A stretch of 35,125 bases of DNA, taken from contig CAIZES010000464.1 of assembly GCA_903932045.1 (NCBI GenBank), forward strand, positions 1 through 35,125, written 5' to 3'. A program made the translations under genes and the position numbers. A model generated the notes under the pieces. It made no database searches. It was not told where the DNA came from and was given only the letters and a program-made list of their open reading frames with translations. Below are positions 1 through 35,125 of the stretch, piece by piece; position 1 is the stretch's first letter, and every line of letters starts with the position of its first letter. This stretch comes from an uncultured Silvanigrella sp. Its GTDB lineage: Bacteria; Bdellovibrionota_B; Oligoflexia; Silvanigrellales; Silvanigrellaceae.

Positions 1-205
1 AGAACACAGTGCTGAATCCCGGGTTGACGAGCGTGCGGCGCCCGCGAGCGTCCGTGTCGACGCGCACGTTGTTCACGTACAGCTCATAGAAGCCCACGCC
101 CGTCACGTAGGCGCGCGCGCGCGTAACGTCCGCCCCCGCCGCGAGCGAGAACGTCGCTCGCAACTGGTTCTCGCCGCCGATCCACTGCAACTCGAGAAAT
201 TTCAT
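1..205 (-). pseudogene. alpha-L-rhamnosidase N-terminal domain fragment
   Basis: Read on the minus strand from ATG 205 to the left edge, this gives 68 residues containing QWIGG, LRATFSLA, RARAYVTGVGFYELYVNN and LVNPGFS. That series matches the lectin-like N-terminal domain of bacterial-type alpha-L-rhamnosidases (Bac_rhamnosid_N, PF08531), whose typical pattern is W-I, L-R-x-x-F, A-R-L-Y-V-T-x-L-G-Y-Y-E-L-Y-x-N-G, then P-G-W/F. The segment is very GC-rich, unlike everything that follows. Family homology seems to begin only around position 190, so the five codons before it (MKFLE) may be accidental and the real gene start is probably lost at the junction. The gene leaves the window at position 1, so the catalytic domain is not visible. 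The family match is clear by eye; whether this piece belongs to the same molecule is doubtful. Confidence 0.55.
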
Positions 206-401
206 CTTTCAGCTCTGGCGCGCAGTTTAACTTTACTATTTTTTGCTTAATATTCTCAAGCTCATCATCAAAACGTTTGAAAACATATCCAGCCTTGGAT
301 TGAATTGTCTCCGCATGTTTGAACTCAGTGGCAGCAATTTTTGAAGCTTCTTCGAGGATTTTATCAATACTTCTATGCCTCGCGCTTTTATCTGCTTTCA
401 T
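84..401 (-). CDS. Truncated helical protein, chimeric 3' end
   Basis: The open frame starts at ATG 401 and ends at 84, but it is two things joined. Residues 1 to about 68 (401 to about 195) form a Lys/Glu-rich, mostly helical protein (KILEEASKIAATEFKHAET, RFDDELENIKQKIVKLN) with AT-rich codons. From about residue 70 the frame runs out of phase through the GC-rich rhamnosidase fragment and gives Arg/Gly-rich nonsense up to a chance stop. The natural C-terminus is therefore missing. The start overlaps the stop of the upstream gene by four bases (ATGA), typical of translational coupling, which supports the N-terminal part being real. I do not recognise the family. Small charged helical proteins are common near mobilisation genes, but nothing here proves such a role. 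Confidence 0.4.
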   Translation of the reverse strand: MKADKSARHRSIDKILEEASKIAATEFKHAETIQSKAGYVFKRFDDELENIKQKIVKLNCAPELKDEISRVAVDRRREPVASDVLARGGGGRYARARLRDGRGLL

Positions 402-580
402 TTTAAATACCTATCAGCAATATTTATAGAGAAACGATTACGCACATAATGGGACACGTCCTTATGAAATAAAGGCAATTGCACCACAGTGTGATTGTTC
501 ATGTCAATTGACACTGATCTGTGGGTTTTTTGAGTCATGATCTCGGACGCTACCGAGTCGAGAAACAACATTTTTATCAT
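398..580 (-). CDS. Small hypothetical protein (60 aa)
   Basis: A short frame from ATG 580, with an alternative in-frame ATG at 538 that gives 46 residues beginning MTQKTHRSVSIDMNN. It ends in an ATGA overlap with the next minus-strand gene (start 401), the main reason to accept it. Neither start has a good Shine-Dalgarno sequence. The protein is basic and contains VSIDMNNHTVVQLPLF followed by a probable helix, but no domain is recognised. It could be the first gene of a minus-strand operon interrupted by the junction near position 195. It is too short for the family to be judged from sequence alone. Confidence 0.35.
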   Translation of the reverse strand: MIKMLFLDSVASEIMTQKTHRSVSIDMNNHTVVQLPLFHKDVSHYVRNRFSINIADRYLK

Positions 581-1055
581 CCGAAGCTAAAGAATGACTA
601 GTCCAGAATGGCATCCTTTGCTTTCGTGTGCAAGGTTTCTGCAGGAACTTGTTGTCATAGATTTCGTGCTTTCAAAAAATTGTCGTGAAGCAGGGCGTCA
701 ATATTGTGGCGGTAAATTAGATGCTGCATTCTAAAAACGTAAAATTCGAATTGGTGAATTTGTATAGTGTGAGTTGGCACCTTATTTGGCGCAGTTAGTT
801 GCACGTTAATTGCCGTGTCGGTACCACAATAGCAAGCGTGGCTTAGATAAGTTTTAGTACGCGTGTTTTGCGCGTGAGATTTAACACATTCCCGCAAGCG
901 CAGGATAAAAAAGAACGCCACGTTATTTATATAACGTGACGTCTGCTTTCGCGAGCTGGCAGTGCAAAACAAGTAGCCTTATCTGTTTTCAGATTCTATT
1001 GAGCTCTGGGTGCCCCGCATTTTTTAGCAGCAAGGTAAGCCGCTGCTCATGAGTA
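581..1055. other. Non-coding stretch between minus-strand genes
   Basis: This 475-base AT-rich stretch lies upstream of the small gene starting at 580 and downstream of the gene ending at 1056. I see no convincing coding region. The only frame of note (minus, 972-655) needs a TTG start, lacks a ribosome binding site and has an unstructured composition. It contains a perfect hairpin-forming palindrome at 919-938 and a short inverted repeat at 1026-1047. A promoter for the minus-strand pair 580/401 presumably lies here, but no strong -35/-10 pair stands out. Confidence 0.4.
919..938. repeat. Perfect inverted repeat, 8-bp arms
   Basis: Arms CACGTTAT and ATAACGTG are separated by TTAT. The element is AT-rich, stands alone in a non-coding region and is not followed by a T-run in either direction, so it fits a protein-binding operator better than a terminator. 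Which protein would bind it cannot be said. Confidence 0.5.
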
Positions 1056-1379
1056 CTATTTCTGCTGAAGTTCAGCAAAATCGATCTGCACCCATTCATT
1101 CTTTTCTGGAATGAAGACAAGCACAGCCTCTTGTGCTTTGATAATTGCGTAGGGCCAGGTTTGCGCCGTTTCGCCGTATTTTTTCTTCAGATACTCTTTT
1201 AAGTTGAAGGTGATCACGGCATCATCTTTGATTGAAGCCGGAAGCGAAATATCGACGAAGTCGTTGCCAGAGCTAAATCGGGCATCGGCCATGGCCATAT
1301 CGACATGACCGCCATTTGCAAATGCGTTTGAAGCTGATAACACCGCCAGCGCGGCAAGTGTTGCTTGAATAAGTTTCAT
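1056..1379 (-). CDS. Exported hypothetical protein (107 aa)
   Basis: The frame is open further upstream, but ATG 1379 is chosen because a strong ribosome binding site (GAGGGGG) lies just before it and the product then begins with a textbook signal peptide: MKL, a hydrophobic stretch ATLAALAVLSA, and a probable cleavage after SNAFA. The mature protein is about 86 residues, with an FNLKEYLKKKYGE helix and a C-terminal part containing EAVLVFIPEKNEWVQIDF. No family is recognised. It lies 10 bases downstream of the DUF4423-like gene, so the two are probably co-transcribed. It would act in the periplasm or be secreted. Confidence 0.6.
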   Translation of the reverse strand: MKLIQATLAALAVLSASNAFANGGHVDMAMADARFSSGNDFVDISLPASIKDDAVITFNLKEYLKKKYGETAQTWPYAIIKAQEAVLVFIPEKNEWVQIDFAELQQK

Positions 1380-1389
1380 AAGTGCCCCC

Positions 1390-1947
1390 TCAGTTCGTAT
1401 GCTTCGGTGAAACTTTGTAGACCAGAGATATTTCAAATTGATCTTCAGAGTTTGTAGATTTTTGCCATTCAAGAGTGGGCGAAAGCACGCTCTTAATTTC
1501 TTTGACAAGCTGACGATACTTCGAGATCTCGTGATTAGACAAGTACAAACTTGCAGAACCTGAATCCATCGTTCCATCACATTTGTCGGCGATAGCTTTG
1601 GCAGCATGAGCGGATGCCTGGGCTCGGAGTTTTTTATGTTCCGTGCTAGAGCCCACAAATCTCAGATAAGGAACGCCCTTAACCTTGTCTGTGAGTTCCC
1701 AGGTCGTCCCATTTTTTTGAGCCAAGCCTTCTTCGACGAGCACTGCGAGAAGATATCTCTCGGCATGAATCTCCATGAGGAGGCCATGCAGACCCTCAAA
1801 TAGGTCTTCCTTGTTGGCGGGTCTCTTGAAAAGATTGTCCCAGAGACGCAAAAAATTGAAATAGTCAGCGCCATTATTAAAAAGTGCTGCCGCATATAAC
1901 AACGGAGCAGTTTCGAGGCTACACTCAAACACGCCCGATTCACTCAT
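1390..1947 (-). CDS. DUF4423/TIGR02147-like protein, C-terminal part only
   Basis: The start is set at ATG 1947 because GGGAGG lies directly upstream; an earlier in-frame ATG at 1959 overlaps that ribosome binding site and is unlikely. The 185-residue product has an N-terminal helical part with LWDNLF. A short winged-helix-like segment follows (ERYLLAVLVEEGLAQKNGTTWELT). The last third reads SLYLSNHEISKYRQLVKEI and ends ISLVYKVSPK, echoing the C-terminus of the TIGR02147/DUF4423 proteins common in Bdellovibrio and Fibrobacter, where the end often reads V/L-x-x-F-P. The N-terminal helix-turn-helix usual in that family is not seen, so it may be a reduced form without DNA binding. The assignment rests on pattern memory and is moderate at best. 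It precedes the exported protein at 1379 by 10 bases. Confidence 0.5.
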   Translation of the reverse strand: MSESGVFECSLETAPLLYAAALFNNGADYFNFLRLWDNLFKRPANKEDLFEGLHGLLMEIHAERYLLAVLVEEGLAQKNGTTWELTDKVKGVPYLRFVGSSTEHKKLRAQASAHAAKAIADKCDGTMDSGSASLYLSNHEISKYRQLVKEIKSVLSPTLEWQKSTNSEDQFEISLVYKVSPKHTN

Positions 1948-2246
1948 ATTGCCTCCCATCGCATTTTACTTTTGCTGCTGTCTCTGGTCTGTATCTCGTC
2001 CAGGCAAGCAGATATGGATTCCGTTCCATCGCCCCTCCCAACAATTTTGCCGAAGCTTTCTTTGACTTCCCGTGTCGTGGACTCTATCTTATTTTTTTTA
2101 GCTCCTCAATCTATTTATGGGTGCTATTTTTTCTTAAGCGTGTTAGAGTGCTGAAGAGAAAAAAGCACTTTGTCAGAAATAGTTGTTTTCGTGGGGCTTT
2201 TTTCACAGACAACCACTCATCGTTCAACAGCATGGAGGTCCTACCA
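1948..2246. other. Divergent intergenic region
   Basis: These 299 bases separate the minus-strand DUF4423-like gene from the plus-strand operon. They hold a plus-strand promoter candidate at 2062-2090. About 60 bases downstream is a possible leader hairpin, AGTGCT at 2147-2152 and AGCACT at 2164-2169, followed further on by GGGGCTTTTTT. This could be an attenuator-like element but is weak. I see no gene here; frames crossing it lack ribosome binding sites. Confidence 0.4.
2062..2090 (+). promoter_or_regulatory. Candidate sigma70 promoter of the hydrolase-kinase operon
   Basis: TTGACT at 2062-2067, a 17-base spacer and TATCTT at 2085-2090 form a good sigma70-type promoter facing the plus-strand operon. 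It implies a leader of about 150 bases before the GTG start at 2247. Confidence 0.4.
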
Positions 2247-2969
2247 GTGATTCAGGAAATTTACTTCCAAGACCTCTTTGTGAAAACCTTGCGGCCACAA
2301 AAATGCTCTGGCAATGGCTTCTTCTTTTTCCATGGCTTCCCAGGGGGTGGCGTTAGAAACGAAGATCTTGGAGCGGCCATTCAGAAGCATTCTGGCGATA
2401 TATGTTTCGTGGTTCATTACGGCGGTCTGGGTAACGGTAAAGGGAAATTTAGTTTTCGCCGTTCCGTGGAGCAGTCGCTTCAACTCGTTAATTCTATCAT
2501 TCGCCAAGAAAAACTGGAGTCTTTGAGCATCTACGGCCACTCATGGGGAGGGCTGGTTGCTATCAATGCTGCGGCTAAACTTCAAGCTAAGCTCGACAAG
2601 CTCATCCTTGTCTCGCCCTATTCGATGCTCCCGCCAAAGACCATGGTTCGGGAGATTCTTTCTGGATACGTGGCGGCAGATCCCGCTCTGGCGAATGTTT
2701 TTTCCGTCGATGAGGCTATTGAGGACGTCGATTTCATCGACAAAAACTACAATCCTCGCGCGGCAATCAAGCAAATCAGTCTCAAGCCTGGTGCATTTCT
2801 GTTTCTCCAGGCTCAAGATGATGGCGAAGTTCCTGCACCTCTTTCCCGCGCCTTTGTTCCTCTCTTTCCTGTTGCACCCGACTACCGCGAAGTCAAACAA
2901 GACCACTCCTTCACGAATCGAGCGGAACTTATTCGCCTCGTTATTGAATGGCTAGGCTCTAAAAAATGA
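2247..2969 (+). CDS. Alpha/beta hydrolase
   Basis: The start is placed at GTG 2247, eight bases after a GGAGG ribosome binding site; an in-frame ATG at 2232 is upstream of that site and less likely. The 240-residue product has the alpha/beta-hydrolase layout: an oxyanion-hole HGFPGG at 29-34, the nucleophile elbow GHSWGG with Ser99, an acidic DD pair at 191-192 after a hydrophobic strand (AFLFLQAQDD), and the catalytic His220 in QDHSF. All three catalytic residues are present, so it is probably an active serine hydrolase (esterase, lipase or peptidase class). The substrate cannot be named. There is no signal peptide, so it is cytoplasmic. It is the first gene of a tightly packed operon and overlaps the acetyltransferase by four bases. 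Confidence 0.8.
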   Translation: MIQEIYFQDLFVKTLRPQKCSGNGFFFFHGFPGGGVRNEDLGAAIQKHSGDICFVVHYGGLGNGKGKFSFRRSVEQSLQLVNSIIRQEKLESLSIYGHSWGGLVAINAAAKLQAKLDKLILVSPYSMLPPKTMVREILSGYVAADPALANVFSVDEAIEDVDFIDKNYNPRAAIKQISLKPGAFLFLQAQDDGEVPAPLSRAFVPLFPVAPDYREVKQDHSFTNRAELIRLVIEWLGSKK

Positions 2970-3496
2970 CACAAAATGGCTTTTCCATAGGTTCAAACAT
3001 TGAAATGTTAGATACGACAAAAATAACCGAAGATAATGAACACATCTATCGATACTTATCACAAAATTACGAGGCTGAGTTTTCTCCACTCACTAAGAAA
3101 AGGCCAAATAGTCATGGCCTATATGAGTACACAAAATGCGATTCTATTCACGAAGGATATCTCTTCTGGAATGGAAAAATTCCTGTTGGATTTGTCATAG
3201 TTAACATTGGACTTCCTCTTCTCGATATTGCTGAATTTTATATAATACCGTCCGAGCGCCGTTTTGGTTATGGAAAACATCTGGCACATTGGACATTTTC
3301 GCAGTACCCAGGCAACTGGCAAGTAAGGCAAATAGAAGGTGCAGATTGGGCATACAAATTCTGGGTTCGTGCCATTAGCTCCTTCTCTGATGGGAATTTC
3401 ACCGATACTAAAGAAAATGATTCCGAATGGGGTCTGGTAAGCATTCAACGATTTATTTCATATTCAAAAAAGACAAACCAGGCAATAAGGGACTAA
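2966..3496 (+). CDS. GNAT-family N-acetyltransferase
   Basis: This 176-residue protein starts inside the stop of the hydrolase gene (ATGA overlap). Its centre shows the GNAT pattern: a strand FVIVNIG, a strand IAEFYIIP and then the acetyl-CoA pyrophosphate-binding turn RRFGYGKHLAHW (R-x-x-G-x-G-K), followed by VRQIEGADWAYKFWVRAI. These positions match the beta4-alpha3 core that binds acetyl-CoA, and the helix after beta5 that often carries N-x-x-A-x-x-F/W. The protein would transfer an acetyl group to an unknown amine substrate in the cytoplasm. Its coupling with the hydrolase and the cupin suggests a shared small-molecule or signal-processing role, but this is inference. Confidence 0.72.
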   Translation: MTQNGFSIGSNIEMLDTTKITEDNEHIYRYLSQNYEAEFSPLTKKRPNSHGLYEYTKCDSIHEGYLFWNGKIPVGFVIVNIGLPLLDIAEFYIIPSERRFGYGKHLAHWTFSQYPGNWQVRQIEGADWAYKFWVRAISSFSDGNFTDTKENDSEWGLVSIQRFISYSKKTNQAIRD

Positions 3497-3500
3497 CAAG

Positions 3501-3998
3501 ATGCTTACAGCAGAAACTGTTATCAAGCAATTAGCACTTTCCCCCCTTGAAGGCGAGGGAGGGTATTTTCGAAGGACATACGAATCAAAAGAGATGGTTT
3601 TCTTTGAGGGACAAGGCAAGCGACGGTGTGGAAGCGCGATTCTTTTTCTCATCACATCAGAGAATTTTTCCGCATTACACAGACTTTCACACAACGATGA
3701 AATCTTCCATTTCTACGCTGGTTCCTCGTGTGAAATGATCCAAATTGACAGCATTGGAAATCTGCAAACTTATCGCTTTGGCGCAAATCTGACGGAGGGC
3801 GATTACCCACAAATTGTCGTTGAACGTGGGATGTGGCAGGGACTTCGCATTTTGAGTGAAGGGCAATGGGCTCTTATGGGCACTAGTGTAACTCCTGGGT
3901 TCGAATTCGAAGATTTTGAGATTGGAATTCGTGAGCATCTTCTTGCTGCATTTCCTCAGCATCATAAAGAAATTATACGTTACACGAGGATATCGTGA
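3501..3998 (+). CDS. DUF985 cupin-like protein
   Basis: The 165 residues match the DUF985/Cupin_5 family (PF06172, including yeast YML079w) almost motif for motif. In order they are PLEGEGGYFRRTY near residue 15, AILFLIT, a LHRLSHNDEIFHFYAG block with the cupin H-x(n)-E-x(n)-H pattern, then GMWQG, LMGTSVTPGFEFEDFE and a C-terminal IIRYTR. Family members adopt a single-domain cupin barrel; some bind nucleotide-sugar-like or other small ligands, but the general function is not established. Cytoplasmic. It lies four bases after the acetyltransferase and overlaps the next gene by four, so it is firmly in the operon. Confidence 0.85.
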   Translation: MLTAETVIKQLALSPLEGEGGYFRRTYESKEMVFFEGQGKRRCGSAILFLITSENFSALHRLSHNDEIFHFYAGSSCEMIQIDSIGNLQTYRFGANLTEGDYPQIVVERGMWQGLRILSEGQWALMGTSVTPGFEFEDFEIGIREHLLAAFPQHHKEIIRYTRIS

Positions 3999-5050
3999 AA
4001 ATACTTTTTGCCGTCTTTCTGTTTATATTTTGGATGACAAACACGCCAGCAGCGTTGGCTCAGTCGCAACATAAATTTGCGACAGCTGAGAAATCACTAT
4101 TGGTCATACACAGCTATTCTGAAAAAAGCCCATGGACACAGGGAATCAATTCAGGTCTCCGAGAGATTTTTAGTCAATCTTCTATTTCTGTTAGGTTCGA
4201 ACCAAGATACTTCTTTGTTGACAATCTGAAAAGAGACTCTCAACTGGCACTCTCTAACGCAAAAAAGGCGCTTCTTGCGGAAATTCGCTCGCAAAAGCAA
4301 CTCAATGCTGTTCTTGTGTGTGATGACGAAGCAGCAGATGAACTTATGCTAAGTTTAAAATCTCTTCCTCTGCCCGTTTTTTTTACTGGGACAAATCGCC
4401 CTGAGGAAAAACTGACATGGTTGACTTCTGCAGATCGCAGCCATGTCACAGGTGTGCTTGAAGTTTATCCTATTCTCGAAACGCTGAAGCTTCTAAAACG
4501 CCTTAAGCCAGATGTGCGTCGGGTTTCGATACTTTCATCAAAAAGTCAATCATCAATACTGGCGGCAGATCTCATCCAGCAGCAAATGAAAAAGCACATA
4601 AATGCGGACGCTTCAGGAATCAAACTAGGAACCACCTCACTAACATCCCGCTTTTCAGATTGGAAAAAATCTGCTCCGCTTCTTGGAAAGCAAAACGACG
4701 CGCTCTGGATTCCTGTTCCATATGAGGTTTTGGATGATAATAATAGGGAAGTTCCTCCAGAGGAAATAGGCGCTTTTTTGCGATCTGTTCTCAACATACC
4801 AACAATTGGGATTATCAGCATTCATACACGCATCGGGCTTCTTGCTGGCATTAATGTCGAAGGTAAAAGCCTCGGCAAGCAATCCGCTGAGCAGATTTTG
4901 CGATACTTCTCCGGAGAAAAGATTGAACAAATTGCCATTGAAAATGTGCGTTTGATGACACTGGAAATCAATGAGACCGAGGCAAAAAGGTTACATCTTT
5001 CCATTCCACATGACCTTTTGGGGTTCGCTCATTTTGTAAAAGATAACTAG
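3995..5050 (+). CDS. Periplasmic ABC-type substrate-binding protein, kinase partner
   Basis: The 351-residue product has a signal peptide (MKILFAVFLFIFWM, cleavage near PAALAQ at about residue 23). The mature part begins LLVIHSYSEKSPWTQGINSGL. This resembles the ABC transporter substrate-binding proteins of PF04392 and the periplasmic sensor proteins placed beside histidine kinases, with two Rossmann-like lobes: NAVLVCDDEAADEL in the first and VRRVSILSSKSQSS at the hinge into the second. No permease or ATPase gene is adjacent. The very next gene (nine bases on) is a membrane histidine kinase, so the protein more likely senses a ligand for that kinase than feeds a transporter. The ligand is unknown. 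The start overlaps the cupin stop by four bases. Confidence 0.72.
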   Translation: MKILFAVFLFIFWMTNTPAALAQSQHKFATAEKSLLVIHSYSEKSPWTQGINSGLREIFSQSSISVRFEPRYFFVDNLKRDSQLALSNAKKALLAEIRSQKQLNAVLVCDDEAADELMLSLKSLPLPVFFTGTNRPEEKLTWLTSADRSHVTGVLEVYPILETLKLLKRLKPDVRRVSILSSKSQSSILAADLIQQQMKKHINADASGIKLGTTSLTSRFSDWKKSAPLLGKQNDALWIPVPYEVLDDNNREVPPEEIGAFLRSVLNIPTIGIISIHTRIGLLAGINVEGKSLGKQSAEQILRYFSGEKIEQIAIENVRLMTLEINETEAKRLHLSIPHDLLGFAHFVKDN

Positions 5051-5058
5051 GAATAATA

Positions 5059-7566
5059 ATGAAAAAAGAGGCACATAAAGAAACGATAGCAAAAGAAAAG
5101 CCCATTAGGACAACGCGTTGGCTTGTAGTATCTGCCGCATGTGTCGTGCTCGCTTTGTTAATTGCAGGTTTTTTTCGTGCACAAGAAGAAGTGTGGGCAG
5201 ATATTGAGGCTACGAAAAATCAATTCAATTCAGAAGTTCAAGCCACACTTCAGAACATGCGTTTTTTGTCTGGCCTCAGTGTTTTTAGAAACTCTATTGC
5301 TTTTCACTCAAGCACATCAATAGAGACGATACTTCAGGAATATCTTCAAAAAGTTGCAGGAAACAGTGTTGTGGCGGCCTCTGTTTTTGACAAGAGTGCA
5401 GTACTTCTTGCAAAGTCATTCTGCCAAACTCCAAATTGTCTTTCCTTCTCTATAATAGAAAAAACGTCGATCGATTCTTTTGTGAAAGCTAAACTCAGCA
5501 CAAATGTTGTGGAAACTGTTCAGGCTAGCTCTCTTGTTGGACTTTTGGGTCGCGACGATATTTACGAAGTGGGTCTCCCAATTTTGGATGATGGCGCAAT
5601 ACAAATTGGTACACTTGTGTTCGTTTTGGACGGAAAAGAACTCTTGATGAAGGCTATTCCATCTCCTGCTGTTTCGATAAATTTATGGAAGATTAGTCTC
5701 AATCAGGCCAAGTCTACTTTTTCAGTGGAAATTTCTTCACGCTCGAAAGCTGTTTGGAATAATTTTTCTAGGCAGCTCGCGCATATTCTTGCGAGTGCGT
5801 TGATTGTGGGGATTTTTGCTTTTATTTTCTTCAATTATCTGGCCAAGAAACTTTTGGTACCATTTTTTTGGCTATCGAAAACACTCGACGAAGTTTCTAC
5901 TGGCAAACAATCTAGCATTGACAATCATAGAAACTCACCAATTGCGAAAATCTGCGTTGATCTGAACCGAGTTCTAGCGCGAATGACTGAAACCCAAAAA
6001 AGACTGATTCAAGCGGAGAGTCTTGCAGTTATTGCACGTACCACTCAAATGCTCGCTCATGATGTCCGTGCTCCATTCTCGAAATTACATACGGTGATAG
6101 ATCTTCTGGAGCGAGCCAAATCTCCAAAAGTACTTGATTCCATCGCAAGTACAATGCTTCCAGATATTACAAAATCGCTGTATAGTGTTGAGTTACTCAT
6201 CGAAAATATTCTCGCTTACAGCGACAATCGCGCTCACATTTTGAGACAAGAAAACCCAGAAGAACTGGTTTATGCAGCTTTGCGCACTCTTGCAACTTAT
6301 CACTCATGCAATGATGTCGCCATAGAGGTTCTTGTCCAACATTCACGCCGCTTTGAAGTTGATAAGACCAGCATATTACGCGTGATGCTCAATATTCTCA
6401 GTAATGCACTTGATTCTCTTGGTGGATTTGGTCGAATTACAATCAAGACCAGTGATTGCAGCATGCAAGGCAGGGATGGAGTTGAAATATCGGTGGATAA
6501 TTCAGGACCTCCCATTCCTTCAGAGGATATTGGACACGTCTTCGATTCCTTTTTTACTAAAGGAAAGAGAGGTGGAACAGGGTTGGGTCTTGCCATAGCT
6601 AAAACATTCGTGGAGGCCCATGGCGGAGAGATTGGGTGCGAATCCTCGGAAAGCGATGGTGTGCGATTCTATTTTCGCATCGCAGCTAGTGAAGGATTGT
6701 ATATTCCAAAGATAGTCAATTTTAATTCTTCTGAAGAGGCTTTCAGAGAGAAAGGAAGCGATTCAAATTCCTCTAAACATCATTTAGGCCTCAATGTTCT
6801 TGTTGTGGAAGATGAAGTTGTATTTCAGCAAGGACTCCTTCAAGGATTAGAATCTCTCTCCACAGATAGTTGTGTAATCACAACATCTCTTGCTGAAAAC
6901 GCCTTTGTAGCACGAGATCTCATTGCACAGTCCACGCCAGACCTTATCCTGCTGGACATCGATCTCGGAGCAAATTCCCCCGATGGCCTTCAGATTCTGA
7001 AGGAGATTCGCGCAAGCAATCTGGCATCCTTCGTATGTATCCACTCAAATCGCGTCTTTTTTGAATCACAAACCTCGCCACAGGAACTAGGGGCAGATGC
7101 CGCGATTCCTAAACCAATGACGTCTGAGAACCTTAGCAAAATCATCGCAAGTGCAATAGAAAAGAAAAATGCCATCCAGAACAAGCCAAGGGTCGCGGTT
7201 GTTGACGATGAACAGTGCTACCTTACGGCGTGGCAAGAAGCCATGACAGATGCGGACGTTATCACGTTTAATGATCCAGAATTATTCTACGACAAAATCA
7301 TTGATAACCAAGAAGTTCTCATGTCGCTAACGTGTATCATTTTCGATTTCTATTTTCGTGGCACAGACATGGATAGGTTAAAACTCGTGCAAACCATTCG
7401 CTCTCGTGGCTTTATGAGACCTATTGTTCTGTCTACGAATGCACCATACAGCAACACAAACGATTCTCAAGATCGATTTGATGTCGTTATCAACAAACGT
7501 GCCATGCGGTTTTCAGATCTCAAAGAGATTCCAGAGATAGCTGCTGCATTGGAACGCACAAAATAA
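5059..7566 (+). CDS. Hybrid sensor histidine kinase with two receiver domains
   Basis: The 835-residue inner-membrane protein has, in order: TM1 (about 21-39), a periplasmic sensor of about 200 residues, TM2 (about 240-262), a HAMP-like linker, a HisKA helix with LAHDVRAP (phospho-acceptor His334), and an ATPase domain with N box NILSNALDSLG near 445, G1 DNSGPPIP near 481 and G2 GGTGLGLAIA near 505. Receiver 1 follows (VVEDE near 582, Asp633 in LLDIDLG, Lys685 in IPKPM). Receiver 2 is next (VVDDE near 714, Asp763 in IIFDFYF, Lys813 in INKRAM). All catalytic residues are present. Receiver 2 is divergent. There is no output domain, so the phosphate must pass to another protein or the receivers must act by binding. 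The gene lies between the periplasmic binding protein, a likely ligand sensor, and an XRE regulator that may be the output. Confidence 0.9.
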   Translation: MKKEAHKETIAKEKPIRTTRWLVVSAACVVLALLIAGFFRAQEEVWADIEATKNQFNSEVQATLQNMRFLSGLSVFRNSIAFHSSTSIETILQEYLQKVAGNSVVAASVFDKSAVLLAKSFCQTPNCLSFSIIEKTSIDSFVKAKLSTNVVETVQASSLVGLLGRDDIYEVGLPILDDGAIQIGTLVFVLDGKELLMKAIPSPAVSINLWKISLNQAKSTFSVEISSRSKAVWNNFSRQLAHILASALIVGIFAFIFFNYLAKKLLVPFFWLSKTLDEVSTGKQSSIDNHRNSPIAKICVDLNRVLARMTETQKRLIQAESLAVIARTTQMLAHDVRAPFSKLHTVIDLLERAKSPKVLDSIASTMLPDITKSLYSVELLIENILAYSDNRAHILRQENPEELVYAALRTLATYHSCNDVAIEVLVQHSRRFEVDKTSILRVMLNILSNALDSLGGFGRITIKTSDCSMQGRDGVEISVDNSGPPIPSEDIGHVFDSFFTKGKRGGTGLGLAIAKTFVEAHGGEIGCESSESDGVRFYFRIAASEGLYIPKIVNFNSSEEAFREKGSDSNSSKHHLGLNVLVVEDEVVFQQGLLQGLESLSTDSCVITTSLAENAFVARDLIAQSTPDLILLDIDLGANSPDGLQILKEIRASNLASFVCIHSNRVFFESQTSPQELGADAAIPKPMTSENLSKIIASAIEKKNAIQNKPRVAVVDDEQCYLTAWQEAMTDADVITFNDPELFYDKIIDNQEVLMSLTCIIFDFYFRGTDMDRLKLVQTIRSRGFMRPIVLSTNAPYSNTNDSQDRFDVVINKRAMRFSDLKEIPEIAAALERTK

Positions 7567-7583
7567 GCGATAGGAAACACGCA

Positions 7584-8132
7584 ATGGCAACGGAACTTAC
7601 CGACGAAAAGCGAAAATACTACAAAGATCGGCTAGCACACTACCTGCGCTCATATCGCGAAAGGCATAATCTTAGCCAACAGGAGACAGCAAAAAAGATC
7701 AACTATGCTCTCGATCACTATAAACGCCTTGAGGCCGGTATAGAAGAGCGCATGGCCAATACTATCGAATTTCTCACCAACTTCGCATTACTGGATTTTG
7801 GAAATGTCATCGACTTTATCGTTTATTTAGAGAACACGGCTCGTCCAAACGAAGACCGGAAGCTATACCCTTGGGAAGAAAGTCTGCTACAGGGGTTTAA
7901 CGAACTGCCACTGGAAACCCGTCGTGATTTTACCTCCGCTTACTGCGCCGACAAACCGAAGGGTCCGTGGAGTCTTGCTGAAATCGTCGAGTTTTCGCGC
8001 ACCATGGCCAGCCTTGGTGATACGGAGCGGGTATTGGTAGAGATGCTGATTGCGCGATTGCAGAAGCGGGAGCTGACGAAGATGGAAAAAGGTAGGATGG
8101 CAGCAGTCCTGAGTGAGTTCAGCAAAGAGTAG
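7584..8132 (+). CDS. XRE-type helix-turn-helix regulator
   Basis: The 182-residue protein has a Cro/CI-type helix-turn-helix in its first third: LAHYLRSYRERHNLSQQETA with the recognition-helix region KINYALDHYKRLEAG, up to about residue 56. The remaining 120 residues are helical, with a conserved-looking NELPLETRRDF segment and a charged C-terminal tail. It lies 17 bases after the hybrid kinase, so it is probably the last gene of that operon and a candidate to link the signal to transcription, though it has no receiver domain. Its layout (N-terminal XRE, about 100 helical residues with a TE/YPWE..F..LP motif) resembles the protein at 14272-14928. Confidence 0.75.
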   Translation: MATELTDEKRKYYKDRLAHYLRSYRERHNLSQQETAKKINYALDHYKRLEAGIEERMANTIEFLTNFALLDFGNVIDFIVYLENTARPNEDRKLYPWEESLLQGFNELPLETRRDFTSAYCADKPKGPWSLAEIVEFSRTMASLGDTERVLVEMLIARLQKRELTKMEKGRMAAVLSEFSKE

Positions 8133-8150
8133 TTTTTTGCGGTCTTCTAC

Positions 8151-8246
8151 AACACCAAATAAACACCAGAAATTCATAAAAAACAGGTATTTCATGCAAT
8201 AACAGAAACACCCGTGATTCAGGTGTTTCAGGAAAGTAAGGTGTTT
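8151..8246. repeat. Nested AAACACC / GGTGTTT repeats
   Basis: The heptamer AAACACC occurs at 8161-8167 and 8206-8212, and its complement GGTGTTT at 8222-8228 and 8240-8246. A shortened AACACCA at 8151-8157 lies one helical turn before the first copy. The inner pair extends to GAAACACC/GGTGTTTC (8205-8229), a perfect 8-bp stem with a nine-base loop. No T-run follows, so it is not a simple intrinsic terminator. Placement between convergent genes, near the par cassette, allows a protein-binding array or an iteron-like element. Confidence 0.5.
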
Positions 8247-8260
8247 AACAAAAGTACGCG

Positions 8261-8401
8261 TCAGTTTTTGCGCGACTTTTCCCAAACGAGCCAGATGCCG
8301 CGCCGTTCGATTCGTAGGCGGAGCCGGCGGCCCATATAGGCGAGAATGACCACGCCGGTGGTGATGGTGAAAACGATGGTGATGATGCTGGTGTCAGTCA
8401 T
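8261..8401 (-). CDS. Small single-pass membrane protein (46 aa)
   Basis: The start is ATG 8401, preceded by a perfect AGGAGGT ribosome binding site six bases upstream, and the frame runs to TGA at 8263-8261. The product starts MTDTSIITIVFTITTGVVIL, a hydrophobic helix of about 20 residues. It continues with YMGRRLRLRIERRGIW, a strongly basic segment that would stay in the cytoplasm by the positive-inside rule. It is convergent with the XRE gene ending at 8132. No family is recognised. The size and layout fit a small regulatory or toxin-like membrane peptide, but that is only one possibility. The excellent ribosome binding site is the main support. Confidence 0.55.
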   Translation of the reverse strand: MTDTSIITIVFTITTGVVILAYMGRRLRLRIERRGIWLVWEKSRKN

Positions 8402-8427
8402 GTGCAGACCTCCTGATTGGGAAAACC

Positions 8428-8541
8428 GTGGGTCGGTCTCACCGTGAGCGCCGCCCACGCAACGCATCCCGTTTCCCCTCCGGGGGAGGTGCCTTTCAGG
8501 ACGGAGCCCCAAGCGCGGGGAACTCCGAAGGTGAGGGATGC
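8428..8541. ncRNA. Candidate structured RNA, multi-stem
   Basis: The segment can fold into several stems. The first is a long hairpin at 8428-8458: GTGGG, CGG and CTCAC pairing with GTGAG, CCG and CCCAC, with single-base offsets. Then a closing helix of GCATCCC (8464-8470) with GGGATGC (8535-8541) encloses two more. One is CCTCC/GGAGG around a three-base loop (8477-8489). The other is CGGAG plus CCCC (8502-8510) pairing with GGGG and CTCCG (8517-8527), with an AAGCGC loop and an AA bulge. The segment is much more GC-rich than its neighbours and lacks a convincing gene. Strand is undecided: it could be the leader of the par operon (plus), the leader of the 46-residue membrane protein (minus) or an independent RNA. 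No known RNA family is recognised. Confidence 0.4.
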
Positions 8542-8606
8542 TGTGGCGGTGTTCTCTGGTGCGGCTGTCGGATGGTTTTGAAAGAAGATGGACAGGACTT
8601 GGCGTT

Positions 8607-8642
8607 CCACGCTGTGCCAAGGTTTTGCTTGTACCAGCGTGG
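8607..8642. repeat. Inverted repeat, 8-bp arms
   Basis: CCACGCTG (8607-8614) and CAGCGTGG (8635-8642) are perfect inverted arms around a 20-base loop. CTTGGC at 8598-8603 can alternatively pair with GCCAAG at 8616-8621, so two mutually exclusive folds are possible. It lies in the non-coding stretch 8402-8793 upstream of the par genes. Confidence 0.4.
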
Positions 8643-8750
8643 TCTTCCTTGGCGCGCCGGTGCTCGCGCAGGCATTCCACGGAGAGGCAGCGCCATTTTT
8701 GTCGCGCAATGGAAACATTTGCTTTTGCGTATCCGACATGAGAATATACA

Positions 8751-8777
8751 GAAGTACGTGTACCGAAGTATGTATAC
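8751..8777. repeat. Tandem 13-bp repeats upstream of parM-like gene
   Basis: GAAGTACGTGTAC (8751-8763) and GAAGTATGTATAC (8765-8777) are direct repeats with two mismatches and a 14-base period, each holding a near-palindromic core. They end 17 bases before the ParM-like start, overlapping the expected promoter/operator position. In ParMRC systems the ParR protein binds short direct repeats in this place (parC), so this is a plausible half of a centromere or operator. Only two clear copies are seen. Confidence 0.45.
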
Positions 8778-8793
8778 AAGAAAGGAGAATGAG

Positions 8794-9828
8794 ATGATGA
8801 ACGCGACAATGCTGCAAATGATGAGGAGCTACCCTTCAACAATTGCACCGATCCTCGATGGGGATTGGCGCGATACGATGGAACCGGTCCAGTTTGAGTA
8901 CCGAGGACGGAGGCTTGCTGTGGGGTCCATCGTCCACAAGCAGAAGCTGAGTGGCGTTAAGAAGCTCAATTTGTCTGCGGCAGATGAGCAATTCGAGCAG
9001 CTTCTCATTGCTGCGGCCTTAATGGCCAACGCGGATGGAGACATTAACCTGGTGTGCGGTTTTCCCAAGCACACCATCGCTCAAAACACCCAGCTTCTGA
9101 AAACTTATAAGAATCGAAGGTTTGAGATTCCAACCCCAACGGGGGTGAGGACTTTCACCATCCGTTCGATTTGGCCGATGTACGAGGCGGTTGGGCACGC
9201 GCATGGCGTTCGCTATGCCCTTGGGCTCCGGGAGCAGCTTTTTGTTGCATCCATCGGCTTCGGGACGGTTGAAGCGGTGCTCTTGGACACGGAAGGACGT
9301 CCCGTCATGAGCACACTCTTTGGCGAAAAGCTCGGGATCAGGCGAGCCGTCGAGATCTTCAAGGGGTGGTTGCTAAAAGATGGACTTCGAGAGCCAGACT
9401 GCGGTGGTGATGACGCCTGGTACGACAGTGTTCTAATCTCTGCATACCGCAAGGAGCGCCAGGCGTTGCGTGTGGGATCGCAGATTGCGTCGGTGGAGTG
9501 GCTGTACGAACTGGCACTCAAGGCTCTCGAAAACTACGCGTCAAGCCTGCTTGCGCCGAGGATTCTACAGCACATCGACTCAATTGGGTCTGGTGGCGTT
9601 ACCTTCCCAATCACGGGTGGCGGTTCGCTTTATCGCGAAGTGGCGCAGGGGATCAAGGTGATGGCCGAGTCCTATGGACTCCAATTTCGGGAAATTCCAG
9701 AGGATTTGTCGCTGAAATCAGCCGCTCTTGGCTACGCGTTTTTGGCAAAGACCCGAGAGGAGTTTTCCTCAAAAACGTTGATTGCTGACTTTGGAAATTC
9801 CAATACCGTTTACTCATTTATGATCTGA
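8794..9828 (+). CDS. parM: ParM-like actin-family segregation ATPase, apparently circularly permuted
   Basis: The start is ATG 8794 (or 8797) after AAGGAG; the frame stays open upstream but without actin motifs or a better ribosome binding site. The 344-residue product follows the ParM/StbA plan from its second element on: FEYRGRRLAVG, LLIAAALMANADGDINLVCGFP, a phosphate-2 loop ASIGFGT (152-158), and an adenosine-binding TGGGS (274-278), then AALGYAFLA. The phosphate-1 motif that should open the protein is missing there. A matching motif, LIADFGNSNTVYSF, occupies residues 329-342 at the extreme C-terminus. The order of the fold thus seems rotated. It would form ATP-driven filaments that separate plasmid copies, with the RHH protein encoded 16 bases downstream as adaptor. 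ParM-family membership is likely; the permutation is inferred from motif order. Confidence 0.75.
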   Translation: MMNATMLQMMRSYPSTIAPILDGDWRDTMEPVQFEYRGRRLAVGSIVHKQKLSGVKKLNLSAADEQFEQLLIAAALMANADGDINLVCGFPKHTIAQNTQLLKTYKNRRFEIPTPTGVRTFTIRSIWPMYEAVGHAHGVRYALGLREQLFVASIGFGTVEAVLLDTEGRPVMSTLFGEKLGIRRAVEIFKGWLLKDGLREPDCGGDDAWYDSVLISAYRKERQALRVGSQIASVEWLYELALKALENYASSLLAPRILQHIDSIGSGGVTFPITGGGSLYREVAQGIKVMAESYGLQFREIPEDLSLKSAALGYAFLAKTREEFSSKTLIADFGNSNTVYSFMI

Positions 9829-9844
9829 TGGAGGCTTGTTCTGT

Positions 9845-10162
9845 ATGGAAAAAATAAAACGGACAAGGCCATCAAAGAGCGTGACATTTACGCTGAATCC
9901 GAAGAATCCCAACGAGGCAAAGTTGATTGAACTGCTTGAGAAGCGGGTTTCTGTTCGTACATCTTCATATAAACATGCTCTCGGAACAGAATTGATTCGT
10001 GAGTTGGTTTTGATGGGGATGGAAGCTGTCGAAAAGTCGTTTCCGGCTCAGTTTCAAACAGCAAAACCCCAAATGATTCTCAAGGAGGAATTTCACAGCA
10101 AAGAAAGTCACTCGATTATTGGTGCAGGTACTTGTGATCTTTCTGGGACTTCTCCACTTTGA
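9845..10162 (+). CDS. ParR-like ribbon-helix-helix DNA-binding protein
   Basis: The start is ATG 9845, ten bases after GAGG; a TTG at 9836 is too close to that site. The 105 residues begin with a basic segment (MEKIKRTRPSK) and a beta strand SVTFTLNP. A helix with EAKLIELLEKR follows, then LGTELIRELVLMGMEA, a ribbon-helix-helix layout as in ParR and StbB adaptor proteins. The tail after about residue 65 looks disordered, as in ParR proteins where the C-terminus binds the ParM filament. It lies 16 bases after the actin-like gene. It would bind a centromere-like site, possibly the repeats at 8751-8777, and probably also represses the operon. Family membership rests on size, fold pattern and position. 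Confidence 0.65.
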   Translation: MEKIKRTRPSKSVTFTLNPKNPNEAKLIELLEKRVSVRTSSYKHALGTELIRELVLMGMEAVEKSFPAQFQTAKPQMILKEEFHSKESHSIIGAGTCDLSGTSPL

Positions 10163-10232
10163 CCAATGTCGCGAAATTTTCACCTGTTTTTGCCAGCGTT
10201 CTAGTTCTAATGATCAAATCGTTTTCAGGGGG

Positions 10233-10261
10233 TTGCGTCGAGCTGTCTTACAATGTAAGAT
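10233..10261 (+). promoter_or_regulatory. Promoter overlapped by a 15-bp palindromic operator
   Basis: TTGCGT (10233-10238), a 17-base spacer and TAAGAT (10256-10261) form a sigma70-like promoter. A perfect palindrome, TCTTACA-A-TGTAAGA (10246-10260), covers the spacer and most of the -10 box, so a bound dimer would block transcription. The first gene downstream encodes a protein with an N-terminal ribbon-helix-helix domain, a fold that binds such short palindromes, so autorepression is a natural guess. Confidence 0.5.
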
Positions 10262-10304
10262 TGTTTGAACATTCATTACTTCGGTTCAACCGTGGAGCAA
10301 CCCT

Positions 10305-10997
10305 GTGTCGCGACGCCTTCTCAATTTTCGTGTTAGCCCCGATCTTCATGACGACATTCAGAATTGGCTTCGACTAAATCCAGGCGTGAGTTTTACTGAT
10401 CTGGCAAATTCCGCTCTACAGGAATACCTGCGTGGGCATCATTTTATACAAAGAAAGCCTTTAGATCAGGAAGAATTGCAGCTCCCACCATGCAAGACTG
10501 AGTTTCCAGCTGTGGGAAACGACTCGCCCACAATCAAGCGAGCCGTGCGAAACAGTGTCGAATGTTGGATTTCAGCACAAACACAACAGGGGATCTGTAC
10601 GCTACTTCTCAATAAAGTGAGAAAGAAACACCCTGAAGAAACTTACTGGCAGCCGATCACTGGTGGGATCGAAGAAGACGAATCTCCTCACGAGGCTTGT
10701 GTGCGAGAGGTTTTTGAGGAGACGGGAATCTTCCTGACCAAGCACGAAATACGCATGCTTCCGAGTCCGTGGGAGGTTCCGATTGATGGTGAGAATCGCA
10801 TAATCAGAAAGCACATATTCTGGGCTGTCCTCCGAAATGGGAGGCATCCGGTCAGATTATCGGATGAACATATCGGCTTCAACTGGACCCAGGTCAGTGC
10901 TGTGAGAAGTGCGCTGAAGTGGCCAACCGACAAGGAACGTTGGGATCATATTGCTGCCTTGCTAACAAAATCCGCTGCGATCGAAACGCTAGCATAG
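10305..10997 (+). CDS. Ribbon-helix-helix / Nudix hydrolase fusion
   Basis: GTG 10305 is preceded by TGGAG at seven bases. The 230 residues have two parts. Residues 3-44 (LLNFRVSPDLHDDI, SFTDLANSALQEYL) match the strand-helix-helix pattern of ribbon-helix-helix repressors. Residues about 80-225 are a Nudix domain with a perfect Nudix box at 120-142: G120, E126, then REVFEETGI at 134-142 (G-x5-E-x7-R-E-U-x-E-E-x-G-U). The metal-binding glutamates are intact, so hydrolysis of a nucleoside-diphosphate-linked compound is likely possible. The fusion suggests a regulator whose DNA binding responds to a Nudix ligand, as in NrtR, which uses a different DNA-binding domain. It is first in an operon with a ferric transporter (20 bases to the permease gene) and has a palindrome over its promoter. 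Confidence 0.75.
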   Translation: MSRRLLNFRVSPDLHDDIQNWLRLNPGVSFTDLANSALQEYLRGHHFIQRKPLDQEELQLPPCKTEFPAVGNDSPTIKRAVRNSVECWISAQTQQGICTLLLNKVRKKHPEETYWQPITGGIEEDESPHEACVREVFEETGIFLTKHEIRMLPSPWEVPIDGENRIIRKHIFWAVLRNGRHPVRLSDEHIGFNWTQVSAVRSALKWPTDKERWDHIAALLTKSAAIETLA

Positions 10998-11017
10998 CTG
11001 AAAGGAAACGGATCGGG

Positions 11018-12316
11018 ATGGAACTGAGCCTGTGGATGACAGCCCTAGAAAACTCACTCAAGTTGGTATTGGGCACCACAACCATCGCCGTTTTGATAGG
11101 ACTCTTGACGAGTCTTGCCGCGTGGCGCAGCGGATGTGCTGCCGGCCGGCTCCTGCCTCTTCTTAGTCTTGCGGTTCCTCCATATATATTCGTGTATTGT
11201 CTGAGCGAGATCTCGGATTATTTGTCTCCGTGGAGCGCGTCGATTGGAGTTCTGGGGCTTTGTAATTCTGCCTTCATTCATGCGCCATTGACGAGCTTTT
11301 TGAGTCGCCAGGGCGATAGCATTTACGAAGCTGCATTTGTGGCCACGGGGAGTCGACCGCGTTCCTTGCTTCATGTGCTCCGTCCTGCACTGAGCAGTGC
11401 ACTCCCACTTGGGGCAGCAATTGTTGCCTGCGAAGCACTCTCGGATCTTGCCGTAAGTCGCTACTACGGCATCCAGAGTCTGGTTGTCATGTCCTTCACT
11501 TTTTGGTCCGCCAGTATTAGCCTTACAAATATTATTCCCGGACTAGCATTCATCGGTGTTCTTGGTCTTCTCTTCTCGATCTTTGGCAAACGTTTCAAGA
11601 CTGTTCCATTTGCCGCTCGACAAAGAGTCTCACGCCCATTCTATGCGATTATGGCATGTCTCCCCGCTTCTACTGTCATTGGTTTTTGTGTGGGCGTGTT
11701 GATGCATTGGATGCCTCAGGCTCGCAGCACCTCATTTCCTCAGTTGCTGGGAGAGATAGGAAACAGCGGTATTCTCGTTGCAATTGCAACTTTGGGTTGC
11801 AGTGCCCTGGCGCTTCTCATGGTCGTTCTCGGGGTATCTCGACACTTTGTGCGAATCAGTCTTTTTTTGTACGGTATTCCTGCGTTGGTGTTGGCTGCCC
11901 TTCTCCTTCCTATGAGTCGCTGGCTTCCCTATCTCTTTCTCCTCGGAATTGCAATTTTCTTGCGGTTCTCCTGCCTCATGGTCGTCAACATGGATTCTTC
12001 AATGCAATCGCACCAAAAGCTCCAAGAAATGCTAACTGCGACCTGCAATTCAAAAACACGACTGTTGCACCAGTTGCGTCTCTACTCTCCTGGTTTTGTC
12101 TCTGGAATTTGCTTGGTTTCCCTAGATGTTCTTCGCGAGCTACCTATGAGCATGCTTCTGCAACCGTTCAATTTTACAACGCTTGCCATGCGCGTTTATT
12201 ACCTAAGTGCAACGGAGATGCTGAGTTCAATTGCACCAGAAGCTATCGTGCTCTTCTCCATCAGCCTTCTGGTGACCATTATTCTTGCAGGAGTTCAGCA
12301 TGCTTTCACTGCATAA
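11018..12316 (+). CDS. fbpB: Ferric iron ABC transporter permease (FbpB-like)
   Basis: ATG 11018 follows AAGGA; the upstream extension of the frame overlaps the Nudix gene and is not used. The 432-residue protein is highly hydrophobic with about ten to twelve membrane helices, in two homologous halves as in FbpB/SfuB permeases. The first EAA-type loop is EAAFVATGSRPRSLLHVLRPAL, which couples to the ATPase; the second half has a weaker counterpart near QKLQEMLTATCNSKTRLLHQL. It carries substrate released by the periplasmic binding protein across the inner membrane. It overlaps the ATPase gene by 17 bases. Fbp-type systems usually transport Fe3+; the identity rests mainly on the binding protein encoded two genes later. 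Confidence 0.8.
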   Translation: MELSLWMTALENSLKLVLGTTTIAVLIGLLTSLAAWRSGCAAGRLLPLLSLAVPPYIFVYCLSEISDYLSPWSASIGVLGLCNSAFIHAPLTSFLSRQGDSIYEAAFVATGSRPRSLLHVLRPALSSALPLGAAIVACEALSDLAVSRYYGIQSLVVMSFTFWSASISLTNIIPGLAFIGVLGLLFSIFGKRFKTVPFAARQRVSRPFYAIMACLPASTVIGFCVGVLMHWMPQARSTSFPQLLGEIGNSGILVAIATLGCSALALLMVVLGVSRHFVRISLFLYGIPALVLAALLLPMSRWLPYLFLLGIAIFLRFSCLMVVNMDSSMQSHQKLQEMLTATCNSKTRLLHQLRLYSPGFVSGICLVSLDVLRELPMSMLLQPFNFTTLAMRVYYLSATEMLSSIAPEAIVLFSISLLVTIILAGVQHAFTA

Positions 12317-13289
12317 TCTATCGACAAAAATCCCTGCAATCGGACCAATAGATTTTAATACTAACGAACATACGGTTGTCGTTGGCCCAAGTGGAGCAGG
12401 AAAGACAACTCTTTTTCGAGCCATTTTGGGCCTCGCGAACTGCACCGGCGAAATCACTCTCGATAACAGGACGCTGACGCGTGCGGGACGTGCACTTCGT
12501 TTTGGTCCTGGTCGGGGAATGTGTATGGCATGGCAAGACGATCGACTTCTCCCTCATCTCACTCTTCGGGACAATGCCCGCTTGGGTGCCAAACCGAAGG
12601 AGGCCGATGATTGGATGGAACTTCTGCACATCTCTCATCTCGCTGGTCGATTTCCACATGAAATCTCTGGCGGCGAAGCACAGCGTGTCAATCTCGTTCG
12701 TGCATTTGCCAGCAACTGTCGATTGGTTCTACTCGACGAACCGTTTCATGGGGTAGATATTTTCACTATTCGAGATCTTCTCTCCTCCATTTTGAAAAAG
12801 CTTTCCGCTCAAGGTCGCCTTGTTCTCATGATTACTCACGATATTTCTGCAGTCATGGGTGCGTTTTCAAAAATGCTGGTGCTGCAAGAGGGAAAAGTGA
12901 CCACCCATGATTCCATTGAATCCATATACTCTAATCCTCAGAGTCATTGGCTCGCACAATTTCTCGGTGAGTTTTCCTTACTCACAAAAGAAGATATTTG
13001 CTATCTCACGGGAGAAACTCCAGGGCACAACTCGAACGCTTTCGTGAGGCCCGAATGGCTTTCCATCGAAGCTCATCACAGTGTCCAGAGCAACGCGACC
13101 GTTCTCGGCGCTACTTGGCGCGCATCAATTAACCGTATTTTTATTCGTTTTGACTGGCGGGATGGTCCCGTCTCAATGGAAGTTGCGTCCACATCGCATT
13201 ATGTACAGGGAGATCGAATCTATGTTACACTTAAAAAAGTCGCTTATCCTGAGTGGCTTCATAATGAGCCTATCAGCCAACGCGGCTGA
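12300..13289 (+). CDS. fbpC: Ferric iron ABC transporter ATPase (FbpC-like)
   Basis: ATG 12300 is chosen because GCAGGAG precedes it. The 329-residue protein has the full ABC nucleotide-binding set: Walker A GPSGAGKT (29-36), a Q-loop in MAWQDDRLLP, signature ISGGEAQR (122-129), Walker B LVLLDEP (142-148) and the H-loop ITHD (178-181). The last 100 residues (FVRPEWLSIE onward) are a TOBE-like regulatory domain typical of the spermidine/Fe3+ ATPase subfamily. It dimerises on the cytoplasmic face of FbpB and drives transport with ATP. It overlaps the permease gene at its 5' end and the binding-protein gene by 68 bases at its 3' end. Confidence 0.85.
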   Translation: MLSLHNLSTKIPAIGPIDFNTNEHTVVVGPSGAGKTTLFRAILGLANCTGEITLDNRTLTRAGRALRFGPGRGMCMAWQDDRLLPHLTLRDNARLGAKPKEADDWMELLHISHLAGRFPHEISGGEAQRVNLVRAFASNCRLVLLDEPFHGVDIFTIRDLLSSILKKLSAQGRLVLMITHDISAVMGAFSKMLVLQEGKVTTHDSIESIYSNPQSHWLAQFLGEFSLLTKEDICYLTGETPGHNSNAFVRPEWLSIEAHHSVQSNATVLGATWRASINRIFIRFDWRDGPVSMEVASTSHYVQGDRIYVTLKKVAYPEWLHNEPISQRG

Positions 13290-14262
13290 ACTCCGCGTTA
13301 TTTCTGATGACGAAGACTATCATTTCAGACCTCTTCTCGAACAGTTTGAAAAAGATACTAAAATTACAGTTAAAGCAGCTTACGTCGAGGAAGGAGAACT
13401 CGCCGTTCGCGTGCTTGCAAATCCTGACGAGTTTGACGTAATATTTACACAGGACATGAGTCTTCTAGCTCTCCTGAAGATCAAGGGAATGACCACTCCT
13501 ATTGTGGGGAGCAAAAAACTTACTTCCGTACCAGCATATTTAAAAGATAAGGCTGGTCATTACGTCGGACTTGCCTACAGACCTCGGGCCATTATTTACA
13601 GCACCGAACGTATCAAGGTGGATTCACTCACAGGTTATTCCGATCTGATCAGTCCAAAATTCAAGGGGCGAGTCTGCGCTCGCTCGCTAGATCACACATA
13701 TAATATCACCTTATTGTCAGAGATGATTGTTGATCAGGGCGAAGAGAAGGCAAAGGAATTTGCGCACAATCTTGCCGATAATCTTGCCATGAAAAGTGAA
13801 GGTAACGACCGCAAGCAGGCGCTCTTCATTAGCGATAACAAGTGTGACATCGCACCATTCAACACGTATTACTACAACCTGATGCGTTTGGAACAAGAAG
13901 ATCTTCATGAAGCAGCCGCAAAGACACGTATTTTCTTTCCCGATCAAGCAGGAAAAGGGGCTTACGTTCTCGTTACAGGCGGAGCAGTTGCAAAGAAATC
14001 CAAGGATGTGAAGGACGCGGTTCGTCTCATTGATTACGTTCTCGACTCCTATGGTCAGAGAATGATGGCCGAAAAGAATTACGAGTATCCTGTAATTTGG
14101 AAGGGAGATCTCCCCGCGACTTTCAACGTTTTGGGAGAAAACCAAGCAGGCATTAAGAACGGAAAAGCAAAACTCAATTGGATTGACTACGAGAAGATGG
14201 CTACTGCAAGAGAAACGGCGGCTAAAATCTTGGCAGAAGAGAAAGCCAGATCGGGAAAATAA
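13222..14262 (+). CDS. fbpA: Ferric iron-binding periplasmic protein (FbpA-like)
   Basis: ATG 13222 has GGGAG nine bases upstream and gives a clean signal peptide of 21 residues (MLHLKKSLILSG..SANA, then AELRV). The 346-residue precursor matches class II ferric-binding proteins: FDVIFTQDMSLLALLKIKGM, an LAYRPRAIIYSTERI hinge and a YNLM-flanked tyrosine cluster (Y216, Y217, Y218) where FbpA proteins use adjacent tyrosines to hold Fe3+. It captures iron in the periplasm and passes it to FbpB. The start lies within the ATPase gene (68-base overlap in another frame), which is unusually long for this operon. No canonical Fur box was found near the operon promoter. Confidence 0.85.
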   Translation: MLHLKKSLILSGFIMSLSANAAELRVISDDEDYHFRPLLEQFEKDTKITVKAAYVEEGELAVRVLANPDEFDVIFTQDMSLLALLKIKGMTTPIVGSKKLTSVPAYLKDKAGHYVGLAYRPRAIIYSTERIKVDSLTGYSDLISPKFKGRVCARSLDHTYNITLLSEMIVDQGEEKAKEFAHNLADNLAMKSEGNDRKQALFISDNKCDIAPFNTYYYNLMRLEQEDLHEAAAKTRIFFPDQAGKGAYVLVTGGAVAKKSKDVKDAVRLIDYVLDSYGQRMMAEKNYEYPVIWKGDLPATFNVLGENQAGIKNGKAKLNWIDYEKMATARETAAKILAEEKARSGK

Positions 14263-14271
14263 TGTTGTCCT

Positions 14272-14928
14272 CTATTGTTCCCTTCTTTCCTTCAACAAAT
14301 CCATCAGCTCCGAGTAAATGATGTTGAGTCTTTCACTGGTGGCCTCGTCTTTTTTGTTTTTTGTCAGAGCGTGGCGGCACAATTGCTGCTCAAAATGGAG
14401 CATTTCTTCATAAGGGAGTTCCACGATCTTTTTCATGATGCTCACGAGCCATGCACCTTTGTCTGGAATATACCGAGTTGGTTTGGGCGTGATATGCTTA
14501 AATGAATCCATAAATTCCTTGAGGTCATCGTCGGGAATTGTGCGGAACCACTTCGCCCACTCGGTTTTTACTGGACTGCCCTTGGCTGCCTCGGGGATCT
14601 GCTCGTTGCCGAGCTTCATCAGTAGCTCCGCTGGGGTCATTCCGTCCCGCGTTGCAACGCGCTCCAAGAATTCAAGCTGAACGCCGCGCGGTCCAAATTT
14701 TCCGCTCTCGTACTGGTAATAGGTCATCATGCCCACGCCCAGTTCCTGCGCGATTTGCGCCTTTGTTTTTGCTGGATCGCGGTTTTTTTTCAGGTATTCG
14801 CCAAGCATTTCTGAGTATATTTGGATCTGACTCGGGTCTTGATCCTTATTGGGGCTGGCGTTGCGTTTTTTGGGTGAGCCGTGGGCACGAGTCTTGTCGT
14901 GCGGCGCCGCATTAGGTTTTCGTTCCAT
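14272..14928 (-). CDS. XRE-type helix-turn-helix regulator, divergent from the transfer genes
   Basis: ATG 14928 is preferred (preceded by AAGGGA); the frame extends 63 bases further upstream without a better site. The 218-residue protein has a basic, disordered N-terminus of about 35 residues. An XRE helix-turn-helix follows, with KTKAQIAQELGVGMMTYYQYESG. The C-terminal helical domain holds VKTEWAKWFRTIPDDDLKEF, KIVELPYEEMLHFEQQL and a charged tail. It is transcribed away from the coupling-protein gene across a 233-base divergent region full of shared sequence elements, the classic position of a local repressor or activator of transfer. It resembles the XRE protein at 7584-8132 in layout and in short C-terminal motifs. 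It ends nine bases from the convergent fbpA stop. Confidence 0.75.
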   Translation of the reverse strand: MERKPNAAPHDKTRAHGSPKKRNASPNKDQDPSQIQIYSEMLGEYLKKNRDPAKTKAQIAQELGVGMMTYYQYESGKFGPRGVQLEFLERVATRDGMTPAELLMKLGNEQIPEAAKGSPVKTEWAKWFRTIPDDDLKEFMDSFKHITPKPTRYIPDKGAWLVSIMKKIVELPYEEMLHFEQQLCRHALTKNKKDEATSERLNIIYSELMDLLKERREQ

Positions 14929-14983
14929 AGTAGGTACATCCCTTTGGTTCGATTGATTGTCTCGCTTCAATAAACGAAAGCAT

Positions 14984-14994
14984 ATACACAACCA
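14984..14994. promoter_or_regulatory. ATACACAACCA motif, repeated at 21034-21044
   Basis: The 11-mer ATACACAACCA at 14984-14994, upstream of the divergent XRE gene, recurs exactly at 21034-21044 upstream of the pilin promoter. Its first eight bases recur at 15107-15114 in the coupling-protein promoter spacer. Nearby, 15011-15018 is the palindrome GCATATGC. A shared regulator site is the simplest reading. Confidence 0.4.
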
Positions 14995-15101
14995 ACAGTT
15001 ATCCTCATTAGCATATGCGAAACTCTGTAGAAAGTCACTTTTGGACGACCGGATTCTTCTTCAGTCTGCCTTGCGACCAACACCCCTCCATATACATCTT
15101 G

Positions 15102-15129
15102 TTGACATACACAAAATAGTATCTACAAT
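15102..15129 (+). promoter_or_regulatory. Promoter of the coupling-protein operon
   Basis: TTGACA (15102-15107), 16 bases, TACAAT (15124-15129): a strong sigma70-type promoter 33 bases before the GTG start at 15162. The -35 and spacer start (TTGACATACACAAA) match the pilin promoter with one change. ATCTACA (15121-15127), the complement of TGTAGAT, overlaps the -10 box, and the palindrome GTGTACAC (15134-15141) lies just downstream, both suitable for a regulator. Confidence 0.65.
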
Positions 15130-15161
15130 GCAAGTGTACACAATGATGGAGGTGTGCGCCA

Positions 15162-17297
15162 GTGGTACAGAGAGCAACAAATAAGGAAGACAATCAGAAT
15201 GCAGGGTTCGCCCTCATCCTGCTGGTAGGGGTGGCTTTGGCGGGTGGGTGGTTTCTCCTGGGAGAACGCCGCCGTGCAGAGGCTGAGTACATCCTTTGGG
15301 CGCAGAACTCGGGGGCATCGGTTCTGACTGTGCTGTCATGGGCCTTTGCTGGGCTTGCCCTGGTATTACTGCTTCGAAAGCGGACCAAGTATCTCACAGA
15401 AGAACTGCGCGAGGGTTTAAGAAGTGCAGCATTATATGACCTATCATGGCGCATGAAGTTCAAGATCTTTGTGCCACATTTCGTATTCTGCGGTGCTGCG
15501 TTTCTTGGATATTTGTTTCTCTATTTGCGAGGGGATGTGCGTTGGTTCTTTTTTGACTTTCTTGCGGCCAAAGATAACGTTAATTTGAGAGTATTTCTTC
15601 TTCTCTCGACCACGATTCTTCCCGTCATTCTCATTCCTGCTTATGTGACATTTTTTCTCAATGGATCTGGAATGGCTCACAGGTGGCGCGTTCATGTCAC
15701 CGGGCTTCCAGACAAAGAAAAGGTGACAACCAGGACGCTGCCAGAACCGGGGGAGTATCATGAGGGTCGCAGGCGGCCTGTATTTCTCCTGGGTGCGCGT
15801 GAGTCATCCAAATCGCTAAAATTTGAAAAAGACGTGAAGATTCCTAGTTGGGTACTGTTTTCATTCCCAATGATATACGGCGGTCTCATTGTTTTTGGCA
15901 AAAAAGGTTCTGGAAAAACGAGCCTTCTTCTGAGAATTCTCGAAGATGCCATTCGCTTTAAGGCCGATGATCCAAAATTAAAGTGTTCGATTTGTTTCAT
16001 TGATATTAAGGGTGATGTTGCAAATTTTCTCGAAAAAAAGTCAAAAGAATATGGCAGGGAATCAGATTTTGTGCGACTTGGCATTGAATCATTTGCGAAA
16101 TGGAATCCGTTTGCGCATTTGGGACCGCAATCCCGCGCCATCGAAGTCCGCGCTTTGAGCTTCTGGCTTCGCTGTGCCATGGGAAATGGGGCAGCCTCCG
16201 CCAAGGATTCTTTTTGGGACGACAATGCCGATAACCTCCTCTTTCGATCGATACATTTGCTGGCTCTTGCTGGGGAAGCGGTATCATTTAGTTCCATATA
16301 TGGCATGATAACAGAGCTGCGAGACGACAGTTCGTATCGCGATGATCTCTTCACTAGAGCAGAACTCATTATCAATCAAAGAGGAGTTGAGGGTTCTCCT
16401 TGGCAGGATGAACTGGAAGACACGCGGCGATATTTTGACAAAGAATTTGTTGTTCTCGACAATAAAATTAAGTCTACCGTGGTAAATATTGGTGGAAATT
16501 TTTTGCAGAAGTTTCTCACCGCCGAATACAAACAGGCGTTTTGTTGCGCGGCCAACACACCAGGTCACTTTGGGGGATTTCGCGATCTTATTGCCGATGG
16601 CAAGATTTTTGTGCTTGATATTCGGAGCAATGAACATGGCACCATCGCCAACGCGCTCGGAACGTTGGTAAAGCTAGCCTATCAAGCCGCAGTAAAAACA
16701 CGCGATAAATATGCACGCGACGAAATGGTGCGCTCAACTGTTTTTTGCATGGACGAAGCCCAAGCGTTCATTTCTCCTTCCAGCGCCGGTACGGAAGGTG
16801 ATGACAAATACCTTGAAATGTCGCGCTCATTTCTTGCGGTAGACATCTACGCAACACAGCAATACACCTCCTTTAAGGCATCTGTTGGAGCTGATGTTGC
16901 ACAACGAATCATTGGATCGTTCAATAATATTATTTGTTACAAACACAATGACCCAGAGCTGACAAGATACATTCAATCCATTCTTGGAAACGAGGAACAG
17001 CAAGAGAAAAGTCTCAATATTTCAGAAAGTGCGAGCAGCGCCACTCCAGATGTGTTGACGTCTGGCGGAACAGTCGAAACGGATCATCAAGTATCACGTT
17101 CGGTATCTCTGCAAAAAAAAGAGAAGCCACTTGTCGATGCCGCTGTTTTCAAGAGTCTCACAACCTTTGAGGCAATTGGCATTTTTGATTGTCCGAATGG
17201 GCTTCAAGTCTCACGATTTTGCACAAAGCCTCATTTTGTGGACGCAAGAATGCCGCATGTGAAAGTGCTCGAAACTTTACAAAAACAGGCGGACTAA
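15162..17297 (+). CDS. traD: Type IV coupling protein (TraD/VirD4 family)
   Basis: GTG 15162 is set by GGAGG nine bases upstream. The 711-residue protein has several N-terminal membrane helices (about 16-34, 55-72, 103-122 and 143-168), more than the two usual for F TraD. A cytoplasmic ATPase domain follows, with Walker A GKKGSGKT (246-253), a C-x-x-D-I-K-G-D strand and Walker B VFCMDEAQAF (from 527). The TraG/TraD C-terminal signature region (FLAVDIYATQQYTSF, IICYKHNDPELT) comes after. It would bind the relaxosome and drive DNA into the secretion channel. The C-terminal tail after about 630 is Ser-rich, then ends in a conserved-looking domain. It starts a five-gene operon; the TraU-like gene begins two bases after its stop. 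Confidence 0.9.
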   Translation: MVQRATNKEDNQNAGFALILLVGVALAGGWFLLGERRRAEAEYILWAQNSGASVLTVLSWAFAGLALVLLLRKRTKYLTEELREGLRSAALYDLSWRMKFKIFVPHFVFCGAAFLGYLFLYLRGDVRWFFFDFLAAKDNVNLRVFLLLSTTILPVILIPAYVTFFLNGSGMAHRWRVHVTGLPDKEKVTTRTLPEPGEYHEGRRRPVFLLGARESSKSLKFEKDVKIPSWVLFSFPMIYGGLIVFGKKGSGKTSLLLRILEDAIRFKADDPKLKCSICFIDIKGDVANFLEKKSKEYGRESDFVRLGIESFAKWNPFAHLGPQSRAIEVRALSFWLRCAMGNGAASAKDSFWDDNADNLLFRSIHLLALAGEAVSFSSIYGMITELRDDSSYRDDLFTRAELIINQRGVEGSPWQDELEDTRRYFDKEFVVLDNKIKSTVVNIGGNFLQKFLTAEYKQAFCCAANTPGHFGGFRDLIADGKIFVLDIRSNEHGTIANALGTLVKLAYQAAVKTRDKYARDEMVRSTVFCMDEAQAFISPSSAGTEGDDKYLEMSRSFLAVDIYATQQYTSFKASVGADVAQRIIGSFNNIICYKHNDPELTRYIQSILGNEEQQEKSLNISESASSATPDVLTSGGTVETDHQVSRSVSLQKKEKPLVDAAVFKSLTTFEAIGIFDCPNGLQVSRFCTKPHFVDARMPHVKVLETLQKQAD

Positions 17298-17298
17298 T

Positions 17299-18558
17299 AT
17301 GAAAAAAGCGATCAATAAAACACTGCTATTTCTTTCTTTTGTTGTGGCAACAAAGGCGCAAGCGGTGCCTTTTCACGGCTGCACCTTCTACAAAGAACGC
17401 CTCCAAGCCTGGTCGTGGCCCGGTGGAATGAACACCGGGTGCGCCAGTTTTTCTGCAAATTATGGCAGTTGTACAAAGCAAAAATGCGGATTTTGGGGCT
17501 GCATTACCTATTCGGGATATTGGGTTCAAGGCTGGCTGCCAGACTACTTTCTCGAAGTCAACACGGTCATGGGAAAGTCTGCATTTTCGGATTCAATAGA
17601 TGGCATTGCGCTGCGAAAACATATGGAAATAGCCAAGAATTGGTGGAGATCCAGCCTTGCAAATGTCAATCCCTTTGAGCGCGGGGTGCGCGACAACTCC
17701 TATGAGTTTGGCTCAGACCACAAACTGCTCTATTCGCGGGCGTTAAGTATTCCCTACGGAACGGTGGGGTGGTCAATACCCACCATTGGCTCCTCTGCGG
17801 GTTCGGCAATGCCAGCTTGCTTCAAGGCCATTTCTGAGCTGGCGCCAGCAACCTGGAACGATCTCCCAACTTCAGGGGACAGGAAGACAGCAGCGGTGTG
17901 GAGCCCTATCACGGCGTTGGTCTGCGGGGGAGCTGCGCCAATTGCCGGAGCCGCCCAGACCGCAAAGACCATCATCTCAAACTTTCCCATCCCTACCGGC
18001 ACAATGCCGGACTCCGGTTTGCCTGGTGGCTGCGCCTTACCACTTCCTGTTTGGGCTCAAACGGTGGGAGGGCTTACAGGCCAGGGTGCTACGGCTCCCA
18101 ACTGCATGGGAGCGCTTGGACCCTTGTTGCCGCGAACGGGGTGGGTCTGGGCTCCTGATCAATTTACAGCCAACCAGCAGGCAGCCTGGCGCATTGCTTC
18201 CTTGGCAGAGGACTACTTTCACATGGGTGTTGGGGTTCAACCTGAGGACAAGTGGCAGCAGGTGTGGCCTGTGACCCCGCGAGCCCAATGCTTCTCGCCA
18301 GGTGGTTTGGACAGACCCAACAATTTCGAGCCAACCACATACACGGGCGACCGGATCACGGGTATTTTTCCGCCGATCCCCTTTAGCGACACACCATACC
18401 GACAAGGACTTTCCGACGCGGTGTTTGCGGTTTGGCGCAAGCGTGGAACGTGTTTGGAACCTTGGGAAGGAGTTGCTGCTATCGCAGACATCGAAGCTGC
18501 ATACTATCTACGTGTTGCAGCATGTAAATCACTCAACACATTGGACGGTATGCCATGA
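17299..18558 (+). CDS. traU: TraU-like conjugal transfer protein (PFL_4710/TIGR03756 type)
   Basis: The 419-residue protein has a signal peptide (MKKAINKTLLFLSFVVATKA, cleavage near AQA). The mature N-terminus is rich in cysteine and aromatics (GCTFYKERLQAWSW, GCASF, GSCTKQKCGFWGCITYSGYW), followed by VQGWLPDYFLEV. This cysteine/tryptophan pattern and 'surface-LPD' stretch fit the TraU family in its genomic-island form. TraU proteins act in the periplasm and are needed for DNA transfer rather than pilus assembly. The many cysteines would need a disulfide catalyst, and a CxxC thioredoxin-like protein is encoded three genes downstream. The 3' two thirds of the gene are noticeably richer in GC than the neighbours. 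It overlaps the next gene by four bases. Confidence 0.7.
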   Translation: MKKAINKTLLFLSFVVATKAQAVPFHGCTFYKERLQAWSWPGGMNTGCASFSANYGSCTKQKCGFWGCITYSGYWVQGWLPDYFLEVNTVMGKSAFSDSIDGIALRKHMEIAKNWWRSSLANVNPFERGVRDNSYEFGSDHKLLYSRALSIPYGTVGWSIPTIGSSAGSAMPACFKAISELAPATWNDLPTSGDRKTAAVWSPITALVCGGAAPIAGAAQTAKTIISNFPIPTGTMPDSGLPGGCALPLPVWAQTVGGLTGQGATAPNCMGALGPLLPRTGWVWAPDQFTANQQAAWRIASLAEDYFHMGVGVQPEDKWQQVWPVTPRAQCFSPGGLDRPNNFEPTTYTGDRITGIFPPIPFSDTPYRQGLSDAVFAVWRKRGTCLEPWEGVAAIADIEAAYYLRVAACKSLNTLDGMP

Positions 18559-19109
18559 AATACAAATCTATTGTGTCCATATTCGTAGTGTCAATGTCGG
18601 AAGCCAATGCGGACAATCTTACGTGGTTTTCCGATTCACAGATGACATTTGATAAATCTGCTCAGGAAAATAATGGCGAAAAACGTCCAGCAAATATAGA
18701 GACTCCTAATCCTTCAAAGGTCGCAAATTCTGGTGTCGAGGCATCTATTGTGCCAGAAAAAAAGGACCAGATCGGTGCTAGAAACGAAGCACACGGGATC
18801 AGGTTTAGTGTTGGCGAATACGGAGCTGAATTGATTTCCATTGCGCCAATGAGTGAGTCGGCAAGCAAGGGTATTTCGCCAAATGAATGCAAAGATCTCT
18901 TTGCAGCGGAGTTTCGTCCAGACGCAAACCTCAGAAAGGCTATCTTGAAGGAAATGCAATTTCCTCTTGAGGCAAATGCGGCTCTTCCAGAAAAATTGCG
19001 GTGGATATTTGGAGGGCACAAGGGCTGCTTTTCAAGAAATACAAAAACATCAAGTCCAAATCTGGAAAATCTCGATGCCGCATTGCGGCGTTTAATTCCA
19101 GCGAAATAG
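18555..19109 (+). CDS. Exported hypothetical protein of the transfer operon
   Basis: The ATG overlaps the TraU-like stop (ATGA). The 184 residues begin with a short, weak signal-like segment (YKSIVSIFVVSMSEANA). A Ser/Asn/Glu-rich, probably disordered stretch covers about 20-85. A folded-looking C-terminal part follows, with GIRFSVGEYGAELISIAPM, ECKDLF and LRWIFGGHKGCFSRN, including two cysteines that could pair in the periplasm. I do not recognise the family. Its place between TraU-like and ATPase genes suggests a structural or assembly role in the mating apparatus. Confidence 0.6.
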   Translation: MKYKSIVSIFVVSMSEANADNLTWFSDSQMTFDKSAQENNGEKRPANIETPNPSKVANSGVEASIVPEKKDQIGARNEAHGIRFSVGEYGAELISIAPMSESASKGISPNECKDLFAAEFRPDANLRKAILKEMQFPLEANAALPEKLRWIFGGHKGCFSRNTKTSSPNLENLDAALRRLIPAK

Positions 19110-19117
19110 GAGTGGAT

Positions 19118-20227
19118 ATGGATCTTTCAACCTCACGAGCCTTTGAAGAATACTTCAATCACATGCTTCACAAAGCTGTTGAAAGCGGCGCTTCAGACGT
19201 CCATATTGAGCCATTTCCTGGAGTCTTTCAGATTAAATTTCGTGTCGATGGTGTTCTTCGTTTTTTCGACAAACAAATTTTAGATACCAAAAGGCTAGAA
19301 AGATTTGCAGAAGTCACCAGAAAAATGTGCGGGTTTGACATGGGAAAAGACGGAAAGCCACTTGATGCCCGGTTTTCCATTCCATCACTTCCCTATGATT
19401 TTCGCTCCTCGCTTTGCCCAACCATGTATGGCGAAAAAATAGTTCTCAGGCTTTTGCAAAAGAATAAAGCTTTCGATTTGCGCACCTATCCGCTGCGCGA
19501 TGATGCTAAAGCCTGCCTTGGACGCGCTCTCAATCGCTCGCAGGGAATGATTATTGTGAGTGGTCCCACTGGATCTGGAAAGACAACATTGCTTTATAAT
19601 GCTTTGTCAGTCATCGATCGCATCGCAAATAATGTTCACTCCATCGAAGACCCAATTGAGTATTCTTTGCCGAATCTTGGGCAAACCCAGGTCACTCACG
19701 GCTCTCTCTCTTTTGCGGAAGTGTTGCGGAGTTTAATGCGCCAAGACCCCGATGTGATTTTAGTGGGAGAAATTCGCGACGAAGAAACAGCACGTTCAGC
19801 CATCCATGCCTCGTGCACCGGGCATCTCGTATTGTCCACGGTTCATGCTAATTCAGCCGCTGAAATTGTGGAGCGAATGGAAGGATTGGGAGTCAAACGC
19901 GATCTCTTTCTAGCCAATCTTGCCTTTGCGTCAGCACAAAGACTCGTCTCAAAAAACTGCCCACATTGCACCGAGGATGATCCAGATTCCATACCACTTG
20001 TGCGCGCGGTATTTGGTGATGACGCGATTCCAAAAAGAGGAAGAGGCTGCGAACATTGTGGGAATAGCGGGATCAAAGGCATGGTTCTTCTTTTTGAATG
20101 GTTGACCCGCGAGCGAGACGGCTCTGGAAATAAAGTGATAAAACCGCATGATTCATTACTAAATCAGTCGAGATACTATATGAGGGAAGGAGTTATCAAT
20201 GCTGAAAATGCTTGTGGCACTGACTAA
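19118..20227 (+). CDS. GspE/PilB-type secretion ATPase, short form
   Basis: ATG 19118 follows AGGAG, which overlaps the previous stop; the longer upstream frame overlaps that gene and is not used. The 369-residue protein is a type II secretion / type IV pilus ATPase (PF00437). It shows SGASDVHIEPF near the N-terminus, Walker A GPTGSGKTT (149-157), an Asp box EDPIEY, Walker B VILVGEIRDEETA (around 213-225) and a His box TGHLVLSTVHAN. Paired cysteines CPHC (281-284) and CEHC (311-314) form the zinc knuckle typical of GspE/PilB rather than VirB11. The usual N-terminal domain of about 200 residues is absent. It is embedded in the transfer operon, so it probably powers pilus or substrate handling here. 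The 3' end overlaps the next gene by 29 bases. Confidence 0.88.
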   Translation: MDLSTSRAFEEYFNHMLHKAVESGASDVHIEPFPGVFQIKFRVDGVLRFFDKQILDTKRLERFAEVTRKMCGFDMGKDGKPLDARFSIPSLPYDFRSSLCPTMYGEKIVLRLLQKNKAFDLRTYPLRDDAKACLGRALNRSQGMIIVSGPTGSGKTTLLYNALSVIDRIANNVHSIEDPIEYSLPNLGQTQVTHGSLSFAEVLRSLMRQDPDVILVGEIRDEETARSAIHASCTGHLVLSTVHANSAAEIVERMEGLGVKRDLFLANLAFASAQRLVSKNCPHCTEDDPDSIPLVRAVFGDDAIPKRGRGCEHCGNSGIKGMVLLFEWLTRERDGSGNKVIKPHDSLLNQSRYYMREGVINAENACGTD

Positions 20228-20993
20228 TTGTGCTGTCATATGTCTGCTTAGTTCAACGGCCGTTGCCCAAGAATTCTTCGGTGGCACCGACCTCGACTAT
20301 TGGAATGATGGTCTTAAACCGATGGCAAAACCACGCATTGTTGAGCCCACAGAGACACCAAAGGCGACGAACCTGGCGGCACAAACGCCGGTTCCTGGAG
20401 GTTCTGTCATTCGGCAAATGGACTCGAAACCTTTTGATTGGAAGAACTACGAAGATCCAAAATCAGACGTCTTCTGGGATGAAGGTGGAGATTACATTCC
20501 ACCAAGGCCATTTCGAGTCGTTGCCGCCGAGCCTACCTCAGAAAATGTCGCCAAATTGCTGCAATGGATGCAGAAGAAAATGTCGTTAACTAAGAATCTT
20601 GAGACGACGCTCAAGCGGCAAGGAGGTTCAAGTGAGCAGAAGTTACTTCCAAGCAAAGATATATCAGTGGAAAAAGCGGTGGCTGTTTCGTGGAAACAGA
20701 TGCAGATTGTCTATTTTTATCAATCGACCTGCCCTCATTGCCAAAAAAGCACCCCTGTGGTTGCAGAACTCAGAAGGCTTGGAGCGCAGGTGATACCTGT
20801 ACAACTCGACTGGAAAACCAGTCAACCTCTTGTTGATGGCTCCGTAAAATACGACTCCGCGTTGGCATCTGCTCATCCAATCACTGGCACCCCAACCTGG
20901 GTCATCTCGTATCGAGGGGTGACAGAAGAGATCCAGGGCGAGACCTCCCCTGAAGCGATTGCCTCGCGTTTTTCGTCCTCCCCATCAAGATAA
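20199..20993 (+). CDS. TraF-like periplasmic thioredoxin-fold protein
   Basis: ATG 20199 has AAGGAG six bases upstream and lies inside the end of the ATPase gene. The 264-residue precursor has a signal peptide (LVALTNCAVICLLSSTAVAQ). A Pro-rich N-terminal half contains FDWKNYEDPKSDVFWDEGGD. The C-terminal thioredoxin domain has the active site TCPHC (C178 and C181), then a cis-proline TPTW (ITGTPTWVISYRG). This matches F-type TraF/TrbB disulfide enzymes; both cysteines are kept, so a redox role is likely, unlike F TraF which has lost them. It would help fold cysteine-rich partners such as the TraU-like protein. It is the last gene of its operon. Confidence 0.78.
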   Translation: MLKMLVALTNCAVICLLSSTAVAQEFFGGTDLDYWNDGLKPMAKPRIVEPTETPKATNLAAQTPVPGGSVIRQMDSKPFDWKNYEDPKSDVFWDEGGDYIPPRPFRVVAAEPTSENVAKLLQWMQKKMSLTKNLETTLKRQGGSSEQKLLPSKDISVEKAVAVSWKQMQIVYFYQSTCPHCQKSTPVVAELRRLGAQVIPVQLDWKTSQPLVDGSVKYDSALASAHPITGTPTWVISYRGVTEEIQGETSPEAIASRFSSSPSR

Positions 20994-21057
20994 TCCTGCA
21001 AAAACCGATAGATGAAAATATTAAAACACAATAATACACAACCATGTATATTGCATC

Positions 21058-21085
21058 TTGACATACGCAAATGTAGATGTATTCT
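21058..21085 (+). promoter_or_regulatory. Promoter of the pilin operon
   Basis: TTGACA (21058-21063), 16 bases, TATTCT (21080-21085). The -35 and following bases (TTGACATACGCAAA) match the coupling-protein promoter except for one base. ATGTAGATGT (21071-21080), touching the -10 box, is identical to 31523-31532 in the third transfer promoter. ATACACAACCA lies 14 bases upstream of the -35 box (21034-21044). The leader to the pilin start at 21149 is about 60 bases. Confidence 0.6.
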
Positions 21086-21148
21086 TAGAGCTGCGGTGGG
21101 TCGTTTGGCAGGGTGCTGAACGCCTCCGAATGGTGCAAGGAGTTTTTT

Positions 21149-21541
21149 ATGATTTCAGTTTTAAGATCTCATTGGTACGAGATGACACCTCGGACGCGGT
21201 TCGTCATCTCTCTTGCTGCGGCAGTTGCTCTCACTGCCATACTCGCACACGCCTTACCGGCTCTAGCTCAGGGAACAACCTGCACGGGCGAGGATTGCGG
21301 CATTGCGATTGGCGGGGAAGACAAGTCGGGCCAACTTTCGGCGTTCGCAAATCTTGCCAAGACGGCGCAGGTTTTTGTGATGCGCTACGCCGCTCCTGTC
21401 ATCGGCGGAATCATTGTGTTCTACGGCATTTTCAAAATTGCATTGCGTGAAGCCGTGGTTGGAACAATCGCGCTCATTGGCGGTGGTGCGTTGCTGTTCT
21501 TGCCAAAAATTATCCAGCAGATTGTTAAATTTGCAGGATAA
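21149..21541 (+). CDS. Conjugative pilin (TraA/VirB2-like)
   Basis: ATG 21149 follows AAGGAG by six bases. The 130-residue precursor has a long signal peptide (RFVISLAAAVALTAIL, cleavage near HALPALAQ). The mature part of about 90 residues has a short polar N-terminus with a Cys pair (TCTGEDCG). Two membrane helices follow (APVIGGIIVFYGIFKIAL and VVGTIALIGGGALLFLP) with a small basic turn (REA) between them. This is the standard VirB2/TraA-type pilin layout. It is first in the operon, just before TraL, as in F and G-type systems. The subunit would sit in the inner membrane and be extruded into the pilus. Confidence 0.75.
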   Translation: MISVLRSHWYEMTPRTRFVISLAAAVALTAILAHALPALAQGTTCTGEDCGIAIGGEDKSGQLSAFANLAKTAQVFVMRYAAPVIGGIIVFYGIFKIALREAVVGTIALIGGGALLFLPKIIQQIVKFAG

Positions 21542-21556
21542 TAGAAAGGATTAGAT

Positions 21557-21895
21557 ATGCTAGTGCAGGAAAATCTCTCAAAGTATGTCACTGCCAAGAA
21601 GGTCGCAACCAATCCGCTGATCGATGAGGCTCCCATCCTTTTTCTTGGAAGAACTCTTATGGAGTTGGTGCTACCGGGAGCAATTTTTGTTTTTTCGACG
21701 GCTATTCTTGACATGGCAGTTGAGGGTTTTCTCTGTGCCGTCGTACTTTCCACAGTCTTGCCAGCATTTAGAAGGCGTTTTCCAAGAGGTATTATCCCTC
21801 ACTTCCTGTGGTCATTGGGGCTGAATCGTCCCAAGCAACTGCCTTGTCGCCTTATGTTTTCAGTGCGTAGAGCTTTATCGGTATTTGGACCATAG
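21557..21895 (+). CDS. traL: TraL/VirB3-like membrane protein
   Basis: The 112-residue protein has a polar N-terminus (NLSKYVTAKKVATNPL). A hydrophobic helical hairpin follows, with LGRTLMELVLPGAIFVFS and VEGFLCAVVLSTVLPAF. A basic tail comes next (RRRFPRGIIPHFLWSLGL). Size, hydrophobic plan and position between the pilin and a VirB8-like gene fit TraL/VirB3, a small inner-membrane part of the T4SS that works with the VirB4/TraC ATPase. The start has AAGGA upstream. The sequence itself is too divergent for a motif-level match. Confidence 0.65.
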   Translation: MLVQENLSKYVTAKKVATNPLIDEAPILFLGRTLMELVLPGAIFVFSTAILDMAVEGFLCAVVLSTVLPAFRRRFPRGIIPHFLWSLGLNRPKQLPCRLMFSVRRALSVFGP

Positions 21896-21912
21896 CGAGA
21901 AAGGAGAACGAG

Positions 21913-22707
21913 ATGACAGAAGAAATGAAACTCAATCAAACACTGCTTGCCTCGCTGGGAAAAATGAAATCCTGGAGAAAGCAAAAAGCGGAAGGGAAAA
22001 AAGAGGCGCGAGAGGTGTCGTCCCGCATGATTCCTCCATTTATGGCTTCAAACGCCGTTCTACAAGACAGGTTGCGCGTTGCTAAATTATTTAGTGTCGG
22101 TGTTGCCGTCGTCTGTGTGGGTGTAGTGGGATTGCAGGAGTGGCGATTCAAGGGGGCGCTAGAACACGCGCTCAACAAAGAATTCTTGATTGTGCCTGGT
22201 GTTGTTGATTTTATGAGGGTAAGGCCAGGAGTCATACCCGAAAACGTGGTCTTTTTTTTCTCCGAATTCATGGCCGATCAGGTTGGGACATTCACATATG
22301 CCAACGTCGGGGAACGCTACAAACGGGCAGCGGAGTTCATGTCGCCTGCATTGCGTGAGTCGTTTTTGATGGAGTTACGCAAGAAGGAAAAAGATTACCG
22401 AGAGCTTGCTGTGACTGAGATTTTCAGTCCTGTCCCGGTTTCAAAGTTCGAGCAGCTTAAAGATGAAGCTGGCAGTCCGTACTATCTCGTTCATCTACGA
22501 GGAACACTAGAGAGATATTCAAACGATCAAAAAATCGCGAGCGAAGAGGAAATCTTCACACTTAAATTCCGAACGACACGTATTGTTGCCGACAAACCTT
22601 GGTTTTTTGAACTCACATCCTTGGAAAGGCAATCGTCAGAAGAGTTCGCTCGCTCCGAATCTGCGAAGGAAAGATTCGCAAAATCAGAGGGGGAAAAGAA
22701 CCTATGA
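21913..22707 (+). CDS. traE: TraE/VirB8-like protein (PFL_4703 type)
   Basis: The 264-residue protein has a cytoplasmic N-terminus of about 55 residues, one membrane helix (VAKLFSVGVAVVCVGVVGL, about 57-75) and a periplasmic domain of about 190 residues with VVFFFSEFMADQVGTFTYAN and AEFMSPALRESFLMELRKKE. That single-pass layout is typical of TraE/VirB8 and of the DUF2895 island proteins. VirB8-like proteins dimerise and link inner and outer parts of the channel. The C-terminal 25 residues are Ser/Glu/Lys-rich. The stop overlaps the next start by four bases. Confidence 0.75.
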   Translation: MTEEMKLNQTLLASLGKMKSWRKQKAEGKKEAREVSSRMIPPFMASNAVLQDRLRVAKLFSVGVAVVCVGVVGLQEWRFKGALEHALNKEFLIVPGVVDFMRVRPGVIPENVVFFFSEFMADQVGTFTYANVGERYKRAAEFMSPALRESFLMELRKKEKDYRELAVTEIFSPVPVSKFEQLKDEAGSPYYLVHLRGTLERYSNDQKIASEEEIFTLKFRTTRIVADKPWFFELTSLERQSSEEFARSESAKERFAKSEGEKNL

Positions 22708-23534
22708 AACGTTTTATCATTGCGGCAGTGTCATTTGTGTTGGCAAAGAGCGCACTCGCAGGCACCGTAGTTGCTTACGAAGGCCAGGATGTAGTCGTGC
22801 CTGTTGATCCGGCGGCAGGTGTGACTTTGATGCTGCCGGGTGCAGTAAAAATCGCGACACCACCACGATTTCACTCAATCCAGCCTATCGTTCCTCCTGC
22901 ATCACAAGCGGAGCCAGGGCAAGCAGCTCCTGCTCCAATGGATATTCGAGCCTTTTCTGTTCGGGCAACAAGAGCAACTGCTGAAAGGGTAACGTTCGTT
23001 CTGGCTGATGACAGGAATGTTACGGTTCGATTTATTCCAACACCTGGCGCTGACAATTTTTATGAGGTCAGATGGCAGAAAAATCAGAGTGCGAAAAACA
23101 AAGATTCGGGATACTTGGCAAATGAGCGAGCACTGATGCTGGCTTTGTTGCGGGACGACCTCGGAATGGGGCGGCAAATCGTCAAGACAGAAATCAAGAT
23201 TGATCGCTATCCGCAGCTTGAAATATTTCTCGTGAGAACATTTCAAACCGATGGGCTTTCTGGATATGTTTTCACGGTAACGAATACCAGCAAAGCAAAA
23301 CTGCAGCTTAATCCGACGGTCATTGCAATTAGCTCTCCCAATCGCGCGATTCTCACTCAAATGGATCACGAGACACTGAGACCTTGTTCGGAGGACAATA
23401 GTCCAAATCCGCGAGGAACCGGCTGTATGACAGCGCTTCGAATGGTGGTGAAGGGAACTGGCGCTCTGCCAGCACTGTCGCAAGATGCGCGAGCAGCCTT
23501 GCCGTTTATGGTCTCAATTAAGGAGAAAGAGTAG
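22704..23534 (+). CDS. traK: TraK/VirB9-like secretin protein (PFL_4704 type)
   Basis: The 276-residue precursor has a signal peptide (MKRFIIAAVSFVLAKSALAG). The mature N-terminus, VVAYEGQDVVVPVDPAAG, fits the strand-rich N-terminal domain of TraK/DUF3438 proteins. The C-terminal half (QLEIFLVRTFQTDGLSGYVF, VTNTSKAKLQLNP) is the beta-rich domain that sits in the outer-membrane ring with TraV and TraB. A Cys pair near 228-243 may form a disulfide. Position after TraE-like and before TraB-like genes is the conserved order. Confidence 0.75.
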   Translation: MKRFIIAAVSFVLAKSALAGTVVAYEGQDVVVPVDPAAGVTLMLPGAVKIATPPRFHSIQPIVPPASQAEPGQAAPAPMDIRAFSVRATRATAERVTFVLADDRNVTVRFIPTPGADNFYEVRWQKNQSAKNKDSGYLANERALMLALLRDDLGMGRQIVKTEIKIDRYPQLEIFLVRTFQTDGLSGYVFTVTNTSKAKLQLNPTVIAISSPNRAILTQMDHETLRPCSEDNSPNPRGTGCMTALRMVVKGTGALPALSQDARAALPFMVSIKEKE

Positions 23535-23536
23535 CC

Positions 23537-24664
23537 ATGAAACGGACGCATTTTATGAACATCCTCGTGGCATCTATTCTTGCTCCTGCATTTATAGCAA
23601 AGGCACAGCAAGGAAATCCACTTCCAGAGCCAACAAAAACGGTGCAAAGAACAACGTCGTCAACCGATGTTTACGGCAAAGAGACGCAGTACAAAAAGAA
23701 GTACGCTGAGGAGTCAGAAAAGCGAAGAGTCGCCGAAGACGAGCTTGCCAAAATACGCTCTCAGGTAGGAAAACCAGATAGCAAATCGACTTCCGTGCAG
23801 CTGGAGCCGACAGCGACACCGGGTGATGTGAAAAATCCGCAAATATCCGCTACGACAACGATGAAGGCAGCAAAAAAGAAGAGTGCAAAAGGGAAAAGGC
23901 TTCCAGTTGTTCCGGGCGCTGCAATAGGTTCGGATTTTAGTACGTCGTCATACGTTCAGGACGCTGAAATGAACGTAAGCCAAAAGCCATTGGTTTTTAC
24001 AGTAAGCCAGGCAACGCTAACAAAAGAAACCTCTACGGTTATTCCGCTTGGAAGCTATGTCAAAGCGCGAGTGCTAACGGGAGTCGAGGCAAATGATCAA
24101 GAGCCATTCCCTATGCTATTGCAGCTTGACTATGCCTTTGTTGGGCCAAACAAAACGAAAATAGACCTGTCGCATTGCTTCATGATTGCAAAGACGAAGG
24201 CAAATCTATCCACTGAGCGAGTCATGGCAGAAACTCAAGATATTAGCTGTGTGCGCGATAATGGCGAACATTTTAAACGCACTGCCAAGGGGTTCATCGC
24301 GGGTGAGGACTCCACCTTTGGTATGACAGGACAGCTTATTTCAAGGCAGGGACAAGTGCTGATGACCGCTGTGATTGCGAATCTCGCCAAAGGCGCGGGA
24401 GAGGCGGTGGCCTTGGCAAATTCTGCGACGCAGGTGGTGACTGGTCCTGGTGGAGCGATTGCACAGAGTACGCGAATCACAGGAAATACTGGCGCATATA
24501 TCGCTGGGAAATCTGTAACGGACGCTGCTCAAATGATCGCTGATTGGTATTTGGAGCACGCTCGGAAGCTCATGCCCAGCATTGCGGTTGGCAGTGGCCG
24601 CGATGTGTGGGTGGTTCTTCTCGACACCATTCAGGTTCCACCACTTCCAGCAAATTACGAATAG
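23537..24664 (+). CDS. traB: TraB/VirB10-like channel protein (PFL_4705 type)
   Basis: The 375-residue protein starts with a hydrophobic segment (FMNILVASILAPAFIA) serving as signal or anchor. A coiled-coil stretch with Lys/Glu (KKYAEESEKRRVAEDELAKI) follows, then a low-complexity linker. The C-terminal TrbI/VirB10 beta-barrel domain runs from about 170, with VIPLGSYVKARVLTGVEAND, LSHCFMIAKTK, GEHFKRTAKGFIAGED and GQVLMTAV. The last part (YLEHARKLMPSIAVGSGRDV) is the outer-membrane antenna region. It spans the periplasm and joins TraK and TraV in the core complex. The start lies two bases after the previous stop. Confidence 0.85.
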   Translation: MKRTHFMNILVASILAPAFIAKAQQGNPLPEPTKTVQRTTSSTDVYGKETQYKKKYAEESEKRRVAEDELAKIRSQVGKPDSKSTSVQLEPTATPGDVKNPQISATTTMKAAKKKSAKGKRLPVVPGAAIGSDFSTSSYVQDAEMNVSQKPLVFTVSQATLTKETSTVIPLGSYVKARVLTGVEANDQEPFPMLLQLDYAFVGPNKTKIDLSHCFMIAKTKANLSTERVMAETQDISCVRDNGEHFKRTAKGFIAGEDSTFGMTGQLISRQGQVLMTAVIANLAKGAGEAVALANSATQVVTGPGGAIAQSTRITGNTGAYIAGKSVTDAAQMIADWYLEHARKLMPSIAVGSGRDVWVVLLDTIQVPPLPANYE

Positions 24665-24676
24665 GAGACGATGAAA

Positions 24677-25060
24677 ATGAGAACGAAAATAGCGTTGGCA
24701 ATATTAGGCATCGTATCCATAAGTGGTTGCATCACCAGAGCGCCAACCACCTATGAACTCGACCGTCGTGCTGGGTTTTCTCCACCAGGAGAGCCAGTAC
24801 TCCCTGATGACCTTTCAAAGATGCGCACAAATTCGGCCATCGCGAGAACTCCTATGATTCCCGTGCGTGTCCCGCCAGTTGTTGAGAAGGTTTGGATTGC
24901 AGATTCGACACTGGGAGATGGTGCCAAAATGCAAGGGACATGGATGTTTCTCGAAGTTGAGCCTGGGAGATGGTTCGATGAAGTTGACCCTGGTGCTGCT
25001 CCACTTCTGATTCCGCCAGCACTTGGAACGACAAAGACACCAACGACAAGCAAAAAGTAA
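24677..25060 (+). CDS. traV: TraV-like conjugal transfer lipoprotein
   Basis: ATG 24677 is better spaced (nine bases) from AGGAG than the in-frame ATG 24671 (three bases). The 127-residue product has a lipoprotein signal ending ISGC (lipid Cys around residue 18), followed by a Pro/Thr-rich linker. The conserved core reads PVRVPPVVEKVWIADSTLGD and GTWMFLEVEPGRWF, close to the island lipoprotein family TIGR03751. It would anchor the TraK/TraB ring in the outer membrane. Position between TraB and TraC is the usual one. Confidence 0.75.
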   Translation: MRTKIALAILGIVSISGCITRAPTTYELDRRAGFSPPGEPVLPDDLSKMRTNSAIARTPMIPVRVPPVVEKVWIADSTLGDGAKMQGTWMFLEVEPGRWFDEVDPGAAPLLIPPALGTTKTPTTSKK

Positions 25061-25081
25061 AAGAACGGAGAGGAGGACAAA

Positions 25082-27832
25082 ATGGGTGAAGCCGTTGCAA
25101 ACGCTATCAATTCAATGCGCAAAATACCTACAAAACTCATGGATAAAATTCGTCCCATGAGGTCGCCCGGCATAGCGACGGCCCAGCCACAAAGCCTCGG
25201 CGAGATGTTGCCATACGAGACTTTTGTCGAGGCTGAAGGACTCACATTGGTTGTGATGTCTGATGGCAGCATGGGGGTTGTTTGGGAAATCGCACCTTTG
25301 CCGCACGAAGTGATCAAGCAGGAAGTTTTGAAAGCACAGGTTGAGGCGATCACAAAAGTCTTGGAGTCGGTCTGTGATGCACGGACAAGCTTTCAGCTCA
25401 TTTGGGACTCAACACCCAATAAATCGTTTGCCACTCCGGCATATGCGACAAACCCGAAGACCTATCCCCAGAGGGTGATGGTCGAGCGAATTAAAGCAGT
25501 GCAGCGTCGTGCGGATAAGCCCGAGGCTGGACTTTCCTGCACGCGACGCCGTTTGTACCTGTGTTTTCGTGTGCAGGCTTCGGGAAGATTGGGACTCGAT
25601 ACTGTGGGTGGCCCATTGGGTGGCACGGTCTCATCGGCCGTTGAGGGACAGGTGGAGATCCTGACAAAAACTCAAGATGTTATTGTAGCACAATCGAAAA
25701 CCATCGAGGACGGCCTTTCGCATTGCGGCCTGGCCTGGAAACGCTGCGATGCACACACCTTTACGCAGCTCGTTCGGGGTGGGCTCCATTCCTACGCCTT
25801 TGCGCGGGACCAAAGAGCTTTCACGAGTCAGCCAAATGCCAACGAGCGTCTCAGCGACCAGGTGCTGATGGATTTTGTCGAAATGGTTCCCTGGGGTGTC
25901 CAGCTTGGGAATGCGGCTTCAGGAAGCCCCGACTCAGTGCAGGTGCTTTCGTGGGCGCAACAGCCGCCACAGGCGTTTGTGGGAATGATGGCCCATCTCT
26001 TTGGGATTCGGGAACCTGTTCGTGTTGTCCTCAACCTCCGCCCCTGCGTGGATGTCTCGGACATGGACAGGAATGCCACCCTTCTTCGCCGTTCGATGGA
26101 TGCCAGGGGCAAGCGCCAGCTCACGGAGCTGCAAGAGACGCAGACCCGCATGACCTACGGCGAAAAGCTTATGTGGGTTAGCCTGCATGTGTTTGTGCGA
26201 AACGTCAGCGTGTCCCTCCCGGAACTCAAGAAAAACGACGGCTCGCGGAGCGTTGCTAACAGCCTGAACCAATCCACCGGGATACCGATGCTGACCGAGC
26301 AATACGCAGCGCCCGCTGTTTTCCTGCTCTGTCTTCCGCTCGGGTACAGGCCAGACGCAGGCAAGTTTGTTCAGAGGGAGCGGCGCGTCTTGTCGGCATC
26401 GCTGGGCTGCTACTTGCCCGTGTTTGGGGGATTCCCTGGAACTCGTACCCAAAGTCAGCTTTTGCAGAACAGGGCGAGTGATCCCATCTATCTCTGTACA
26501 CGTGACGCGCAAACCAGTGCCCATGCGGCTATTTTGGGATCATCTGGCTCTGGTAAGTCGTTTTATCTCGCAAATCTTTTGTGCAGCGAGAAGGCGGCGG
26601 TTCCTGATTCTCTCGATTTTATCATAGATAATAAGACCTCATATGAGGTTTACGCAAAACTCTGCGGTGAGGAAAGAGGTTTTCTTATTGCCAAGCCACC
26701 TGCTTCGTTTCCCAATATTTTCTTGGGACGTGCTGACAATGAGCGTATTGGCGTGATTGTTGGTATTTTAAGAACCGCAATTAGTCTAGCGAATCCAGGG
26801 TTTCAGATAACTTCGGAACACGACATGATTCTGAAACTCGCGGTGCAAAAAACCTTTGATGACAACTATATTGATGCTGAAACTGGATTCTCGGATGGTG
26901 TGATTGTTGAGAGAGCCACGATTGGCAAAGTGGTTGTGCCAAGACTTTCGGATGTGGTGGACAAGTTTACGCAGGTGTGTCGGCAGCTCGATTTGCAACC
27001 AGAGCATGCACAAATACTGCGCGCGAAACTCGGACCATTCTACGGAAAAGGCCAGTATGCAGCCATGTTCGACCAAGATTGTGTGGCCGATGCGGAACCG
27101 CCAACACCATCTGTAACGCTATTTGACCTTCAAGATGTCGTCACCGATCCTATTCTTTGTACTCTCACAAGTCAGATTTGCATCTCAGAGATCATTCGCC
27201 AAATAAAGCGATCTGACAATAAAAGTAAGAGTGGACGCCTTGTCATCGAGGAGGCTGGCGTTCTTGGAGCGCGAAGCCCAGAGCTTGTGGAGTTCGTGCG
27301 TGAAGCGTGGAAGACCTTCCGGAAATTGGGATATTCTTGCATCGGACTCACCAACTCAGTTGAGGATTATAGGGAAAAAGAAGCTCCGCGAGTGATTTGG
27401 CAAATCTCGCCAAATAAGATCATTTTACCCATGTCGCATGAAGACATTGAGCTTGCCTTGACGGAAGACGAGAAGAAGGGAATTCCAAAATTCCTGACCG
27501 AAGATGTCGCCGAGGTTGTCCGCACCCTTGTCAAAGTTGATGGTGTCTACTCCCAAGGGTTTTGGTGGAGCAGTGATATAAAAGGCAGTTTTGTTTATGC
27601 ACCAACAGGTTTTGACTATTGGCTTGCAGCAAGCAAACGCAAAGAAGTCTCTGGAACTGTGGACAGGATTGCGCAGCGTCTCGGGAGCTATTGGCGAGCA
27701 ATCCATTGGTTGGCAACACATCACCCATTTGGATTTCCAGACAGAAATGCCACCGACCGAGTACGGGAAATCAGCGACGAAGAGCTAAATGCCATTCCGC
27801 TTGATTATGTTAGCGAGGAGAAAGGTTTATGA
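25082..27832 (+). CDS. traC: TraC/VirB4-like T4SS ATPase (PFL_4706 type)
   Basis: The 916-residue protein matches the TraC/VirB4 motor. The N-terminal half (LTLVVMSDGSMGVVWEI, PLPHEVIKQEV) interacts with the membrane; a P-loop ATPase domain follows. Walker A is GSSGSGKS (486-493) in AAILGSSGSGKSFYLANLL. The Walker B strand RLVIEEAGVLG has Glu-Glu (723-724) where Asp-Glu is usual. A VirB4-type CIGLTNSVEDY and a final W-x-I-x-P-N-K-I segment follow. It energises pilus assembly and transfer from the cytoplasmic side. The gene is a mosaic: roughly codons 150-480 are GC-rich, the flanks much less so. GGAGG precedes the start, and the stop overlaps the next gene by four bases. Confidence 0.88.
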   Translation: MGEAVANAINSMRKIPTKLMDKIRPMRSPGIATAQPQSLGEMLPYETFVEAEGLTLVVMSDGSMGVVWEIAPLPHEVIKQEVLKAQVEAITKVLESVCDARTSFQLIWDSTPNKSFATPAYATNPKTYPQRVMVERIKAVQRRADKPEAGLSCTRRRLYLCFRVQASGRLGLDTVGGPLGGTVSSAVEGQVEILTKTQDVIVAQSKTIEDGLSHCGLAWKRCDAHTFTQLVRGGLHSYAFARDQRAFTSQPNANERLSDQVLMDFVEMVPWGVQLGNAASGSPDSVQVLSWAQQPPQAFVGMMAHLFGIREPVRVVLNLRPCVDVSDMDRNATLLRRSMDARGKRQLTELQETQTRMTYGEKLMWVSLHVFVRNVSVSLPELKKNDGSRSVANSLNQSTGIPMLTEQYAAPAVFLLCLPLGYRPDAGKFVQRERRVLSASLGCYLPVFGGFPGTRTQSQLLQNRASDPIYLCTRDAQTSAHAAILGSSGSGKSFYLANLLCSEKAAVPDSLDFIIDNKTSYEVYAKLCGEERGFLIAKPPASFPNIFLGRADNERIGVIVGILRTAISLANPGFQITSEHDMILKLAVQKTFDDNYIDAETGFSDGVIVERATIGKVVVPRLSDVVDKFTQVCRQLDLQPEHAQILRAKLGPFYGKGQYAAMFDQDCVADAEPPTPSVTLFDLQDVVTDPILCTLTSQICISEIIRQIKRSDNKSKSGRLVIEEAGVLGARSPELVEFVREAWKTFRKLGYSCIGLTNSVEDYREKEAPRVIWQISPNKIILPMSHEDIELALTEDEKKGIPKFLTEDVAEVVRTLVKVDGVYSQGFWWSSDIKGSFVYAPTGFDYWLAASKRKEVSGTVDRIAQRLGSYWRAIHWLATHHPFGFPDRNATDRVREISDEELNAIPLDYVSEEKGL

Positions 27833-28230
27833 AGAAGGTCGTTCTTTCAATCTGGGGAGTGATAACCTGCGCAACATCCTACGCAGATTCCGTTGAACCT
27901 GAAACGTTACCCTTGGCACCTCCTGTTGTTTCGGCAACAAATGCTTCATCGGTGATGCTTGAAATTACCTGGTCGCAGCTCTTGGTGGCTCATGGGCGAG
28001 GTCTTCAAAGTAATTGGACGAAGGATCATTATTCTCTCTGGGAACATGATCTCTTCGAGGAAATCAATGCGCCGCAGGTGATTGCCAGCGGTTTGAATGT
28101 GCTTACTGCCAGAGATTTTACTGGAATGCAGATCGAAAATATCACTCTAGTGACTGATGATGAAAAGAATAAAACGAAAGAAGAAGAGCAAGAGCGGAAG
28201 AGAAATAAAGGAGGGCACCGAGAGCCATGA
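27829..28230 (+). CDS. Exported hypothetical transfer protein
   Basis: The ATG overlaps the TraC stop (ATGA). The 133-residue precursor has a signal peptide (VVLSIWGVITCATSYA). The mature part contains SVMLEITWSQLLVAHGRGLQ and LNVLTARDFTGMQIENITLV, with a highly charged tail (EEEQERKRNKGGH). No family is recognised. Related islands carry small exported genes here (for example PFL_4709), but I see no motif that ties it to that family. It overlaps the next gene by four bases, so it is firmly in the operon. Confidence 0.55.
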   Translation: MKKVVLSIWGVITCATSYADSVEPETLPLAPPVVSATNASSVMLEITWSQLLVAHGRGLQSNWTKDHYSLWEHDLFEEINAPQVIASGLNVLTARDFTGMQIENITLVTDDEKNKTKEEEQERKRNKGGHREP

Positions 28231-29576
28231 AAACAAGAATAGCCTGCATAGCGCCATTTCTCCTTTGCATTGTAACCACATCTGCGATAGCGGCTGACTA
28301 TGTTGGAGAGAAAAGAACATACAGTTCTGCGGATGTGCTGGCTGTGCTTGGCAAGAAAAAGCAATTTGCACCTCCAGCACCGCTGAGCATCGGTACTGAA
28401 ATGAGTGCCCAGGTCAACACTTCGCTTCAGTGTGGAAAGCTTCGCTTCGACTACAATATGAACGCGATGCTGAACAAAATGAAGAAATTTCCCGAAGAGC
28501 TGAAAAATTATGTCAAAGACAGTATTCCTGCGGCGATGAATGCGGCTCCTATGTTGGTTCTTTGCTACATGAGCCCCACTGTTTGCGCAGAGCTAAAAAA
28601 CTTGAACATGCGCCTGGATATGGATTTGAAGATGATGACGGACGTTTGTGGCGCGATGGACAATTACATCGGCTCGCAGGCGGAAAAGGGCGCAAAGGAT
28701 GCCAAAGATAGAGCGAATAACAAGTGTATCAACGATCAAAAAACGCAAGGCAAGACCTTGCAGGAATCTCTTGATAATTGTAGTCGCAATCCACCACCAG
28801 CCTTGAACGTTGACATCGCAAAGGGATGGATTCAAGACACCGTTGTTTCTGGTCCACAGAGGGTTTTGGAATCACTTCTGACAGCATCAGCGCAAAAGGT
28901 TGTTGGAGCTGTTGGAGACGAAAACTACAGATTTCTAGCAGCGGTTCTTGGGGAAACAAAAATTCAAGCAAATGGAAAAATCCTTCCCATGTTTCCTGCG
29001 AACGTCTTTGTTCCATCCACCCTGGCTGGAAAAATGTTTCAGGCAGCTATTGATACGACCTGTAATCATCAAAAATTTCAGGCCGCCATCACGGGAACGT
29101 TGACGCCAAATTCTCCCAACCCCGAAATCAATTTCTTCCAGAGACGGCTATTTGATGTCATCAAAGACAACATAGATAAAGGTGATCACAACAATTTGTA
29201 CGATCTTGATCCGCCTGACCAAGAACTTATGTGCAATGCTCTCGGCCGGGCTGTTGGGCGCGTTGCGATTCTGCGAACAGCCGCCGATGGTGAATCAATG
29301 GCTGTTATTGCGCTTCAGAATCCTGCGTTGCCTGAAGATTTGCGCCAAATGTATGAGTCTCGGGTGTCTCAGGTGTTTCCCGCAATTCGAGAGCAAGCCA
29401 TGGCCCAGCCCGCAAAACCTATTGATGAATTATTGAAGCTCTTAAACCAGATGGCAAAAATACAGCGCGAACAGAGGCGCTTCACTGCTGGAACTCTGTC
29501 GCAAGGGCAAATGGATATGGACTCTTTGTCATCGCAATCGAACGAAGAGTGCGATAGCGACTACACATGTAAGTGA
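28227..29576 (+). CDS. PFL_4711/TIGR03755-like (TraH-like) exported protein
   Basis: The 449-residue precursor has a signal peptide (IAPFLLCIVTTSAIAA). It then shows a pattern found in the genomic-island family TIGR03755 and its F-type relative TraH: LQCGKLRFDYNMNAML, an alanine-rich helix (SIPAAMNAAPMLVLCYMSP), VCAELKNLNMRLDMDLKMM and a DVCGAMDNYI cysteine block. The C-terminal half holds AVLGETKIQ and long helices. Such proteins sit in the periplasm or outer membrane and are needed for pilus assembly. Both neighbours overlap or nearly overlap, and the next gene is the expected TraG-like partner. Confidence 0.68.
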   Translation: MKTRIACIAPFLLCIVTTSAIAADYVGEKRTYSSADVLAVLGKKKQFAPPAPLSIGTEMSAQVNTSLQCGKLRFDYNMNAMLNKMKKFPEELKNYVKDSIPAAMNAAPMLVLCYMSPTVCAELKNLNMRLDMDLKMMTDVCGAMDNYIGSQAEKGAKDAKDRANNKCINDQKTQGKTLQESLDNCSRNPPPALNVDIAKGWIQDTVVSGPQRVLESLLTASAQKVVGAVGDENYRFLAAVLGETKIQANGKILPMFPANVFVPSTLAGKMFQAAIDTTCNHQKFQAAITGTLTPNSPNPEINFFQRRLFDVIKDNIDKGDHNNLYDLDPPDQELMCNALGRAVGRVAILRTAADGESMAVIALQNPALPEDLRQMYESRVSQVFPAIREQAMAQPAKPIDELLKLLNQMAKIQREQRRFTAGTLSQGQMDMDSLSSQSNEECDSDYTCK

Positions 29577-29584
29577 GGATGAAT

Positions 29585-31330
29585 ATGCCACCAGAGGTCT
29601 TTACCCAAACTCCAATCGAAGGGCACATCATTGCGCTCTGCATGAAGTACCAGATCGCAGCTGCGAGAATTCTTGTGGGAACGCCGGTTATCAAGGCTGC
29701 TTTCTTTGTCATATTGGCGGTATTTCTCATCTGGCATTTGTCTCGTATGGGGCTATCAAAGCTTACACCTGGAGAGACTGTCGGCAAACTCTGCTGGAGT
29801 CTTGGTTGCATTATTCTTTCGATTGCCTTTCTGAGTAGCGGTGTTCGTCATGTGAACTTCAGTTCATTTGGAGATAAAAATCCTTGGGTGTCCAAGAATG
29901 GAGTGGCATCGAACTCTTCCTATGACAGCACTCTCAGGAGTAATAGCAATGAAGGACTCTTTTGGTATTTGCAGCTTTCTCGGGCAATATCTGGGGTCAC
30001 AGACACAATGACGCGAGCCATTGCTAGCGCATCTAACGATCCTTCTCTCATTAAAGACCCAACGTTTCTATACAAACAATTGGCAAAAAGCTCTTTAGCT
30101 GCTGCGGGAGTTGGTGGCTCTATCCCGGCTGCCAAGTTTGATGCACTGGTTCGGGACTGTTCGGATACCAAGAATGGCAAGATCATTTCTCGTGCAAATT
30201 CACTGCGCGAAATTTTTGATACTTCTACAACTCACTGCAATCAACTTTGGAGTGATTTTGAGGGGCAATTGTCCACCTTCGGCGACAACCTGTTGAGGAT
30301 CTATAAGCCAACCTCGTTGGGTCCAATTTATGATGATGTGCAGAAATATGGAGTCAATGGCCCGCGCTTCATAAAAAATCTGCTCGTGTCAAACGCGTTG
30401 TTGAATTATTCGAGATCTCGCGCGGGATTCAACGATCCCAACAGTACAAAAAATTCCGAAGCTACCTTTTCAGACACGGGCGACAGAATGGTTGAGGATG
30501 TCTCTACTGGGCCAGTAGCCGCTGGATACATGTACATTGCAAAGCTATTTATGAAAGATCCGCATGCGTCTGCGATGAAGGCCGAGGCTGCAAATCGATT
30601 CAATCAGTTTTCCAGTATTCTTCCCGTTGCGCGAGGCTGGATTCATGGAGTCCTTGCGATTTTATTTGTTGGCGCAGCTTTGGCTCTTGGCTTTCAAGCG
30701 ATTCGACCAATGCAGGCGTGGCTTTTGGCGATGGGAACGATTTCACTCTACAAGCCAATTAGTATCTTGGGATACAAAATTGCGGAGTATTTCACGAATA
30801 AATCGGACTTTTTGATGCAGATGAAAGGTATTCAAAATGATCCTTTGCTGCTTGGCGGTGTCAAAGTCATTCAGGATCAAATCATTCAGATGCAAACGGT
30901 ATACCTTGCTTTCGAAATTGGCGTGTTTGCAATCTTCGTCGCTGGTGCCATTGGTTGTTTTAGGGCGCTGACGAACTTCTCGAATACGTTGGGTCATGCG
31001 GCTATGGCGAAGTTGGGTAGTGTTGGGCAGACCCTCGCACACGAGGCCAGGCACATGAGCCGGCAATCTGCTCATCACGGCGGCGGCGGTGCTGCCAGCG
31101 ATCCCACTGTGAATGTGAACGTTGGGCATTGGCCCACGCAGTCTGCTTCTTTTGCGGGTCAAGCGCCTATGCCCCCTTCTTCCTGGGATGATGGCAGTGG
31201 CTGGTCTGCGCCTGTTGGGGGCGGTGGTCGTGGTGGAGGTGGCGGTCACTTTCGTTCAGGATCTGGGTCTTTTGAGTCCAGTATTTTCAATGAGAGTGTC
31301 ATTGATAATTCACCGAAAAAGACAACTTGA
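29585..31330 (+). CDS. traG: TraG N-terminal-like membrane protein
   Basis: The start is set at ATG 29585, six bases after a GAGG inside the previous stop region; GTG 29573 and ATG 29579 are possible but badly spaced. The 581-residue protein has two N-terminal membrane helices (IKAAFFVILAVFLIWHL and LCWSLGCIILSIAFLSSG). A large extracytoplasmic loop follows. Three further helices lie near the C-terminus: RGWIHGVLAILFVGAALALG, AWLLAMGTISLY and YLAFEIGVFAIFVAGAIGC. This is the TraG-N (PF07916) plan for mating-pair stabilisation, without the long periplasmic C-terminal half of F TraG. It ends in a His/Gly-rich tail (GGGGRGGGGGHF). It follows the TraH-like gene, as in F and G-type clusters. Confidence 0.68.
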   Translation: MPPEVFTQTPIEGHIIALCMKYQIAAARILVGTPVIKAAFFVILAVFLIWHLSRMGLSKLTPGETVGKLCWSLGCIILSIAFLSSGVRHVNFSSFGDKNPWVSKNGVASNSSYDSTLRSNSNEGLFWYLQLSRAISGVTDTMTRAIASASNDPSLIKDPTFLYKQLAKSSLAAAGVGGSIPAAKFDALVRDCSDTKNGKIISRANSLREIFDTSTTHCNQLWSDFEGQLSTFGDNLLRIYKPTSLGPIYDDVQKYGVNGPRFIKNLLVSNALLNYSRSRAGFNDPNSTKNSEATFSDTGDRMVEDVSTGPVAAGYMYIAKLFMKDPHASAMKAEAANRFNQFSSILPVARGWIHGVLAILFVGAALALGFQAIRPMQAWLLAMGTISLYKPISILGYKIAEYFTNKSDFLMQMKGIQNDPLLLGGVKVIQDQIIQMQTVYLAFEIGVFAIFVAGAIGCFRALTNFSNTLGHAAMAKLGSVGQTLAHEARHMSRQSAHHGGGGAASDPTVNVNVGHWPTQSASFAGQAPMPPSSWDDGSGWSAPVGGGGRGGGGGHFRSGSGSFESSIFNESVIDNSPKKTT

Positions 31331-31340
31331 GGATGTGGAT

Positions 31341-31478
31341 ATGGGGACTGATTGGGTTCAAGTCGTTGAGTGTGTGCAGCGGATTCTGATTGGAGTTGGC
31401 GGTCCTGCTATCGGTGGACTCTTGATCGCCTATGGCGTGGCGAAACTGAGGTCAAAATCCAACGAATCTGTGGGGTAG
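31341..31478 (+). CDS. Small single-pass membrane protein (45 aa)
   Basis: ATG 31341 has GAGG eight bases upstream, overlapping the TraG-like stop, and the frame ends in TAG at 31476-31478. The 45 residues hold one hydrophobic, glycine-rich helix (ILIGVGGPAIGGLLIAYGVA) and a short basic tail (KLRSKSNESV). No family is recognised. The GxxG-type helix would pack well against others, and the position suggests a small accessory part of the mating machinery. Confidence 0.5.
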   Translation: MGTDWVQVVECVQRILIGVGGPAIGGLLIAYGVAKLRSKSNESVG

Positions 31479-31496
31479 AAAATATACATAGTAATG

Positions 31497-31524
31497 TTGC
31501 ATGAATTGCGGAGTATGGTATTAT
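31497..31524 (+). promoter_or_regulatory. Promoter of the third transfer-region unit
   Basis: TTGCAT (31497-31502), 16 bases, TATTAT (31519-31524), about 30 bases before the lipoprotein start at 31554. ATGTAGATGT (31523-31532) overlaps the -10 box and is identical to 21071-21080 at the pilin promoter. ATATACAT (31482-31489) recurs at 15090-15097. These shared pieces suggest the same regulator. Confidence 0.5.
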
Positions 31525-31553
31525 GTAGATGTCGAATGTTTGAGGAGTGACTT

Positions 31554-32561
31554 ATGTCTTTAAAATTATACGCTATTATCTCATGTGCCTCTCTATTGAT
31601 ACTCTCCTGCGGAGGGCACTCAACAGGTGGTGACGACCCAAACAAAGGGAAGTCGCCGAACGGTGGGCAGCCCGGTGGTGGCGATCAGCAAGGCAAGGTC
31701 TACCTCGATGTATTTTCGCTTCATGATGGAAATCATGCACCCGTAGGCAAGTGGCCTTCGCAGCTTCGGCAAGGCGAGCTTATTGATGCCTGTCCTACGG
31801 GCAAAATTTCTTATGCGGATCAATGTTGGGATTCCTTGGTTGTGGACACTAATAAACAGGAAGTCATCTTCTTTAGTGAAGGTGGACTTAGCGCAACCAT
31901 TGCGATTGGAAAACCAGTCCCTCCCGACCTTGGAACACTGTTTTTTAGTCCAAATACCCAGATTGACAAACCACTTTACAAACTGTTTTTCCAGCAAAAA
32001 CCCAACACGGGCTATCTTCGGGCAGGAGAGTGCCTCGGTTCATATCGCGGTGCAGAGTACGAAATTACCACCAGCGAAATATGGGGTGGCATGAACTATG
32101 TCGATTTTGGTTGGCGTCTGAGTCCAACATTTGCCACTCCGTGGGCGACGTCTCGATGCTTTACGACCTACGCTAAAACACCAGGGGACGCGCCGGAAAA
32201 TCTTTTGTCCTTTGGAATTAAAACGACATTTTTGTTTGGTGCTGTTGAGGCGAAGAGTGAGCCTGGTGGGATTGCTCTCGCGCATAGTTGGCCCTACAAA
32301 GGCACCATTCGCATTGGAAATACCAATCTTGATTTGCCCGTTTCTCTCGACAAGGTGAGCGAGGTTGCTGGTTCGCCAATTCAAGATGATGGATGTGTTG
32401 TTCTTGGAAACCTGCCCAACGGAAGAAGCACCATCTGTTCCATTGATGGAGTTCTTCAGGTTCGGCGCAATTATGGGGGCTTGCCCAATGAGCCCCGAAA
32501 CATCACCGATGTCTCTTTTGCTGGACCAGCTCCTACCCCTACACCTGAAAATGGGGAATAA
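31554..32561 (+). CDS. Lipoprotein of unknown function
   Basis: GAGGAG lies six bases before ATG 31554. The 335-residue product has a lipoprotein signal (SLLILSC, lipid Cys19) with Gly at +2 and +3, consistent with outer-membrane sorting. A Gly/Pro/Asp-rich flexible linker of about 30 residues comes next (GGDDPNKGK, GGQPGGGDQQ). The folded domain has about six cysteines (DACPTG, DQCWDS, GECLGS, SRCFTT, DGCVVL, TICSID), a number fit for disulfide pairs. It ends in a Pro/Thr tail. No family is recognised. Starting a separate transcription unit after the mating genes, it could act at the cell surface, for example in exclusion or contact, but nothing in the sequence proves it. Confidence 0.6.
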   Translation: MSLKLYAIISCASLLILSCGGHSTGGDDPNKGKSPNGGQPGGGDQQGKVYLDVFSLHDGNHAPVGKWPSQLRQGELIDACPTGKISYADQCWDSLVVDTNKQEVIFFSEGGLSATIAIGKPVPPDLGTLFFSPNTQIDKPLYKLFFQQKPNTGYLRAGECLGSYRGAEYEITTSEIWGGMNYVDFGWRLSPTFATPWATSRCFTTYAKTPGDAPENLLSFGIKTTFLFGAVEAKSEPGGIALAHSWPYKGTIRIGNTNLDLPVSLDKVSEVAGSPIQDDGCVVLGNLPNGRSTICSIDGVLQVRRNYGGLPNEPRNITDVSFAGPAPTPTPENGE

Positions 32562-32563
32562 AT

Positions 32564-33595
32564 ATGGGCGCGGATGTTCACGAACAACAACCAGAATACG
32601 AGCCAGCGGTTTTTCCAGAAAGTGGATTTGCAAAGCATCTTGTTGACAAATCCATCGAATATGGAGCCCATTCACAACAAGAAAAAGCGTTGCATGATGG
32701 CATGGCTGAGCTGCACTTTTCTAACTCTGCTAACGCTCTCGTTTGCAGGCTTATCATAGACAAAAAGCGCGAGAAAGTTCTCACAGAAGAAGCTTTCGGT
32801 CGAAACGGAAGAATCTGGAAACGTTGGACAGGAAACATCGAGGAGTCATTTGATGAAAATGGCAATCTCGTTCAGAAAACTATTTATGAAGATGATAATC
32901 GCACCATTCAGCGCTTTGTGGAAAATGTCTATGGAGCTGATGGCATCCCTGCCATCGAGGTATTCTCTGGTCCCACGAAGGTCGAAGAGACTTGGTATGA
33001 GGGTGTTCGAGAGCTTGGAAAACCGCCTAGATATGGCGTAAAAAATCGTCGGTCGGCAAAGGAATCAGGTGTTTGGAAATTCAAACCAACGCGGTTTATG
33101 TTTGATGAGACCGCGAGAAAATGCAGAGCATATATGTATTTCGATGATGCTCTGACAGACGCACCAGACGGCACACCCGCATTTCAGGAATGGCTCATTG
33201 ATAAGCCAGATGAGCGATCTTTTGTGCATATTAAAGACGGGATGCTGCATGGGTGCCCCGCAATCTCTGGGAGTGAGAGCGAAGTTTCATATCAAATCAA
33301 TGCAGAAAACGGCAAGATTTCGGATGTTCCTGCGGTACCTGGTATTGTGCTGAAAAAGGACAATCTCACTTTGAACGTGCGCTTTTCAGCCGATGGTTCA
33401 GTGCAAAGCAAGGATGTTGTGATCGATTTGACTAAGGCGCAGCTTGACTTGAAGGAATCAGAAATGGACGAGTTGGCACAACTCCTTGGCGGCCATTTGG
33501 AGGCTATGGTGACGCGCCGTTACGCGAAGCAAGAGACAGAGCAAGACACTGCGTCTGATGCGGATGCGGTCGTGCTTAAAGATAATTTTTACTGA
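32564..33595 (+). CDS. Hypothetical cytoplasmic protein (343 aa)
   Basis: ATG 32564 follows the lipoprotein stop by two bases, with GGGGAA as a weak ribosome binding site. The 343 residues lack signal peptide and membrane helices. Much of the protein is beta-rich with charged loops (GRIWKRWTGNIEESFDENGN, FVENVYGADGIPAIEVFSGP). A C-terminal helical segment contains LTKAQLDLKESEMDELAQLL and ends DADAVVLKDNFY. I recognise no family. It lies between the lipoprotein gene and the edge gene, all probably co-transcribed. Confidence 0.6.
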   Translation: MGADVHEQQPEYEPAVFPESGFAKHLVDKSIEYGAHSQQEKALHDGMAELHFSNSANALVCRLIIDKKREKVLTEEAFGRNGRIWKRWTGNIEESFDENGNLVQKTIYEDDNRTIQRFVENVYGADGIPAIEVFSGPTKVEETWYEGVRELGKPPRYGVKNRRSAKESGVWKFKPTRFMFDETARKCRAYMYFDDALTDAPDGTPAFQEWLIDKPDERSFVHIKDGMLHGCPAISGSESEVSYQINAENGKISDVPAVPGIVLKKDNLTLNVRFSADGSVQSKDVVIDLTKAQLDLKESEMDELAQLLGGHLEAMVTRRYAKQETEQDTASDADAVVLKDNFY

Positions 33596-33603
33596 GGTGA
33601 TGG

Positions 33604-35125
33604 ATGGCTATTTCCGACCTATTTCGCAAAAAAGCAGTGCAAAACACGATGGAAATAGAGCCGGGAATTGTGTTGAACGTCTACGGTTCAAGCCAACAAG
33701 AAGCAACAAAAGTCCTTGAGGCATATGCTGGCAAAGACAAAGCGCAACAGTGGCAACACGAACCAGACTACCAATTCAAGAAAGAAGACTACCAGGGAGA
33801 AAAAAGAGGACTGAGTTTTCAGTACCAGGGGCGAACAATCGATGGTCCCATTCCTATTCCTGGAGTTGCCAACATTCGCTCAGTATCAACTCCGGTGGGA
33901 GACACGCAGCTTATAGACGGTGCTGGCCCGGTTCGAGCTTCACAGAATGGTAGGGTCATCAATATAAACATCAACCTTGCAGAGCTTCCTGGCTTTCAGG
34001 GGCGGCCCACCGAGGCGGGTATTGCGCGGATGCGGGAAGAGTTCAAGCATACTTTGCGAGAAGTGATGGCGCGGGTTGTCTCGCTTGAGGCCCAGCTCAA
34101 AGCACGGGAACAGGAGATTGAGCGATTGCAGCTCTCTCGGAACGTGGCCGAGGGTTCAAACAAATCTCCGAGCGTGAAGACTGATGGGGCGATGGCCGCA
34201 AAGGCAGGCTTGACGCGCTCCACAGCGCAGCAACCAGAAGTGGTGTTTGTTGACGAAGAGCTGCGTGCTCCAAAAAGGCATGAGACTGTCCTCGAAGCTC
34301 CCAACGCTTTTGTTACGGATAGACTCTCTTTTGCGGTGAAAGGCTTAGCTTCTGCATATCTTAAGTCAGATAACCCCGAGTACAAAGCTTTTGGTACGGA
34401 GTTGATGGACGCTAGCAAAACCCTGAAGAATGCAGCCAAGGAGCAGGATTCTCCAAAAACACATCGAGTTGAGCTGACGTTTCCTGAGTCAAAGGCCACT
34501 GTATTGCTGAAACAGGCCATTGAAAATGTTGGCGTGGAATGTCAGAAGGTTCGATTTGGCAAAGAAGTCATGTCTGACGCGGACAAAGAAGCGGTAAAAA
34601 CGGTTTTTACACGAGAAATGGCTAACCTGCAAAATATTTGTCAGGAACAAGTCAAGGTAGAAAAAGCGAAGTCGCAGCAAAAAAACATAGAATCCCCTGA
34701 GGACCGCGTTGCGCATAGAGCAGTTGAAAAGGAATCAATTCCCAAAGGAACACTGATTGAAACGGTGAAAGCGGCTCAAGAATTCTTTGGTAAGGATGTG
34801 GTGTTCGTGAGCACCAATTGGGAGAGTCATAAGGGCGAGATTGTTCAGTCGTCCGAGCGTATTCTTCGTGCAGCTCAGGCAACGGAAAAATCCATGCAAA
34901 ATGCCGGACTTTCTACTGCCTACTGCATCAGTGCAAGCGGTGTGGTGCGGAATTTGAACACAAATCGCGATGAGTTTTTTCTTTGTTCACGCGCTGCCGC
35001 GCAAGATGAGGCTTTTCCAGAAAGGCTTCGAGTTGCATTGCAGAAGCACTTTGATGGCCCGGAAATGACTTCTTCATTGTCGCCGAAGGTTCCTGCTGCT
35101 GAGACTCCAAGTATGGGAGTCAGCG
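33604..35125 (+). CDS. Large hypothetical protein, cut by the window edge
   Basis: ATG 33604 opens a frame that runs without a stop to the right edge (507 codons seen). A GAGG nearby and the position eight bases after the previous stop support it. Features: a short N-terminal segment MAISDLFRKKA, a beta region with INININLAELPGF, and a coiled coil (REVMARVVSLEAQLKAREQE, continuing IERLQ) near 145-180. Later parts read VDEELRAPKRHETVLEAPN, LKQAIENVGVECQKVRFGKE, and TVKAAQEFFGKDVVFVSTN near 390. No catalytic motif is recognised. It has no signal peptide and is probably cytoplasmic. The C-terminus is unknown. Confidence 0.6.
   Translation, partial: MAISDLFRKKAVQNTMEIEPGIVLNVYGSSQQEATKVLEAYAGKDKAQQWQHEPDYQFKKEDYQGEKRGLSFQYQGRTIDGPIPIPGVANIRSVSTPVGDTQLIDGAGPVRASQNGRVINININLAELPGFQGRPTEAGIARMREEFKHTLREVMARVVSLEAQLKAREQEIERLQLSRNVAEGSNKSPSVKTDGAMAAKAGLTRSTAQQPEVVFVDEELRAPKRHETVLEAPNAFVTDRLSFAVKGLASAYLKSDNPEYKAFGTELMDASKTLKNAAKEQDSPKTHRVELTFPESKATVLLKQAIENVGVECQKVRFGKEVMSDADKEAVKTVFTREMANLQNICQEQVKVEKAKSQQKNIESPEDRVAHRAVEKESIPKGTLIETVKAAQEFFGKDVVFVSTNWESHKGEIVQSSERILRAAQATEKSMQNAGLSTAYCISASGVVRNLNTNRDEFFLCSRAAAQDEAFPERLRVALQKHFDGPEMTSSLSPKVPAAETPSMGVS

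Follow-up and report, generated by a model that had tools for sequence, protein, structure and literature searches.

The window, that is, the whole stretch of 35,125 nucleotides analyzed here, encodes on its forward strand (8794 to 9828) a 344-residue protein that is likely a naturally circularly permuted actin of the ParM/Alp type (probability of roughly 0.8). In the proposed rearrangement, the N-terminal hairpin composed of β1, the phosphate-1 loop, and β2 (about 17 residues) would have been relocated to the C terminus. Circular permutation is supported by a homologue in which the order is conserved, by profile coverage that starts past the hairpin, by rotation tests with controls, and by the hairpin predicted for the homologue; the three-dimensional placement of the hairpin is inferred, as are polymerization into filaments and ATP hydrolysis. 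A natural actin carrying this hairpin last would show that the fold, and perhaps the filament, tolerates altered connectivity, and it would offer new termini for tagging or sensors together with a chain-order test of folding and polymerization.

Motif order in the window protein and its homologue

The open reading frame starts with an ATG at 8794, preceded by the ribosome-binding site AAGGAGA, and its stop lies at 9828. The only Pfam family found for the protein was ALP_N (PF17989), with an E value of 1.5e-6 and 28.9 bits against a curated cut-off of 26.3; residues 10 to 107 align with profile positions 18 to 119. The partition protein family phrog_691 also matches (E value of 5e-5). No NCBIfam family matched, an indication that profile annotation can overlook permuted actins.

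The original prediction held that the actin-like elements run in normal order from the second one onward, and all elements that it quoted are present: FEYRGRRLAVG at residues 34 to 44, CGFP at 88 to 91, ASIGFGT at 152 to 158, the adenosine motif TGGGS at 274 to 278 (9613 to 9627, +), and LIADFGNSNTVYSF at 329 to 342. The glutamate of the P-x-E motif (E131) and the GGG motif are retained as well; in ParM, the counterpart of this glutamate is E148. Its further claim, that the phosphate-1 motif is missing from the N terminus and found at the C terminus instead, also held. The new N terminus (residues 1 to 12; 8794 to 8829, +) carries no phosphate-1 motif and runs into SYPSTI, the equivalent of β3, and the pattern D-x-G-[NST] was absent both from the N terminus and from the preceding 300 bases in all six reading frames. 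The relocated phosphate-1 hairpin, TLIADFGNSNTVYSFMI, occupies residues 328 to 344 (9775 to 9825, +), an assignment that rests on a matrix match, conservation in the homologue, and the strand-turn-strand predicted for the latter; it includes Asp332 (9787 to 9789, +), a putative nucleotide-binding residue.

The matrix in question comprises 14 columns and was built from the phosphate-1 motifs of 11 ordinary ALP/ParM proteins. Among the 331 possible positions in the window protein, the best was residues 328 to 341 (TLIADFGNSNTVYS), whose 12.1 bits were matched or beaten by 0.96% of whole-protein shuffles; the runner-up was the phosphate-2 region, residues 149 to 162, with 10.1 bits. All 11 ordinary proteins show two peaks as well, but at residues 1 to 12 and approximately 156 to 202. 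The homologue has the same two best positions, with phosphate-2 first (10.1 bits) and the tail second (7.8 bits).

This homologue (P0003, locus L002) was the only one found in a protein search of 144 genomes and comes from a different genus of the same family (genome G004). It shares 28% identity with the window protein across residues 22 to 339 (E value of 2e-26). Its 337 residues likewise present the body first and a D-x-G-N-x-x-T hairpin last (NLIALDLGNHTTIGF, with the protein end reading NLIALDLGNHTTIGFYKEAQIKLN), without an N-terminal phosphate-1 motif; its adenosine motif is TGGGM. The altered motif order and its conservation in the homologue are thus shown. They also bear on the possibility that a frameshift, a wrong start codon, or a misassembly conceals an N-terminal phosphate-1 strand; a strand hidden by a sequencing error or an alternative start was among the refutations named by the original prediction. 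In favor of such an artifact, the window's genome is a fragmented draft of 503 contigs. Against it stand the absence of an upstream motif in six frames and the recurrence of the same order in a second, independent genome whose completeness is estimated at 98%; since this independent relative shares the order, an accident of sequencing or assembly on the window's side is ruled out, and the artifact reading is all but excluded.

Rotation tests and structure prediction

For the rotation test, the C-terminal tail was moved to the front of the protein and the sequence was rescored, with reversed or deleted tails as controls. Against ALP_N, rotation raised the score of the window protein from 28.9 to 31.7 bits and extended the covered profile from positions 18 to 119 to positions 3 to 119 (reversed tail, 29.2 bits). 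The homologue, which in its native order lies under the curated cut-off, rose from 22.8 to 30.2 bits, with coverage extending from 21 to 148 to 1 to 148 (reversed tail, 22.8 bits). The full-length profile phrog_691 gave the homologue 50.5 bits (profile positions 28 to 325) before rotation and 59.8 bits in a single alignment (4 to 323) afterwards; deleting the tail gave 48.9 bits and placing the reversed tail in front 49.7 bits. The window protein showed neither gain nor extension with phrog_691 (23.6 to 23.9 bits; reversed tail, 24.4 bits), which we attribute to its distance from that profile. These larger public profiles were used because a profile built in-house from 11 ordinary homologues was too weak. 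With the latter, the best rotation fell at the expected cut in both permuted proteins, and true tails were not clearly separated from shuffled ones (56/500 and 32/500 shuffles reached the true score). When profiles were compared with those of small groups of ordinary homologues, only a portion of the body aligned, a result without bearing on the permutation.

We predicted structures with AlphaFold2 in two runs. With the window protein as query and an alignment of the two permuted sequences alone, the model adopted an actin-type fold (Foldseek matches to CorM, Ta0583, and ParM), and the tail was unresolved (pLDDT below 50). The second run took the homologue as query; its alignment also contained the window protein and eight ordinary relatives stripped of their N-terminal hairpins, so that no row could template the tail. 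The resulting model (pLDDT 74.7, pTM 0.74) places a last helix at residues 298 to 309, followed by a linker of about five residues and a tail hairpin consisting of a strand at 315 to 319 (block pLDDT 87), a D-L-G-N turn, and a strand at 325 to 329 (block pLDDT 51); its first 22 residues have a pLDDT below 50. For this second model, Foldseek again returned Ta0583 and ParM, with TM-scores of about 0.5. Across the two models, the matches were Ta0583, ParM, CorM, and MreB, with E values of 1e-10 to 1e-7, TM-scores of about 0.5 to 0.6, and high rmsd. The prediction of an actin-type fold is thus established; where the hairpin sits in the sheet is an inference, drawn from its prediction directly behind the last helix, and not a measurement.

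Could the protein instead be a degenerate actin relative that lacks phosphate-1 and carries a look-alike at its C terminus by chance, without any permutation? The few or absent bits gained by the window protein on rotation and the failure of the weak-profile shuffle test to separate the tails would fit this reading. It is contradicted by the motif at the same place in a homologue of only 28% identity, by the 7 to 9 bits that rotation adds to the homologue and reversed-tail controls do not, and by the strand-turn-strand predicted for the homologue's tail, and we regard it as very unlikely. The weak points of the permutation reading remain the small rotation gain of the window protein (2.8 bits with ALP_N, none with phrog_691), the restriction to two members, and the moderate TM-scores.

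Under the permutation reading, the break falls between β2 and β3, and the moved unit is therefore β1, the phosphate-1 loop, and β2. The new termini would lie in the former β2-β3 turn, and in the window protein a linker of about 12 residues would tie the moved hairpin to the last helix of subdomain I. Most likely, the hairpin would refold into the β1-β2 position of its own subunit, with Asp332 restoring the ATP site. It is tempting to speculate that the hairpin could alternatively act in trans, inserting into the neighboring subunit by strand exchange, so that the ATP site would be complete only on assembly. A hairpin at a free C terminus could swap in this way, the AlphaFold2 models are monomeric, and cis and trans placement cannot be distinguished from sequence. 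If true, filament growth would be coupled to the building of the active site, with the phosphate-2 substitution described below tuning the chemistry of an assembly-completed actin. This arrangement appears unlikely, given that in the monomer model of the homologue the last helix ends at 309 and the hairpin follows at once, its first strand starting at 315; it is also known that the two termini of ordinary actins adjoin in subdomain I, which counts against a trans arrangement as well.

The original prediction's inference that the first strand had been relocated is supported in a refined form, in which the whole β1-loop-β2 hairpin would have moved. Of the checks that it proposed, the search for homologues with the same C-terminal motif yielded one, the comparison of permuted and rotated order against a profile gave a gain in the homologue and a small gain or none in the window protein, and structure prediction returned an actin fold but answered only indirectly whether the C-terminal segment occupies the β1 site.

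Genetic setting and the phosphate-2 substitution

The gene is followed downstream by a second one (9845 to 10162, +), whose 105-residue product we tentatively assign as a ParR-like adaptor, and the gene pair as such is shown. The assignment rests on a short BLASTP match, in which 22 residues of the N-terminal strand and helix resemble the product encoded next to an ordinary parM (locus L006) in the genome of the homologue, with a single-pair E value of 7e-4; no Pfam or NCBIfam family, ParR included, scored above the cut-off. The small genes that follow the two permuted genes showed no detectable homology to each other. Upstream of the window gene lie two tandem copies, 79% alike, of the 14-mer TACmGAAGTAyGTr (8747 to 8774, +), a tentative operator or centromere element that may be due to chance; the homologue's gene is preceded by an 18-nt inverted repeat with 100% complementarity and by direct repeats.

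Both permuted genes share their elements with conjugation genes. In the window these encode a coupling protein, a TraC-type ATPase, a TraF/TrbB-type thioredoxin, a TrbI/VirB10-type protein, and a GspE-like ATPase. The 44-kb contig of the homologue is conjugative plasmid-like and carries genes for a TrwC relaxase, a TraI-type helicase, and VirB4-, VirD4-, and VirB11-type proteins, with the permuted gene directly behind the helicase gene. The natural, if unproven, reading of the window locus is that of a partition module of a conjugative element: the permuted protein and its ParR-like neighbor would most likely form filaments that segregate the host element, a role that is inferred, as is ATP-driven polymerization. 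Alternatively, the permuted actin might serve a task other than partition, for instance as an ATPase of the conjugative element that is involved in transfer or regulation. This is favored by the presence of conjugation genes on both elements, by the position of the homologue's gene behind relaxase and helicase genes, by the loss of the phosphate-2 Asp, and by the lack of detectable homology between the downstream genes. It is opposed by the top family matches, which are partition proteins, by the parM-parR-like arrangement shared with ordinary relatives, and by the repeats upstream of the homologue's gene, and on balance we consider it unlikely.

Other features of the window were recorded. The conjugation genes span 15162 to 31330, and the GspE/PilB-like ATPase among them (19001 to 20227) is unusual for an F-type apparatus. 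Of 12 genomes sampled from this family, only G001 has a counterpart of the TraC-like protein, at 37% identity. Between the gene of an XRE-type regulator and the par locus lie a terminator-like hairpin (8205 to 8229) and an 18-base tandem repeat (8221 to 8256), and a putative gene at 8261 to 8401 (−) might encode a 46-residue membrane peptide (MTDTSIITIVFTITTGVVILAYMGRRL...). A NUDIX protein is encoded at 10305 to 10997, with an N-terminal extension that resembles, by eye, a ribbon-helix-helix domain.

The phosphate-2 motif LFVASIGFGTVEAV (residues 149 to 162; 9238 to 9279, +) departs from the standard, so that the original prediction's identification of ASIGFGT as phosphate-2 held only in part. 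Alignments with ParM and with eight ordinary homologues show Asp as the first phosphate-2 residue in ParM and in all eight, whereas both permuted proteins read S-I-G-F-G-T-[VI]-E-A, with Ser153 (9250 to 9252) in the window protein and Ser141 in the homologue replacing it. Mutation of this Asp reportedly abolishes filament dynamics in ParM and AlfA, leaving static filaments, whereas AlpC and Alp7A with the matching mutation are reported not to assemble into filaments at all (PMC5539076). Given the loss of the Asp, hydrolysis or filament turnover might be altered, and perhaps slowed; with the ATP site changed in two ways, by the relocated hairpin and by the Asp-to-Ser replacement, turnover may be unusual, an inference only.

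Relatives and known actins

Searches for further permuted relatives were limited in reach. At an E value of 1e-4 or better, ALP_N matched nine proteins in 336 genomes, including the two permuted ones; the alignment starts at profile positions 17 and 18 in these two versus 1 to 2 in all seven others, five of which belong to genomes of families other than the window's. A two-row profile of the permuted pair recovered, in 383 genomes, just these two and one marginal match (48 columns, E value of 0.008) in a 200-residue open reading frame of unrelated appearance. No permuted relative was found by tblastn, for which plasmids were searched with both proteins and phages with the homologue, or when IMG/VR and GTDB contigs were scanned for peptide patterns. 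A DNA pattern for phosphate-2 had no hits in IMG/VR and 23 loci in GTDB, none of which matched the family profile. The class of genome G367 was represented by only three genomes. Two members are known, and given the limited reach of the searches the rarity of the permuted order is not proven. As a separate observation, two ALP/ParM-like genes lie adjacent to each other in a genome of the same class (G057:C991, locus L054).

The original prediction knew of no characterized natural permuted ParM, and none turned up here either: searches of the open full-text literature, which leaves out most subscription papers, returned no natural permuted case for ParM, for bacterial actins, or for the actin fold or ASKHA proteins at large. 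One report pairs the terms in another sense, since what is permuted there is a fluorescent protein joined to ParM (PMC6695626). To our knowledge, the phosphate-1 hairpin comes first in all actins, Hsp70s, and sugar kinases. The archaeal actin Ta0583 and CorM from Anabaena, the top structural matches of the two models, are not described as permuted. ParM of plasmid R1 (PDB accession no. 1MWM and 4A61) resembles the window protein in a profile match over residues 83 to 290 (E value of 4e-4) and in Foldseek, but is unpermuted, retains the phosphate-2 Asp170, and has very low identity to it.

The closest comparison is offered by ordinary ALP_N/phrog_691 proteins, namely, P0004 and P0005 from the window's bacterial family (one sharing its genome with the homologue) and a relative on the Pigmentibacter ruber plasmid pGTC16762-1, a plasmid to which the window DNA itself shows only weak matches. 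The protein match to this plasmid suggests, short of proof, a host from Oligoflexia, close to Silvanigrellales. The permuted pair is like them in its Alp/ParM-type body, the phosphate-2 region, the connecting Glu/Gln strand, the GGG adenosine motif, overall length, and the small gene that directly follows each of the three ordinary genes. The ordinary proteins, however, open with the phosphate-1 hairpin (IDSGSS, at profile position 2) and carry Asp in phosphate-2, whereas the permuted pair presents the hairpin last and a Ser in that position.

Follow-up and report, generated by a model that had tools for sequence, protein, structure and literature searches.

The window, i.e., the whole stretch of 35,125 nt that was analysed, encodes a protein in which an N-terminal ribbon-helix-helix (RHH)-like domain is joined to a C-terminal Nudix domain. 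The sequence gives good support to the identification of this protein as a fusion of RHH and Nudix parts that has antitoxin ancestry and stands at the head of a ferric transporter operon on a mobile element. We propose that the fusion acts as an autoregulatory, metabolite-responsive repressor built from the RHH domain of a Doc-type antitoxin and a Nudix enzyme, a reading that we regard as about evenly balanced between right and wrong. The features of the locus are as follows.

10233..10261, + strand: putative promoter TTGCGT-17-TAAGAT, weak; overlaps the palindrome
10246..10260, no strand assigned: perfect 7-1-7 palindrome TCTTACA-A-TGTAAGA, candidate operator (family word test)
10305..10997, + strand: RHH-Nudix fusion protein, 230 aa, GTG start
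10311..10439, + strand: RHH-like N-terminal domain, antitoxin-type, residues 3-45, of a family adjoining Fic/Doc toxins
10536..10979, + strand: Nudix domain, residues ~78-225 (Pfam, AlphaFold2 and structural matches)
10662..10730, + strand: intact Nudix box, residues 120-142
11018..12316, + strand: ferric-type ABC permease, FbpB-like, long (homology to ferric-operon and plasmid permeases)
12300..13289, + strand: ABC ATPase, FbpC-like (Pfam ABC_tran, 6.6e-27)
13222..14262, + strand: ferric-binding solute-binding protein, FutA-like (SBP_bac_6, 2.6e-20; match to 2pt1)

The initial annotation placed the start of the gene at 10233. The putative -35 element, TTGCGT, begins at this position, and an in-frame stop lies between 10233 and 10305. 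The reading frame begins instead with a GTG at 10305, with a plausible ribosome site (GGAG at 10294-10297) ahead of it, and the RHH-like region and the Nudix box are both present in this one frame, as had been described. Since the fusion gene comes from an assembly of 503 contigs (4.22 Mb), a single-instance artefact is conceivable. It is countered by the frame, which is open throughout, and by the codon-position composition, which is ordinary on both sides of the fusion. AlphaFold2 (AF2) modelling on a 42-row alignment gave a mean pLDDT of 81.7 for the fusion protein.

The C-terminal part belongs to the Nudix superfamily by both sequence and predicted fold. It matched the Pfam NUDIX family with an E value of 5.2e-15 and a score of 56.1 bits (cut-off 21.1), and this part of the AF2 model had pLDDT values mostly above 90. 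The Nudix box at residues 120-142, described as intact at the outset, is complete (GX5EX7REUXEEXGU). In the 42-row alignment of the fusion and its relatives, R134, E135, E138 and E139 do not vary, and E126 hardly does. With these catalytic residues intact, the Nudix part looks like a catalytically competent enzyme. The fold searches were run with residues 77-226 of the fusion, and the two top structural matches were Ap4A hydrolases, 4ijx_B (VIA Z 17.9, rmsd 2.3, 139 aligned) and 1ktg_A (Z 17.8, rmsd 2.2, 135 aligned). NudB, YmfB and MutT-type proteins came within one or two Z units of them, so that the structural matches point to no single substrate. The best NCBIfam score was obtained for the NudB equivalog, 43.9 bits against a cut-off of 103.

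An intact active site is also what one would expect if the fusion were primarily a Nudix enzyme of the nucleotide polyphosphate type. The RHH part would then serve for dimerisation or be an antitoxin remnant, the palindrome would be a chance occurrence, and the ferric genes would be cargo that happens to lie downstream. The relatives of the Nudix domain favour this explanation as well. An alignment-based scan, not exhaustive because it relied on a pair of short peptide patterns, found 79 loci of this widespread stand-alone type in many phyla (a single-protein scan found none), and all 79 encode stand-alone Nudix proteins. An RHH domain was found in 0 of the 79, neither in the same frame nor in a matching RHH frame of the DNA examined around them; the Streptococcus loci L017, L018, L021, L025 and L028 are stub ORFs and were covered by the all-ORF scan only. 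An extension of the L020 alignment to residue 27 of the fusion was rejected as spurious. Since none of the 79 relatives had an RHH domain and none lay near a ferric permease or binding protein of this type, these loci indicate that there is no conserved link between this Nudix type and ferric transport. Sequence-limited searches of 58 genomes of the phylum, plasmids, phages and viral contigs returned no further RHH-Nudix fusion, two scans returned no viral relatives, and a targeted literature search found no such fusion in titles and abstract openings. We consider a protein that is primarily a Nudix enzyme to be a real though lesser possibility.

The N-terminal residues 3-44 had been described as resembling an RHH domain. 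This assignment was supported through a family of small relatives and through the predicted helices, but not in direct comparison with the known RHH families. No Pfam family at all matched the N-terminus at E<=10, PHROGs and PDB sequences gave no direct RHH recognition, and hhalign found no direct match between the single fusion N-terminus and RHH_1 members. Against a profile built from genuine RHH_1 proteins of related genomes the fusion scored -0.4 bits, and 364 of 1904 scored shuffles were equally good. Helices at residues 12-24 and 30-45 were predicted both by AF2 on the alignment (pLDDT ~75-82) and in a single-sequence run (~50-57). In the AF2 monomer, which had no alignment depth at the N-terminus, residues 3-9 are extended and form no strand.

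Comparison of the N-terminus alone with 56 genomes (own and relatives) identified small proteins of ~80-120 residues, the best with an E value of 7e-4. A profile of these small relatives, built without the fusion, gave the fusion 35.3 bits (E 5e-13), and 0 of 2000 shuffles (1761 scored) and 0 of 473 ORFs of the window came anywhere near this score; the profile rows had been picked by similarity to the fusion, so that the test is partly circular and not fully independent. After removal of the odd member L112, the fusion still scored 29.0 bits. The small-relative family in turn aligned in register with RHH_1 across 47 columns, with an hhalign E of 7e-4 and a probability of just 25.9, and one of 150 column-permuted controls reached its score of 23.7, the next best being 16.1. 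The profile kinship of the fusion to RHH proteins thus runs solely via the small relatives, and through this family the N-terminal domain is supported as RHH-like. In the alignment, the small relatives follow the pattern of the fusion; two of them carry N-x-R or N-x-K at the strand, which the fusion keeps. Retention of the pattern of its closest antitoxin relatives argues against a protein that is primarily a Nudix enzyme.

Genes with Fic/Doc motifs adjoin the family genes in 8 of 12 loci (6 of the first 9 and 2 of the 3 later ones, the misses being L099, L111, L112 and L165). L111 is a near-duplicate of L099; it was kept in this count and left out of the promoter counts. L166 was rejected as a family member, since by eye it is probably an HTH protein, and was removed before the promoter counts. 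Three of the neighbouring genes were tested and all are Fic/DOC by Pfam. Two neighbours were compared with the NCBIfam death-on-curing model, of which one passed and the other fell just short (38.5 vs 38.65 bits). Matches to the family occur in 11 of the 58 genomes of this small phylum, one being a doubtful HTH protein, and one Doc module of the family sits in the host genome itself (L113, G000:C408). The RHH-like antitoxins beside the Doc toxins (L113, L095-L098, L100, L163 and L164) are missed by Pfam and NCBIfam at their cut-offs. Since the genes of its relatives adjoin Fic/Doc toxin genes, the fusion has, by kinship, an RHH half of the antitoxin type. Autorepression is usual among type II antitoxins, and this is a first reason why autoregulation of the fusion gene would be expected.

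The same kinship, including the Doc module in the same genome, would suit an orphan antitoxin-like factor that acts on other loci, such as the host Doc modules, the nearby parMR-like genes or those for transfer, in which case the ferric operon would be incidental. The position of the gene, which adjoins parM-like genes and the F-type transfer region, points the same way. However, the conserved C-terminal antitoxin tail on the toxin side (HADALERLK type) is absent from the fusion in the alignment, and no Doc motif was found within ~1.5 kb of the fusion gene (L094), which sets it apart from a Doc-type module. Moreover, the palindrome is located in the promoter region of the fusion gene itself. 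We consider an orphan factor very unlikely.

Judged from its gene content, the window belongs to a conjugative element. The F-type conjugative transfer region at 15162-28230 contains matches to a TraD-like coupling protein, a T2SSE ATPase, TraF, TraK, TrbI, TraV and TraC, and a strong TTGACA-16-TACAAT promoter (15102-15129) is located before the traD-like gene. An XRE-type HTH gene (14272-14991, minus strand) is oriented away from the transfer genes and is perhaps a transfer regulator. Directly upstream of the fusion, at 8428-10162, are genes for an actin-like protein (ALP_N, PHROG partition protein) and then a 108-residue protein, which form a parMR-like pair; the 108-residue partner had no family match and no plasmid relative. 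The gene at 5059-7566 encodes an 835-aa hybrid sensor kinase, which contains both a histidine kinase core and a receiver domain. It is preceded by the genes of a Cupin_5 protein (3501-3998) and then of an ABC_sub_bind protein (3995-5050).

The perfect palindrome was confirmed and lies 44 bp before the start of the fusion ORF. It is the sole exact copy in the 4.22-Mb assembly, and near matches across the genome showed no excess (14 sites vs 12 in the control). In the 142-bp intergenic gap, a palindrome that has 7-bp arms and a gap of at most 1 would arise by chance with a probability of ~0.02, or 0.12 when gaps up to 12 are allowed, and the whole window contains 9 comparable palindromes vs ~5 expected. 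By these numbers the palindrome taken alone is mildly improbable and weak evidence for an operator, and they also favour the explanation in which the fusion is primarily a Nudix enzyme. The promoter had been described as covered by the palindrome. The sequence TTGCGT-17-TAAGAT does overlap it, but the match is poor and the consensus scan gave no promoter there. No Rfam match that would indicate a regulatory RNA was found in 9800-15200 at E<=1.

The words of the palindrome arms, TTACA/TGTAA, occur within 60 bp upstream in 7 of the first 8 family loci vs 15 of 135 control genes, and the number of occurrences before the 8 family genes is 9 vs 2.06 in shuffles. Among the later, held-out family members only one of three has the word, and therefore it is not universal in the family; one held-out member without it has GCTACAT-AG-ATGTAGC upstream. 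Inverted TACA/TGTA pairs precede 4 of 11 family genes vs 0 of 135 controls (Fisher 1.8e-5), a comparison in which the pair was chosen post hoc, several loci are closely related and some control genes do not lie at promoters. Any TACA/TGTA was found upstream of 9 of 11 family genes vs 40 of 135 controls, with the caveat for these counts that TACAAT resembles a -10 box. The family promoters give moderate support to the palindrome as a putative operator for this type of RHH protein. The presence of its words in the promoters of the antitoxin relatives also speaks against a protein that is primarily a Nudix enzyme.

The fbpBCA-like genes reported 20 bases downstream of the fusion proved to be those of a permease, an ATPase and a FutA-like binding protein. 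The permease starts at 11018, 20 bp past the stop of the fusion, which is the longest gap inside the operon. The two genes that follow, for the ATPase and the binding protein, each overlap the one before. No Pfam permease family matched the product of 11018..12316, which is homologous to the permeases of the ferric operons of relatives and to plasmid genes for an 'iron ABC transporter permease'. The binding protein matched FutA1 (2pt1) with an E value of 1.9e-40 and its first matches were iron-binding proteins, which places it with FutA/FbpA. In the chromosomal paralogue operon of the host, the binding protein comes first, followed by the permease and the ATPase, and no match to the fusion protein was found near the ferric operons of relatives in the DNA stretches examined. 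Since the paralogue has another order and the relatives are without an RHH-Nudix match, the fusion-headed ferric operon is differently built.

As had been noted, no Fur box is visible upstream of the operon. The best match was 10/19 in 10163-10304 (shuffle P 0.78) and 11/19 in 300 bp (P 0.66). The comparison with related ferric operons covered 9 of 17 relatives having a ferric binding protein, and a Fur-like site was found upstream in 8 of these 9 operons (shuffle P <=0.03), with a P of 0.085 for the ninth (L137). The Fur-like pattern gave 13 strand-matches across the own genome vs 3 in the control, and none in the window. However, the chromosomal paralogue of the host (L132, G000:C236) differs from its relatives in that no Fur box can be recognised there either (11/19, P 0.63). 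From these scans, the missing Fur site is real, yet not distinctive within this host. Because the paralogue is without one too, the absence of the box is not by itself proof of the alternative control of iron transport that the initial annotation had suggested.

Fur, Zur and PerR sites also have a 7-1-7 form. The palindrome might be the site of another regulator of this kind, e.g., a Fur-superfamily protein, with the RHH-Nudix gene as its target, and a Fur homologue is indeed encoded in the genome (E 3.9e-33). Such a regulator is at odds with the best Fur-consensus match upstream, which is at chance level, and with the palindrome being unique in the genome, where near matches are no more frequent than in the control. 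We regard this explanation as quite improbable.

In the autoregulatory repressor that we propose, an RHH dimer of the fusion would bind the TTACA/TGTAA half-sites of the palindrome over its own promoter and would repress the whole co-directional operon, i.e., the genes for RHH-Nudix, the ferric permease, the ATPase and the binding protein. The hold on DNA would be loosened when a nucleotide-type metabolite occupies the Nudix cleft, and the Nudix domain would reset the switch by hydrolysing this metabolite. The antitoxin-type RHH half and the TTACA/TGTAA words shared by the family promoters lend support to the earlier idea of a repressor that senses a ligand; the DNA binding, repression, transporter control, ligand response, catalysis and reset of the fusion are inferred. 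The most far-reaching version, in which a self-resetting, metabolite-sensing repressor destroys the nucleotide that releases it and governs Fur-independent ferric import on a conjugative element, appears unlikely in its entirety.

Several known systems resemble the fusion in part. PutA is an RHH repressor fused to proline-catabolic enzymes that controls a transporter gene. It is a precedent for a fusion of an RHH repressor with an enzyme, whereas its enzyme, ligand and origin differ from those of the fusion. The RHH antitoxins of the Fic/Doc modules in related genomes have the N-terminal 45-50 residues and the TTACA/TGTAA promoter words in common with the fusion. They come with a toxin gene and the C-terminal tail, whereas the fusion has neither and carries a Nudix domain in place of the tail. 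The closer stand-alone Nudix proteins (Thermus plasmid H1, Streptococcus, Desulfomicrobium and others) are ~29-39% identical to the Nudix part of the fusion and have the K/R-x-S-I/V-E-C-W and F/YWQP-I/V-TGG motifs, but no RHH domain and no ferric neighbours. Asymmetric Ap4A hydrolases have a Nudix fold like that of the fusion and are its best structural matches, and NudB (dihydroneopterin triphosphate diphosphatase) gave the best curated score, which is well below the cut-off.

The NrtR family (NrtR, NdnR, BtAraR) is similar in design, as it combines a Nudix-fold effector with a DNA-binding domain in repressor-type proteins that have a palindromic operator in their own operon. One of the structural matches of the fusion was Shewanella NrtR (3gz8), through its Nudix domain (Z 15.7, rmsd 5.7, 139 aligned). 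According to PMC4666351 and PMC6800001, the Nudix domain of NrtR-type regulators is N-terminal, their winged helix is C-terminal and their Nudix motif is impaired, and several of them are inactive enzymes, in agreement with the contrast drawn in the initial annotation. The fusion differs on both counts: it ends with the Nudix domain, its N-terminal DNA-binding part is RHH-like, and its Nudix box is intact, unlike the impaired motif described in PMC4666351. Since it departs from both defining features, the fusion is not a member of the NrtR family, though it is NrtR-like in its proposed logic and may work in a similar way. The Nudix-type transcription factors described so far combine a winged helix with a dead active site. 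If our proposal is true, the combination of an RHH domain with a live active site would represent a second origin for Nudix-type regulators, traced to a toxin-antitoxin repressor, and one could ask whether catalysis tunes repression. The mobile element would then import iron under a control that is not shared by the host Fur.
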